A stretch of 64,000 bases of DNA from [Phialemoniopsis] sp. UDSM-2020. Taxonomy: Eukaryota > Ascomycota > Sordariomycetes > Thyridiales > Thyridiaceae. The stretch covers positions 3,305,482 to 3,369,481 of the forward strand of contig JAEILZ010000008.1 of assembly GCA_018873225.1 (NCBI GenBank), read 5' to 3'. The position numbers and the translations under genes were made by a program. The notes under the pieces are model-generated. The model saw only the letters and a list, made by a program, of their open reading frames with translations. It was not told the DNA's origin and made no database searches. The stretch's first letter is position 1, and the number at the start of each line of letters is the position of its first letter. Shown piece by piece: positions 1-64,000 of the stretch.

Positions 1-929
1 CCTGCGTGGCCAGGAAGCCGTCGGCACCCATAGCCAGAGCGTCGGCCTCCTTCTTCCGGCTGCGGGAAATGGCCCACGTCTCGGCTCCTAGTGCCTTGGA
101 GAATAGGACTCCATAGTGACCGATACCGCCGCTGAGGAACAGATATTAGTGAATAATTCGGAGCTGCTAACACGACAGCGCTACTCACAGCCCGACAATG
201 CCGACCTTCTTGCCGGGGCCAGCACCGTTACGTACGAGTGGCGAGTAAGCCGTGAGACCGGCGCACAGCATGGGCGCAGCCAGCTCAGACTTGAGGGCCT
301 CAGGGATGGGGAAGGTGAAGTGCTCGTGCGCACGAATGTGGGAGGAGTAACCACCGTGGGCGAAGGTGCCATCGGGATAGAATGAGTTGTATGTGTCTGT
401 GGAAGTGTTAGCTACTCTCTCCCCTTCGCTTTAGAAGAGATGCAGTAGGCATACCTTGCTGCTTCTTGCAGTAGGTCTCATTGTCCTCCTTGCACTGAAC
501 GCAGTCAAAGCAGGCGTTGATCTGGGCGCCGACACCAACACGGTCTCCGACCTTGATCGAGGTCACCTTGGGGCCGACCTTGACGGCAGTGCCAATGATT
601 TCTGATGATCATAGTTAGACATTGTGGAAGCCACTTTCGAAGTCTGCATGCACATACCATGACCAGGGATGACAGGCCAGTTCTTGTTGCCCCAGCCACC
701 GGTAGCGGTGTGCAGGTCGGATCCGCACACGCCGCAGCAAGTGATCTTGACATCAATGTCGTAATCTCCAAAGGGCTTGGGCTTGAACTATCCAGAAAGC
801 GGTGTTAGATATACCAGCAAAGGCCCAAAGGGGTTCTCACGGCGGCGTGATACACACCTCAAGCCGCTCCGGGTGGTTCCACTTCTCCGCAGCCGGGATG
901 GCAAAGCCCTGGAAAGTCTCGGGATACAT
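1..929 (-). CDS. Zinc/NADP-dependent alcohol dehydrogenase, CAD/ADH6-like (3' end outside window)
   Basis: Medium-chain, zinc-dependent alcohol dehydrogenase of the cinnamyl-alcohol-dehydrogenase/yeast ADH6 class, expected to reduce aldehydes with NADPH in the cytosol. Exons read as 929-858, 787-658, 601-455, 396-189 and 131-<1, all joined in frame by GT-AG introns. Visible motifs are CGVCGSDLHT with the catalytic zinc cysteine, PGHEIIG with the zinc-ligand His-Glu, the structural-zinc cysteines CFDCVQCKEDNETYC, and the start of the nucleotide-binding fold GLGGIGHYGV. The start ATG at 929 gives an N-terminus MYPETFQGFAIP typical of the family. The C-terminus lies beyond the left edge. It sits at the end of a sugar-acid catabolic cluster, so reduction of lactaldehyde or glyceraldehyde released by the aldolase is a reasonable inference; the substrate is not shown by the sequence. 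Confidence 0.9.
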
Positions 930-1506
930 TGTGTCGTTGGTTGCTGCAAAGTTGACTAACCGGAATCAGATCAATAACTTCTTAATGTCCAAGACTTTTG
1001 TAGAAACACCACTCAGTTTCTTGCTTTTATAAGGTGTGAAGAGATATTTGGCTTGGTGAATTTTCTTTCCGCCCAATGTGGAGGCGCTGCGGAAATCCCG
1101 ACTGCGCTTCTTCACCATCTGGTGCAGCGGGAGGGCGTGCCGCCTATCCCCACTCCAAATGCCATGCACTTCGACACAGAGTACCACTATCAAAGCGCTC
1201 TAGAATACCACTATAGTAATCCCGTGACTACCTCTACGATATTCTATACGCTTGTTGAGGATATATCATTTCCAGCGGCTCCATCTCCAAGTTGAATACG
1301 ATGGACTCGTCAGGTATGTGCGGATCAATTTAACCAAGAACTGAATTCCGAGGCATACCGAGGTCAACCGTCTCTCTCATTACTCACCAAGCAACATGGC
1401 ACAATATCCAAGAATCAGCTTAGACTAAAGCAAGACACGTGTTGTTCGACATCTATCCCTTTGACAAGTTATCAAGTCGACAGTCAGTACCATGTATATT
1501 ATTTGA
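930..1506. other. Intergenic: ADH promoter and 3' flank of the GRE2-like gene
   Basis: This holds the promoter side of the alcohol dehydrogenase and the downstream flank of the GRE2-like reductase. Short ORFs here have no recognisable product. I see no RNA gene or repeat. Confidence 0.5.
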
Positions 1507-2647
1507 CTATGATGATCCATCCATCTTCGCAACCTGAGTTATGAGATCCGTCACCGTCTGTTTGAATGTCTTGTAGCTAAGTCCCAGTTCCTTGGCTGTG
1601 GTCTCGCCATCGATTCCGTGCGATTCATCAATGACTTGATCCTCCAGCGTCACCTTGCCTTTGGCCCAGCTGAAGTTTTCCTCGACGATCTTGGCCGCCA
1701 GCCCGTACGAGAACCTCTCTGACGCGCCCGGTAGGAACCTTTTACCACCAGCTTCAGGGCGAAGCAGCGCCTCGACATGAGCCTGGGCGAGATCGCGCAC
1801 ATCGATCCAGAAGGGTACGCGTGCAACGGGTAAAGGCGACTCGCCCTTGGCCACGCGCCAAAGCATCGCGTTAGACTCGTTCAACTGATCAACGCGCGAG
1901 ATAGGGTGTGCGATAGGACCGAATGTCATGGGAGGACACAGAGTGACGATATCAAAGGCTGGTTTTGAGTCGCGCACGAAATCCCAGGCGGCAAGCTCGG
2001 CAAATTTCTTTGATCCACGATAGGCAATCACTGCGCTTGTGGCCTTGTCGACCGACTCTTCATAAGTCAGGGGATTCCAGTCCTGCGCCGTGTAGTTGAA
2101 GTATGGTGGCGCCTTGCGGTCGGCGTTCAGCACGGCCGCGAACGATGAGGTGATGACAACCCGTTGAACCGTGCCACTCTTGGCCGAAGCATCGAGGATA
2201 GAACGTACACCGTTGATGGCAGGGATGATGAGTTCTTTCTCGTTATCTTTGGTGTCATACGTGAAAGGCTAGTTGTAAAGCACTGATATCAGTAACAACC
2301 CTCATAGAGACATATACTGCTCTTCATGGAATGATACTCACACTGGCAACATGAACAACAGCATCGATTCCCTTTACCGCATGTTCGAAAACGCCAAGCT
2401 GCTCAAAATCTTTGATCTCGACGAAGTCTAGTTTGGAGGCATATTGAGGCCTGGCATCGATCATAGCTTGGCCTTTTGCCAGCGACCTAGTTGCTCCTCG
2501 AACCTTCAAACCACGGCTGAGTAACTCATCGACCACATGTGCACCGATGAATCCAGTAGCACCGGTCACAAGGATGTATTTCCTGCGAACAATGAGCTTG
2601 GGTCGCCATCGTGAGGGAAAGCAACGAACTTACGGAGAGGAAGACAT
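1507..2647 (-). CDS. Extended SDR, GRE2/dihydroflavonol-reductase-like NADPH aldehyde/ketone reductase
   Basis: Extended short-chain dehydrogenase of about 338 residues, exons 2647-2634, 2582-2342 and 2268-1507. The first exon is only 14 nt (MSSSP). The Rossmann glycine motif TGATGFIGAHV is near the N-terminus, VVHVAS follows the third strand, SSFAAV marks the catalytic Ser region, and the active-site Tyr-Lys pair is YRGSK. The fold and length fit the yeast Gre2 (methylglyoxal/lactaldehyde-linked reductase) and cinnamoyl-CoA-reductase-like group. It is divergently transcribed from the MFS sugar transporter with 731 bp between the starts, so the two may share control. A role in reducing C3 aldehydes from sugar-acid cleavage is inferred from context only. 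Confidence 0.88.
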
Positions 2648-3378
2648 GATGACTGAAACTGTGGAAGTGGTCTTCTGAAGTTCCTGATTTGGCGTCAATG
2701 CGGCAGCAGTATCGCGGTCTTGGACTGTCTCGTGACTATTGTCTGCAGTCGTACTTTGTATTCGCGTACTCATCAACCTCATGTCAACACTCGCTAACGA
2801 TGATCAGCTACAGCGCAAGCAAGGCGCTCCACGCGCTTCCCGGGAATACCATCGACTAACGCCACTAGTCCCACGCGATGATCCCAGGAAACTGGACTAA
2901 AGCATGCCGCCTCCCCCCGTCACGCCCTCGTCCTCGGCTGCGGCACCGACTTGCCGCCCATACCCGCTCTAGCTTCACCAAAATTCAGCAGCATGACCCA
3001 CTAGCAATTCTCGCATGACCCCGTGGGGAGCAGGCTAGTCAGCGCGCAAGATGCTGATGAAAATCTGCCCACCCGGATGCAAGGATGACGCTAATTCCCC
3101 GGCATGGACTTGGATACAACCTACGGGGTAAGGGTTAAGGAGAGTCTTTCGCGCTGCCGGGACCTGCAGAAACGCGTGCGTCCCCTCATAAGCTAACCCG
3201 GCATCCTGGTCCCGGGTTTTGTCTATATCAACACCATCACGCCTCCTGATCGGCGGTTCTTCTGGATTGCTTCTCAACCTCTTCACTTCCTTCGACAACC
3301 CTCCAACCTTGCCGATCATCTGTGATCTCGTCAGATAAAGTTCTTCCTGGCTAGTTGCGCAATCGAAGAGCACGCATC
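2648..3378. promoter_or_regulatory. Divergent promoter, GRE2-like reductase / sugar transporter
   Basis: A 731-bp region between two divergent starts. It contains C-rich runs around 2910-2925 that could serve carbon-catabolite control, and pyrimidine-rich sequence just upstream of 3379. A 112-aa minus-strand ORF at 3035-3373 is not supported as a gene. No specific regulator site can be assigned with confidence. Confidence 0.45.
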
Positions 3379-5170
3379 ATGGGTTTCTTCAACCGCCTGA
3401 GCGGCAACTGGCTCATTGCCGCAATCACTTTGGTCAATGCCGGTACGAAAGCCCTCCCCAAACTCATTCTGCTCCTTAGTCAGGGTTACTAACAGCATTC
3501 TTTCAGCGTCTATGTCCTGGTTCGGCTATGATCAGGGTGTCTTCTCCGGCGTCTTGATCTCGTCCGACTTCAAGTACTGGTTCCCCGAAACCAACAAAGC
3601 CAACATCTCCGGTATCACCTCGAGCTGCTTCTCCCTGGGAGCCTTTGTCGGAGCCATCTTCGCGTTCACCCTTGGTGACAAGCTCGGCCGGAAGAAGACC
3701 ATCTCCATCGGACTTGTTTGCAACGCCGTCGGTGCCATCCTCCAGATCGTGTCGTGGCATCTTCCGCAGATGATCGTCGGCCGTGTCATCAACGGCTTCG
3801 GCATGGGTCTCACCTCGTCGACTTGCCCTGTCTTCCAGGCCGAGTGCTCGCGCCCCAATGTCCGCGGAAAGCTCGTCGTCGTTCAGTCGCTCTGCAACAC
3901 AGCCGCGTTCTGCCTTGCCAACTGGATGAACTATGGTCTCTACTTTACTGGCGGCGCCTTGCAGTGGCGTTTCCCCCTCGGCTTCCAGCTCATCTTCCCC
4001 GTCATCGTCTCCATCGCTCTCTGCTTCGTCCCGGAGTCTCCGCGTTGGCTGCTACTCCAAGATCGCCACGAGGAGGCTCTTGAGGTTATTGCTCGCCTTG
4101 AGGGCAGGAATGTCAGCGTCCATGACGAGCGCGTCACGGCCGAGTTCCTGTCCATCCGGACTGCCATTCACCAGGAGCGCAAGGAGCGTGTGCCGACCAA
4201 GGATGTCCTGATGTTCCGGGACAAGACCCAGAACTTCCGTCGTCTTCTACTGTCTGCTGGAACCCAGTTCATGCAGCAATTCAGTGGTGTGAACGCGCTG
4301 GGCTACTACCTTCCCACCCTCCTGCAGCAGAGCGTCGGCTTTGACCAGCAGATGGCGCGCCTCATGACCGGCGTCAACGGCACGATCTATCTCTTCGCAG
4401 CCTGCTGCTGTCTCTTCATCATTGATCGCTTCGGTCGCCGCAAGATGATGTTGTACGGTTCCACCACTATGGGCGCCTGCTACCTCATCGCCTCCATGTG
4501 TCTCCGTGCGGGCCAGACCGGGCAGGCGGATAAGAAGCAGATGGGCAATGTTACCACGGCCATGTTCTTCATGTACTACTTCTTCTACGGCACCAGCTTC
4601 GCAAAGGTTCCATGGGTCTACAACTCCGAGATCAACTCCCTCGGCTGGCGGACTCGCGGTGCTGCTGCTGCCACTGGTAAGTTACCCCATCACTCAACAT
4701 CACCTGTATCGCATTCTAACAAACTACAAGCAACAAATTGGATGGGAGGCTTTATAGTGACGCAATTTACCAAGGTTGGAGTCGATAACTTGATGTGGCG
4801 CTTCTATCTGAGTAAGATCTTGATCTCTCTTCCCAGTCCACCCTGTCAACCTTCCCAAACGCTGACCCTTTTGTTCTCTACAGTGTTTGCCATCATTTGC
4901 TGGGCTTACTTCCCCGTTGTCTGGGCATTTTACCCCGAAACCTCCCGCCGAACCCTCGAGGACATGGACGAGATCTTCCTCTCGAACCCCGGCGCATTCG
5001 TCTTCAACAAGCGCGATTTGACCCAACGCCAACGCCCTCAGGCATTCATTGATGCTGAAGTGCGCCGTATCGACGCGGGTGCTACATCTGAGGTTGGGCA
5101 AGGTGTTCTGGAGCACAAGGATCTGGAGAACGTCAAGGCGGCCCATGTCGAGGCGACTCGGAACGTTTGA
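3379..5170 (+). CDS. MFS sugar transporter
   Basis: Plasma-membrane sugar/proton symporter of the fungal MFS sugar-porter family, about 533 residues and 12 predicted membrane helices. Exons are 3379-3442, 3507-4676, 4731-4811 and 4884-5170; the ATG at 3379 restores the N-terminal helix (MGFFNRLSGNWLIAAITLVNA) that runs into SMSWFGYDQGVFSG. Family signatures seen are the G-D-K-L-G-R-K-K loop after helix 2, PESPRWLL near residue 197, QQFSGVNALGYY in helix 7, DRFGRRKMM near residue 328 and PETSRRTLEDMDEIF before the cytosolic tail. It lies between a reductase and a regulator of the same catabolic cluster, so it probably imports the cluster's sugar or sugar acid. The substrate cannot be read from sequence. 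Confidence 0.93.
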
Positions 5171-6060
5171 TAGCCTCGGGAGTTTTTGTCAACTTTGGAC
5201 ACTGAGTTTGACAGATACACCGGGTCCCCACTTTGGGATCACTTCCTCAAAATGCCGCGGTGATCTCAAGTAGTGCTGCCATAGCGTAGACTTCTAGAGA
5301 GATATCATTTAACATCCCGCGGTATGAACAATAGCAATCGCATTGCAGATCATGGATCACCAAGTACAACACTTTGTCTGATATCTTGCCCTTGTGACTC
5401 TAAATCAGAACGGTTCAAGCTCTGAGGCTGACACGGTCTCCTCTCGTAAATACGAAGCCGGAGCCACATTGTTTTGGGGACACAGGGGTGGGCCCAACAC
5501 GACGCCATGGCTTCCGAGGCTATTCACTGATCTAATGTACCATAGATCTGGGCCATGAAGCTTGGCAATCATTTATATGCTAAAGTCTAGAGCTTTACCC
5601 TATCGACAGCATACGTCGGACCTTGGCACCCTCATGAATGGGCTGATCAGGTACAAGATGTTACGGGATTAATATCTTGCCCCAAGTCTAAAGTAGCTAA
5701 CACTCAATGACAGGGCATTTCGGAACCTAAGAAGGGTAAATTACTTAAGCCCGTCAGCTCCCTGGACACTAGCAGCAACTAAATTCCTTAATGTGGTGGA
5801 GACTCCACGCCACGCATCGCTCAGGTCCTTGGGGAAGTGAACACATGAATCATGGAGCTAGAGCAGCCCTAGAGTGAGCCCACTTTTGCATTCCAGGCTC
5901 CTTGTTGTGCTTCTGCATTACCTCCCACCGCTGTGCCTCCCATCCATTCTGAACTCGGACTGCATGCATCCCGTCGGCCGCGGGGATGAGGGGAACTGGA
6001 CTGCCGCCTGCACCCGCTTGACCCTGCGCAACCCCGGACTGGCCTCGCGCCGCCTGAAAC
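5171..6060. other. Intergenic between transporter and regulator
   Basis: 890 bp holding the transporter 3' UTR and the promoter of the Zn2Cys6 gene. Overlapping short ORFs at 5850-6254 run through the first exons of the regulator in other frames and are shadows. I see no gene or repeat. Confidence 0.5.
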
Positions 6061-8113
6061 ATGAGCTTCTCTCGTCGGAGAGTCGCGCTCGCGTGCACCT
6101 TTTGTCGCCATCGGTGAGTCCCACTACCTAAAGCCAATGCGCCTGTACCATCTGACCTGTCATCAGGAAGCGGCGTTGCGACGCTGGACGTCCCGCCTGT
6201 AGGAACTGTCTCGAGGCTGGTGTCGAATGCCAATATGATGATACGCCTTCTCAACGGTAAGTTGCTCTACCCATGCCCGATGCCGTAAAGTTTTGACAGT
6301 GGGTTAACCACTCCACAGTATCGACTCATCGGGGGGAAGTCGGGAGATCATCAATCGTTTGTTAGATATCGAGGACTTCCTGCGCACCCATCTCCCTGGC
6401 ATCGCAGCCGTCACTTCGGACATTCAGGCCTCGGTGTCCCGGGCTACTACGGGCAGTAACGGCGCTGTTGATACGACCTCGCCGTTAAGTCATACGTCGA
6501 TTCCGGCCTCGCGACTGCTCGACATCAGCAACGCACTTGGTATCCCATCATGGGGTCCCGAAACCAGCTTATATGCACAACTCGGTGGTCTTGATGCCGG
6601 CGCGCCAGTCGAAGACCTACCGCCGCTGACCATCCCCGTTGGGCACAAGACATCATCCAACTATCTTCTTCGTCTACCTGCCATGAAGCAGCTCATTGGC
6701 GAATACCCGAGCGATTTGTTCTTCCTTCTCGAATCCCGCAATCCATTACCACCTGAGCTTGCACCCCAATCAGCTCCAGTGCCTCTCGCCCGCGAACAGC
6801 TGGACAAAGGCGTGCTAGACTACCTGGTCCGCGCCTTTTTCGCAGACGCGTATCGCTGCCATCCGATCCTCGATGCTGAGGAATTTCAAGCTATCTATGC
6901 GCGCTTCCTTGAGAACCACGTAAGTCCCGATGCTGACATCGAGGCTGCCTTATGCTACGTCATCTTTGCTCTTGGGGCCGCGGGCGTTGCTCCTCCCGGC
7001 TCGCAAGACTTTCACATCAGCCCTCCCGGCATGGAGTACATGCAACAGGCATTGCCGACGCTCATCACCATGTCGTCGTGGTCATTCTCGTATAGCAATC
7101 TTCTTCCCCAGGCCTTGGTCCTCGCAAGCGTATACTTTGCGTACATCACCCGGCCCTTGCAGAGCTGGCGGCTCATCTACTCTGCGTCGACACTTCTGCA
7201 GTTCAAGCTATCCCGGTTATCCACACGCGACGGTGAGCCGTCAACAAGGGAGAGCATACTCCGTATCTTTTGGTCGTGCTTCATCGTGGAGTGCGATCGC
7301 CTGGCCGAGATGGAGCTGCCTCAGAGTGGACTTCAGCAACTGATAGACCAGACTAGTCTCCCGAGCTTTGCCGATATCGACGTGATGGAGTCCACGAGCT
7401 ACCTTGCCGAGATGTCCATTCGACGTCTCCTCAACCGAGTTCACAACTCCCTCTATCCTCGGCAGCAGAGCGTGCTGGCTTTGTCCTCCACGACCTTGAC
7501 GGCTGTGGACGAGTTCTCGGCCAAAGAGATTGCATCAGTCACCACGATCTGTGACGAGCTCCACAGGCAGCTAGACTCTTGGTACGAGTCCATTCCAGAA
7601 CCACACAGGCCTTCCCTCTCAACAGAACCAACGGGCAATGATCGTCAAACGGTTCTACGTATTCGTTACTTCGCTGCAAGGCATATCATCTACCGCCCAT
7701 TCGTGCTTTACGTGACCATGCACAATCTCCAGCAGATATCCGACGACATCCTGGAGAAGGCAAGGTTATGTCTCGACAGCTGCAGGTCCTATCTCAAAAA
7801 TACCACCGAAATACTGCAGAAGCAGAGCCAGTATACTTGGACGTTCTCCTTATCGTAAGTCTTCGACCACAACTCCAAATCCCGATTTACTTTGCTGACT
7901 CTATTTGATCACAGGTCACTGGGTGCCCTTGTGGTACTTACATTAGCATCGCGGAATCTCGCACTCACCCACCTTGTTGCCGACATTGACGAGCTTCAAT
8001 CTCTGGCTATCAACAACGTCACGCCATGGGCTTATCCAGGCTCAAGCCTCGACACAGTCCTCTCCATCATGCAGGAAATGCAGCGGAAGCAAAGGATTCT
8101 GGGATGCATATGA
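6061..8113 (+). CDS. Zn2Cys6 transcription factor, probable regulator of the sugar-acid cluster
   Basis: Fungal binuclear-cluster transcription factor of about 625 residues. Exons 6061-6113, 6167-6256, 6319-7854 and 7915-8113 join in frame. The DNA-binding domain begins at residue 12 with CTFCRHRKRRCDAGRPACRNCLEAGVEC split by the first intron (six cysteines in C-x2-C-x6-C-x5-C-x2-C-x6-C spacing). The rest is an alpha-helical fungal middle-homology region containing YRCHPILDAEEF, SRLSTRDGEPSTRESILRIFWSCFIVECD and YRPFVLYV. It sits centrally between the transporter and the dehydratase and is the natural candidate for the local activator. Target sites are not known; a CCG-N6-CGG palindrome upstream of the GH2 gene is one candidate. 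Confidence 0.9.
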
Positions 8114-8209
8114 GTCTAATCTGCTATGCCATTTGAACTAAATAATCATACTATGATGGAAAAGACATAATGTGCGAACAATCCCAAGCACCAATGTACC
8201 AAACAAGTC

Positions 8210-9721
8210 TTACTCATCGTCCAACAGACCCTCGCCACCGGTCGGTGACGCCATGATCTTGAGACCGATCTCACTACTCCAGAAGCTACCATTGGGGTAT
8301 GTGTACTTCTCCAGCGCCTCCTCGGTGTATCCCGTCGAGTAACCAGGTGCCAGCGGGGTCACGTAGTGGGCATTCTCGATGCGCGAAGGGTGGCGCAGGT
8401 TCTCGCGGTGGCTGTCGGCATTCTCGAGCATGGAGCGACGACCACTGATAGCGACGTAGTCGATGGTGCTCAGATGCGACGTCAGTTCCGTCAGGCCCAT
8501 GGCTCCGTTGTGCGGCACACAGGGGACGTTGAACTTGAGGGCCATCAGCATGACAGCCAGGCACTCGTTGACGCTACCAAGGCGGACGGCGTCGATCTGC
8601 GCGACATCAGTCGCCTCGGCTTGCAGAAGCTGCTTGAAGGTGACGCGGTTCTGGGCCGCCTCGCCGGTGGCAACACCCACACCGTAAGGTGCCAGCGCCT
8701 TGCGAATCGTGGCGTGTCCAAGGACATCATCAGGGTTGGTCGGTTCTGTCAACAATTAGCTTGGCGCCTAAAGGATATTGTGTTATAGATAGATCCGTAC
8801 CCTCAATGAAGACTGGCTTGAATTCAACAAGCTGCTTCATGTACTCGATCGCCTCAGGCACGCTCCAGACCTGGTTGGCATCGATCATGATCTGGAACTC
8901 GTTGTCGTAGCCCAAAACATCACGTACGGCCGACAGGCGCGCACGATCGGCCTCGATGCTAGTGCCGACCTTGAACTTGAAGACCTTGAAGCCTTGGGCA
9001 ATAGTCTCGTGCAGAACCTCCTTCATGCGGTCACCGCTAAACGCAAGCCATCCGGGACTTGTCGTATAGGCCGGAACAGCCCGATTCTCCAGAGCCTCTC
9101 GCATGCGGTCCTCCTTGCCCTTCTGTGTGGACTTCAACAGATCAACGGCTTGCTCTGGCGTGATGACATCCGTGATGTAACGGAAGTCGACGCATCGCAC
9201 GATCTCCTCAGGCGTCATATCGCACACAATCTGCCAGACCGGCTTCTGTGCGATCTTGCCCCAGAGATCCCAGACAGCGTTCAGCACACCGGCCACGGCC
9301 AGATGCGTGATGGACTTCTCAGGGCCGACCCAGCGGTACTGTGAGTCCGAGACCATGTAGCGGAACGTCTTGCCCATGTTTTTTGTGAGCTGCTTCATGG
9401 TCTTGCCAACTACCCGTTGCGCGAAGATGTTCAGCGCCATGCAGACAAGCTCGCTACCACGCCCATTGCTGAAGGCCTAAAGGTTCATCAGGTCAGCTAC
9501 AGAAGCAACAGCACTGTCAGGGAGCTCAAAAGACTTACGATACCCTCGCCTACCAGCTCGGGGTGGTTTGTGACTAGGCGGACATACGGATGCGAACCGT
9601 TGGTTCCGACGTGCATGGCATCAGAGCCAACACCGTCCAGAGACGTCGGGAATCGCAAGTCGGTGACAGTGAAGCCAACGATCTTGACATCCTCGACCGA
9701 GTATGATGAAAGCGAACCCAT
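8210..9721 (-). CDS. Enolase-superfamily sugar-acid dehydratase (L-galactonate / L-fuconate dehydratase type)
   Basis: Mandelate-racemase subgroup dehydratase of about 464 residues, exons 9721-9539, 9476-8801 and 8745-8210. It should remove water from a C6 aldonate to give a 2-keto-3-deoxy acid. The capping-domain signature DLRFPTSLDGVGSDAM is near the N-terminus. Catalytic elements seen are FKFKVG (Lys228 and Lys230), MIDANQ (metal Asp260), IEEPT (metal Glu near 286-287), ATGE (metal Glu315) and VPHNG (His365). The sequence resembles both fungal L-galactonate dehydratase (GaaB/LGD1) and the L-fuconate dehydratase ENOSF1 group. Substitutions near the pocket (GEAAQN and PHNGAMG where the family usually has GE-x-C-x-N and PH-x-GG) suggest a paralogue with its own substrate. 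It shares a promoter with the aldolase. ATG 9721 is the first ATG of the frame. Confidence 0.88.
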
Positions 9722-10570
9722 TTTTGCTGTGTATAATGACAAATCTAGACAAGGGTGCAGCTGTTGGAGAAGACAGAACGAGATATCGGAACAGAGGCAG
9801 AAGTGCTGAAGAACAGAAAGTGTTCAAATGTTCATAAAGAATGTCCCGTGTGACCCTGTTGGTATCCGGCGCGCGCGTCTGGGGTCTACGTTCTATGGGG
9901 TTAGTGTTGACTTTTTGTCCTGGGGACTTTTCTAGCCGCCCACCCGCACGATCCCCTCTTCAGGTCCCCAGACCCAAGTAAATAGTGGTGCTTGGCCTAG
10001 GAAAAGAGGGGATCATCGCCTGACATCTGACATCGAGACTGTGGTCCGCTTGCCGCGTGCACGCCGTGCAGATTATGCCACTCTCGACTTTGACAAATGC
10101 CGAGTGGAAACGCACTTAGTCAAGGCACGCAGCGAGTCGGAAATAACGCCCTGGTTCTCGGTCCCAGTTATTAAAATGGGGATGGCGAGTACCCCCGTGC
10201 CGCCTCCCCCCGCCCGCTACGGGGACACCAAGGCCGGGTCGTCTGGGGGGATCCGGGGGCGTCATGAGGTCTACCTTGTGGGGTTTGGAGGCCGTGTGAT
10301 CATCTACGAGTCTCTAAAACAATAGCCGATGGGGACAACATTGATGCGAACATCGGCCGGAGCGGCAAGGGGCTGCCGGCGCCGGTGTTTCGTGCTAGGC
10401 GCGAGTCCAGACGTCCAATTTCCACGACGACCATCCCTCTCGTCCACAACTGTTCGACTCTTTGCTTTCTTCTCGCGATTGAACACAGCAACCCTTCAAT
10501 TCTGATAATTGTTCCGACAGTCTTCTGGTAGATCTGACACCCCCCGCGAAGCCAAGAAAGAAATCTCACA
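9722..10570. promoter_or_regulatory. Divergent promoter, dehydratase / aldolase
   Basis: 849 bp separate the two divergent starts. It contains several CTGGGG-type hexamers in both orientations (around 9877-9882, 9920-9925 and 9965-9970) that fit the CreA consensus SYGGRG, plus C-runs around 10190-10250. An 11-bp inverted repeat, GATCCCCTCTT at 9950-9960 and AAGAGGGGATC at 10004-10014, flanks the middle CreA-like sites. ORFs inside (for example 10041-10325) are not supported. Joint, glucose-repressed control of both enzymes is inferred. Confidence 0.55.
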
Positions 10571-11524
10571 ATGGCACAATCACTACCAGGCGGCATATGG
10601 GCTCCGACCCAGGCATTTTTCGATGAGAAGACCGAGGACTTGGATCTCGCGACGATAGGCAAGCATGCTGTTCGTCTGGCCCAAGCTGGCTGCACCGGTA
10701 TCGTCACAAACGGTTCCAATGGCGAGTCTGTCTACCTGTCCCCGGCCGAACGCGCACTCCTCACGCGCACGACCCGCGATGCTCTCGATGCCGCCGGATT
10801 CTCGCATGTGCCGGTCATGTCTGGTGCCTCAGATCAGTCAGTCCGCGGTACATTAAGCCTCATCAATGACGCAAGAGACAGCGGCGCAAGCGCAGTGCTC
10901 CTGCTTACCCCGAGCTTCTTCAAGTGGGCCATGGACGGCACTACCATCGAGAACTTCTTCACGAAAGTCGCCGACAAGAGTGCTCTTCCCATCTTCATCT
11001 ACAACTATCCCGCTGCCGTATCTGGCATCGACATCGGTTCGGAGATGCTCATAAAGCTCGCGCAGCACCCCAACATCGTAGGCACCAAATTCACGTGCGG
11101 CAACATCGGCAAACTGGCGCGTGTGGCAGGCTCAACCGATAGCAAGGCTTACCACTGTTTCTCGGGTGTTGCCGATGCCATCACGCCCGCACTTACCGTG
11201 GGCGGTTCCGGAGCTATCGTTGGGGCAGCCAATGTCTTCCCGCGGATGTGCGTCAACGTCTACCGGCTGTTCAAGGAAGGGAAATATGAAGAAGCGAGAA
11301 TCGCACAACAGCAGCTGGCCCTTGCGGACTGGGAGCTGACCAAACGCGCCATCCCTGGTTTCAAGGCTATATTGCGACGGTATCACAACTATGGCGGACA
11401 GCCGAGGTTACCAATGCCGGCACTCACAGCGGCTGGCGAGAAGGAGTTGTTTGACGATATTGAGAGATTTATGGTTGTGGAGCAAAAACTATCAGACTTC
11501 GGAGCATCAACAACCTCATCATGA
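10571..11524 (+). CDS. DHDPS-family 2-keto-3-deoxy-sugar-acid aldolase (GaaC-like)
   Basis: Single-exon class I aldolase of 317 residues from the dihydrodipicolinate-synthase/N-acetylneuraminate-lyase superfamily. It is expected to cleave a 2-keto-3-deoxy aldonate into pyruvate and a C3 aldehyde (glyceraldehyde or lactaldehyde). The TIM barrel shows TNGSNGESVYLSPAER with the substrate-carboxylate loop, IYNYPAA with the catalytic Tyr144, and VGTKFTCGN with the Schiff-base Lys173. Length and motifs match the fungal 2-keto-3-deoxy-L-galactonate aldolase group (GaaC/LGA1). It is divergently paired with the dehydratase that would make its substrate, which supports consecutive steps of one non-phosphorylating pathway. 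Exact stereochemistry of the substrate is not determinable here. Confidence 0.9.
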   Translation: MAQSLPGGIWAPTQAFFDEKTEDLDLATIGKHAVRLAQAGCTGIVTNGSNGESVYLSPAERALLTRTTRDALDAAGFSHVPVMSGASDQSVRGTLSLINDARDSGASAVLLLTPSFFKWAMDGTTIENFFTKVADKSALPIFIYNYPAAVSGIDIGSEMLIKLAQHPNIVGTKFTCGNIGKLARVAGSTDSKAYHCFSGVADAITPALTVGGSGAIVGAANVFPRMCVNVYRLFKEGKYEEARIAQQQLALADWELTKRAIPGFKAILRRYHNYGGQPRLPMPALTAAGEKELFDDIERFMVVEQKLSDFGASTTSS

Positions 11525-12037
11525 GCAGATGACCGCTTAGTGTTATCAAAATTATACTAGCACAGTAGGAACACAAAAGACCGTATCGGCGTCCACGCAC
11601 TTCTCAACGTAATCGACACGATGGTTAACAAAATACGTCGTTGGGATCTAGGGTGAAGTAATTGCCCTTCATTGAAGAACAGTGAAGATCTTGAAGAAAC
11701 AATGTGCCATGATCCGAATATTCGGACCGCCGCGGACCGAGCCACATTCCCCACAAACACAAAGAGTGAGGTCGGAGTTTACCCACTGGCTCCTAGAGAG
11801 TCATTGGATCTTCACTCGTGTGGATCTACTGTTCTGATAATGCCTAAAATGCTCAACTCTATTAAAGCACCAATCATCAGCCAACAACCTGAGGATCAAC
11901 ATCAGTACGCAGCTACATAACAAGCCGTAGAGAGTTCTCGTGACGTACAGACTGCATCCTTCCAGTTACTGTTGGTCGTGGATGTTATTATCATACGCGA
12001 TCAGTTTCGGTATCTACCAACAGAGCGGTAATCCAGA
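11525..12037. promoter_or_regulatory. GH2 promoter region
   Basis: 513 bp between the aldolase stop and the GH2 start. It includes a perfect 14-bp palindrome described separately and an AT-rich stretch. Small ORFs at 11557-11920 are not supported as genes. Confidence 0.45.
11713..11726. promoter_or_regulatory. Perfect palindrome TCCGAATATTCGGA (CCG-N6-CGG)
   Basis: A 14-bp perfect palindrome 312 bp upstream of the GH2 start, followed at once by CCGCCGCGGACCGAG with more CCG/CGG triplets. Paired CCG and CGG half-sites are the usual recognition elements of Zn2Cys6 dimers, so this is a likely regulator site. The protein that binds it is not known. Confidence 0.5.
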
Positions 12038-14770
12038 ATGTATCCGCAAATGATAATGAGCGCCGGTCATCGGATCAGCCTGTTATGCATCCTCGTGATA
12101 GTTGTCTTCGGCCGGTACACCGCGGCGCGGACAAACAACATCGCGGGGCACTCGCAGTCACAGGGACATCGACAGCGGATCAATCTCAACACTGGCTGGC
12201 GCTTCAATCGCTCAACTGTGAACATCGATAACGTCATTTACGATCGCCGGGGAGATCGGTCTCCGGAAGACCAAGTCCTTAAAGCCTGGATACTTCCCAC
12301 TGCGAATGACTTTATCAAAGATCCAAAGCAGAGACATGAGCGACCGAAAGAAGAGCCAAAGGTCAAGATTCCATGGCTGGGGGCAATGTATGACGATAGC
12401 TCATGGGAGACCGTCAATTTGCCCCACGACTGGGCCATCAAAGGCCCGTTCTACACCGGCGAGAATGCCGCTGTTGGCGGCGGGATGGGGCGTTTACCTG
12501 TTCAAGGTGTCGCTTGGTACCGTCGAAAGCTTTCTGTGACATCAGAAGACAAAGGGAAATCCATCTACCTCGATATTGACGGTGCTATGTCGTATGCGAT
12601 GGTTTGGCTCAACGGTCATCTTGTCGGTGGCTGGCCATTTGGTTATAGCTCGTTTCGACTGGATCTGACTCCGTATCTTATTGCCGGAGATGACAATCAA
12701 TTGGCAATTCGCCTCGACAATCCAGTAAAATCTTCACGCTGGTATCCTGGGGGAGGACTTTATCGCAATGTTTGGCTGATCAAAGCCGAACCAATCCACG
12801 TGGCTCACAGGGGAACTTTTGTTACCACAAACAATGTGTCGTCCGTATCGGCGACAGTCGATCTGGCTGTTGACATTGAGAACAAAGGCAACACTTCCCA
12901 GAAGGTCACGCTAGTCACCGACCTCTATCTCTTGGACTCGACAAACAAGCAGATTGGAGCCAAGGTCTCACAGTTCCCACACACATCACTTGATATGGGA
13001 GCCGCTGACAAGACGCCCTTCGTGAGCTCAATCGTCGTGGAGAATCCGCGCCTATGGGAGCCGCTCCCAACAAAGAAGCCTTATCTCTACCTAGCCGTGA
13101 CGACACTTAGTGTTGACAATCGAACTGTCGACACGTACGAGACCCGCTTCGGGATCCGGTCTCTCACGTACTCCGGCGACGAAGGTCTCCTGGTCAACGA
13201 CAAGCACGTGAGAATACAAGGTGTCAATCAACACCATGATCTCGGAGCGTTGGGCGCTGCATTCAATGTTCGAGCAGCGGAGCGGCAACTCGAGGTGCTG
13301 CAAGAGTTGGGCTGCAATGCGATCCGCATGTCACACAACCCGCCTGCCCCTGAGCTCCTGGACTTGGCAGACAAGATGGGCTTCTTGGTCTTTGACGAGG
13401 CATTCGATTGCTGGCAGAAACAAAAGAATCCTAATGATTTCCACCTGATCTTCGATGAGTGGTCGGAGCCGGACCTGCGCGCGATGATCCGGCGCGACAG
13501 AAATCACCCGTCCATCTTTGCCTGGAGCATCGGTAATGAGGTTGGTGAGCAGACCGACGGCGAGAACGGAGCGGCGATTGGAAGAAGGTTGAGCGATATC
13601 GTTCATGAAGAGGATCCGAGCAGACCCAGCACGGCCTCCATGAATGTCGCCAAGCCAGATCAACCATTTCCCAGATCGATCGATATGATGAGTCTCAACT
13701 ACCAGGGAGAGGGCATCCGAGACACACCTGCGTACGCAAACTTGTCAGGAACTAAAACGCCACCACTGTATCCCGACTTCCATGCAGCCTTCCCAGACAA
13801 CATGCTTCTCAGTAGCGAGACTGCAGCAACTCTCAGCACACGCGGTACTTATTTCTTCCCTGTCACGAACGACTTCAGTGCGCCGCAATCAGACAATCCC
13901 GGAGGAGGCGGAGATCCGAAGTCGATGCAGGTCAGCGGGTACGAGCTCTATACTGCTCCGTTTGGTGCCTCGCCCGACAAGGTATTCCAGACACAAGATA
14001 AGAATCTCTATGTTGCTGGCGAGTTTGTCTGGACTGGCTGGGACTACCTCGGCGAGCCGACACCTTACTACTCGGCACGAAGTTCCTATTTCGGGATCGT
14101 CGATCTGTGCGGATTCAAAAAGGACCGTTTCTATCTGTATCAGGCACGCTGGCGCCCTGATCTCCGAACCACACACATACTTCCGCACTGGAACTGGCCT
14201 AGCCGAGTCGGCCAGGTCACGCCAGTCCATGTGTTCTCTGCCGCTGATGAGGCCGAGCTGTTCCTGAACGGAAAGTCGCAAGGACGGATCACGAAAGACG
14301 CATCAAACTACAGATTCCGATGGGAAGAAGTCATATACCAACCTGGAGAGTTACACGTTGCAACTTACCAAGGTGGTCAACCTTGGGCCAATTGCACGAC
14401 ACACACGACAGGCACTGCTTCCGCCCTGCGCCTCACAGCCGATAGAAATATCATCGAGAACGATGGATACGATCTCTCTTTCATCACACTTGATGTGGTC
14501 GATGGCGATGGTGCGCTAGTTCCAGATGCACACAACGCCATAAACTTCTCGATCTCTGGTCCTGGGGAGATCATAGCTACCGACAATGGAGACCCGTACG
14601 ATATGGTGTCATTCTCGTCACTTAACAGAAACGCCTTCAGCGGACTTGCGCTTGCTATTGTGCGGGCGAGACCAGGCGCCACAGGCGACATCACTATCAC
14701 TGCCACAGGAGATGGAGTAGAGGTGGCATCTACCATTGTGAAGGCTCATGCCAACGTCCTCTATTCATAA
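12038..14770 (+). CDS. Secreted GH2 beta-galactosidase-like glycoside hydrolase
   Basis: Intronless 910-residue glycoside hydrolase family 2 enzyme. The N-terminus MYPQMIMSAGHRISLLCILVIVVFGRYTAA looks like a signal peptide, so secretion is expected. The sugar-binding jelly-roll (LNTGWRF, NLPHDWAIKG, WYRRKL, WPFGYSSFRLDLTPYL) is followed by an immunoglobulin-like domain, then the TIM barrel with NAIRMSHNPPAPELLDLADKMGFLVFDEAFD, the acid/base Glu501 in SIGNEVG and the nucleophile Glu662 in AGEFVWTGWDYLGEP. C-terminal beta domains follow. These features fit fungal and bacterial GH2 beta-galactosidases; beta-mannosidase or beta-glucuronidase activity is less likely. At the edge of the catabolic cluster it could release galactosyl or modified-galactosyl units from plant polymers for uptake. 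Confidence 0.9.
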   Translation: MYPQMIMSAGHRISLLCILVIVVFGRYTAARTNNIAGHSQSQGHRQRINLNTGWRFNRSTVNIDNVIYDRRGDRSPEDQVLKAWILPTANDFIKDPKQRHERPKEEPKVKIPWLGAMYDDSSWETVNLPHDWAIKGPFYTGENAAVGGGMGRLPVQGVAWYRRKLSVTSEDKGKSIYLDIDGAMSYAMVWLNGHLVGGWPFGYSSFRLDLTPYLIAGDDNQLAIRLDNPVKSSRWYPGGGLYRNVWLIKAEPIHVAHRGTFVTTNNVSSVSATVDLAVDIENKGNTSQKVTLVTDLYLLDSTNKQIGAKVSQFPHTSLDMGAADKTPFVSSIVVENPRLWEPLPTKKPYLYLAVTTLSVDNRTVDTYETRFGIRSLTYSGDEGLLVNDKHVRIQGVNQHHDLGALGAAFNVRAAERQLEVLQELGCNAIRMSHNPPAPELLDLADKMGFLVFDEAFDCWQKQKNPNDFHLIFDEWSEPDLRAMIRRDRNHPSIFAWSIGNEVGEQTDGENGAAIGRRLSDIVHEEDPSRPSTASMNVAKPDQPFPRSIDMMSLNYQGEGIRDTPAYANLSGTKTPPLYPDFHAAFPDNMLLSSETAATLSTRGTYFFPVTNDFSAPQSDNPGGGGDPKSMQVSGYELYTAPFGASPDKVFQTQDKNLYVAGEFVWTGWDYLGEPTPYYSARSSYFGIVDLCGFKKDRFYLYQARWRPDLRTTHILPHWNWPSRVGQVTPVHVFSAADEAELFLNGKSQGRITKDASNYRFRWEEVIYQPGELHVATYQGGQPWANCTTHTTGTASALRLTADRNIIENDGYDLSFITLDVVDGDGALVPDAHNAINFSISGPGEIIATDNGDPYDMVSFSSLNRNAFSGLALAIVRARPGATGDITITATGDGVEVASTIVKAHANVLYS

Positions 14771-14880
14771 CTATTCGATCATACCTCCATTCTTGCTGGA
14801 GGTCATCAACCAACATCACAGTAGTGTGATTTGTAGGATTCAAAGACGTCTTAACATTCTTTGATCTTTTACTATTCTTT

Positions 14881-14991
14881 GCCCAATCTGCCGAACAATT
14901 CTTTATGCTTAGGCAGTGGGATAACCCATCATGCTTAGGTAGTGGGATAATTCTAAGCGATCAGATAATGAAACAGGCACATGTGGAGGCT
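14881..14991 (+). repeat. Decayed copy of the 165-bp MITE family, with a 26-bp internal duplication
   Basis: It shares the family core CTTAGGTAGTGGGATAA and the flanking GATCAG..ATGAAAC..GG..ACAT..GGAGGCT block with the copy at 40494. The core is present twice in tandem, starting at 14905 and 14931, a 26-bp duplication. Terminal repeats are not recognisable. Confidence 0.65.
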
Positions 14992-15002
14992 GCTGACTAG
15001 GA

Positions 15003-15815
15003 TCATAGCATGTTTCTCAGAATGGAGTTTTCGCATATTTCGATGAGTTGATCATCGTCGGTACCGAATGCTAGCCTCATCTGAGTTATGAAGGCTTCGA
15101 TGTCTTGTCCGGTTGCCATTGGACCTCTTCGGAACCAACAGTACTGTACAAATCGGAGATAGCGTTCAGCTCGTGGTAAATTGAACTGCAGGGTCCCATT
15201 GATGGAGCCATTGGTCGGTACTGTAAAGTCGCGATTGGCCTTTCTCCCGAAGACCACATTGTCATCCAGTTCTGGAACATCACTACTTCCGTTGGTGCAC
15301 CTATGCATGAATTTGACGCTTTGGAATGTGACGGGGTCGATTCGGCTAAGTTCAACTGCGACAGATCGTCTTGAGGCTTCATATAAAGGTGTCCGGGGCA
15401 ACGCAATGGTGTCATCTGGGCAGACACTAAACTTGGCAGCCGTAACCAAAGTTGTAAGAATTAAGGGCGAGATATTGGCCTTTGCTGGCATTGAAGCGTC
15501 GTCCAAATTCGGCCATCTGTGAATAGCTTCAAGGAGCTTCTCACATATACCCCTGAGGGCCTCGTCGGTATAATGGTGAAGAGGGGCGAGAAAGAACTTG
15601 CGGGGTTCCTCGGCTGCTTGTTTGGCGCCAATGAGATCTTTCGGCGAGCTCCCCTGCCTCGCTAGTTCATAGGTAGTGGGATAGCCCAGGCTCGAGACAC
15701 ACACACCAGTAGTAGGACTGATTGGCCAGGTCTTCGTCACTCCAAGGATACTTTGTAGGCCCCGTTGTCGAACACTGCCCGGACACAGGGCTCTCAGCGT
15801 TTGTAGGCAAGTCAT
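15003..15815 (-). CDS. Hypothetical protein, family not recognised
   Basis: A 270-residue open frame from the first ATG at 15815; the frame is open further upstream without an ATG. I recognise no domain, signal peptide or membrane segment. The protein is of mixed composition, with blocks such as PRKFFLAPLHHYTDEALRGICEKLLEAIHRWP and ERYLRFVQYCWFRRG that look like real helices rather than random translation. Oddly, 15672-15689 matches the conserved core of the local MITE family (TAGGTAGTGGGATA), and the stop codon lies 12 bp from a decayed MITE copy. It could be a real orphan gene, a gene fragment, or repeat-derived sequence; I cannot tell. Confidence 0.4.
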   Translation of the reverse strand: MTCLQTLRALCPGSVRQRGLQSILGVTKTWPISPTTGVCVSSLGYPTTYELARQGSSPKDLIGAKQAAEEPRKFFLAPLHHYTDEALRGICEKLLEAIHRWPNLDDASMPAKANISPLILTTLVTAAKFSVCPDDTIALPRTPLYEASRRSVAVELSRIDPVTFQSVKFMHRCTNGSSDVPELDDNVVFGRKANRDFTVPTNGSINGTLQFNLPRAERYLRFVQYCWFRRGPMATGQDIEAFITQMRLAFGTDDDQLIEICENSILRNML

Positions 15816-16048
15816 TAGCTGATAACAAACTGATTGTCTGCCTGTTGATGAATCATGACAAATATGCCCGGTACTGGAAACCAAGGACAGAGTGGAAGGC
15901 AGGACTGAGCTATTAATAGTGAGGTATATAAGAAATGTCTAAGGATGTATGCTCCTTCTTTACATTAACAAATCTACATTATGGCCACAATATCCAGTGT
16001 GTGCCTAGCAAGCTGCGCGGCGACTTCATGGAGTCGACCAAGTCTAGT

Positions 16049-17830
16049 TTATGATTGCTTCCTTCTAGTGAAGACCAGGGAGCAACCATCCTATGAGTTG
16101 ATTAGAACGTGAAATAGTTGACATTTCATTGTAAGGGCAGGCTTACCATAGGAAACAGTGTTGCAAATACCCTGATCTCTTCCGATCGTGGTGTAGGGTG
16201 ATGCACCCAATCAAGCTCCAAGGATGCCTTGCCAATCATGGCCGACATGGTGAGCGGCACATATCTCCTTGCCAAGCAGTCATGAGCACCGGTGCCAAAG
16301 ACGAGCCAGTTTTTGGTCTTGCTCTCGGCATCTCCCGTGATCCACCGCTCGGGGTCGAACACATCCGGGTTGGGGTATGCCTCGGGGTCGTGGAGTGCTG
16401 GATAGCAGGACGGGATGACCATTGCGCCCTTGGGAACGGTGTACTCGGGTGTGACTGGGAAAGCCTTGTGTGCAAGGTACGGAACGAAGATGACGGGCGG
16501 GCGGTAGCGCAGCAGCTCTTTGACGACGGCGTTGGTGTAGGTAAGGGACTCGAGCATAGCAAGATCGACAGGCTTATGGATGTCGCCGCCTCGGGCGGCG
16601 AGGTTCTCGGCACGTAGGCGGTCCAGAACATCGGGTCGTTGGGCGAGAACCTGGAACAGATACGTAGTAGAACTGCTGGAAGCGTCCTGGGAGGCGAAGA
16701 GGAAGGCGAACAGGGTTTGGGCAATCTCGAAATTTGAGAACTCTCGGATCAGGTTGGTCGGCTTCTGCACACCCTCTTCTCCCGCGGCAATTCCCTCGTG
16801 ATACCGCTTCGACTCAAGCATGTGTTGGACCCACTGATCCACGATACAGGTCGGTTGGGCCCCGGTAGCCATGTTCTTCCTGCTCGCTGCAGCGTAGTTG
16901 CAGAACTCGGCACGGACAGCATCGGCTACGCGCTTGCCGATCCATACTTTAGTGTAGGGGATGTACTCGGCGAAGGGGATGTTGACGAGGTCTTGCATGG
17001 CCTCTGTAGCGAGGTAGAAATCGTTGGTGATGCGCTCCACCTCCTTCTGCGAGATGTACTCGCCAAAGAAGGTCCGCAAGGAGAGCGCGCAGTTGATCTC
17101 GCGGAACAAGGGCATGAAGGCAGTCGGCCTCCCTCCGTTGGCCTCGCTGGTAGCCACAAACTTGTCAAAAAAGTCGGAGTACACCTTGTCCTGAACAGGG
17201 AGGTATGTGCTGAGGGCTCTGTTGGTGAAAAGCCCCGTGAGGCCTTTTCGGAACTCGGTATGTGCTTTGCCCATGAGAAAGACCAGGGCATTCGGAGTAA
17301 GCACCCTGCTCGCCATGGGCACAATGAATGGCTTCGTGTATGTTGGCGACTTGAAGACTTTGTGGGCGAGGTCGCGGTCCGACGCCAAAACAACAAATCT
17401 GCAGCGAGGTAGGTTAGTCGGCCATGGCCATGATGCATGGCTAGAATGGCTACGCACTGGTGAAAGACAGAGACGCAGCTCAGAGGTCCGCTTGCCCACT
17501 GAGCTAGGTACTTGTCGAACTTAGGGTAGATAGCATCAATGAACCCGCCCATGAAGGGGATCTTGAACGTGGGTCCTGCAATTGAACCTTTATTCCATTG
17601 ATACATGCCTGGCAAGGGGATTAGCGATATTTGAGGAGGTAGTGGTGCATTTGCGTACATTGATCGTATGCAACCGCCATTATCAGCAGAGTGATGATTA
17701 TCTGCAGAGGGGTAGAAGCTTCAAGGCATCTTGTGACGAAGCCCGCTGCTTGGCTCGTGATGCTGAGGTCCATGGCCTGCGTGCCATTGTCCATGAGCGG
17801 CGCCGTCGTGTCTTCGATGATCGTAGCCAT
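16049..17830 (-). CDS. CYP61: Cytochrome P450 CYP61, sterol C-22 desaturase (Erg5) paralogue
   Basis: Complete P450 of about 538 residues, exons 17830-17659, 17608-17458, 17398-16147 and 16090-16049. The last 42-nt exon ([13 protein letters not shown]) restores the Erg5-type C-terminus. Erg5 introduces the C22 double bond of ergosterol in the ER. Landmarks are the N-terminal membrane helix near [13 protein letters not shown], then [35 protein letters not shown] and [16 protein letters not shown] (I-helix), KELLRYRPP (ExxR), [10 protein letters not shown], and the heme loop [12 protein letters not shown]. Family-level identity to Erg5 is clear along the whole length. Two oddities: the I-helix reads QDASS where Erg5 has QDATS, and the heme loop has CLA in place of CLG. 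Placement beside two Zn2Cys6 regulators, an exporter and an SDR suggests a specialised copy, not the housekeeping gene. Confidence 0.9.
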
Positions 17831-18468
17831 GTTGAAGAGTCCCTGTCGTCGTTGCACATAAGACGACCTGACCAACGGGAAGGGTTGCGTGTCTAGCCCT
17901 CCTTATATGAGATCAACCCAAGTGTAGAGCATTTATCCCTTTTCCTGCTCTCCCGAATGCGCGCGACCCACAGAGTATCAGGACTTGTGCTTTAAGAAAC
18001 CGAATTGCTGACAGGACACTGGGGCGCTTCCTGGGGTGATTTCAAAAATCGACCAACGAGAAGATTCTGTTTCGTGACCATGTTAAACTTCTACTCTCCG
18101 GCACCCCTTCCCTCCTGATTTTCCATGATATGCGGTTACCGCTTCAGGGCTAGACTCCGATTCTTTGATGCTTGTCATGGAGAGAGGCTGTTACCGATTC
18201 ACCGGACACTAAGCCTCTTTGGTTCATAGGCAAAATGCTTGAGCAGATTCGGAGTCTAGTCCTAATTAGGTCTAGACTCCGATTTGAAAACATCAAATCG
18301 TCGCGACATGCCATGTCTTTGCTGAAATTGATGCGATGAAGCGAAATAGTGCCGCTCAAACACCTACCCCTCTCATGGCGGTTGTTGCTTACTTGCAATT
18401 TATCAAAATGTTGTCTTGATACCAAGTAAGCTGGAGGGGATTGGGTGTAGAGATGTCAATACCGGTAT
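17831..18468. other. Intergenic with inverted repeats
   Basis: 638 bp between the P450 start and the stop of the next regulator. It holds a copy of CTAGACTCCGATT at 18151-18163 and a longer palindrome at 18249-18282, described separately. No gene is supported. Confidence 0.5.
18249..18282. repeat. 34-bp near-perfect palindrome (TCGGAGTCTAG ... CTAGACTCCGA)
   Basis: Arms TCGGAGTCTAG (18249-18259) and CTAGACTCCGA (18272-18282) enclose TCCTAATTAGGT, whose core CCTAATTAGG is itself palindromic. Only the two bases at the arm/core junction break symmetry. A third CTAGACTCCGA lies at 18151-18161, so 18151-18259 is also bounded by inverted 11-mers. It could be a hairpin terminator, a regulator site or a small mobile-element remnant. 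Confidence 0.6.
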
Positions 18469-20103
18469 CTAAGTAATATTGCTTCCCGCCAGCTTGAAGA
18501 CCATGTCCCACTTTTGTCGAAAGAGGTCTTCTTGGGTTGTCCTGACCCAGAATATGCTCTCGAGGTGTGCAACAACACTGGCCCATGTGCTTAGGCCGGT
18601 AACCCGTATGGCTGTGCAAGCTTCCTCGGCAGCCCACTGCAGGTTTGTCATGCCCACTGGCGCCGCCATGGCCATTGTGATTGTCCAAAGCCAAAGCGAT
18701 CCATACAGGTGGCGTGACTGGCTCAGGGTCTTGAGGTGTGTTTGAAGATGGACGAGAATGATGTTCGCTAGGTCGTAATGAGAGTAGTAAGTCGTGCCGC
18801 GGATGATTAGTATATAGAGCGCCATGCCATATCGTAGACATTCCGAGTTGGCCGCCCGTGCCGGATCCAAAGGTGCGAGCGGCGGGAGAATCAACAGCTT
18901 ATGCATGACGAAGCCCGTGAGATCGTGCATCTCATTGTTCGTCAGTCTGATCGATGCTGACTGATGATAGACAGCGCGCAGACGGATGAGGACATCGCCA
19001 ATGGCCGGATCCAGGTCGAGCTGTTCGCAGAACGCGTCCAAGAAATCCTGGTTAGGTACGGCTTCTTGCCACTGCGGGATGGGACCGATGCCATCTCCGC
19101 TCTCGGGATCGTCTTCGACGCCGAACTGAGGAGAGCCCATGACCAGGAGTGAAACCCTGTTGGGCATTGTGAGCTACACATCCTACAATGCTGCGCGAGA
19201 ATTTTGAACCTACCAAGACACCATGCCGGCGGTCAGCGGACTTGTGCGTTTCACAGCGCCAATCCCGCCACGGACACCGACGATCCGTTTGATGCCATCG
19301 ATATGCATCCGACTGATGTCGATGTTCCCTTTACCATGCTGTTGATGTGTGTGAGAAATTGCCACATTTGCGGGAGGTGGTAAGTGAACCTACTTCGATT
19401 GCGGCGAGTGTCACGACAGAATTCAGGGTCTCGTCCTGGAAAGCTAGAGTAGAGTCTTCAATCCTCCGTCTCACGAGAGACACAGAGTCTGTCATAAGCA
19501 GCTCCGACAAGGGAAACCCTCGTTGAGCCCGCAGCTCTTCGTCCAGGCATGCTGTCTGCAGCGAAACATGGAACAAGGCAGGCTCGGCCAAAGCTCGGGG
19601 CCACCACGACACAAGAAAAGGATTTGATCCTGGATTAAGGTCTAGCGGATACCACTGAAAGGCGATCTCGGAAAGAACTGTAATACAGTAAGTACAGGGA
19701 GAATCATGGATGCGTCAGAGAAGTGGTCGGGCATACAATGGTGAATGAGCCTTTGAACACGCGCTCGTGGGAGTCTCGTCTGCGGATAAGAGTCAAACGG
19801 ATCGATAGACCCTCGTGCAAGACTGAGAGGCCCCGTCAGGGGACCCGGTGCCCTCTGCTCTTCCTCCTCTTGGTTTTGGGACTCTTGAGCGGCGTCACGG
19901 CGAGACTGGCTCCGTGATGATGCCGCTGAGGCCGACGAACTCGGACTCGGAGTATCAGTAGACGGCGAAGATGTGAGGGGCTGATTGGCGTAAACGCAAG
20001 CGCAATCTCTCTTGACACAGCGGGAGCAACGGGGCGTCCGGAGATCGCAGCTATGCTTTGCTTTGGCACAGGCGTCACAGGACCTGCGAAGGGTCGCACG
20101 CAT
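18469..20103 (-). CDS. Zn2Cys6 transcription factor
   Basis: Binuclear-cluster regulator of about 490 residues. Likely exons are 20103-19737, 19677-19394, 19338-19222 and 19173-18469; the last intron is uncertain because its donor (GTGTCT) is weak, although it is the one that keeps the frame. The DNA-binding domain is at residues 9-36 (CDACAKAKHSCDLRTPRCSRCVKRDCAC), followed by a Ser/Pro-rich linker and an acidic Gln/Glu stretch. The body matches small cluster-type fungal regulators (HFLSEIAFQWYPLDLNPGSNPFLVSWWPRALAEPALFHVSL). It faces the next Zn2Cys6 gene across 496 bp. Its target may be the CYP61/exporter/SDR group, by position only. Confidence 0.85.
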
Positions 20104-20599
20104 CTTCGGCTGGCCAAGCTGCGCATTCGGTCATGAGCGAAGCATCATGAAGTAAGAGAAGATCGAGAGAATCAGACGAAATGGACCCTTATAGCGATCT
20201 GACTTCTTCGCTGCGAGCAAGGTCATCCATTCAATGGTGGGTGGATTGGTTCACGTCAAGGGCTGAAATTTGCGAAATGATTCGCCAAAAAGTTGCTGAC
20301 AAGTCGGCCCCCAAAAACCACCCGCGCAAGCACTTCCAGGTCCTTTAGCGCCGACAGCAGGCGGGTCTACGGACGGGACAGCCCAGGCCGATTCCCGGAT
20401 TAGCGCGGCATCGGGTCACTTCAGGGCGGGCCCTCAGTGCTCGGGCAGGCGTGCTGTCCCTGGAATTCTGTCACCTCACGGCCTGTGCTGCAAAAACCCG
20501 GTTCACTGTCGCACCCTTTCGACGGCGAGACCATCCGTGAGAACCGTTCTTACACGTCACCTACCGCACCATGATCCTCTGACCAGGGAATCCAGCTCA
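20104..20599. promoter_or_regulatory. Divergent promoter of two Zn2Cys6 genes
   Basis: About 496 bp between divergent regulator starts. It has GC-rich stretches around 20330-20460 and no gene or repeat I can support. Confidence 0.4.
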
Positions 20600-21811
20600 A
20601 TGAAGGTCTCCAGGTACTCCGCCTCCAGGCAAAAGTCCTGTCTCCAGTGCGTTAGCGCCAAAGCGAGATGCGACCGTCAGCGAGGGTCTTGCGCAAGATG
20701 CACTCGACGAAAGCTCAGGTGCACTTACACCCATACTGAGCAGGTTGAATGCCTAGACCTGACCGAGAATATCTCTTCGAGCCATGGCAAGACCACCGAC
20801 CGGAGTTCATCCTCGGCCTCCGCCGACGTGCTCCCGTCAAGGGATGCTCAAGGAATTCAGCGGTCACCACAGCCCCCTGCGAACAAATCTCAGGCGTTGG
20901 AGAGGTCTGACTTTGACAAATTGGGCCTCATCTGTCCCATTCGGGTCGACGATATCCAGAACCGATGGCTAAACCCATACATCCCCTCTCCAGACCAGAT
21001 CGTCAAAGAGTATCCTGCGAATGTGAAGACATTCATGTTTCGTGTGTTCAAATCCTACTCTGACATGGTCGTCCGGGGGAGCAAAGTCCCCCCATTCATA
21101 CACCCGATTCTTCTATCTCTTTCTCACGCTACCAGTCCTCTTTCGACTTGTCTAAAACTTGCTCAGAGATGCACGAGGCCGTCAGAAGGTATAATGAAAT
21201 ATGTCGGCTTGATCGAGCAAGAAATGATCCAGATTTATCAGTCTCATGAAGCATACGACGACATGGGCCTACTCGCTGCATTTCAAGCCTATCTGATCTA
21301 CAGCATGGTGCTGTTCTACCACCTCAAGGACCCCAACGGCTTTCTTCGCCCAACCGCCATGATGAACCTGCAGGAGCTTGCCTGCGCTACCTGTCGCCAC
21401 GGCCTGGTCTACGCCACAGATCAGGTCGAACCGACATGGGAGACCTGGATTGTCGCAGAGACAAAGCGCAGGACGCTGTACACCATGTTCATGTTTGACA
21501 ACATCTTGTCGGCCCAGGAAGGACTGACAACGTTCCTGAGCACCGAGCTGAGAGGCATACCCGCCCCGGGCGCCAAAGCACTCTGGCAAGCCCGGAGCCG
21601 GGAGGCTTGGGAGTCTGCCCGCGCCGCACTACTGGACGCTGAATGGGCTGGAGGAGATTTCCTCCACATCGATGAACTTTGGCCGGTTCCACCAGCTATG
21701 GACGAGGCTTCTGTGTCACGTCAACGGCGCAGAGTTGAGCAGTGGCTCGAAGATGTCGACGAGTTCGGGACCATCCTTTACGCAGTGTCCAGCTGCACGC
21801 ATGGCGCCTGA
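20600..21811 (+). CDS. Zn2Cys6 transcription factor, short secondary-metabolism type
   Basis: Single-exon regulator of about 403 residues from ATG 20600; an in-frame ATG at 20537 would add 21 residues with no family similarity. The DNA-binding domain is CLQCVSAKARCDRQRGSCARCTRRKLRC at roughly residues 14-41, followed by a Ser-rich linker. The C-terminal body (LGLICPIRVDDIQNRWLNPYIPSPDQIVKEYPANVKTFMFRVFKSYSDMVVRG and the later TWIVAETKRRTLYTMFMFDNILSAQEG) is of the fungal regulator type common in gene clusters. The nearby array of TCCGG repeats in the promoter of the downstream exporter may be its target. I judge it intact. Confidence 0.85.
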   Translation: MKVSRYSASRQKSCLQCVSAKARCDRQRGSCARCTRRKLRCTYTHTEQVECLDLTENISSSHGKTTDRSSSSASADVLPSRDAQGIQRSPQPPANKSQALERSDFDKLGLICPIRVDDIQNRWLNPYIPSPDQIVKEYPANVKTFMFRVFKSYSDMVVRGSKVPPFIHPILLSLSHATSPLSTCLKLAQRCTRPSEGIMKYVGLIEQEMIQIYQSHEAYDDMGLLAAFQAYLIYSMVLFYHLKDPNGFLRPTAMMNLQELACATCRHGLVYATDQVEPTWETWIVAETKRRTLYTMFMFDNILSAQEGLTTFLSTELRGIPAPGAKALWQARSREAWESARAALLDAEWAGGDFLHIDELWPVPPAMDEASVSRQRRRVEQWLEDVDEFGTILYAVSSCTHGA

Positions 21812-22226
21812 TGTCTTGAAAGCCAGGCAGCATGACAGCCAGTCGCACACATATCACATCGCGGCGAACATGAATTAGCCATCTTGTACGAAGCGCTGGA
21901 GCTGGAAGAACTGTAAATCGGTTTCTGCTTTTGGACGCGTAGGGTTTCCGGTACGCGACCTGTCAAGTCAGGGTGCAGTCGTGTGCAATTCTCAGATCCG
22001 GCATGTGTCGCTCAGTTCCGGCTGTGTTCTCTCAGCTCCGGGCTCAGAGCTCTGAACTCCGGCAGGCGTAGCCCCCTCAAGTGGGGTGTCTAATCCTTGT
22101 CGAGCCAAGCGCGAAAGCAAAACTCTGGGGTACTTATATCATGCTAGCGACCTGTCGCCATTGTCCATTTGTTCATGAATCATTCCCATCCTCATCAACA
22201 GGACTTGTCGGGATTAGATACATGCC
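21812..22226. promoter_or_regulatory. Promoter of the DHA1 exporter
   Basis: 415 bp containing the phased TCCGG array (separate entry). At 22222-22230 a three-codon upstream ORF (ATG CCA TGA) overlaps the main start at 22227. Confidence 0.5.
21991..22062 (+). promoter_or_regulatory. Four TCCGG motifs phased at 20-21 bp
   Basis: CTCAGATCCGG at 21991, CTCAGTTCCGG at 22011, CTCAGCTCCGG at 22031 and CTGAACTCCGG at 22052. The first three are exactly 20 bp apart, close to two helical turns. Each holds a CGG/CCG element of the type bound by Zn2Cys6 proteins. The array ends about 165 bp upstream of the exporter start. Confidence 0.6.
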
Positions 22227-23813
22227 ATGAGCGGTGGGAGCCAGACGCCGGGAGAAGCGATGCAATCGCTTGCTGTAGGCTCATCGGATGAACCGTTCAG
22301 CATTTTCGACAGACGACAAAAGGCGTTCATAATCTTGATCATCTCCATCGCGGCGACTTGTGAGTAGCTCGCCATGTGCGGAGAGTCAACCTTTGCAATT
22401 GCTTACCACTGAGCAGTTTCTGGATTCGCGTCCAATATCTACTTTCCCGCCCTTCCCACTGTCGCCGAGGACCTCAACGTCTCTATCGACCTCGTGAACC
22501 TGACAGTAACGACCTATTTGATCTTCCAGGGCCTTGCCCCAAGCCTTTGGGGACCCATCTCTGACGTCAAAGGCCGCCGAATCGCCTATCTTGGGACCTT
22601 TCTCGTTTTCCTCGGTGCATGCATCGGTCTTGCGGAGACCAGGAATTACGCCACCCTGATTGCTCTGAGATGTCTTCAGAGCACAGGCAGCGCAAGCACG
22701 ATCGCCATCGGCTCGGGTGTCATTGGCGATATCACAACTCGTGCTGAGCGTGGTGGGTTCATCGGCATCTTTCAGGCCGGACTTCTCGTGCCTGTCGCTG
22801 CAGGCCCGATCATTGGGGGAGCCCTGGCTGGGTCATTGGGATGGCGGTCCGTCTTCTGGTTCTTGGCCATCTACAGTGGCTCGTTCCTCATTCTACTCCT
22901 GGTTCTTCTGCCCGAGACCTTGAGATCTGTCGTGGCTAATGGAAGCGTACTGCCGTCACGCAACCTGTTTACCAAATACCCGCTTGTCTTCTACCAGAAT
23001 ACGACGAAGACGACATGGAAGAGTGATGCTCATTCATCACAGAGAACAGACAAGAAGAGCATTGATCTGACAGGACCCTTGCGTATCTTGTTCAGCAAAC
23101 AAGCAGCTCCTGTCATCCTGACACTCGCGGTGCAGTACGCGGTCTGGCAAATGAGCATCACTGCCATGTCCACGCTCTTCAAGACGCGGTACGGGCTTAG
23201 CGAGACACAAATAGGCCTGACGTTCATCGCCAACGGTGTGGGATCGATTGTCGGCACTCTCATCACTGGAATGATGCTCGATTTCGACTACAGCAAAGTG
23301 AAGGAGTCTTACGAGCTACACCTTGCCACTACAAACACTGAAGCCATGGCTGGCACCCGAGAAACTGTCATCGAAAACATGGATAGCGACTTTCCACTGG
23401 AGAAAGCACGGCTGCGACTCGTTCCAGTCTTCGCCATCATTCAGGGAGCGTCGATACTCGTATTTGGCTGGACGATCAACTACTCTGATCGTGTCCACAT
23501 CGCTGTTCCCATCATCACCACGTTCATCACAGGTTGGACGGCTATATCGATACAGTCTCCCATCATGACTTATCTGGTTGATGTATTCCCGGGTAGGAGT
23601 GCAGCCGCAACCGCCAGTCTGAATCTTGCCCGGTGCTTATGTGCAGCGGGAGGCACAAGCTTCGTCATGCCCATGATCAATGGTGCTGGTGTCGGAGTCG
23701 CCTTCACAATATGTGCGGCCGTCGGACTCCTGTCTCTGTTGGGCGCGGGTGTGCAATGGAGGTTTGCAGGGAAATGGAGACGACAGGCGCGAGAGAAGGA
23801 CGGTGATACTTGA
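22227..23813 (+). CDS. MFS drug/metabolite exporter (DHA1 type)
   Basis: Major-facilitator exporter of about 509 residues, exons 22227-22359 and 22417-23813. It should move a small molecule out of the cell by proton antiport at the plasma membrane. The second exon restores helix 1 (FSGFASNIYFPALPTVAEDLNVSIDLVNLTVTTYLIFQGLAPSLWGPISDVKGRR), with the motif-A loop DVKGRR after helix 2 and the helix-5 antiporter-type segment AGLLVPVAAGPIIGGALAG. There is a central charged loop and six further helices. This is the yeast Qdr/Dtr-like branch of DHA1. Context with the CYP61 paralogue, two regulators and an SDR suggests export of a local product or a toxic sterol-active compound; neither is shown. Confidence 0.9.
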
Positions 23814-23976
23814 TTCATCTCCATCGAATCCAAGCTCTGGAGCTGATGATACGGTACCTGTCTCTCTGGCAACATTTAGTGGCAAACTGTAATGATGAAC
23901 ATAGAATAGAGACCTAAAGAATTGTTCAAGCCAGTTCATCCACTCTTTAAACCACTTGGCTGTGATATCCAATGCC

Positions 23977-25115
23977 TTAGATACCTTCATCTTGCTCAAT
24001 CGCTTCCTTGCTGGGGGACCACTTGTCCTGAAGAGCTCTGTCACAGCTCTTCCCAATCACGTCCTTCCCCCACCACTCACCCCAGCTTGTCAGGAAGATC
24101 AAGTCTTTATCCTCTGGGAAGTCGCTCTTGGTGAAGGCACGCAGAATATTTTCGGCGCCTATCAGAGATCAGTCACTCATATCCATCAAGCAAGTGCAAA
24201 GAATGAAGGTGACTCACCCTTGGGTACGGAAATTGCGTCAGGTATATTGGCAAGGCCAGGGAATTGGTCCTTGTGTCGTGTCATGAGATTAGTGTCCGGA
24301 ACTAGACCAGGGGACACCGCGACCACATCACAGGAGCCGGAGAGTTGGCGACGCCACCAGTGAGCCCCAAGCAACTGGATGAACTTGGTCGTGCAATACA
24401 GCTGCTGCACGCTGGTATCTGCACCGGCCTTGACACTAGCTGCTAGAGTGGCTTGGGACCTGTTAATGATGACTTCGACACAGATGCAGCGACTAGCTGT
24501 CAAGGTAAGGTGAACTCACAGAGATCTTCTGGCACAACACGAATGGCACCAGATGAAACGACGACGACGCGGGACTTGGACGAAACAAGCTTATCGCAGA
24601 GAAGGTGGACAAGATAGTGTTGTGCTGCTCGAGCATGAGTAAACAGAGGGCTCGAGAATAGATGACTCCCAGAGAGAGTCAAGCAGTAGAAACCTACAAA
24701 GATGGTTGACGATATACGACTCGCACCACTGAGAGCCGTGCGGGCCTGGCCCTGAAGCAGTGCCATGAATAGCAGCGTTAATCAGAAGATAGTCAATCCG
24801 AGTTTCGCCAACCACTCCCAGAGCTTTCTGGGCGAAGGTCTTGACCTCCTTTAGATTGGAAAGTTCTAATGGCAAGATTGTCACAGAGTGGCTGCTTCGA
24901 TCGTAGTCGATGTTGTCATAGGATGACTGGGTGCGTGAAATGTCTCTCGCTCCAAGAATGATCTTGTATGGCTGCGACTTTTGTAGAAGCTGTTTCATAG
25001 CCTCGAAGCCCTGGTTGAACACTTGTTAGGCTGCATGCTTGCTGAAATGGGGTGGAACGCTTGCCAGTCCAGAGGACACGCCCGTCGCGACGATAGTCTT
25101 TGCGATGCTTGCCAT
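23977..25115 (-). CDS. Short-chain dehydrogenase/reductase with a GC-AG first intron
   Basis: Classical SDR of about 291 residues, retinol-dehydrogenase-like fungal group. Exons 25115-25065, 25010-24698, 24624-24520, 24442-24218 and 24158-23977 join in frame. Seen are the N-terminal VATGVSSGLGFEA cofactor loop (Rossmann TGxxxGxG), NAAIHG after strand 4, the active-site Ser in VVVVSSGA and the catalytic YCTTK. The first intron uses a GC donor (CTG|GCAAGC ... CCAG), the only choice that restores the glycine motif. The end at 23977 gives WGEWWGKDVIGK ... DEGI, the usual C-terminal pattern of this family. It is convergent with the exporter, 163 bp apart, and may act in the same pathway as the CYP61 paralogue. 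Confidence 0.85.
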
Positions 25116-25650
25116 GGCGCTGTCAATGATATGAATGAACGAATAGATCGTAGTGATGGCTGAATTTAGACAAGTGGTAAGTAGCACACTGGATCAGAAC
25201 GATAAGAGTGGGAGAAGATGTATGTTGTCATGATTCCGCTGAGTGAGACAACCCCACCACTAACCGCCCGCTCCGCAGTCCGTGAACTCCGCTCACCATG
25301 ACTAAAAAGGGTAGTAAATTTAGCTTGCCGCTTAATAATATAACTCAATCGAGCGGAGAAAAAGGAGTTACCTCCTCATCTCAACCAAGGTTATCCCATG
25401 GTCTATACTTGAATCAATAAGTTGGAACCTTCGTGGGTATGTTCCTTGGTCCTGCTGTCTCTTTATGTTTCAATGAATCAAGATGGCGAAGTGACCAGGG
25501 GATAGGCAGTACTGTCTATTGGCGGTTAGACGTCTCTAACGATATCAAGGATTGTTTACAGATGTGCTGCCCTGACTCTGCTTGATTACATATGGCTGCT
25601 AGGTTCGACTAGAAGCTGGATGATGATCAACGAGAACTCGAACAGCTAGT
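25116..25650. other. Intergenic between SDR start and the next regulator's stop
   Basis: 535 bp. A cluster of CCGCTCC/GGAGCGG-like triplets lies at 25264-25295 upstream of the SDR. No gene is supported. Confidence 0.4.
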
Positions 25651-27985
25651 CTATGCATCCATTATCCCTACATTCTCGAATCCAAACAGTGGATCAAGGT
25701 CGAAAGATACGCCGGGAAGCCAGTCGTCTGAAAGATCACCAATGGCTCCGTAGATGCTTTCCAAATCGTTGAAGTACGGTGATACGGGACCAGCTAATGC
25801 TGGGAACTCGGGACTTGTGTCTGGACGCGCAAACTCAGATGGCCCAATCGCTGAAGTCCTACTTGTCAAGCCCCCTTGCGGGTGTTCGACTGCCGCGTCG
25901 CTCGTGATGTGTTCACTGTCTTCGGAAGATCCCCCGTCGTTTGTCCTTTTTACCACAACAAATCCACCAGTGTCAACGTTGAGGCGTTGACAAAGTCGCA
26001 CCAGAATTTCGAGAGCACGGCGGGGCGCTCGACATACGTCTTGATGAGCCACTAGAATCTCGAGGCAGTTTTGAAGACATAGGCGTGCCTGTTTGTTGCC
26101 GGAGTTCCTGGCGAGGATGCGCACATGGATAGTTGCGCTCACGTACGTGGCATACGACAGAAAGTAGGGAGGCGATGTGATACACCACTTCGACTTGTAA
26201 TATCGGAGAAGTTGGTCGATATCCATCGAAGCCTCAACGCAGATGCGAAGAGCTTCACTTGAGAACGTATCGTCCGCTGAACTGAGGTGTCCTCCCAAGA
26301 CGAATGGTCGGTGCAACAAAATTAGCAGTGCATGATATTCGAGGCTGTAATTCAAGGTCAGTCCTGACTTCTGAACTAAAGTTTTGGTTTGGATGGCCTA
26401 GCCGGTGGATATGACTTACATGAGACAGAGTGTATGCGGCAAGGCAGGGTGATCTCGCGTGAGCGTGTAGCTGCCTAAACCATTCTTCGGGAGTCTAAGA
26501 TGCTCAGGCAGAGCCTTGAGCCAGTTTTGCAATTCATTCTGAAGCGCTTGAGCTCTGAGTTCGATATCCAGAGATTTTGCAGATGCCTTGTTCTCTCTGT
26601 AGACATGACAGAGAATGTGATCCGCAATTGTACTGAGACTGCAGAGTTGCTGGAAGGTGGATACGCTGTAGGTAGGCAGGTTGTCCGTTTGGTCACCCGC
26701 AGATCCATAAGCCACAACCGTGTCGAACGGCTCAAGCTCTTCGTACTCGTCCAAGAAGGTAAGGGAAACACTATGATTTGCTGATGACAAACGAGGCGGC
26801 CTGCCTTGGTAGATGGACTGTGTTTTGTCCATTACTAACCCGCGAAGTCAGCGATACGTTTTCCATGAGGGATGGGTGAGTAAAGGCAGAGATATACCAA
26901 ACGCGGCCCAAAAGACTCTCCTGGACACTTCGGCATCTTCCAATGTACTGTTTCTGGTACACGAAAACGCCGAACTTTCTGAGTGAAGCCCTAGATCAAT
27001 GATCATATTGATAGCAATTCCAAGGTAATGCCATGAAAGACTTGTCTCGTCGCACCACGAGAACAGTGCATCCGAGAACAGAAGCAGAGCCTGGATCGTG
27101 GTGATGTTGCTCTTGCATAGAATTTGGGTGGTCGGATCGTAGAGAATCGCTTCGATCTTCCGCCGAAATGTGTTTCCAGCCTCGCAAACGTCGGCAGCGG
27201 CGCCGTCCTTAGAATTCACCTCATTACAGTTCTTTGTGCAGAGAAAGAAGATCGCATATAGCAACAGTTTAGAAAAGTACCGTCCTTGACAGGCCATGTC
27301 TCTCATGAAGGATGGCCGATACACAACGGACCCGGTGGCGTGTTGGCGACTCCAAAATATCGACAAGAGCCGCATGCCACGGTCTGCCTGGAGCCCGGCA
27401 AAGTCGAGCTTGCCGGCCCGTAGGTTGATAAGCTCTAGTTGACCTGGAGGCATCATGTTAGCTTATGAATGGATCCTGTTCTGAGGAAGGCAAACACTCT
27501 TACGCTGTCTCGCAGACTCTGCCAGCATTTGGGCTTTCGCAACTGCCCCTGCGGTATTCGCGGTGTTCAGAGGGTTCTGGCTCTCTTCCGAACGCTGTCC
27601 ATCGAATATGGCACTAGTAGGACCATGATATTGCGTCCTTAGAGGTGTGGTGCCATCCTCATGCGATCTTGGAGTAGGGTATTCCGTGGCTGTTGTTGGC
27701 ACTGGCTCCTGCAGGATATGGTCTGTCCGCCGAACTGGCTCATCAGCGCCCGGAGAAACCCTCCTAGCCACCTTTCGGACTTCCAAGCTGCCGTAGGTGC
27801 AGTCTTTTTCGCGAGACTGACAACTTGCGCAGCGAGGTTTTGCATTGTCGCATCCTAGCTTTGGGTTTCCATCAATCTCAAAATCGAGCACCGTTGATCG
27901 GTCGCACCGCGTGGGAGGCAGCACATACCTTGCGCCGGCGACAAAAGTCGCAGGCTACATCAACCCGCTGCTTTCGCTTCTTCAT
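25651..27985 (-). CDS. Zn2Cys6 transcription factor with fungal middle-homology region
   Basis: Regulator of about 688 residues. Exons 27985-27929, 27858-27504, 27443-26898, 26834-26420 and 26344-25651 join in frame. The first exon encodes MKKRKQRVDVACDFCRRRK and the second completes the zinc cluster (LGCDNAKPRCASCQSREKDC). The middle domain shows RRVFWAAF followed by MDKTQSIYQGRPPRL, the standard dimerisation/inhibitory region, then TLCLILEYHALLILLHRPFV. The acidic C-terminus (WLPGVSFDLDPLFGFENVGIMDA) may activate transcription. It lies upstream, in the same orientation, of the epimerase gene and is the nearest candidate to control the epimerase/hydrolase pair. Confidence 0.9.
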
Positions 27986-28404
27986 GCCAATGCGATGAAC
28001 AGGTATTGGCTGTGAGGAGCTTCTCACAAACGAGGCGATGATGCTGTCGTAGTCATTCTTCGAGCTGTGGAGATGATTTCTCAGCTGCTTACTTTATGTA
28101 CTAGCCCACGTGTGCTTAGGTGATGACGCGACTCTACGGGCTTGCTTACAGGTGGACTTAATCGCCCTGATTCGAAATTTTCAGGCCTTCACGGGCTAAA
28201 CGCCGCTACAATGAGCGCTAAACCCACGTTAAACGAGTATGGATGGATTTAGAAGGTTCAACTGATCGAAACATTGCGCGTGTTTGTGAATTTTGTTTTA
28301 GCTGTCTCAATCTGTTTGGTAACAAAGGATGATGCGCTGTCCTCACAAAGCCTGTACAGATATCTAATCCTTAATTTCTACATCCTTTTCCGGCTTCATT
28401 AAGC
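27986..28404. other. Intergenic
   Basis: 419 bp holding the regulator promoter and the 3' flank of the epimerase gene. I see no gene or repeat. Confidence 0.5.
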
Positions 28405-29307
28405 TCAATCCTCTTTTGAAGCCAGGTAGGGCCGCAACGTCTCGGCTGACTTCTTCAATTGGTCTGAGTAGTACGCGTCGGAGAACAAGCCCGAGCCGTG
28501 ATCTATGATGAACTGCAGGTGGTCTGGGTGGACGTCGACATTGTCTTGCTCCAGCTGCGCAGTGCCAAGTTTCCCGACCGGCGTCCGGTCGATGGGTGGC
28601 ATGCATTCGACAGCAAGGCCGCCATCATAGCCTGTCTCGGCGAGCGCAGCCATGATGCTGTCCCAGTCGAATGAGCCCTCGCCGGCAGCAAGGCGGTTGT
28701 TGTCTGCGACGTGGAAGTCGACAATGCGAGGCCCGCAGGCCCTAATGGCAGCCAGGAGATCTCGCTCCTCGAGAGCCAGATGGAATGGGTCGAATGCCAC
28801 CCCGCAGCCAAAGCCAACCTCATCAGCCAATGCCAGTGCTTGATCCGTCCGATTCAAAAAGTACGTCTCGAACCGGTTCAGCGGCTCGATGCCGACTTTG
28901 ATGCCGAGCTCCTGAGCGAGTGCCGCAACCTCTTTGAGCCCTTCAACAGCCCATGTCCACTCATCCTCCGGAGAAGATGTAGCCACCAGCTTTCCCACCC
29001 TGCTAGGAACGATCGTCACGATTTGACCGTTCAGTCCTTTACAAAGCCGAACGACTTCCTTCATGTACTCAACCGTGGCTCGCCTCTGCTGAGGGTCAGC
29101 AGCGACCAAGTCTCGTTCGCCCTGTTGAATTGTGACGGTCCCCCAACACTTCATCCCGTACTTTAGCAGTAGTTGCCGAGTTTCTTCCACGCCATAGATA
29201 CTAGGCTCTCCCGCAAGTTCAATGCTGGTGTAGCCAAGCTTGGAAGCACGTTTCAATGTCTGCTCCAAGGGCTCGGGCCTCATCCAGGTATGCGTAGAGA
29301 GATGCAT
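28405..29307 (-). CDS. Sugar isomerase/epimerase, TIM barrel (D-tagatose/D-psicose 3-epimerase-like)
   Basis: Single-exon protein of 300 residues from ATG 29307, which matches the family start (MHLSTHTW); the frame is open 26 codons further upstream without family similarity. AP-endonuclease-2-like TIM barrel with the four metal-binding residues of ketose 3-epimerases in order: Glu141 in GIEPLNR, Asp173 in FDPFH, His199 in DFHVADNNR and Glu234 in AVECMPP. The GEGSFDW segment is also typical. It should epimerise a free ketose at C3; hydroxypyruvate isomerase and inosose-type activities are possible alternatives in this superfamily. It is divergent from an alpha/beta hydrolase with a shared, repeat-bearing promoter. 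Confidence 0.85.
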   Translation of the reverse strand: MHLSTHTWMRPEPLEQTLKRASKLGYTSIELAGEPSIYGVEETRQLLLKYGMKCWGTVTIQQGERDLVAADPQQRRATVEYMKEVVRLCKGLNGQIVTIVPSRVGKLVATSSPEDEWTWAVEGLKEVAALAQELGIKVGIEPLNRFETYFLNRTDQALALADEVGFGCGVAFDPFHLALEERDLLAAIRACGPRIVDFHVADNNRLAAGEGSFDWDSIMAALAETGYDGGLAVECMPPIDRTPVGKLGTAQLEQDNVDVHPDHLQFIIDHGSGLFSDAYYSDQLKKSAETLRPYLASKED

Positions 29308-29854
29308 ATTGCCCAGGTTCGTCTTGATAGTGACGGTGTTTTGGATACAGTGGTAAGCTTTTTTGTATGATCTTCTTTTCTGCACAGTAGAGGGGACAGA
29401 ATATGATAGACATCAAGCAAAGGATTCGAAAATTTATATGCACAGAGACTTTCCTTGGGTATGACAGTTGCAGTGCGGCACCAGACGCCATGTAAGGTGA
29501 ATGACAGAGCAACGGAAACAGTGACCCACAACCCGTGATTCCGTTCCCGCAGAGCCAACCAGTGCAGCGACTCCTTTCCTCGACCCCACAATCCGTCCAG
29601 CTGCCCCACAATCCGTGTCCTTGTCCCTTCCAGGGACTGACTGTATCGATGTTATTTGTAATGAGACTGTTCAAAAAAAGCTCTATATAAGAAGTCTGTC
29701 TTCGATGTTGATATTGTTGACAGTGTATTCAATGAGATCTTACAGGCATTAATCGACAGCCACTAAGATACACTGCAAGCCCCTGAGCTTCATCAGCCCC
29801 TAACAATACTCTTTGAGTCCTCGTGGTTGTTTATTTCCGCTCCGAGACGCGAAC
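29308..29854. promoter_or_regulatory. Divergent promoter, epimerase / hydrolase, with phased 12-bp repeats
   Basis: 547 bp. CCCACAACCCGT occurs at 29525-29536 and CCCACAATCCGT at 29585-29596 and 29605-29616. The spacings are 60 and 20 bp, so all three lie on the same helical face. The reverse complement ACGGATTGTGGG carries a CGG half-site. Minus-strand ORFs across this region are not supported. Confidence 0.6.
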
Positions 29855-30957
29855 ATGTCTTTGGACCAGTGGCCCGATGAGTCCATGTTCAAACATTTCT
29901 CTGTGTTTGAAGAGACGTTAGTTCCTTTCCTCAAATACTGCAACTTCATTGAGCTGGAGGATCTAACCATTGTACAGGTTCAAAACGGTAGAGACACACG
30001 AGATCCAAGCCGCGGTTCTCATGCCCAAGAATCTGAAGCCTGGCTCTCACCCAATCATTCTGAATTTCCACGGTGGCTTTTTGGTCTATGGCTCATCCCT
30101 CTTCGCCCCATTCTTCGCCCCGTGGGTGCTCAAGTTGGCTCTTGAGAATGCAGCTGTGGTAGTTTCGGCCGATTACCGCCTTCTTCCCTCAAAGAACGAT
30201 GTCGCCGACTTGCTTGAGGACCTTGAGGACTTCTGGAAGTGGACGCAGTCAGAGTTTCCTAACGTGCTTCGCCGGCGAACTCCTGATATCTCCATCGACT
30301 ACAACCATCTCCTCGTCACTGGCAGCTCGGGTGGAGGGTATTGTGCAACACAAATTGGACTGTCTCACCCGGACGAAATCTCAGCCATTGCCACAGCATA
30401 CCCCTTCGTCGACCCCCATGACGCTCTTATAGTCTCGGGCCCGGCCGCCGGAGAACGGTCGATATTGGGCAGCCCCGTTGAGGAGATGCCGTCAAAGGAG
30501 GCTGTACTGGCTTGGCTCGATACAGCTCGGTCGTCTGTCAAATCTAAGGCCGGATGGGAGAGAGCTCCGTATGCCATCGCTGCGACCCAATACGGGCTAT
30601 TGTACTCGAAGGTTATTGACCATCGTGGCTTGAACAAACCAGAGTTTTCGCCTTTGAAGCGGCTAGAGGCTGGAGCAAGACTACCGCGGAAAGTGTGAGT
30701 GTAAAACAAGATCCATTCTCGAAATCTACCTGCTAATCTTGTCTAGGTGGATCCTGCACGGTGATGATGACAGCGTTGTACACATTCGGGCTACACATAG
30801 ACTCGTGGACCTGATCCGTAGTAAGTCGCCTGAAACCACCGTCAGGATCGATATTGCGACTGGAGAGGATCACGCCTTTGACCTTTGCAAGACGTCGTGG
30901 GAGCTGCACGCTATTGGGGGATTGGATTTTGTAAAGCAGTCCTGGCTCGAGCAATGA
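29855..30957 (+). CDS. Alpha/beta hydrolase (hormone-sensitive-lipase/esterase-like)
   Basis: Hydrolase of about 329 residues, exons 29855-29916, 29978-30694 and 30747-30957. The oxyanion loop FHGGFLVYGS and the nucleophile elbow GSSGGGYCA identify the HSL-like esterase branch. The acid and base are probably Asp in HGDDDSVV and His in GEDHAFD near the C-terminus. No signal peptide is seen, so it should be cytosolic. It shares a promoter with the sugar epimerase and may hydrolyse a lactone or ester in the same route; that is inference. The 13-mer GTCGCCGACTTGC at 30201-30213 also matches the distant cluster motif but here simply codes for VADL. Confidence 0.85.
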
Positions 30958-32570
30958 GATGCACAAACGACACAATTGTTATGGGAGGTGCGCAGAGGTG
31001 GTAGCTGGCTCGGAAGTATCATTATTAGGTGTATTGACTGTGTTGCTCAGTGGATGAATTGAGGTAGTCTACGAAATCTCTTGAGCTTCATCCTTGCTTG
31101 TAGCTGAAGGTTTGACAGAGATCAAAGTATGTGATAGTCATCTAGATCAGTGTAGAAGCCAAATGTTACAGTGTTGTAAGGACTCAACTCGAGATTCGAG
31201 TTCCAACCAATGGCAGAGGCAATGGTTTGTTTGGTGTGCTAAAAGTGCCAGGTCATCAAGACAAGCAATAGCCAAGCGTCTTGGGTGGCGACTTATGCAC
31301 CACTGGACCCGCATGGGTCGTGGAGATAATCGGTCCGGTAGGACGCCATAGCGCTCCCTTCCCACCCTTACATGCGATTAAACGCGTGGTTCTGGGCAGA
31401 ATGACCACTTTGCCGCTCAGTCTCAAGCCTAAGATTTATCCAAAGTGTGAGGAAATGGTAAGCGAATGACGAGCTAGCAGACGGTTGTCTTTCAAATATG
31501 CCTCGGCTCGCAGACCAGTCTACAGGGGCACTAATTTTAGGGGGAATATGCATGATTATCCCACTGCCCAATGGTGAACAGGTCTTTGTGGCCGTCGGTG
31601 CACGCTTGGTCCTGTTAGTACGTGCATCGAAAGCGTCTACCTTTCTCACACCCACTTGACGGGGTATCGTACCAGGATGTTCCGGGGATGCCGAATCGAT
31701 TGGAGAAAGAATATTGGTGGAATAGCTTCCCTAAAGTCAGTAGAAGGCCAGGCAATTGTTCTAGCGCGTTAGGACCCGCGTCGTGAGGGTGAGGTCTGCA
31801 CTAATGACTGCAGGATGCACGCACGTCGACCTTGATCTGCATCAGCTTGGGCAGCCTGCTGAACACCGAGCTGAGCAATAGTATTTACCCCAAATGAACC
31901 CGAGGATGCGGAATCACACCCATATGTAAACATGCTTCTAGCCAGAACTGGGATTGTCCGATATGCCTTCCAGCTTTGATCACACTAACAAGCAAGGTTC
32001 AATGGCCACCCTGGGCGCTATCACCGAAGTAGCAAGCGTCGCCCGAGACGCACACTTCGGTGACTGGAAGCAGGTAGTCTAGCTCCGCCGCTATCACCAG
32101 TCTGAGAGGCGCGCCGGCCGCGACGAGGCCGGGGTAAAAAGCCTCATCGCTGGGGTGTGGCGTGTTACGACGAGGCCTGGATCACGAGAGCAGCAATGTC
32201 TCGGTCGGTATTGGCTGGCGACAAGCGGTTGCTCCTGTACACCCCCAGAATACCCTGACCCCCTTATCTCCGCTACTCTGTAAAAGGCAGGCGGTAATTC
32301 ATTTCCGCGACTAACACACCCATCTGGGCGACGCCCCGCCTGTTATCTCTACACGAAAGACGCCGGCGCACGATGTTACGTCACCTTATCTACGGTCGAC
32401 TGATACAAATCCAGTAGGGGGCGCCTCTCTGAGACCCCCCCCCAGTCGCGGTTGATGCATACCTTGGCTAACTTGGCAAAGCTTAAGAGGGCTGGTGTGG
32501 AACGCGGCGCTCTGAATTCTGGCTGGGCGCGACCTTTACCTTCGTCTCTACTCATCCGTTGCTGTCGAAA
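30958..32570. other. 1.6-kb gene-poor stretch
   Basis: I see no supported gene. A decayed MITE copy ends at 31658. GC-rich sequence around 32090-32120 and a C-run at 32438-32446 lie upstream of the permease. ORFs such as 31368-31655 and 32376-32795 (minus) show no family features. Confidence 0.5.
31554..31658 (-). repeat. Decayed MITE copy, reverse orientation
   Basis: It retains the core GATTATCCCACTGCCCA at 31554-31570 and the terminal block CTACCTTTCTCACACCCACTTG ending at 31658, the same order and spacing as in the intact copy at 54113-54277. The other end, expected near 31494, is not recognisable. Confidence 0.55.
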
Positions 32571-34740
32571 ATGACCACCAAGAACGAAATCAATACGCTC
32601 GGCGACGGGCATCCTCACGATGCTGCGGCCTACAAACCGGGCGCACCCGGCGACCATGCGACTGGTCAGCATTACAACGTCGACATCGAGCATGGCCAGC
32701 TTCACCGAAGTCTGAAGGGTCGCCATATGCAAATGATCGCCATGTAAGACTCTGCGTCGGGTTTCTCGAAGGCCAGAATGGATACTGACCGACATTCTGA
32801 AGTGGTGGAGCTATTGGCGCAGGTCTCTTCGTTGGATCTGGAGGTGCTTTCCAGACTGGCGGACCTGCCTCCGTGTTCCTTGGTTTCCTCATTGTTGGTG
32901 AGTTGAATTGTCCCTGTCGCAAAGAGCGAGCCCGATCGTCCGACCGATAGCTAATGAGTTCTTAGGTGTCATGGTGTAAGTTTCCCATAAAGCAGTATCT
33001 GGACATTGCTGTGGACTGAACTGACACTGACGTGGTAACTTAGGTACCTAATGATGCAGGCCGTCGCCGAAATGACCGTCTTGTATCCGATCAACGGCGC
33101 ATTCACCATGTACATCTGTCGCTTCGTGGATCCTTCCTTCGGCTGGGCTTGTGGCATCGAGTACGCCATCAGCTGGCTCACTGTCCTCCCCTTTGAGGTT
33201 TCGGCTGCTTGCAATATCATCCACTACTGGCCAGGATCCGAGGGTATCAACAACGCTGCTTGGATTGTACCGCTGCTAGTAGGCCTGGTTGTCGTGCAAC
33301 TCTTTGGTGTCAGGGGCTACGGCGAGGTAGGTCAACCCAACGAAGTTGCTCAAATGTGCAAAGGCCGACTCGATTGACGATTGAACAGGTCGAATTCGTT
33401 CTCAGTATCATGAAGGTCCTCGCCTGCATAGGCTTTATCATACTGGGAATCATCATCAACTGCGGTGGTGTCCCAACAGACGACAGAGGCTACATCGGAG
33501 GTCGATACTGGTAAGTCAGACAGGTGTACAGACGCGATGGGTCACCCGACTGGGCGAGGCTGACATGTACACAGGCAAGATCCTTACAGCCCATTCCTCA
33601 ACGGCTTTCACGGCTTCTGCAGCGTCTTTGTCACTGCGGCGTTTGCCTACACCGGCACCGAGCTTACTGGACTTGCTGCAGCAGAGACGACAGACCCCAA
33701 AAGGGAGATCCCGAGGGCTTCAAACCAGGTCGCATGGCGTATCGGCATCTTCTATGTTGTCAACCTCCTCCTCGTCGGTCTGATCGTGCCCTATGACAGT
33801 CCATTGTACTCGGGCGAAGGCTCGTCGTCGCGTCACTCGCCCTTTGTCATTGCAATCCAGCTTGCAGGCATCAAGGTTCTTCCCTCCATCTTCAATGCGG
33901 TTATCTTGATCGCCGTCATGAGCGTCGCCAACTCGTGCACCTTTGGTTCCACTCGAACTCTGCAGGCTCTCGCCGCAAACCGTACGTATTTATTGGATGC
34001 TTCGAGTTGTACTTGCTGGCACTGACACGTTCATGATCAGGCATGGCTCCGAAATTTATGGCCAAGGTCGACAAAAAGGGACGCCCAGTACCGGTGGTCA
34101 TTCTCCAGCTCCTATTCGGCCTGCTAGCGTTCATCAACCTGGCTGAGAATGGTGGCGACATCTTTGGTTGGCTCCTGTCCTTGTCAGGATTGACTATTCT
34201 TTTCGTCTACGGCGGCATCGCTCTTGCTCATATCCGCTTCCGCGCGGCCTGGTAGGTACCACGCCTCGAATCCCGCTCTTCAATAGCTAACCGCTCACTC
34301 ACAGGGCTGCCAATGGCCATACCGTGAACCAGCTTCCTTACAAAGCGAATTGCGGTGTCTGGGGCTCATGGGTGTGCTTCTTGATTTGTGTTCTGGCCCT
34401 GATCGCTCAATTTTACGTCGCGTTGTACCCAATTGGCGGCCCTAATCTGGATGCCAGCACCTTCTTCCAGCTCTACCTCGCCGGTCCTCTGCTCATCTTC
34501 CTGTACTTGGTATGGAAGGTCTACAGCTGGTTTGCTCAGCCAGAGCACCGCCCGCTGTTCATCAAAACAAGCAACATCGACATCTACTCGGGCATGAGAG
34601 AAGGTCACCAGGCCCGGCTCAGCGAACCAGGTGCCTTTGACCAGCCAAGATACAGCCACGAGGCAGAGATGATGCATGAGGAAAAGAAGAAGAGAGGGCC
34701 CATGGGTCGGGTTGTCGCTGCTCTGAGGAACGTTGTCTAG
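32571..34740 (+). CDS. Amino-acid permease (YAT/APC family)
   Basis: Plasma-membrane amino-acid/proton symporter of about 578 residues with 12 predicted helices. Eight exons: 32571-32743, 32803-32897, 32966-32975, 33044-33326, 33389-33510, 33575-33981, 34041-34251 and 34305-34740. The third exon is only 10 nt (GGT-GTC-ATG part of FLIVGVMVYLMMQ). Signatures are IGGAIGAGLFVGSG in helix 1, MQAVAEMTVLYPINGAF, the EYAISWLTVLPFEVSAA segment and FAYTGTELTGLAAAETTDPKREIPRA. The N-terminal tail is hydrophilic and the C-terminal tail is basic, as in yeast Dip5/Gap1-type permeases. Substrate range is not predictable. No obvious functional link to its neighbours. Confidence 0.92.
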
Positions 34741-35241
34741 GTATTTGCAGACGGTACTGATCCTTTATGTACATACATGTTATGCTTTCCGGGCTCTGGA
34801 ATGACGCGGGGTTTGCTGGTTCGTCAGCCCAGATTCCTCGAAAGATAATCCCTGTTCCAACAGGCTGCCATATTTAGAAGACGATGATTAGTGGTCCAAA
34901 CGGCCATTTGCGGGGAATGTAGTTAGCGTCAGTGGAGCTCGTCCCAGCCCGATCCGGCCTGGTGGTCTCGGAAGTGCTGCCGGTGTAGTTCCGGCCACCA
35001 AACGGAAATCCCTCCTTATTAATCCACATCTTCCATCCAATCTTTCCTGTCGTGTCTTGGCTTCTCCTCGCGTTCAATTCAACATGCCACTCCACGTGGT
35101 CGTCAACCACTCCTCGCGCCCACCATGCCAAGAGCCATCGGCATCGCGCGATGTACCGCTCCTCTAACGTGAGTATAGCCTATATAGCCTGATTGTTCCC
35201 TTCAAGCGATTGATCGGGTTTGCCTTACGCGCCTGAGGCCA
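34741..35241. other. Intergenic between permease and GT90 gene
   Basis: 501 bp. A possible small upstream exon of the next gene cannot be excluded near 35125-35172 (ATG followed by a GTGAGT donor), but I could not connect it in frame. Confidence 0.4.
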
Positions 35242-38200
35242 ATGAGCAGCTTGTGGACCAGACTGCTAACAGATGCGATTAGGGGGTTGATGCTGTGTTC
35301 GTTGTTCTTGTCAGCGAGATACAACACGAGCGCAGCTTACGGTGAGATTGCTTGCAGCCCATCAATTTCAGCCTGATTACTGATTACGCCTGCAGAACAA
35401 CCCATTCTTTTCGGCCTATTCACTTTGGCCGTAGCAGCCTCATCGTCTCTGGTTTTGACGCGGTTCTCGAATCTGGATTCAGACTTCAAGTTTCCGTGTC
35501 CGGAGCCTCTTTGGCTCCCATTAGAGCAGAGCGCAGCTCACCCGGCTGAAACTCGCAAGCAAAGAATTGTGCGCCTGTTGAGATTCTGTGCAAAGCAGTT
35601 CCAACGACTGCCCACGCCTTTGGCTCTTCTCGTTGGGTGCATTGTCGTACGAGTGTATTTGTTCCGGTTCGTTGTGCGAACAACACAATGTAGCATTCTT
35701 GGCACAGAAGTAAGTGTTCCGATCAAAGAAGTTGAGTTTGTGGCGGTGACTTCTAGGGACTAACCATGTGTTGTTCTGTAGGCTTTCTTACCCTTCGTCG
35801 TTCTGCTCTGTAGCCGTTTCAAGGTCTCTGAAACTCGAGACGCAGGGTCAAGTTTGGGCCAGACGAAAGATGGGCCTGCCGTCCCGCGTCGGCATAATCT
35901 CCCGATCCTGTACGCTGTTGTCAGTTGTGTTTGGGGTTTCGTTGCCATCTCAGCATTATCCCAACTGCGCATCACGACCGGAACTGCGTGCCCTCCGGGT
36001 TGGCAATGGCAGCCTTGTGTCTTAGCTGCACAGTTCTCGGCTTGCTTCATTGATGCGCTGCTTCTTGTCAACGTTTCTGATCCTCGACGCGTACAGCCAA
36101 CAGTGGGCGGGACTGATGGAGTCGGTTACATTCGTCTCGTTCCGCTCGTGTCAGGACTTGTGGCACCCCTTGTCATCTTGCCAACAGTGTTTTCTGACAT
36201 AGCAAGATCTTGGATTTTTCATATGCACTGGTCCGACGTCAAGGACCTGACGATTGATTCACTCTTCGTATCGATCGCTATACTGTGCAGTCTCTCTGTC
36301 TTGCACTTGCTACATCCGACGACTTTGGCTTTCATTATCAGCACTATCGGCCTCTTGGGGTCACACCTCATTCAATTAGCGACTGGTATTTTACGTCAGA
36401 CTCGATCGCCGGAAAGCTTTTCAGGTTCCCATTTGATAGCGGCTCTCTTGACTGGAGTCCTTGGCCGGATTACGCTTTATCCGGTAAAGAGTCCACAGCC
36501 ATCAACGACTACAATCCTGCATCGATACATTGCGACGTTCTTCACTGGAGTCTCCGTCTTGTCCGTCATTGCGGGTCTGTTGTCTTCGCCTCCCGCCACT
36601 CTACCTCTAAACAGCGTAGTCAGACAGCTAGCTACTGCTGCTGATGCCGAATTCGAGTCCTGGATGAGTAACGCCACCGCTAGCCAGAATCTCATGGAAG
36701 CAGCTACCGAGTACAAGCGAAGATATGGGTTACCACCTCCGCCTAACTTTGACAAGTGGTATGAATTTGCCATCGACAGCAAATCGCCCGTGATTGACAA
36801 CTTCGACCAGATCCACCAAGATCTGTTTCCATTCTGGGCGCTCGAGCCTGAGACGATAAGGAGCAGGACCTCGCATCTCTTTGCCTACTCGAACCTGGAA
36901 ATCGGTGGCCTGCGTATTCGAGGGGGAGTCATCGAGCAATCCCCACATGTACCTGGGACGCACCGCTGGATGATGGATTCAATGCAACGAATGATGGAAC
37001 CGTTTGCAAAATGGTTGCCGGACATGGATATCGCCTTAAACCTGGCAGACGAATGCCGCGTAGCCATTCCTTTCAGGGAGATGGAAGCCAACAAAGACGA
37101 GGCGAATGAAGCCATGGCCCGAATGACGCAAGTCGGCCGGAAGATCCAAAGCAAGAGCTTCACTGATCCGAACGGGTCCCAGTGGCCAATATCCTTCCGC
37201 GAGCCGTTCCCTTGGAAGGTCAAGTCTCCTCATTTTGCGAATTATTTCCGAAGGCAAATATACTACGATCTGGTAGCTCCTTCATGTCCTCCCCTGTCCC
37301 CTGCGCGGAGGAAACGTTGGTGGGATTGGAGTGCTGTGTGTTCAGAGTGCATGACTCCGCATTCTGTATCCACGGACGACGGTCTGCTGGTTTCCAGCAC
37401 CGATCTGGCGCACGATCTTTGCCATCAGCCTGACATGGCCCATCTCGATGGCTTCATCAGGTCACCATCCGTCGGAATTGGCACGAAGACACTCTTCCCA
37501 ATCTTCAGCCAGGGTCGCGTGGGGGGCTTTTCAGATATCCTGATACCATCACCGTGGAATTTTGATCAAAAGAGCGCTTACGACAAGGCCACCGATGTGG
37601 CATGGAACAGTAAACGCGACACCCTCTTCTGGAGAGGTGCCAGTTCCGATGGATACGCGACACACGGTTCGTGGACAGGTTTCCTCCGAGCACGCCTTGT
37701 CAACGAGGCCTACCAGAAGCGAATTGCAGGGCATGATAGCACGCCTGCTAACGTGTCCTTCGCTGGGACCATGTCTAGATGCGATCAAGCTGACTGTAAT
37801 GCGGAGTTACATGCCTTTCAAACATGGTCCGCTGCTCTACAGGGTCAAAAGGGCCAGCATGACGCGTCGGAGAGTCTCTTAGCCCAAGTCAGCCCGTTTG
37901 AGGATCATTGGCTCTACCGCCACCTAATTGACCTCGACGGAGCAGGCTTCAGCGGCCGATTTCTACCATTTCTTATGAGCCAGAGCCTTGTCTACCGGGC
38001 CGGTCTCTTCCACACATGGTTCGACGAGAGACTTCGTGCCTGGCATCACTATGTGCCCGTGGACATGCGATTAGGGCGTGGCTTCTGGGCTCTGCTTGAT
38101 TTCTTGTCCGGTGGGAAAGCGGACAGCTCTGGTGAGAAGCATGCGGAACAAATCGCAAAACAGGGGAGTGATTGGGCACGGCAGGCGTTGCGCCCTGAAG

Positions 38201-38286
38201 ATATGCAGGTCTATATGTTTCGATTACTATTGGAATGGGGCAGAATTGTTGACGATGACCGAGAACGCATAGGGTTTGAGATCTGA
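35242..38286 (+). CDS. GT90/CAP10-type glycosyltransferase with N-terminal membrane helices
   Basis: Large protein of about 972 residues, exons 35242-35341, 35396-35709 and 35782-38286. The N-terminal 370 residues hold many hydrophobic helices (for example LFGLFTLAVAASSSLVL, LALLVGCIVVRVYLF, LILYAVVSCVWGFVAISAL region). The C-terminal half is a CAP10/GT90 domain: DGFIRSPSVGIGTKTLFPIFSQ, GFSDILIPSPWNF, KRDTLFWRGASSDG, then DLDGAGFSGRFLPFLMSQSLVYRAGLFHTWFDERLRAWHHYVPVDMRLG, which is the family's sugar-nucleotide-binding core. It is expected to add xylose or another sugar in the secretory pathway, by analogy with Cryptococcus Cap10/Cxt1 relatives. The start at 35242 is the first in-frame ATG of exon 1 but is not certain. 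It is convergent with the downstream P450. Confidence 0.85.
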
Positions 38287-38486
38287 AGAGCGTATGATAC
38301 CCCTGTAAACTATTTAGACGGCAAGGCCGCGGGCATGTCATAATGTATTCAATGAAGTTGGTTACCAATATGCAACGATACAACCACCGCCTAAGTGAGG
38401 ACGGTAAGAAACGGACCGTGAATGGAAGGCTCAGGAGCTTGCTTGTGAAGCAAGTTGAAAGAGCCAGCTGGTAATTGATGTCTCTT

Positions 38487-40244
38487 TCAATCACGCTTTT
38501 GCAGTCTGCACATTAGGCCGGACTGGCGAGGGAACCAGGTCGAAACAATAACGAACTCTTTCGGTGCTTTCGGCGGTAAAATCTTGTATCGGTTGATCAG
38601 CGTTGCAACCACCTTGTAGATCTCCAGGGTGGCCACGTTACGGCCGATGCAGATCCGTGAGCCGCCACCGAACGTGAGATCCGCGGCGTTCATGCGGCGT
38701 AGCCGCTGCTGGTAAGCCTCGTCGTCTTCGTCGATTCCCTGAAGCCAGCGCTCAGGTCGGAACACATGGGCATCCGCGCCCCAGACCTGTTCATTGCGGC
38801 CCATCACATATGGGTTGATGCCCACGCCGGTGCCTGGAGGCACGAAGCCGCCACCGGCCGGGAGCACAAGTCCACCTTCGGGGACGTATCGCTCAAGCAG
38901 GAGACCTACACCCGGGTGCATCCGCATCGACTCGCGGACCACGCCGTCTAGGTAAGGCAGCGCGCGGGCGGCCTGGTACGGCACAATCGTAGCCCGGTCG
39001 AAGTCAGCAGCGAGAATTTCCTGCTCAAGTTGTTGATGTTTCTCCGGGTTCGTGAGCAAGAAGTGGAACAGTGCCCGCAGTGTGATAGCCGTCGTGTCAG
39101 CACCAGCAAGCATGTTGACCTGGAGGTAACCAAGGATAAGTTTCTCGTCGACGACGTCGGGGCTCTTGCTCTTGGCTTCAATGAAGTGATCAAGGAAGTC
39201 CCGCTCTTCGGCCGGCTTCTGATCAAGGCCCGTTTCTTTCAGCCGGGCAGCCATATTCTCAATGGAGATGTTGGTCACATTTTGCAGGTTCGGTGGCCCA
39301 ATGCGCTTGATTGGGTTCTTGTCCAGAAGGAAGTCAAGGAATGGCATCTGGCCCACCATGGCGAAGTAGTCGGTCACCAGGTCAGCGATGCGGATGGTCC
39401 CGTCAAAATCGTGGGCCTTCTCCATATAGCCGAAGCGCTTGCTGAATGTCGCCGAGCTGATGAAGTCCCACGTATCTATCACCGTCAGTCTAGGTTTTGA
39501 TCCTGGTCTTTCGCCTACTATACTCACAGAAGGCAATCCATTCTCCGAAATCAAGATCCTTGCCGCTATTCTCTCCCTCCATGAAGCGCTTCTCGAGGTG
39601 GCCGCACAGATCGGCAAGTACGGAATTCACACGGGACTCGAGTGATAAAACGTTGCTCATGGAATAGTACTTGACCACCGGCCGCTTCATCCGGGCGTGA
39701 GCAGCTTGGTCCGTTGTGCTGAACAGGTGATAAGTTATCTTTCCATCGATGATCGTGCTACTATTGTGGTAGAACTCGGTCTGTCAGAGCATCATGTTGT
39801 GTTAGTTCGCATCTCAATTCAAAAATGGATGATGATTCAGGCATGCCTTCTTGTATTTTCCATCAGTGCCATAGAGCGTCTTGATGAGCTCCGGGTAATC
39901 CAAGTCCAACATGTTGGGCCCGATCTGGACCACAGGGCCGTATTTCTTGTGCAGCTTTTCGATCGTCCACTGGTAGTTCTGTGTTTGTAGTTGGTACATC
40001 CTCCAAAGATTCGTCCATTCTGATAACAGAGAAGAATCTGTTAGCGTGTGCTAACAAATCAAAAGTCCCTGATTTAATGTTCCAATCGACTGTGGGACTT
40101 ACTGGCTAAGAACGGCCCAGGAAACTTTCGTAGAGGTGAGGTGATGTAAGCAACCAAAGACCACAAGCAGACAAAGCCAAGGGCAGCAAAACCGATGAGG
40201 ACTAGCCCAGTTTGGCTGACTGCCAGGGAAAAGTGCGAAAACAT
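38487..40244 (-). CDS. Cytochrome P450 monooxygenase (pisatin-demethylase-like group)
   Basis: Complete P450 of about 518 residues, exons 40244-40103, 40019-39847, 39780-39528 and 39475-38487. The N-terminal membrane anchor is LVLIGFAALGFVCLWSLVAYI followed by the proline hinge KFPGPFLAKWTNLWR. Landmarks are AGADTTAITLRALFHFLL (I-helix oxygen-activating Thr), ESMRMHPGV (ExxR), FRPERWLQG and the heme loop FGGGSRICIGRN. The second intron has a GC donor (AAG|GCATGC ... ACAG), needed to join KYKK to TEFYHNSS. General resemblance is to the fungal pisatin-demethylase/benzoate-type class II P450s that oxidise plant or self-made aromatics or terpenoids; the substrate is unknown. A MITE remnant lies 250 bp upstream, then the frame-broken regulator. 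Confidence 0.88.
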
Positions 40245-40869
40245 TGCAAAGTGTGTAGATGAGTTTACTGGATAGACGGTGAGGGTGCGGCCAATCTGTT
40301 GAACATACAGACTTTTCTGGAGACCTTTTGAACATCTTATATAGTTTTGCAGACGGCATCCTGCCATGGCAAGACCAAAGTGCCGTCATATTTGCAAATA
40401 CAACATCCGAAAGACCTTCGTTGACCCCGGGTTTCCACTTAACCTAGTGCAGGAGGGGAAATGGAGTCTTTGGGGTAGAAATACGGGGCATGGTAAGTGG
40501 GTGCTAGCAAGGTTAACGGCTATGAGCCAATCTCTGCCCAAACAGTTAACAAAGTGAATGATCCATATGCGCTTAGGTAGTGGGATAATCCTGGGTGATC
40601 AGTGATGAAACGGGATACATCGGGAGGCTAGAAGACATGATGTGCTACACATCGGATCGTTAGTGAATATCATTTCGGGAAATTTTTCGGAAGCAGCTGT
40701 AGCTAGTTAGAAAGGGTTACATCTTGAATTCAAGTACACAGAATGGCATTTCATCCTATTTAGTCAGCTCTGAAGCAGTCAAAAATGACAGAAAGACATA
40801 ATAAGATATTATTCTGCTGAGTCCAGGACATACAAGGTTTAATAACAACGCGTTGCCTATATTATACAG
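40245..40869. other. Intergenic between P450 start and regulator stop
   Basis: 625 bp with a decayed MITE copy at 40494-40629 and no supported gene. Confidence 0.5.
40494..40629 (+). repeat. Decayed MITE copy
   Basis: It aligns with the left end (TAAGTGGGTGCTAGCAAGG versus CAAGTAGGTGTCAGAAAGT), the CCAATCTCTGCCCAAA block, and the core GCTTAGGTAGTGGGATAATCC of the 165-bp family. The right terminal repeat is missing after GGAGGCT. It lies in the upstream region of the P450. Confidence 0.65.
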
Positions 40870-43274
40870 TCATAACATAGCTCCATCCATCAGCGGGAAA
40901 AGCGGAAGATCTATGTTGCTCGTATCAAAGTCAAGTACTCGCGGGGATAGTGACAAGATCGTATCTTGAAACTCGTCAAAGATCTCCGTCTCGTCGATTA
41001 TATCAATGCCCAGATTCTGCTGCATCTCCATGACTATAGACCTGTCCCTTGGCTGTGATGTTGTCTCTCGCCCGCTTCTACTCAGATTGCCATTCATTCC
41101 GGTGCACGAAGGAGTAAGACCAATTCCGGCGTATTCTTGGGGGGTTCGGGTGGCGGAGTAGTGCTCGTCACTTTGGCATACGGTAGTCTGGGGCGAAGGT
41201 TGTCCAAAGAAGCCCGAACTAGCCGTCATGCTTCCTGGAGGAAGGGCTACGCCTGCTGTGTTCAATGATGATATCGGTGTGTCCTGGCTCACGGTATCCG
41301 TGCCGTCTACTGACCCGAAAAAGTTGTCGATAAGCAGGGCGTGCTGCTCTCTGTTGAAACGCGCCCGACATTCTACCGAGGCGTCGCAAGCAGCCTGCAG
41401 ATCTGCCGCGATCGCAGCGTACCGCTTAGCAACCGGATCATAGACCCCGAATTTCTCAAGAAGCCTTTGTCCGAGAACGAGGCTCTTGTCCAATGGAAAC
41501 AGGCGGTCGAAGTCGCCTAATTGTGCAAGACCCAGTACCATTACGGCAACGAACACGACATTGACCACGTACGGGAGTCGTCTTGGCACTTTTGTGGCTG
41601 CAAGGAGATGGCGGTGGACGCTGAGAGACTGTACAGCGGAGCTGATGCACGCATATGTCAATATTTCGTCTGTCTGAGACGGCGAAGGCAGTGACTGCGC
41701 TGGACGAGCGCCGCCTGGTGCTTTTCACTGCTCCTGCGTGCTGCGCCAGAGCGAGAAATGTGCGTTGAAATGTTCTCGACCAGGAATGGCCGCGTGAGCA
41801 GCATGATGGACCAGTGATAGGCGCCTTTCAAGTTGACGAGCCCAATGTTAGGTGTCTTCAAGTTGTCTGCCTCAACGTGCTCGCCCAACTGCAGGTGGTC
41901 AAAGGCAAGGCCTTGCGCGAACCGAGCAGTCCATAGACGGTACCGGCGGCCGATCTGGTCGATGGTGGCAGTGGATACGGCACACTTTGAGTACACCTCG
42001 GTCAGGATGGCCTCGAAGATGGAGCATAGATCAAGGCACGCAGAGTAGTGAGCCGCGTCAGCCTTGGTATCGCGTGTCTCGGCTGTCGAACGGGGCCGGC
42101 CCATGGACGCACTGAGGTAGATGTCGAGGATGCGCAGCGTCCGCCACAGGCGCTCTCGTGTTGAGTACTCAGCCGGCGGAAAGACTGCGTTGATGTCGTC
42201 TCGGTGGATGCCGAGGGCGTGAGCGGCGCGCACCGCGTTGCCCAACTGGATGAACGCTTCGTTCCGCCGTGATTGGCCTAGCAGGTACATAGTGATCATG
42301 CTGTATGCCTGGATTACGGGGACGCTGGCTGACACGGCCGCTCGGGACAGGATCAGATATCGAGCGTAATTGAAGTATATCTCAGCTGCGTTGTCGTCGC
42401 CGTCAGGGGCAGTCTGCGCGCCAATTGCAAACACGAGGAAGAAGATTGCTTTCTGTGTAACGTAGTTTGTTTTATTGTTGTTGGCGTTGCCAGGTTCCTC
42501 GTCATTGCTCTCTGAACGGCTGTCAACATCGGCATCGTCATTGACAGGAGACCCCTTTGATGACTGCTGCTCTAGCCATGAGAACAGAGACTCTCTCAAC
42601 TGCGCATGATCGAACAAGTGACTCAACGTGCAATCGGTCGAGCGAAGATACCACGCAAGGAAATGGGCTGCCTCAGATCGCGATGGAGCAGCAAGCGGCG
42701 TCCGGATAGTCGTGGCGATCCAGTCAGTGCTGTCGCTCTTCGGCTCTGCTTCTACGAGAACGTGTTGGAGCGGGTCATCTGTGAACGCGCAGAGTCCAAC
42801 CGACTGCCGGAAGAGACGACGGATAACTTGCAGAAAGCAGACATTTGCAGAGTCGCCGAGAAAGAAGAGACTTTTCCCGCCCGCAGACCTGTCTGACTGC
42901 ATCAGACGAGAGAGATGACGAGGCGCAGACGCGGGAGATCCGGCAAGCACGGTATCCAAGGATGGGCTGTGAAGATATGTCGGCTCCGTGCCACTGGTCC
43001 ATGCTGAAGCCGAACCCTCGTTGGGAAGGAAAGCCGTCGAGTCGATGTCAATCGAGCGTTGCAAGTGTGTCGCTTGTGATGGCGCCGGCAGCTGTGATGA
43101 TGACCCCTGAGGCTCAGGTGGAGGGCGTGAGAAAGCGCATCCGTACGCCACGCCTCGGGCGATGCAGCGGTTGCAAGGCTGTCGACCGTCGCAGCGCTCT
43201 TTCCTGCGCTTGCAAGTCTTGCACGCCTGGGGACAGCGGCGACGCTCTGTAGACTTGTTCGTACGCGGAGGCAT
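40870..43274 (-). pseudogene. Zn2Cys6 transcription factor with a frame break
   Basis: Regulator starting at ATG 43274 with a zinc cluster (CKTCKRRKERCDGRQPCNRCIARGVAYGC) near residue 18. Frame one runs to a stop at 41658 through the middle-homology region (YLILSRAAVSASVPVIQAYSMITMYLLGQSRRNEAFIQLGNAVRAAHALGIHRDD) and NLKGAYHWSIMLLTRPFLVEN. The family's next segment (TYACISSAVQSL ... RRLPYVVNVVFVAVMVLGLAQLGDFDRLFPLDKS) continues in another frame to 40870. No intron with usable borders fits the 30-70 nt between the two segments, so a one-base indel (real mutation or assembly error) near 41690-41730 is likeliest. If it is only an error, this is a normal gene of about 800 residues. It could have controlled the neighbouring P450. 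Confidence 0.7.
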
Positions 43275-44055
43275 GTTTGGTTTCCAGGAGACTTGACTGT
43301 TCAGGATGGGTGAGAAGAAGCATCTCCCTCCCATCGGAAAGATGGGGCCTACGGGCTCCCCTTCCTTGAAGTCCTTACCGGGCACGAGCCGCGCCCAGTC
43401 TCGAGACCTGACATTGGGGCCGCCCCAGAAACTTCTCCACACCAAATGGTGCCATTTGCGGGGGACAAGACGCTAGGAATGGATGGCCTCTCAATGGTGG
43501 GTGTGATGAGGGAGCCTTTGAAGATCAGCACCGTGGAGTGTCGGTGTTCCTGATGCCTGCGCAAAAGGAAAGTTGAACTTGCCGAGTTGATCTCACTTGA
43601 GTGTTTTCCTGTCATAGGTCAAGTCCAGCACGTTCATTGATGCTTCCTGAAGGAATGAACGGTCCCGGATGGTCTACGCAATGCAGTGGATCATCAGATT
43701 CATCCCTTGGTCTTGAGGCTAGGGAACTAGTCAACATAGCTCGGTGCAAGACTGTATTTAGCGCGCGTCTGATTGGTGTTCTTTTGTTGACATGTGGTGT
43801 CTTTCGAGCAGCACATCCGAAATCCATCGGAAGCGCCGCCTTCGGGCCATCGGCATTTGCATGCAATGAGGAGATGCTGTACAGACTGCACACCTTACTG
43901 GTATTGACTTGATATGCTGCTACGAACAACCGTATGGAAAGGATGACGTAGTCCGTAAGGGCACAGCTAAACCAGCGAGTGTGCTTCGGTCTGTACCAAC
44001 GAATGAGCTCTGGCGCGAGCTACTGCCCAGGCATTGTGGCTTTCTGAACAACCTG
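43275..44055. other. Intergenic: regulator promoter and ferric-reductase 3' flank
   Basis: 781 bp with no supported gene. Overlapping short ORFs on both strands have no family features. Confidence 0.5.
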
Positions 44056-46878
44056 CTACCAGCCAAAGGCCTCCTCATAGTACTCGATCGTATCGCCATA
44101 CTCACCCATAGCACGATGCGTCGCCACCCTCGCATCGTCCGCCAGCTTCAGCGGGCCACACACCAGCACGGCGACTCGGGAGCCGCTCTCCTTCGCCCTC
44201 CTACCCGCCTCGTCAATCAGGCCATCGACGTTCGGGCGCCCGCTTGCGATTGCTACCTCGTCCTTGCGACGATCGCCACCATCACCAATCGTTCCAGCGG
44301 CCTCCGGCCCCTGTGACGACTTCTCTGACCCTGCGTCGCCCCTGCTGCTGGCCACTGCCTCGGATGACGTGGTCGCTGACCCGGACAGCAGCGCCGGCTC
44401 CGTCGAGTGGAACACGCCGAAGACATCATCGCGGGCGAGAGCCTCAGCGAGCTGCCGGCTGGCGATCTCGCGCACAAACTGGCGGCTGCGTGCCGACCAC
44501 ACGATGGTGATGCGGCGTGTGCGCGTGCCCCTGCCGCCCGGTGCAGCCCTGCGCACGTGGTCGAGCACGTAGGGCACGATGGTAGCGATGCCAGACCCGC
44601 CGGCGATGAGCAACGTCTCGTCGTAGGTCCAGAGAGGCTCGGCGTGGCCGTATGGTCCCTCGAGGAGGATCGTCGTGTTGATGCGTGGGGCCGGCGAGGC
44701 CTTGATGCACTCGCGCATTAGGGCCTTGGTCCAGCCGTCGCAAGGCTTGACCCAGAAGCCGAGCTGTGGGTCGGACGAATTGTCATTGTTGTCGGCAGGT
44801 ACCTCAAGAGAGGAGTCGGTCGAAGCTGTCACCGACGTCACGGCGTTGGCGGGTGCCGAGATGGCCTCGGCGACCTTCTCTGCAGCGGTGACTTGCTTGG
44901 CGATCTTGGGTGTGGGCGCGCCATCGCCGTTCCAGAAGCCGAGAGTGAAGGGGTGGTTCTCCCATCCTTTCCAGCGGAAGGGCTGGTAGAGGTAGTAGTG
45001 CTGGCCCGGGCCCGGGTTCAGAGACGACGCGGCTGGGTTGGCAAGTATCTCAAGGAAGCCCGTCTGCGCGTCGTAGGCGACAGTCGCCTTTGTGGTGTGG
45101 ATGGTCTTGCCGCGGCGGAGGCTGACGTGGATATTGCAGTAAGCGCTGCGGACGAGGCGCATGAGCCGGTCGAAGGACCAGATCGCGACGAGCGGCCAGA
45201 GATAAGGGTCGTAGTATTTCTCGTCCCAGACCCAGGTGTGACTGCCGAACGACGATTAGAGCTGGGCTCGATGTTGGAGGCAGGGATAGCTTGCACTTAC
45301 TAGAAGAGCCCGACGATGGCGACAACGGACAAGATGATGTGTATCAGGAGGAATGTTTCGTAGTAATGCTCGCGGAACCACTTGGCGGAAAACACCAGCA
45401 GCAGACTGAGCACGATGGTAGCCTAGTGCAACTTTGGTCAAAACATGGCTTCAGACAAACGATGGCGGAATAACCCACAATAACGCCCATGTACCACCAA
45501 GGTTCCTTGTATAGGCTCTTGTAGTAATCCGCTATCATCCACATGTCAGTTTCCAGTCCCAGCGGCTGCCTTTGGTATCACGATTCCGGGGTCTTACCAT
45601 AACCTCGGGCGACATACATCACGGTCCATCCAATAGAATGAACAATCGCCTGTAATGTCGCGACCCGGGCAACGTGTCGGTGAAAGACGTTGAAAGTTGA
45701 GAATTGCCACCCCGTGGCCCAGATGAAGATGTTGTTTCGACCGGCGAAAGCCCAGATCCATGGCAGGTTGGCGTACGAGAGGATGCCTGTTCGATCAGTG
45801 ATATATCTCCAGAGCTGCTGAGAGATCTCATGGTAACTACGATGACACACACCTAATTAGCTCTCTGAGCGTAGTGACAAGCCGCCTCGGCCGACACATG
45901 TTGGCAACGTACCTGGTATTGCCCACGAACACGCCGTAGTTGGCGCCGCTCAGCGTGATGCTCAAGACCCAGTAGGCAAGGATGACAAGTCCCTCCATAC
46001 GAGTGGGTATTGTGGTGTACCACAGTGGCTGTCGCCTGTAGGGAGGCAGCGCACTAGGTATGACAAGGTTCCTGTGTACCCAGAAGTAAATCGAGTGTAA
46101 CGGTTGCATGATTGTGGACGGTTTACGGCGAGCGGAAGGACCTCGTCCTTCGACGTCGGAAGAGCGGGCCGTTCTTTTTTCGTTGATGACTTGGTACAGC
46201 CGCATGGTCATTCCGATGAACAGTATGCCGCCCCAGAAACCATAGCTCGCCCATCTGCAGAGATGCATTAGAAGATTTGTCCCGATATAGGTTACAGAGG
46301 AGAAGGTCGTACCCGTAAAGGTGGTGGGCGATTTGCTGACGTTCCCATTCATCCTAGGTAGGGCACCTCGTTAGCTCGCTATCCAGAAGGCACGAAGACC
46401 TTGCAGTGCAGTCGACCGTACTCACCACCGTGCGATGCGTGTTGTCAAACCACAGCTTCTGCGGCAGCACCGGCCGAGTCATATTGACCGACATGGCAGC
46501 ATTCACACCGACGACTAGCATCTTGCTGATCTTCTCGTCGGTCAAGTTCTCGGACACCGCCTGCAGAGGCAGAAAGGGCATCCCCGCCCACTGCTTGCAG
46601 TACCCGTCCAGCCATTCGACGCCGGGGTCAAAGTCCTCTGGAGGGCAGTAAGTTTTCAACGCGGCATAGATGGACGTCACCTTGAGCGTATTGTTGCACA
46701 CTGGTCCGTAGTACAAGGGCAGGTCGAACTCCTGTCCCACGAAGGTCATGGAGCTGTAGACAGACTGGACAGCCTTCATGCATCTGGCGTTCTGTGGGAT
46801 TGTTGGTGGCAGTGCTTCCACGGGTCGGAGGAGCAGCGCGCTGGTGAGGATGACGGCGAGGCTCTTGGGGCCAGGCAT
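44056..46878 (-). CDS. Ferric/cupric reductase, FRE family, with signal peptide
   Basis: Plasma-membrane metalloreductase of about 811 residues that passes electrons from NADPH through FAD and two hemes to extracellular Fe(III) or Cu(II). Seven exons: 46878-46426, 46353-46313, 46254-45913, 45836-45598, 45531-45479, 45422-45301 and 45241-44056. The N-terminal signal peptide ([18 protein letters not shown]) leads to a luminal domain with Cys pairs. Heme-ligand His pairs lie in [20 protein letters not shown] and [33 protein letters not shown] is the FAD-binding motif, LLEGPYGH and [18 protein letters not shown] mark the NADPH site, and [14 protein letters not shown] follows. Low-complexity inserts (ALASRDV..., [20 protein letters not shown]) split the C-terminal domain, as is common. 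A perfect iron-GATA site lies upstream, so iron-repressed expression is likely. Confidence 0.93.
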
Positions 46879-47434
46879 TGTATTTCGATATGCATTATCA
46901 CGCATGATGATGATGGCGAAGAGGCCTTTCAGGCGACACAGCAATACAATCGTGTTTGTTGCACAGTTGTTTGCTCCAATATCAAGACTCTTCGAGGGAA
47001 CGGATGCTACGCTACTAATAATGACCATGCAGATTACATGAATATGTGCTAACACGAATACATGTCGTAACGATATCTCTCCGCGACCCCGACGCAACGT
47101 GGTTAAGTTGTATTCTGCGTAGCCGATCACACCTGTCATGAAGCATGTACCTGATGTTAGTCCGTGGTAATTTGCCCAAGTAACCCTGGCCCTGGACACG
47201 CGACAGGGCTGGCTCTGTCGGCATCGGAACCGGTGGCCACGTCTCGCGGGCCTTTGCTCAACATGCACGCCAGCAGCCCTCACGATTGCGTGTCGATTCC
47301 ATGCTACGCTACATATGCATGCCCATCTGGACAGCCAGTGAACAACTTTGATCAAACAAAGTCTTCCGTACGGAGGGGCACTGGGTCATGCCATTGCGGG
47401 TCAGGGATCGGCAGTGACCGGAGACTGCTAGATC

Positions 47435-47443
47435 TTATCAGAT
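47435..47443 (-). promoter_or_regulatory. SreA/Sre1-type iron-GATA site (ATCTGATAA)
   Basis: TTATCAGAT on the plus strand is the exact reverse complement of ATCTGATAA, which fits the fungal iron-responsive GATA consensus ATCWGATAA. It is 557 bp upstream of the ferric-reductase start, reading in the same direction as the gene. Iron-dependent repression is expected by analogy with siderophore and reductive-uptake genes. Confidence 0.55.
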
Positions 47444-47549
47444 TAGATTAGATCCGCAATACTGAGGTTCTTTCACCCTGAAACGGGAACATCTAAGCGA
47501 GCAACACCACACACACACGCACCGGTTGAGCCGAACCAAGCTGGCTAAG

Positions 47550-47714
47550 CAAGTAGGTGTCAGAAAGTTTGACGGTTTTGAATTAATCTCTACCCAAATT
47601 ACTAACAGATTGAGTGACCCAAATACGCTTAGGTAGTGGGATAACCCTAGGTGATCAGTTAAGAATTAGGGTACATCGAGAAGGCAAACCGTCAACTAAT
47701 CTGTCACCCACTTG
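47550..47714 (+). mobile_element. Intact 165-bp MITE with 5-bp target duplication CTAAG
   Basis: Terminal inverted repeats of about 30 bp begin CAAGTAGGTG on the left and, read from the other end, CAAGTGGGTG. The flanking pentamer CTAAG is present at 47545-47549 and 47715-47719. It has no coding capacity. Its internal core is GCTTAGGTAGTGGGATAACCC. The transposase donor is not in the window and the superfamily is not assigned. Confidence 0.85.
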
Positions 47715-49005
47715 CTAAGATGCCTATGAGGGTCTTTTATACTCCTGGTGATCCGTCCCAGTCTTTTCGTCCCACCATAACCGTCGCAACGGAGGCGCAT
47801 TGGAAATCAGGACCCGATCACTTGGCGTACTCTTGGCAGTGTGCCACCAAAGTCCAAACCCAGCATCATGAACAAAACGTGAAAACTTTTCTCTTTGCAC
47901 AAACCCCCTACCCGGTGCCACCCTTTGGAAAATGGGCTTAAGATTCAGGAGCTTGCCACTTCAGTGAGGGTAGACTCATGATATGTCGGGGAAACCGCCG
48001 TGCCAAGAACAAAAGTGCAAACATGCCCAGGAACCGTTTTACGTTTAGACTCTCGCCACACTTTGCGCTAACACCCTTTCCAAGCTACTAGCCGAGGGTT
48101 TGCTGAACCAACCTGGAGACGCGGCTTCTGCTCTTCATGTGCGAGAAGACGGCGAATTCCAGGTCTTGCCAGTCTCGACATTTCAGTCGTCGCGCATGAT
48201 GAAACAACGCTTTATCGGTCAGATGCAAACACAAAGGGCAGCTGAAAACTCTATTACAGTGTATTAACATCAAACAGCCCTGTCTGACCATTATGTGTAC
48301 TGTGGAAGGTCGACTGCCTTTTCTCTCTCATAAAGCTCCATCGGCTGCCAAGAAGCCAAGGCGCTTTTGCTAGAATGCCATTACCTAATGACGATTCAAA
48401 TGCCACAGCGGGAAGAGCTTGCTTGTGTCGACGAACCGGCAATCTGGGCGGCAGCAACGGTCTTGCGAATCATTGCCGGCTTGGGCCTGCCATGGTGACA
48501 CCCAATCATGATGGTCACAGTTTGGGGGTCTGGAGAGCTCCTTGGCCCCAACCTACAGATGCAAGCGGATGCGAGCCTGCGATCTCGGAAAAGCGGCATT
48601 TTCCGCAAACACAAGTTTTGCGTCTCTAGTAGCCAGCCAAGACCCTGGATCTGCAAAGCTTAGTAGGCGAGTTACACCGTCACATCTCCGCATATCACAC
48701 TGGCCGTGCTGCTTTCCTTCCGGCCAAAAGTATTTTGAGACATCCACAGTTCTAGTGTGCAAGCTGATATTGCACTGACGAGAGGCAAATCACTGATGAG
48801 AACTCGGGTTAACAGCAAATCAGGTACACTACCAGACACTCCAGAACCAGGTATGGGACCCAAGTTCGTAATGATCACCAAGGCTCAAGGCAACATAACA
48901 ATAAGCATTATGATTGGCCATGAGTATTTTCATTGTGCGCATGTAGAATCCTATTCAGTCCAGTGATTGCAGCGATGTTGGCCGGATTCAGATGTGATAT
49001 AATAT

Positions 49006-50368
49006 CTATATATGCCCTTTGATAGATTTCTCTGCGCTGTGGATGCGAACATTCAAGACGTTGCTTTCCTCGCTCATATTGTGAAGATCGTGAGACTCTA
49101 GGCACGCGTATCGACTGAGAAGAACCGCCTCGTACGTCCTTTCAGCAACCTCCAATTGGTAATCCTGTAGGGCTTGTTCTCTGGACTTTGTCCCACTTCT
49201 CCACTGCTGCAGCTGACGGACCAACTCGACAGCGTCATAAATGCCGTGGTTCGCCGCCTCACCGCGGTCTGTAGAAATGGTGTATGTCAGCAGAGTCTCG
49301 GGCAGACAAGCCTGCAGATGACGGGTACTCACACATTGTCATGGTATGCGCTGCATCTCCGAGTAATGATATCCGCCCACCACGAGACGGCCACTTCTGG
49401 GTTGGCCAGTCTTCCAACTTGATACCCAACGCTGGGCTATCATCAGGGATGCTGAGAATCGCTTTCCTCAGCTTAGGAAACATCCCTGTATCTGCCACAG
49501 CGGCTCTCTTGGCCTTTGCAATTTGTTCAATGGAGGTCTGAGGGGTCTCCCCATTCCGGTCCACCATCCAGCTCATGTTGAATTGCCCTTCGTAATATTC
49601 ATCCCCCGTGCCAAGGCTGTCATTTGTCTCCGGGGTGGAAAGTGCGGAGAAGAAGACGAAGTATCCCGATCCCGGATGGCAACCCTGCCAAATGACTGGA
49701 TGAATATCGAGGAATGGTTGGATTTGCTCCTGGGACATTTTCAAGGTAAGACCAATGAAGCCGACTGGCAGAGGGTTGAGCCGAGCATTCTCTTCGCCAA
49801 TCAATTGTCGCTTGATGGTGCTGTTCTTCCCGTCCACCGCAAGCAGAAGAGATCCCTCCACCTGAGTGCCGTCATCGAAGAAGGCGGTGACACCATCATC
49901 TGTAACGTCAAACCCTGTGCACCGATAACCCCAATTCACGTTAATATCCGTGGCGAGAAGGTGACGAAACTTCTTGCGATTGAGACGATAGAGTGTCGAT
50001 GCTGCAACAGAGCTCTTCTCCTCTCCTGTTTCCAAGTTTAAGAACCGATAGCGGTCATTTGCTACAGCATGTTAGTACACTTCCTGCCTCTTGAAAGTTT
50101 GGTATCGCGACTACCAACATTTATGCCCCGACTTTGGATTGACCTGAATAGATGGGATTTGCTCGAATACATCTGGCGGAAGACAAGCTTTGAGCGATGA
50201 CATGGCCCAATCCATCGTGATCCCCCAGCCAGCAGGTCGTTCGTCGATACTGTTATCTCGGTCGTAGATCTTGAAATCGAACCCAGCTTTCTTGAGGCCT
50301 TGTGCCAATGTGAGGCCGACAAGGCCAGCGCCAATGACGATGATCGGTTTAGTGTCTTCAATTGCCAT
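49006..50368 (-). CDS. FAD-dependent aromatic monooxygenase (PHBH fold)
   Basis: Class A flavin monooxygenase of about 413 residues, exons 50368-50119, 50061-49333 and 49268-49006. It should hydroxylate an aromatic or heteroaromatic ring using NAD(P)H and O2. Motifs in order: IVIGAGLVGLTLA (Rossmann GxGxxG at residues 12-17), then ERPAGWGITM, the DG motif in LLLAVDGKNSTIKR, and RISLLGDAAHTMTMYRGEAANHG, the GD motif binding the FAD ribityl chain. The third exon completes the last motif through a split Tyr codon. No signal peptide; cytosolic. It is divergent from the HOD-like dioxygenase with 539 bp between starts, mirroring bacterial pairs in which a flavin monooxygenase makes the 3-hydroxy-4-quinolone that HOD-type enzymes cleave (for example AqdB with AqdC). 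Two or three cluster-motif copies lie in the shared promoter. Confidence 0.9.
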
Positions 50369-50907
50369 GGCTTCAGGATGGTGAGTTGTGCGGCAGTGTC
50401 AGAACGGAGATGCAAATCGGATTCGATTTCTTATCATTGCCAATCTGAAGGGCTAGGACATCAATATTACTCCATGCGTCGACCATGGATATCTATTATC
50501 GACCTAGGGGGAGCAAATGGTCATGAGGACATCGCTTATCGGCGACATCAGCAAAGGGGTGTGTGGGTCGGGTGCAATCAAGGTTCCAAGTGATTGTCGG
50601 CGACTTCAGTGGTGGCCCGAGGCTAGAGCAGGCCGATAGGAAATCCAAAGGCTTTCCCGGCTAGAGCTCCGTCGATAAGAACCCTTGTTTCGGCGACTTG
50701 CTAGGTGTCTATTATTGCTCTGATTGAACCGAACGTGGATACTCAATGGTTCCGAGCCATCGTAGGACGTATATCAAGACGCGACGATAAGATTGAGATC
50801 AGACTTGAAGTTCAATATTGAGCAGCTGTAGGCTTTATTCTCTTAACCCATTCTCACGTTATCCAAACGACAATTTTGGAGAAGTTCATCGCAACAAAGC
50901 AGCCATC
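50369..50907. promoter_or_regulatory. Divergent promoter, monooxygenase / HOD-like dioxygenase, with cluster motif
   Basis: 539 bp. Copies of the motif GTCGGCGACTT are at 50596-50606 (exact), 50688-50700 (TTTCGGCGACTTG) and 50537-50549 (TATCGGCGACATC, weaker). Each holds a CGG half-site inside a short palindrome. Coordinate control of the divergent pair is inferred. Confidence 0.65.
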
Positions 50908-51720
50908 ATGCTCCTGACCAAGCAAATCAACGGTGTCGAAATATGCTATGACGAGTCAGGCTTCACTGACGGGCCAACCGTTGTGCTACTATCCGGATGG
51001 GCACATGATCTAAGACTCTACGATGAAATGCTGCCACTTCTGGCACCGAAGCATTGGGTCATTCGCGTCTGCTGGCGCGGGCATGGCCCATCTCGAGACT
51101 CAATTGCCGACTTTGGTGTCGAAGAGCAGTTCAACGACACAGTGGCACTCCTGGAGTCTCTCGGTGTCGAGCAGATGTACCTCGTCTCCCACTCTCACGG
51201 CGGGTGGCCTGCTCTGGAGATGGCGGATAGGCTCGGAAAAGCCAAGGTGCTCTGCCTGTTGATGATCGACCAGATCATGACACCGCCTCCACCACAGTTT
51301 GCTTCCGGGCTGCAAGCAATGCAGCAGAGGGACACTTGGCAAGCGGCACGGCGGGGTCTTTTTGAGAACTGGCAACATGGAAGCAGCAACAAGGCTGTGA
51401 AGAACCATTTCCTGTATTGCATGGGAAGTTACGGGTACGAGATGTGGTCACTCTCATGTCGAGTCATCGCCACTGCCTATGGCAAGCATGGCTCGCCAAT
51501 GAGCCGGATGACCAAGATTGAGAACCCGCCTCCTATCCGTCATGTCTTTTCGCATCCACTGAACAGCCCCGAGTACCGCCAAGTGCATGAGGACTTTGCA
51601 AAGAAGCACTCGTGGTTTTCTTACACAGACTTGAAGGGGGAGACGCACTTTCCTGACCTGGAGATCCCTGATCGAGTAGTGGAGCAGCTGCAGGACTTGA
51701 TTAATGGTAGCACTAGCTAG
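50908..51720 (+). CDS. HOD-like cofactor-independent 2,4-dioxygenase (alpha/beta-hydrolase fold)
   Basis: Single-exon protein of 270 residues from ATG 50908. It closely resembles bacterial 1H-3-hydroxy-4-oxoquinaldine 2,4-dioxygenase (HOD) and the PQS dioxygenase AqdC, which open the N-heteroring with O2 and no cofactor, releasing CO and an N-acylanthranilate. Seen are LLSGWAHDLRLYD (Trp31 and His33, matching HOD Trp36/His38), the nucleophile-elbow Ser96 in VSHSHGGW, Asp121 in LMIDQIM, WQAARRGLFENW, RVIATAYGKHGSPM, PIRHVFS, and the catalytic His247 in GETHFP. The usual alpha/beta-hydrolase triad is therefore complete, so plain esterase activity is not excluded. The HOD-specific blocks outside the triad argue for dioxygenase function. 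Length is close to HOD's. It is divergently paired with the flavin monooxygenase. Confidence 0.85.
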   Translation: MLLTKQINGVEICYDESGFTDGPTVVLLSGWAHDLRLYDEMLPLLAPKHWVIRVCWRGHGPSRDSIADFGVEEQFNDTVALLESLGVEQMYLVSHSHGGWPALEMADRLGKAKVLCLLMIDQIMTPPPPQFASGLQAMQQRDTWQAARRGLFENWQHGSSNKAVKNHFLYCMGSYGYEMWSLSCRVIATAYGKHGSPMSRMTKIENPPPIRHVFSHPLNSPEYRQVHEDFAKKHSWFSYTDLKGETHFPDLEIPDRVVEQLQDLINGSTS

Positions 51721-52209
51721 AGAAGTATCCGGAGTAAATGAGAATTAGTTCTTGCAATGATAGATGTCTTTCACAAGCGTCGTGTTGGCATGTGGACTTT
51801 GGAGTCGCGTACATCTAACTCTAAGCTTTGTTCACATAGCATTAATTTTCGACATGCAGGCTGCAGTTGGGCCTCAACTCTACGAACCACCTCTGAATTA
51901 CCCATTCGTGAACACCCAGGAAATGTCTCAACTACGCTGCGTAGTTTATGGGCTCTCAAGCACTTATGTCGCCGACTTGCACGATCAAGTCGCCGACATG
52001 AGCCTTGGTCCACTTTTTCGACCGCGCTAAGGCTGCCAAGACCTGGGGAACATTCAAGATAACGACACGATGGGCGACGCCCGGACTTCTGCTTTATCTT
52101 CCAAGGACAGCTTTGTTGCTGATAGACTCGTGCTACATAAGCTGAACGATGGAAGCGCACCTCAAGGAAACGTCACCCCACCAGATCCGACAGTGACACA
52201 ACAACAAAG
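51721..52209. promoter_or_regulatory. Promoter of the NCS1 permease with paired cluster motifs
   Basis: 489 bp between the dioxygenase stop and the permease start. The motif pair is given separately. Small ORFs at 51757-52160 are not supported. Confidence 0.5.
51968..51997. promoter_or_regulatory. Inverted pair of cluster motifs upstream of NCS1 permease
   Basis: GTCGCCGACTTG at 51968-51979 and CAAGTCGCCGAC at 51986-51997 form an inverted pair separated by 6 bp. They lie about 215-240 bp upstream of the permease start. The same 15 bases GTCGCCGACTTGCAC recur upstream of the carboxylesterase at 58352-58366. Confidence 0.7.
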
Positions 52210-53866
52210 ATGTCTCCGCAAAGCAACACCGAGAAACCCATGACTCCAGTGACCGACATCGAGCAGAACATGACAAAGGCAGAGTCTCAGTCACCGGAGT
52301 CAGTGGTGGAAGAAGGAATCATCGAGGACCTCGTCGCACCCAGCTCCTTCAAGGCCTTTCTCAAGAAACTAGCCTTGGCCGGGGTCGAGGTGCGAGGTCT
52401 CGAGCCAATTCCTCCCGAGAAGCAAACTCATACCCGCTACTTCAACGTCCTGACGTTGTTCGGGGGATCATTCATCTCCATCTTGCCGTAATAAATCCCT
52501 CTATCCTGACGCTGCATCAGCTATGCTGACTCTTGAGTTCCAGCCTGAGTATCGGTACCACACCAACGCTCGTGTTTGGTCTCTCCTTTCGAAATGCCGC
52601 GGCTATGATTGTGTCTATGCAGCTAGTCATGATCATCCCCACGCTCTATATCTTGACACTGGCCCCTAGACTGGGGATGAGGCAGTCGGTTCAGTTCCGC
52701 TATGCATTCGGGTGAGTTGGCAATATCGCCATCTACCAACACGCCTTGATTCTGACTCTTGCTCCAGAAAATATCCGAATGCCCTGATCTCCCTCAGCAC
52801 AATCGTCTCCATCGGCATCTTTGGCATTCTCGCAGCTGTCGCAGGTGGCGAGTGTCTCGCAGCAGTCCGTACTGGCACCCTGACTGTCGAAGGCGGCCTG
52901 AGCATCATCATGGCCATCGCTATCGTTATCGGCTTCTTCGGCTACCAGTGCCTACACATCATCTGCCAGTATATATGGATTCCGAACTTAGTATGCCTCT
53001 TGATCTTCATCGGATGCGCGAGCAAGGGACTACAGAACCAGGCGCCACAAGTGTCGTCAGGAGCGAGGCCCTATCTCTCGACCATCACCATTGCCGCTTC
53101 CAACATGGCCACATGGGGTACGATCATCGGAGACTACACGTGCTACATGCCTCACTATGCACCCAAAATGCGGCTTGTCGTCTACTGCCTCCTCGGTCTC
53201 TACGTTCCGTTCACCTTGATGATGATCCTCGGTGCTGCCCTGGGCGGTGCTATCACGAGCAACGAAACTTGGCTAGCTGCCTACGGAACTGGTAGTCTGG
53301 GAGGTGTGCTCGGCGAGATCTTGACGTCTCGTGTCGGCAACTTTGGACGCTTTGTCCTCGTCATTCTTGGCTTTTCCATTGTTACCACCTCAGCGAGAGA
53401 CATGTACAGCATCTCCCTATTCATCGCGTCATTTATCCCTTGGTTGCACCGCATTCCTCGAGTCTTTCTTCTCCTATGTGTAGCCGGAGTCATGATTGGT
53501 GTCGGTATCGCTGCGTCTAGGTCCTTCCTCCCGGCACTCACTACGCTAGTGAGCATCGCGGGATACATGACCGGTCCGACCGTTGGGGTTTACTTGGTAG
53601 AGTGGTTTGTCTTTCGCAAGGCCGATCCTACGAGCATGGACCCCAAGATCTGGAATGATTCTCGTGCTCTGCCTTCGGGAATACCCGCTATCATCTGCGC
53701 CATCGTTCCGTGGGCTCTGATTGTTACTTCGATGGATACTCCTTGGTACACTGGGCTTATTGCTAAGCATACGGGCGATCTAGCGTATGAGCTTGGGGCT
53801 GTTAGTGCTGTTCTTTTATATCTACCACTACGAGCAGCTGAGATTAGATACCGTGGACGTTTGTGA
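52210..53866 (+). CDS. NCS1 nucleobase/heterocycle permease (purine-cytosine permease family)
   Basis: Membrane symporter of about 514 residues, exons 52210-52487, 52544-52711 and 52768-53866, with about 12 helices. After a hydrophilic tail the protein shows VEVRGLEPIPPEKQTHTRYFNVLTLFGGSF, typical of the Fcy2-like branch, then LSIGTTPTLVFGLSFRNAAAMIV (helix 1-2), RQSVQFRYAFGKYPNALIS, and ASNMATWGTIIGDYTCYMP in the substrate-site region. The family carries flat N-heterocycles such as purines, cytosine or allantoin across the plasma membrane with protons. Position next to heteroaromatic-degrading enzymes, and a shared promoter motif, suggest it imports the cluster's heterocyclic substrate. Confidence 0.92.
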
Positions 53867-54545
53867 TGGCAGGACAAGGGTGGCTTATCTAGCTTGTCTC
53901 TTTTTCTTGGTGGTTGTGTCAATGGCATTCGCAAGGGTGCTACATCTTGCACTCAAGTTCAATTCGATCTGAAAAGAAGTCCGCAACGCTCTATACTTTG
54001 TCTGAAATTATTGACTTGACATCAAATGTGAATTCTCCGTCTCAACCATGGAGGTTTTAGCAGCTGTCTGGATTGTGAAGCTAATCAATATGGAGAAATA
54101 TAGTCAACCTCCCAAGCGGGTGACAGATTAGTTGACGGTTTCCTTCCCCGTATACCTCAATTCTTAAACTGAGTACCCAGGATTATCCCACTACCCAAGC
54201 GTACAAGGCTCATTCAGTCTGTCAGTAGCTTGGGTAAAGATTGATCCAAATCGGTCAACCTTTCTGACGCCCACTTGCCTCCTTGTTGAGCGCCTCCACT
54301 TCATGATAAGGAGTGAGTGGAGCCCTGCTAGGTTGAGGAGCTAGCTTGGTTAGCTCTCGCCATCCTTAGACTAGACTAGAGCGACAGAAAGCGGGGGTGA
54401 ACTGCCGCCAGAGATAGCATTCGCGTCTTTCCACCCAGGCCATCCAGGTGATCAGTCTCTCCCCAGCCTTTCAAACCACCTGTTTGTCGGGTGTAGTGTT
54501 CTCATGACTGGGCTCTATAAGCCTTTACTCCTCTTGTTCTGAGGT
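53867..54545. other. Intergenic with an intact MITE
   Basis: 679 bp between the permease and the next regulator. Holds the 165-bp MITE at 54113-54277; otherwise no supported gene. I found no copy of the cluster motif here. Confidence 0.5.
54113..54277 (-). mobile_element. Intact 165-bp MITE with 5-bp target duplication CCTCC
   Basis: Same length and order as the copy at 47550-47714 but in the opposite orientation. Ends are CAAGCGGGTG and, from the other side, CAAGTGGGCG. The pentamer CCTCC lies at 54108-54112 and again at 54278-54282. The two copies differ at scattered sites, so insertion is not very recent. Confidence 0.85.
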
Positions 54546-56804
54546 ATGTCTGAAGTCCAATCCAGTCTGCGAGCGCGGGTTGCCTGCAAGACGTGCAATG
54601 CTCGCCGAGTCCGGTGCGATCGCTCAGCCTTGGGAGGAGCGTGCTCCAATTGCCAACAGGCTGGTACGCCTTGCGAGCTGATTGAGTCGAAGCGTGGGAA
54701 GTAAGCATACCGCTTGACCTCAATATGAACTTCTGGACCTCGCTTAACTTGAACTCTTCCCCAGGCACAAGCGTTTACGGCGCAAGAAACAGCATGGCGA
54801 GTCTGCTTCCCAGACATCCGAGGCAACCACGATCGCTGCCCCCATCCTCAGTGACGGCATGTCTACGCAAAGCTCAGGGTTGCAGAAACAATCACCGCAT
54901 ATGCCTGAAACAAGGCGATATGTCAGCCCGTCACTCCCAGACTTCGTCATCCACAAGGAGTCCGACAATCTCGGCGGCAAGGTCGTCTATATGGGCGATT
55001 CGGGTAACATGAAATATGTTATTCACGAAGTCGGTGACCCATTCAAACACTCACCCGCGCAGCATAAGCTATGGGGCGACAATCTACAACGATACATGGT
55101 CGATAAGCTCGGCCCTCAGACGCAGATGGCCCTGCGGAACATGCGACTTGAGGACGAGCAGCACCTAAGAGACCTAGGTGTCTTTCAATACCCAGAAAAG
55201 CGGATCAGCGACGAGATGGTGGCCACCTTCTTCAAATCCTCCTATCCAGCGTTTCCGATTTTCAACCGAGGCGAGTTCATGAGTCTGTATGAAAGACAAC
55301 GGCTGTCGCCCCTGCTTCTGAATGCTGTATACTTCATGGCTTGTATTCACTGTCAAGACAATCTTCTACGTGATCTCGGCTTCACGTCACGTTATCTCGC
55401 CTGTCTCACGTACTATCGGCGTGCAAAAGCCCTCAGCGACGCTGACCACGACTCCGACGGCATTGCCACAGTCCAAGCACTCGTTCTCTTGTTGAACTGG
55501 TGGGGAGGACCAATGGACCAGAAGGATACTTGGCACTGGCTTGGATGTGCCGCCAACTTGTCTCAGGGGCTCGGCATGCATAGGAGGTAAGTTTGGCCGC
55601 ACGATGCTTCCGGAAGACTCCATTCTGACAGTCGAATGCAGTAAATCGTACGCGGCCTTGTCGTCTTCGCGCGCAAGACTATGGCGTCGGATCTGGTGGG
55701 TTTTGTATGTGAGTAGATGGGTTCCTTGCCTCTCTGTTGTGAACCTGCTAACACTCCTGACAGATCAACGACATTCATTACGCAGCAGTGTATGGTCGGC
55801 CACCGCACATCCATCAAGACTTTTGTGACATCACACCGCTTGTCGAAGACGATTTCTCGGACTGCGAGTATGATGATGCAAGTGGTGCACACGAGGCCAA
55901 GCTGTATATGATCCACCTTGCAGACCTAGCCTGCCGCGTAGGTAACTGCCTCTCCGCAAAGTTCTCGGCAGCTCAGGATGCCGAGGCAGAGCAGAAACGG
56001 TACCACGAACTTGTCGACTTTGAAAAGACTCTACCGGCTTCATTTGCCAACTCGGCGGCGAACATCACCTCGGCTCAAGGATTCTGGCCAGCATTGGTGC
56101 AGTTGTACCACTGCGACTATCAAATAATCTTTCACCGCATGCTATCCGATGCTCCCGACAACGGAGTGACTTTTGTAGCGGCAGGCAAGATCAGCCGTAT
56201 TCTGGAAGACCTGCTGGCATCTGGCACGCTGTACCAGGCGCCGTTCATGATCCTCCCCGCCATCTTTGCTTCGATCCTTGTACACATCATTCACATCCGC
56301 AAGGGCAACTCTCACATGCAAGTCATTGCCGAGCACCGCGCACGGCTGGCTATGCACATCCTGGACAACTTTCAGGAGACGTGGCCATTGGTCATATGGA
56401 CGCGGCATCTACTAGACTGTCTGCTCAAAGGCTCATCTTCTTCTGCCAGAGCAACTGAGTCATCAGAACAGCACATGGCGGGCGCTCAACCTCTCCCTAA
56501 TCATCAAATATATTTACCCGACGACCAGAACGGGGAAAGGATCTGGGCCACCCAGACCAGCCACGAGCAAAATTTCTCGCACCTCAATCCAGGGGGGCGG
56601 CTCGAGACACCTGTATCGACGAACGATGACACTTCACCCGAACAGGGCATGGAATCTTTTCAGCTGGATCAGTACGCGGTGCTCAATGATCAAGCCCTTG
56701 GACCAATGCCGTTGATGTTCCCACTTAATAACATGTTGGAGGATGCAGGGTTAAGCCCTGATAGCTGGCTTTTTGACTTTAACAATTTGCAGTCATATTT
56801 GTAG
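54546..56804 (+). CDS. Zn2Cys6 transcription factor, probable regulator of the heterocycle cluster
   Basis: Regulator of about 694 residues, exons 54546-54700, 54765-55586, 55642-55708 and 55764-56804. The zinc cluster CKTCNARRVRCDRSALGGACSNCQQAGTPC is at residues 14-43, directly followed by a basic linker (GKHKRLRRKKQ). The fungal-specific domain shows FFKSSYPAFPIFNRGEF, LLNAVYFMACIHCQDNLL, ANLSQGLGMHR, RLWRRIWWVLYINDIHYAAVYGRPPHI and a Gln/Asn-rich, acidic C-terminus. This is the cutinase-regulator (CTF1)/amidase-regulator type that often controls local catabolic genes. It lies between the permease and the carboxylesterase and ends 7 bp from the esterase's stop codon. It is the obvious candidate to bind the CGG-containing palindromes of this cluster. 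Confidence 0.9.
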
Positions 56805-56811
56805 GATAGCG

Positions 56812-58146
56812 TTATACCAGATCCGACAGTGTAAAACCTTTATCAATCGTGATGTACTCGCTCTTGAGACATCTTCCCTTTATAAACTCGGCCCAAAGAT
56901 CTTTCAACTGGGCACCCAATTCTCTGACGTCTTCTTCCGATTCGTCTCCCTCGCCGTGCAGCATCGGTGCCTCCTTCCAACTGGCCCAGTCGCCAAGCAC
57001 GAAGGGGATATCAATACAGTGATTGGCAGCCAGAGGACTACGCGGCGGATGCCACTTGAAGTTGTACAAGGTCGATCTCCCACCTGACCTTAGTGCTTGC
57101 CTGTGGAATTCCTGGGAGGGCCACTGAAAATAGCTACGCGAGACAAACCACGTGCCGACTGCCTCGAGATAGTCACCGAGCATGGGTAGTGAGAACAGGC
57201 TTCTTCCGGGTCCCATCATACGCGCAAATGGACGGCCATCTTGTGCTGTGCAGCCTATAATGATGGGGATATCCTTGAGCTTCTCTGCGAGCCGCCGATG
57301 ATAGCCGCTCTCGTTCGGCAACGGGTCGTGACCCAGCGAGGGAGCGAAGAGCATAACTTGGTCGCGCACCGGATCTAGCAAGAGGCTCTTCTGTATGTCA
57401 AGGAGCTCCGCGACGGACATTTCTCGAGGATCCTTGGTCAGCAGTGACTGAGCCTTTGCCGAGAGAAGAGCCGTAGTCGGTATGCGCTCGCAAATCTCTC
57501 GCAAAGGAGGGCTCATAAGAATCGCGCGATGAAGCAGATCCTTAGTTCCTTCCGAGGCGAGCAAGCATATGATTGAATCGGCTCCGGCAGATTGGCCTGC
57601 CATAGTCACGTTGCCCGGGTCGCCCCCGAAGACTGAGATGTTGGTCTGTATCCATTCCAGCGCAGCCTTTTGGTCAATGAGGCCCAAGTTGGCAGGGGCA
57701 ATCCCTAGTAAGTGCAGATAGCCAAAGACCCCGAGGCGGTACGACACGTTGACACAGACGATCCCCCTCTTGGCCAGGTCCAATGGCTGATAGCAGTCCA
57801 GGTCGCCGCCGCCAGATATGAATGCTCCGCCGTGTAGCCATACTAGTACTGGCATATTCTCGCCGTGGTCCGGCGCCGTCACGGTGACATGAAGGCAGTC
57901 TTCGTCAAATTCGCGCCCTCTTGTCACAGGTCCTATGACGGACTCCAGTCGAGACGGGAGCTGGGGGCACAGCTTGGCCGGCCGAGTGCAATCTCTGGCC
58001 GCAGTCCACTTGGGGACGGGCTGGGGTGGCTGAAAGCGTTCCGCCTGAGCATACGGAACACCGCGAGCGCGAACCAGGCCATCTTCGACTCGCGCGGAGA
58101 TCGGTCCCGCTGGCAGCTGGATGGTGACGATGTCTTGCCGAGCCAT
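56812..58146 (-). CDS. Type-B carboxylesterase
   Basis: Single-exon carboxylesterase/lipase of 444 residues from ATG 58146. Seen in order: the N-terminal family block VRARGVPYAQAERFQPPQPVPKW, EDCLHVTV (residues 82-89), the oxyanion loop LHGGAFISGGG (104-113), NLGLIDQKAALEWIQTNISVFGGDPGNVTMAGQSAGA with nucleophile Ser186, and the late His in NHCIDIPFVLG. It is shorter than the usual 520-560 residues and has no signal peptide, so it is probably intracellular. It carries an exact copy of the cluster motif in its promoter. In bacterial quinaldine degradation an amidase of this fold family hydrolyses the N-acylanthranilate after ring cleavage, so an analogous step is plausible here; substrate is inferred. 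Confidence 0.88.
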   Translation of the reverse strand: MARQDIVTIQLPAGPISARVEDGLVRARGVPYAQAERFQPPQPVPKWTAARDCTRPAKLCPQLPSRLESVIGPVTRGREFDEDCLHVTVTAPDHGENMPVLVWLHGGAFISGGGDLDCYQPLDLAKRGIVCVNVSYRLGVFGYLHLLGIAPANLGLIDQKAALEWIQTNISVFGGDPGNVTMAGQSAGADSIICLLASEGTKDLLHRAILMSPPLREICERIPTTALLSAKAQSLLTKDPREMSVAELLDIQKSLLLDPVRDQVMLFAPSLGHDPLPNESGYHRRLAEKLKDIPIIIGCTAQDGRPFARMMGPGRSLFSLPMLGDYLEAVGTWFVSRSYFQWPSQEFHRQALRSGGRSTLYNFKWHPPRSPLAANHCIDIPFVLGDWASWKEAPMLHGEGDESEEDVRELGAQLKDLWAEFIKGRCLKSEYITIDKGFTLSDLV

Positions 58147-58349
58147 GTGAAGCTTGTTTCGGAGTACGAGGATGCGGGGTAAGAACAAGCATCACCAAGG
58201 GCGATGTCAAGTAATTTGATATTTGTGGTCAACAAAAACGCTGTATCTCACAAGCTCACCGAGCTAGTCTTTCTGGCATCTTTGTTACACTTCATTAGGC
58301 CAAGGTCCACAAAGTGTGGCCATATGGTGTGGTGTGTAGAGATAAGGTT

Positions 58350-58363
58350 AAGTCGCCGACTTG
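58350..58363. promoter_or_regulatory. Cluster motif upstream of carboxylesterase (AAGTCGCCGACTTG)
   Basis: AAGTCGCCGACTT at 58350-58362 is a perfect palindrome around its central base. It is about 205 bp upstream of the esterase start. The 15-mer GTCGCCGACTTGCAC is identical to the copy upstream of the NCS1 permease. Confidence 0.7.
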
Positions 58364-58819
58364 CACTGGGTGGGCTGCTAGTCGGCTACTAGACGATCAA
58401 ATCTTCGCCTGCATGACTACAGCCGAAGGAAAGCCTCTCGTGGGCAAGTCGAGACGGCCAACCTGAGCATTCCGCAGCGCAACCTGACCCTCAAACGTAT
58501 GCTGCAATACAAAGTACACGTCAGCCATGGATTGAGCCCGCACTGCATCATTTGAAGACGTGTCTGGTAATAAAACCGGCGCAAAGGCGCGACAGTGCAT
58601 CCGGCACGTCAATGTCGCGGGCAAGCATCCAGGCGCGCCGTTGTGCGGCATTATCGTAGGCTTTCTGGGTTCTTCAAGTGCATGCGATGCATCAATGAAA
58701 GTGTCTGCGTACCTTTGGAAAGCTGGGATGCATCGAACCACGATCGCAATTGACGAACAGAAGCGGTGTTGTTGGAACAAAGTCATGACCCCTGTCCGCT
58801 CACACAAATCGCATATAAG

Positions 58820-60890
58820 AGAAAAGTTACGCCCCCAGGCTTTAGTGCGGGGGGCGTAAGCCGCATTTAGTATGGGGAACCCAGGGCGCATAAAGTATTC
58901 GAGTTACGCCCCCCTTGAGCTGCACCAAAACTACACCAAAACTTCTGGTTACGCCCCCCACGGTTGTGCAATACCACATCACAAGCAACAATCGTGCGCT
59001 GTCGTTTTCTGATTTGCAAAAATGGACAATTGCTTCCAAGAAACAACGCGGAGGAGTTTGGACCAATCGCACGGCACTCCTCGCGCATCCATACACAGTT
59101 CTCGGGTGCGCACTTTGCGCGGCTTGGACAACGGGACACGGAGCAATGGCAAATGTCGGGCGCGCAACCCGATGAACCAGACCACAATTGATATGATTTT
59201 CGCGATGCGCGATTGGCGTCTGTCCAATTCCTTGATACTGTGATCGAACATTGCAAAGAACATACGTTGCGCATTATCTCATGCGAAAATGTTCCCGACT
59301 TGGTGCGGGGCGTAACCTCTGTTTAGTATGGCCAGACTGGGGCGCGTAACTTTTGCTGGCATTGCGCACAGGTTTTGGTGAGGGGGGCGTAAAGACCATT
59401 TAGTATGGCAGACATGGGGGGCGTAACAGCTTGGCTCAAGCGAAAGTTACGCCCCCCTCGGGCCACACCAAAACCACACCAAAACTTTTCTTTACGCCCC
59501 CCAGCCATTGAAGCGCATCACAACCAGCAGCGTTGACACTGCAATAAATCGCTGCAGCTTCTTGAAAACTATACGCACAGCATGCATTTGCATCTAGCTC
59601 AGTTTCCCATGTCAATTCGCATTCGGCAATGCGGAATTGGTGATTGCGCACTTTGGATTTGGTGCAGGGGGCGTAACACACATTTTGTATGGGAAATCTG
59701 GGGGGCGTAAGATCTTTGGTCGACCGAAAAGTTACGCGCCCCTGAGCCCACACCAAACTTACACCAAAATCTCCCGTTACGCCCCCCTCTCCCATTTCGC
59801 TTGCGCGCCCGCCCAGAGACTCCATGCAGATGAGATACCATCTTGCCTGTGCTCCAAGGCAAAGACTTATATCGATTGAGCGACTCTGCAAATGTACCCT
59901 TTGATTGCGCGCGCTGTCCCAAGTCAATTGCGCATTGATTTGGTTTTGCCGAGCGGGGCGTAAGACCAAAAAGTCACGCCCCCCGACTTCACCATACTAA
60001 AATGCTGTTACGCCCCCTCCACAATTTGCGCATCTGTGCAAAGCCAAACAACACCTTGTGAAGGCTTCAAGGGATCTTCTTACGTGCGCTTCGATCGATT
60101 TGTTTAAATCAATGCTTTCAATGATGATTTTCCGTCGTGCTGCAATGCAGTATCGCATTTATCGCTTGTGCTGGCTCAAGTCAATTGCGCATGCGGGTTT
60201 TAGTGAGGGGGGCGTACGAGCTCTCCAGTAAGGTAAGTCTGGGGGGCGTAAGATTCAAAAGTTACGCGCCCCGGTTTCGCCATACTAAAAGCACGTTACG
60301 CCCCCCTCACCAAATTGCCAGCAAATGTTGCGCGCGCCCATGTCAATCGTTCAATTGAGTACAAGACGGAGCGAAAGCCTTGTTGATTACACAGTGGTTC
60401 TCTTTGTGCACTCATGCGATCTGATTTCTCAATCCGAGCTGCAGTGTTACCTTTGTTGTTTTGATTCTGGTGAGGGGCGCGTAACACGCATTTTGTATGG
60501 GAGACCTGGGGGGCGTGTGCAACATGCAACCCGACGCCCTACCTCTCTTATGTGCGCGCCCATGTCAATCGCTCAATTGAACGCTTATACGGCACTGCAA
60601 CTTCATGGTTTGCCTTGTCTTTGAAACGGGCTCGAGTCTGAATTGAATCTTTCAATTCAAGTTGGCGCATTGGGTGCTCGCGCCTGGTTTTGGCGAGGGG
60701 GGCGTGACATTGAATGCGATTTGGTCAGGGGGGCGTAAGCACGTTTTAGTATGGGTGACCTCGGGGGCGTAACTTGGGGTGCGATTTTTGGTGGGGGGCG
60801 TAACTCAAGTCGGTCCAGAAAGTTACGCGCCCCTCCAGTTGTACCAAACTCACACCAAGATTCAAAGTTACGCCCCCCTCAAACTCTCAA
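58820..60890. repeat. Array of inverted GGGGGCGTAA / TTACGCCCCC modules
   Basis: About 29 copies of (G)GGGGCGTAA or its reverse complement, some with a single base change such as GGGGCGCGTAA, lie within about 2.07 kb. They are accompanied by about eight copies of TTTAGTATGG (or CCATACTAAA, or TTTTGTATGG) and by ACACCAAAACT blocks. They group in about seven irregular modules near 58.83-58.96, 59.30-59.50, 59.66-59.79, 59.95-60.02, 60.20-60.31, 60.47-60.52 and 60.69-60.89 kb. A typical module reads GGTTTTGGTGAGGGGGGCGTAA, then TTTAGTATGG, then GGGGGGCGTAA, then TTACGCCCCCC with ACCAAA. No coding function is seen. Confidence 0.85.
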
Positions 60891-61671
60891 TGCAAGCCAT
60901 GCGCAATGCACATCCCAAGGAATCGCAGGATTGATGATGCTCTCCGCAAACTCATCAAGTCTCTTGTCTGAGCCACTCCTGTCAAATTACACTTGCGCAT
61001 GCGCGTGCACTGCTTGCCAGATATGTGCGGGGATGCTGGCTTACTAGTTTCGCCAACACCAGGCTGGACTTGGACGCGGCAGCCATTCCGTGAGCGATCC
61101 CTCTAATACATGTCGGCGAAACCTCTGCAGAGGTGGACTTATCGTAGCACCGGCGCCGAGGAAAAAGTGCGATCGCGTGCAGAGCGTCACCCGGTCTTAT
61201 CAAGAGTAGAAAGGATAAGCGAGCAGTACGGAAGCATCGGACGCAATGTGCAACTTTGTTCCTAGGGTCTTGTGAGACTCCAACGACTTACGACTCGATG
61301 CAACGTTGGCCACAGGGGTCTATCTGCCTCAGTGATAATTTGTCCTGGAGGGGGGATCTTTACGCGTTGGTAGCGGCGCACACTGACTATCGACCAACCT
61401 CCAAACTGTCTTCTTCGAAAAAAGCATTATACAGCGCAGCATTTCTTCTCTGTCTTATCCTTTAGAGCCACTCAACAGGACAGTCATTCCATCTCTCATG
61501 CTCAATCGTCAGTTGTCACACCGAGTGGCAGTCACGCGCCGCGCCGGCTCCGTCCTGTGGAATCGCGTCAGCCTCACAGCCCATCGGCTGGATGTGGACG
61601 GGCGCCGCTCATCATCGCATCCGCGTCGTCCGCTGCGACGCAGCTGTCCTGCATCTATCCATCTCCGCGCC

Positions 61672-62319
61672 ATGTCGGCCGAGAGCGCCATCCGCACCGA
61701 CCATAAGGGTCTGAGTCCCGACGTGAAATGGGGCTGGGTCATCTACCGCTGCACCTACGCCGACGACGCCGCCTGGGCGCAGTTCCGCGCCCTCGTCGAG
61801 CAGCGGTCGCGCGCCCGCATCGCCCGCTCCGACGCGCCAGATATCGCCGACCGCCTCGAGTGGGTGTGGGTCGAGGACAAGGCCGCGCTCGACGGCGCGT
61901 CAAAGGCATCGCTGCGCACGCGCTTCCGCGAATGGGTTGCCGGCCAAGTCGCAGCGCAAAAGAGCCGTGGCGGCGACGATGCCGACTTCCACCCGGGGGC
62001 GATACCGCGCTATAGCTTCTTTGTGCAGGTCGACGAAGAGGCGCTGCGCAGCATGGCGGCGACCACGCAGGGCTCGTCTGCGTCTGCGTCTTCGTCTGCG
62101 TCTGGCGGACGCTGGCCAGCCGAGGCGCATGTCAACTTTGTCAACGCCAACTGGAAGCCCCTGGCGGAGCTTGTTCCTGACATGGAGGCAAGCGCGAGGG
62201 ACGACGACTCGTACGACGCGGTCGAGGGATGTCGCGAGGAGAATGTGGGTTGGATGCGTATATCACCAAACAGTCTGAGCGCGGGCTTACTATTATTCCC
62301 TATTGCCTTTAACCCTTAA
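61672..62319 (+). CDS. Hypothetical GC-rich fungal protein, C-terminus replaced by AT-rich sequence
   Basis: Open frame of 215 residues from ATG 61672 (an in-frame ATG at 61498 adds 58 residues of low-complexity sequence). The block KWGWVIYRCTYADDAAWAQFRALVEQRSRARIARSDAPDIADRLEWVWVEDKAALDGASKASLRTRFREW, then RYSFFVQVDEEALRSM, resembles an uncharacterised family common in filamentous fungi. A short Ser/Ala low-complexity insert follows. After GWMRI the frame crosses a sharp drop in GC content at about 62260-62280 and ends in unrelated residues, so the native C-terminus is probably lost. Function is unknown; it is likely a truncated copy. Confidence 0.6.
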   Translation: MSAESAIRTDHKGLSPDVKWGWVIYRCTYADDAAWAQFRALVEQRSRARIARSDAPDIADRLEWVWVEDKAALDGASKASLRTRFREWVAGQVAAQKSRGGDDADFHPGAIPRYSFFVQVDEEALRSMAATTQGSSASASSSASGGRWPAEAHVNFVNANWKPLAELVPDMEASARDDDSYDAVEGCREENVGWMRISPNSLSAGLLLFPIAFNP

Positions 62320-63400
62320 ATCCCTTTCTTTAGGTGAGAGTGGTCAAAGCGTTATACCCTCACATCCCTTTCCCTTATATCCCTAACCCTTAATAGCTAA
62401 ATAATTCTAGTAGATTTGATTTATTTTACTAGGAGGGATAGTCTGTATATAATAAAGATAGGGGGTAGATTTAAATTTATTTTATAGAGTAAATTTAAAT
62501 TTAATAAACCCTTTTAAATTTTCTGGAATTTCTTATATAATAAGATAACTTTATAAAGAAGATCCTATAGGAATTCTATTTAATACATCTTAATACTTAA
62601 AGAGTTATTATATCTTAAATATTCTTAGGATTAGAAATAGTTATTAAGATTTAACTAATTAGAAAAAGTAAATAGATTATATAATAAGAAATAAAATAAA
62701 TAGGTTATATAATAAGAAATAAGAATCTTTAGCTAAATAGTAGATTATTAACTATACTTATTAAGGATAGATAATAATATAATTAAGTCTAGTCTCTTTA
62801 TCTTTACTTTATAGAATTTAAAATTAGATATTAGCTATATATTTAATGAAAATTCTCTTTTAAATAGTAGAATAACCCTAAATAATTAAATTATAGAATA
62901 ATTCTAAATAATTAATTAAGAATTAAAAGATTTAAATAGGTATCACAAAATCAAGGCATAGTACCACAGGGCAGCAACCCAGGCAGTTAAGAACAGCAGA
63001 ATAGATAAGATAAGCAATTACAGGCAATCAATAATTCTTACTAATCCAAAGTAATTTAATCACAACGGATTAGTAATCCAGAATAATTTAACTATCTATA
63101 TATACAGATAAGGTCTACCCTTAGATACCTACCTAGATAACTCTTTAGTATTTAAAATATTTTTACCTAATAATATACCTTTAAGTAAAAGCTATCTTAA
63201 GCTATAATCAGTCAACTTATATTATTACTCTACGCCCATCACTTACTATTAGTATAAACCCCCTATACATTCTATCTTAGGTACCCTAAGGGTCTAAGAT
63301 AAAGGATTATTATACATTAAATACTCTTATTTAGTAAATAGACTACACTCTAAGTAATAACACAGAAGGAACTATATCAGGATCTTAATCAACTAATTCT
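62280..63400. repeat. AT-rich block, probably RIP-mutated repeat
   Basis: GC content falls abruptly from strongly GC-rich coding sequence to TA/AA/TT-rich DNA with no ORF above 60 codons. Internal direct repeats are visible, for example AATAGGTTATATAATAAGAAATAA-like segments around 62675-62725 and AATAATTCTAAATAATTAA-like segments around 62870-62930. The left edge (62310-62395) has degenerate CCCTTAA/CCCTAACCC-like runs. It is consistent with C-to-T repeat-induced point mutation of a transposon. Confidence 0.7.
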
Positions 63401-63899
63401 AAACCAACCTATACCATAAAGCAAGCTATCATTAAGATTCAACAGCTAGAGAGACAGCTCACTACAATACAAGCCTATATTAGAGGCACTAAGTACAAAA
63501 TACCTAAGGCATTTTCAAGAGAAAAGAAAGACTTATAAGGATTCCTTACTTAATACCGCACCTACATCCAAAAATACAGTCATAACTTCCTATATATCAC
63601 CAACTAGATTCTATTTACAGCCACTAAGCTTAAAGGGAAGGCACTCATCTAGTTCAAACCTATATAGCGGGACTTCCTTAAGAAGTCAGTAATAGAACAA
63701 CAAAAGAGAATATAAAATCTATTTATAGATAGATTTAATACTTTTAAGAAAGTAATTAAAGATACCTTTAGAGATCCTAATAAGGAGAGATCAGCTAAAT
63801 AATAACTTCAGTAGTTATAATAAGTCGGATTAGCCACCTCCTATATAGTAAAATTCCAATAGATTACAGCTAACTTAGGATAAGATAATAAACCCCTTA
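63400..63899 (+). mobile_element. Ty3/Gypsy retrotransposon gag remnant, stop-riddled
   Basis: One plus-strand frame from about 63490 to 63899 keeps the gag capsid pattern of fungal Gypsy elements (PKAFS, GKAL-x-x-FKP, RFNTFKK, FRDPNKER, ITANLG) but is interrupted by many in-frame TAA/TAG codons at places where Trp or Gln would be expected. This is the pattern left by RIP. The fragment is cut off by telomere repeats. No LTR or pol is present. Confidence 0.7.
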
Positions 63900-64000
63900 T
63901 AGGGTTAGGGTTAGGGTTAGGGTTAGGGTTAGGGTTAGGGTTAGGGTTAGGGTTAGGGTTAGGGTTAGGGTTAGGGTTAGGGTTAGGGTTAGGGTTAGGG
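63900..64000 (+). repeat. Telomere, (TTAGGG)n, right chromosome end
   Basis: An uninterrupted array of nearly 17 TTAGGG repeats runs to the window end with the G-rich strand 5'-3' pointing outward. This is the normal telomere unit of filamentous ascomycetes and shows the window ends at a chromosome terminus. Confidence 0.98.

Follow-up and report, generated by a model that had tools for sequence, protein, structure and literature searches.

Organization of the locus

We studied a 64,000-nucleotide stretch of [Phialemoniopsis] sp. UDSM-2020 DNA (the window), in which five genes fill positions 49006 to 58146 (Table 1). They encode a flavin monooxygenase (FMO), a dioxygenase of the AqdC/HOD kind (HQD), an NCS1-family permease, a Zn2Cys6 regulator and a type-B carboxylesterase; the first-pass annotation had placed the same five genes there, and both the set and the coordinates were borne out. 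FMO and HQD are divergently oriented, 539 bp apart. Between the five genes we saw short frames only, e.g., one of 133 aa at 51771-52172 in the negative strand, together with a dispersed repeat (about 170 bp) that separates NCS1 from the regulator gene and has an inverted copy to the left of the cluster, at 47549-47727. A telomere is only 5.8 kb away, the 3.37 Mb contig terminating in TTAGGG repeats. Introns in all the gene models were predicted from consensus sites and the open frame.

Table 1 Genes and sequence features of the locus, with positions in the window
Feature	Position	Strand	Details
FMO, group-A flavin monooxygenase	49006..50368	-	413 aa, 2 introns, spliced model
FMO introns	50062-50118, 49269-49332	-	predicted
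FMO/HQD divergent promoter	50369..50907		three TCGGCGAC core sites: 50539, 50597, 50690
HQD, AqdC/HOD family	50908..51720	+	270 aa, intronless
Two perfect palindromes AWGTCGSCGACWT	51966-51978, 51987-51999		upstream of NCS1 gene
NCS1-family permease	52210..53866	+	514 aa, 2 introns: 52488-52543, 52712-52767
MITE-like dispersed repeat	54100..54278		NCS1-regulator gap
Zn2Cys6/Fungal_trans regulator	54546..56804	+	694 aa, 3 introns
Regulator introns	54701-54764, 55587-55641, 55709-55763	+	predicted
Type-B carboxylesterase (PF00135)	56812..58146	-	444 aa, intronless
Perfect palindrome AAGTCGCCGACTT	58350..58362		204-216 bp upstream of esterase start

A shared promoter motif

One 8-mer, the core of the palindrome AWGTCGSCGACWT, was present in six copies across three enzyme or transporter promoters, a count reached in none of 2000 shuffles; the motif was spotted by eye and the three promoters were named afterwards, a choice that taking the shuffle maximum over all 8-mers does not remove. 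The motif covers four of the five genes (the FMO/HQD divergent promoter, NCS1 and the esterase), and none was found upstream of the regulator gene. Full palindromes numbered 23 genome-wide, three of them at the cluster. Another one in the window, at 30199, falls inside the open frame 29967-30698 and was set aside as chance; the remaining genomic motif sites with loci (n=15) were measured for open frames only. Sharing of the motif by the FMO/HQD, NCS1 and esterase promoters supports co-regulation, i.e., that the motif-bearing genes would form one regulon.

The dioxygenase belongs to the HQD family

The HOD residues W36, S101, D126, W160 and H251, whose roles have been described (PMC10548524), are all present in the window HQD, including the His-Asp dyad (H247 and D121 in its own numbering) together with S96, W31 and W155. 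The protein scored 301 bits against AqdC (phmmer E 6.9e-89), 234 against HOD and 176 against QDO, versus 36 for the best ordinary alpha/beta hydrolase. Its AF2 model (pLDDT 90.2) matched AqdC chains at TM 0.92-0.96 in Foldseek, where ranks 1-19 were all AqdC, HOD or QDO. Bit scores and Foldseek ranking exclude an ordinary esterase or hydrolase, and the tree described below agrees with them on the HOD/AqdC kind claimed in the first-pass annotation. The similarity is specific to AqdC, HOD and QDO; the grouping with ordinary esterases that the annotation had named as telling against it appeared neither in the search against these structures nor in the tree. As judged from these comparisons, the candidate is a true member of the 3-hydroxy-4-quinolone 2,4-dioxygenase (HQD) family, a subfamily that Wullich et al. 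reportedly defined in 2020.

Identity to 22 non-duplicate actinobacterial HQDs was 42-54%, a distant one (L085, 31%) excepted. The closest one found (L019, 54%) comes from a Nocardia farcinica strain, and the HQD from another strain of this species cleaves PQS (PMC8961568). The family is rare: three of 396 actinobacterial genomes had a member at E<=1e-30, one of the three being the search centre. When contigs were searched for relatives, a single-protein query gave no match and an alignment query gave 15 loci.

With hydrolases of the fungus's own genome as far outgroup, the window HQD fell in an eight-row fork with HOD and Actinomadura rows (support 87/84). That tree had end branches of 10 and was rebuilt minus these hydrolases, which put the window HQD in the 17-row AqdC side (89/84, a node without a star). 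Forced clades of the window HQD with Arthrobacter HOD (p 0.011) or with four Actinomadura HQDs (p 0.004) were rejected. The AqdC-side placement depends on the root, because the far outgroup moves the protein to the HOD/Actinomadura fork; the window HQD would thus branch basally, or nearly so, on the AqdC-type side, according to the rooting. Rows left out of the far-outgroup tree, and of the esterase tree below, were L001, L039, L083 and L059-L063 (genes of the window itself, or duplicates of L024-L032 genes); from the rebuilt tree we left out the PDB copy of HOD, a protein identical to L022.

The substrate pocket was compared at two positions. At HOD position 177 the window HQD carries Met and at 101 Ser, the same two residues as in Arthrobacter HOD. 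In the bacterial rows of the AqdC side, 177 is occupied by a small residue (16/16) and 101 by Ala (15/16), counts that omit matches with E above 1e-20 (dropping L002 and L003) as well as L001, L083 and L061-L063. A small residue at 177 as a mark of the PQS-preferring AqdC subgroup is a correlation from the present alignment, no established criterion. At both positions the window pocket appears to resemble that of HOD, which has a 2-methyl substrate, and not that of the AqdC side.

The carboxylesterase is a sister of AqdA

In actinobacteria AqdA, a type-B carboxylesterase presumed to hydrolyze N-octanoylanthranilate, is encoded beside AqdC (PMC5332414). The window esterase, which matched PF00135, was sister to 13 AqdA proteins and not nested within them (100/99), and its grouping with 11 other carboxylesterases of the same fungus was rejected (p 0.0007), ruling out kinship with the 11 included; matches spanning fewer than 180 residues were removed from this tree, keeping 11 of 19 other own-genome loci. 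Identity to AqdA was only 34-39%, and in the tree the protein sits on a long branch (1.42) and is unusual in composition. In five of six HQD-bearing bacterial genomes the best esterase match was the gene beside AqdC, the sixth being without such a neighbour. Two esterase signature motifs, picked post hoc from the alignment, are counted as further evidence. We propose that this sister of AqdA is an N-acylanthranilate amide hydrolase, a reading under which the hydrolase fits the amide-cutting step named in the first-pass annotation.

The grouping of the genes is more than chance: AqdC and AqdA each have a specific relative among them, and four of the five genes have the motif in common. Some soil bacteria use the AqdC and AqdA pair to destroy quinolone signals that other bacteria produce.

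Monooxygenase, permease and regulator

The FMO exon-2 frame matched FAD_binding_3 at 17 bits, under the cut-off of 22; the top PDB matches were flavin monooxygenases and the motifs GAGLVG and GDAAH were present. The top NCBIfam model was urate hydroxylase HpxO (87 bits, far under the cut-off of 500). AqdB is the HHQ 3-monooxygenase. In 12 of 13 AqdA-bearing loci an AqdB-like enzyme is encoded between AqdA and HQD; these enzymes are 51-70% identical to the AqdB of L026, itself among the 12. The fungal FMO was 22-26% identical to AqdB-like HQD neighbours in the longer alignments, and the best match (23%, 45.8 bits) compared with 41% and 305 bits for a paralogue in its own genome excludes an AqdB orthologue. 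The earlier reading of this gene is thus not supported in the form given. The enzyme is a fungal-type group-A monooxygenase, and since it is not AqdB we can only infer the proposed 3-hydroxylation of 4-quinolones; given that AqdB-like enzymes are standard in AqdA-bearing loci, the FMO may have another role.

The permease matched PF02133 (51.8 bits, above the cut-off of 23.5) and TIGR00800 (109.9 bits, below the cut-off of 353.1), and two further NCS1-family loci in the same genome showed 36-37% identity. NCS1 carriers transport small polar bases; they are not known for greasy alkylquinolones, a point against the pathway proposed below. We propose the protein as a heterocycle importer. The regulator matched PF04082, and its Zn2Cys6 motif was identified by eye in the translation.

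Proposed pathway and alternative readings

Taking together the HQD family membership, the esterase-AqdA kinship, the common promoter motif and the gene set, all read from the sequence, we consider it probable that the locus is a substrate-inducible subtelomeric catabolic cluster degrading a putatively 2-substituted 4-quinolone. Most likely it would import the 4-quinolone and degrade it, the products being anthranilate, CO and a carboxylic acid. Through the NCS1 permease the fungus would take up the heterocycle or one of its polar relatives; the Zn2Cys6 regulator would sense it as the presumed inducer and bind the AWGTCGSCGACWT palindrome or its core before FMO/HQD, NCS1 and the esterase. FMO would hydroxylate the quinolone, presumably at C3, whereupon the His-Asp dyad of the cofactor-free HQD would deprotonate the C3 hydroxyl and O2 would cleave the ring to N-acylanthranilate and CO. 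The AqdA-type hydrolase would then split the amide, releasing anthranilate and the carboxylic acid, both of which would enter general metabolism.

PQS or another bacterial signal is an unproven substrate. Tentatively, and with the balance leaning against it, the fungus might have rebuilt the actinobacterial route for destroying alkylquinolones as a eukaryotic regulon. It would have acquired the aqdC- and aqdA-type genes jointly, probably from an actinobacterial source, and added its own FMO, importer and regulator; the set would be aimed at quinolones with which Pseudomonas and Burkholderia signal or inhibit fungi. Nutritional use of a short-chain or plant or soil 4-quinolone, e.g., of the 2-methyl type, instead of signal destruction has a substantial chance, a little short of even: the HOD-like Met177 and Ser101 of the pocket and the NCS1-type importer agree with it, and inducible clusters for the catabolism of N-heterocycles do occur in fungi, hxn for nicotinate being one (PMC8478523), but the rejected clade with Arthrobacter HOD argues against it, as does an amide hydrolase sister to AqdA, whose presumed substrate has an octanoyl chain (PMC5332414). 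It is unlikely that HQD and the esterase alone are a real pair, with FMO, NCS1 and the regulator coming from another heterocycle pathway (e.g., purine-like) and adjacent by chance or recently joined. The HpxO model as best NCBIfam match of FMO, the repeat separating NCS1 from the regulator gene and the bacterial locus L030, where AqdA and HQD occur and an AqdB-like protein was not found, would suit such an origin; FMO and HQD nevertheless share one divergent promoter, whose motif recurs before NCS1 and the esterase.

We hold it very improbable that the route is biosynthetic, with HQD trimming a quinolone intermediate of a secondary metabolite. An Actinomadura HQD (L036) does adjoin a ketosynthase and an O-methyltransferase, and here a P450 frame is found some 9 kb left of the cluster, but no synthase-type core enzyme was present among the 17 Pfam-scanned frames, a subset of those in the window, and the amide hydrolase and importer point to breakdown. 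Bacterial contamination or misassembly might be suspected from the intronless HQD and esterase genes, whose nearest relatives are bacterial among the bacterial collections and own genome searched. This was rejected, its chance being practically negligible: the two genes stand among three that have predicted introns, all on one telomeric contig, and in GC3 (HQD 0.64, esterase 0.63) they resemble three further frames of the window (0.62-0.68) and differ from the HQD frames of four actinobacterial loci (0.87-0.95).

In the titles and abstract beginnings of the open-licence literature we saw no fungal HQD pathway, which is not proof of absence from print; in the parts of the literature examined, only bacteria are described as destroying quinolone signals by means of an HQD (PMC5332414, PMC8961568, PMC10548524), and a fungal paper, in the portion consulted, cites Wullich et al. 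solely for the general alpha/beta-hydrolase fold (PMC10906660). Several fungi are inhibited by alkylquinolones, PQS and HHQ among them (PMC7731028); with a pathway of this kind a fungus would thus counter the chemical attack of bacteria directly, at the molecular level. If the proposed pathway is true, fungal quenching of bacterial quorum signals becomes testable, a bacterial two-enzyme core would have come under the transport and control of a eukaryote, and signal quenching would gain new enzymes.

Comparison with known systems

The hxn nicotinate regulon of Aspergillus nidulans likewise represents inducible fungal N-heterocycle catabolism with its own regulator, and horizontal transfer has been reported in the history of its genes (PMC8478523); it differs in ring, enzymes and regulator. 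The meq (quinaldine) genes of Arthrobacter sp. Rue61a, which include HOD/MeqE, have FMO, HQD, alpha/beta hydrolase and transporter in a row as well, and HOD and the window HQD carry identical residues at positions 101 and 177. In contrast, the two dioxygenases were rejected as a clade, L022 was without a COesterase match, and meq is flanked by a xanthine dehydrogenase-family set, of which none was seen among the scanned window frames. The aqdRABC genes of Rhodococcus erythropolis BG43 and Mycobacteroides abscessus share with the fungal locus an HQD that belongs to the AqdC side or lies close to it, an AqdA-type hydrolase (in the fungus its sister), a flavin monooxygenase and a regulator, all together. 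Here, however, the monooxygenase is non-orthologous and the regulator is of the Zn2Cys6 type instead of TetR; the fungal cluster adds an NCS1 permease and has separate promoters and both orientations in a eukaryotic host, whereas aqdRABC is an operon. With A and C types present and the B type absent, the fungal locus is no orthologous copy of the aqd cluster, yet it may work like it.

Gene content and location

The first-pass annotation had placed five genes at 49006-58146, and all five were present in that span. The genome comprises 44.18 Mb in 11 contigs, and the window is the final 64 kb of contig C10 (3,369,481 bases). Its fungal nature is evident from the introns, the kind of regulator and the telomere. 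It reaches a true chromosome end and, since the contig terminates in TTAGGG repeats from ~63900 (window 63900-64000), the cluster lies ~5.8 kb from the telomere.

Genes of the cluster (window coordinates)
Gene	Position	Strand	Model
Flavin monooxygenase (FMO)	49006-50368	minus	spliced model, splice sites predicted
3-Hydroxy-4-quinolone 2,4-dioxygenase family (HQD)	50908-51720	plus	intronless open frame
NCS1 permease	52210-53866	plus	spliced model, splice sites predicted
Zn2Cys6 regulator	54546-56804	plus	spliced model, splice sites predicted
Esterase	56812-58146	minus	intronless open frame

Beyond the cluster, GTTACGCCCC or its complement occurred 13 times in ~2 kb (58826-60876), embedded in longer repeats, both direct and inverted, of several families. 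The stretch 62000-63900 was AT-rich (GC 0.32-0.35), TpA/ApT reaching 1.58 and (CpA+TpG)/(ApC+GpT) falling to 0.54, a pattern as after repeat-induced point mutation. A dispersed repeat of ~170 bp (40 scored matches out of 246 candidates genome-wide) had a copy left of the FMO; a second copy, inverted and 76% complementary, lay between the NCS1 and regulator genes and was not among the 40.

Dioxygenase

A search of all PDB chains with the window HQD ranked AqdC of Mycobacteroides abscessus (300.9 bits), HOD (233.6 bits) and QDO (176.3 bits) at the top, the next alpha/beta hydrolase scoring 35.9 bits, which upheld the proposed HOD/AqdC-type dioxygenase. With its AlphaFold2 model (mean pLDDT 90.2, alignment of 14 sequences), the first 19 Foldseek matches in the PDB were all AqdC, HOD or QDO (TM 0.92-0.95 by query length), followed by a step in E from 5e-27 to 1e-15. 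The HOD residues H251, D126, S101, W36 and W160, named in PMC10548524, were retained as H247, D121, S96, W31 and W155. Plasmid tblastn returned 118 records, 16 with query coverage of 80% or more, led by those from Nocardia farcinica (54%), Prescottella equi (49%), R. erythropolis (AqdC2, 42%) and Arthrobacter (MeqE/HOD, 42%); genome contigs yielded 15 further actinobacterial loci at 45-53%. A Pantoea agglomerans plasmid (locus L023, 5001-5768) encoded a distant HQD-like protein (31%) in which Gln and Val replace His at HOD positions 38 and 100. The enzyme families of the cluster are well supported.

In a 24-row maximum likelihood tree, for which the two most distant HQDs served as root, the window HQD fell with 16 bacterial rows on the AqdC side (89/84, not starred), with unresolved branching order within the fork; an earlier tree of 25 rows, with two far hydrolases as outgroup, put it in an unresolved eight-row fork with HOD, Actinomadura and distant rows (87/84). 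Both trees concur in placing the protein close to where the AqdC group meets the remainder of the family, its side being set by the choice of root. Grouping it with the four Actinomadura HQDs (p-AU 0.004) or with Arthrobacter HOD (p-AU 0.011) was rejected in the 24-row tree.

Esterase and monooxygenase

AqdA is described in PMC5332414 as a type-B carboxylesterase presumed to hydrolyze N-octanoylanthranilate. Of 20 bacterial loci (L019-L038), 13 encode, upstream of the HQD, a carboxylesterase that matched the window esterase (34-39% identity). Searches of six whole actinobacterial genomes returned the AqdC-adjacent gene as its top match in five (211-263 bits; next-best esterase at most 156 bits), the sixth, an Actinomadura, having no AqdA-type neighbor of its HQD. 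A tree built from 44 carboxylesterases placed it as sister to all 13 AqdA (100/99), consistent with a candidate amide hydrolase; this placement carries the usual caution because of the length of its branch (1.42) and its flagged residue composition. Grouping with the 11 other included carboxylesterases of this fungus was rejected (p-AU 0.0007). Two signatures, around HCI[DE]xPxxxG and SRLxxVMG, were picked after viewing an alignment. The window esterase has both; each of them also occurs in 10 of 13 AqdA, and in none of 20 other bacterial or 19 own-genome esterase frames.

The window FMO resembled group-A flavin monooxygenases in profile and PDB matches and motifs, Pfam giving only a sub-threshold match in the second exon; this part of the annotation stood, but the enzyme is not an AqdB orthologue. 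The best AqdB-like neighbor of an HQD reached 23% (45.8 bits), vs 41% (305 bits) for a paralogue elsewhere in the fungal genome, whereas AqdB-like proteins adjoining HQDs share 47-70% identity with the AqdB of locus L026. The top single match in the HQD loci (46.2 bits) was another flavin enzyme, from Microbacterium, not AqdB-like. Judged by sequence, the FMO is a distant relative of AqdB; this distance and the paralogue suggest that a fungal-type enzyme would fill the monooxygenase step, provided that the step is the same as AqdB's.

The HQD and esterase genes lack introns and have actinobacterial kin. Their GC3 (0.64 and 0.63) was like that of three other window frames (0.62-0.68), so a transfer, if any, was not recent; a putative joint gain of the AqdA- and AqdC-type genes is the simplest reading.

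Regulation

The 8-mer GTCGCCGA (complement TCGGCGAC) occurred at six sites in three promoter regions (FMO/HQD, 3; NCS1, 2; esterase, 1), all ~170-370 bp from start codons. Counting the commonest 8-mer common to all three regions, none of 2000 dinucleotide-preserving shuffles reached 6 (maximum 4). At NCS1 and the esterase it extended to the palindrome AWGTCGSCGACWT. Genome-wide, the reversed control pattern had 5 sites and the palindrome itself 23, of which three lay in the cluster, within 6.4 kb. The motif was not found upstream of the regulator gene. Co-regulation of the cluster genes is fairly supported, and the cluster's own Zn2Cys6 protein may bind these sites.

Substrate and comparison with known systems

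Because two cluster enzymes are kin to AqdA and AqdC, their sequences favor a 2-alkyl-3-hydroxy-4-quinolone as substrate. NCS1 importers, on the other hand, suit a smaller polar ring. Position 177 (HOD numbering) was Met in the fungal HQD, HOD, four Actinomadura HQDs and two distant HQDs vs Ala, Ser, Thr or Cys in all 16 bacterial AqdC-side rows, and the elbow residue was Ser vs Ala in 15 of these 16; at positions 143 and 189 the fungal Met and Cys recur in one AqdC-side row (L028). Residue 177 is among those described in PMC10548524 as contacting ligand in HOD, and if it influences chain length, Met177 would count against a long-chain substrate. Weighing the AqdA/AqdC kinship against Met177, the elbow Ser and the importer, we consider that the cluster probably serves quinolone breakdown in general, while a bacterial quinolone signal as its target is a tentative and somewhat doubtful proposition.

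Among the bacterial loci, one from Microtetraspora (L030, 714-2913) has an AqdA-like gene separated by 55 bp from the HQD gene, unless the two open frames overlap; no AqdB-like match was found there, and its HQD has the elbow Ser, as in the fungal HQD. Two Actinomadura HQDs (L036 and L038, ~4200-10800) adjoin an amidohydrolase, in L036 also a ketosynthase and an O-methyltransferase; searches of both loci for AqdA- or AqdB-like matches found none, and these HQDs are perhaps used in biosynthesis. A term look-up showed 'fung' to be absent from the main text of PMC8961568, PMC5332414, PMC10548524 and PMC9687290. The quinolone chemistry and the bacterial clusters are already known, and a fungal N-heterocycle cluster has a precedent in that for nicotinate, as described in PMC8478523.
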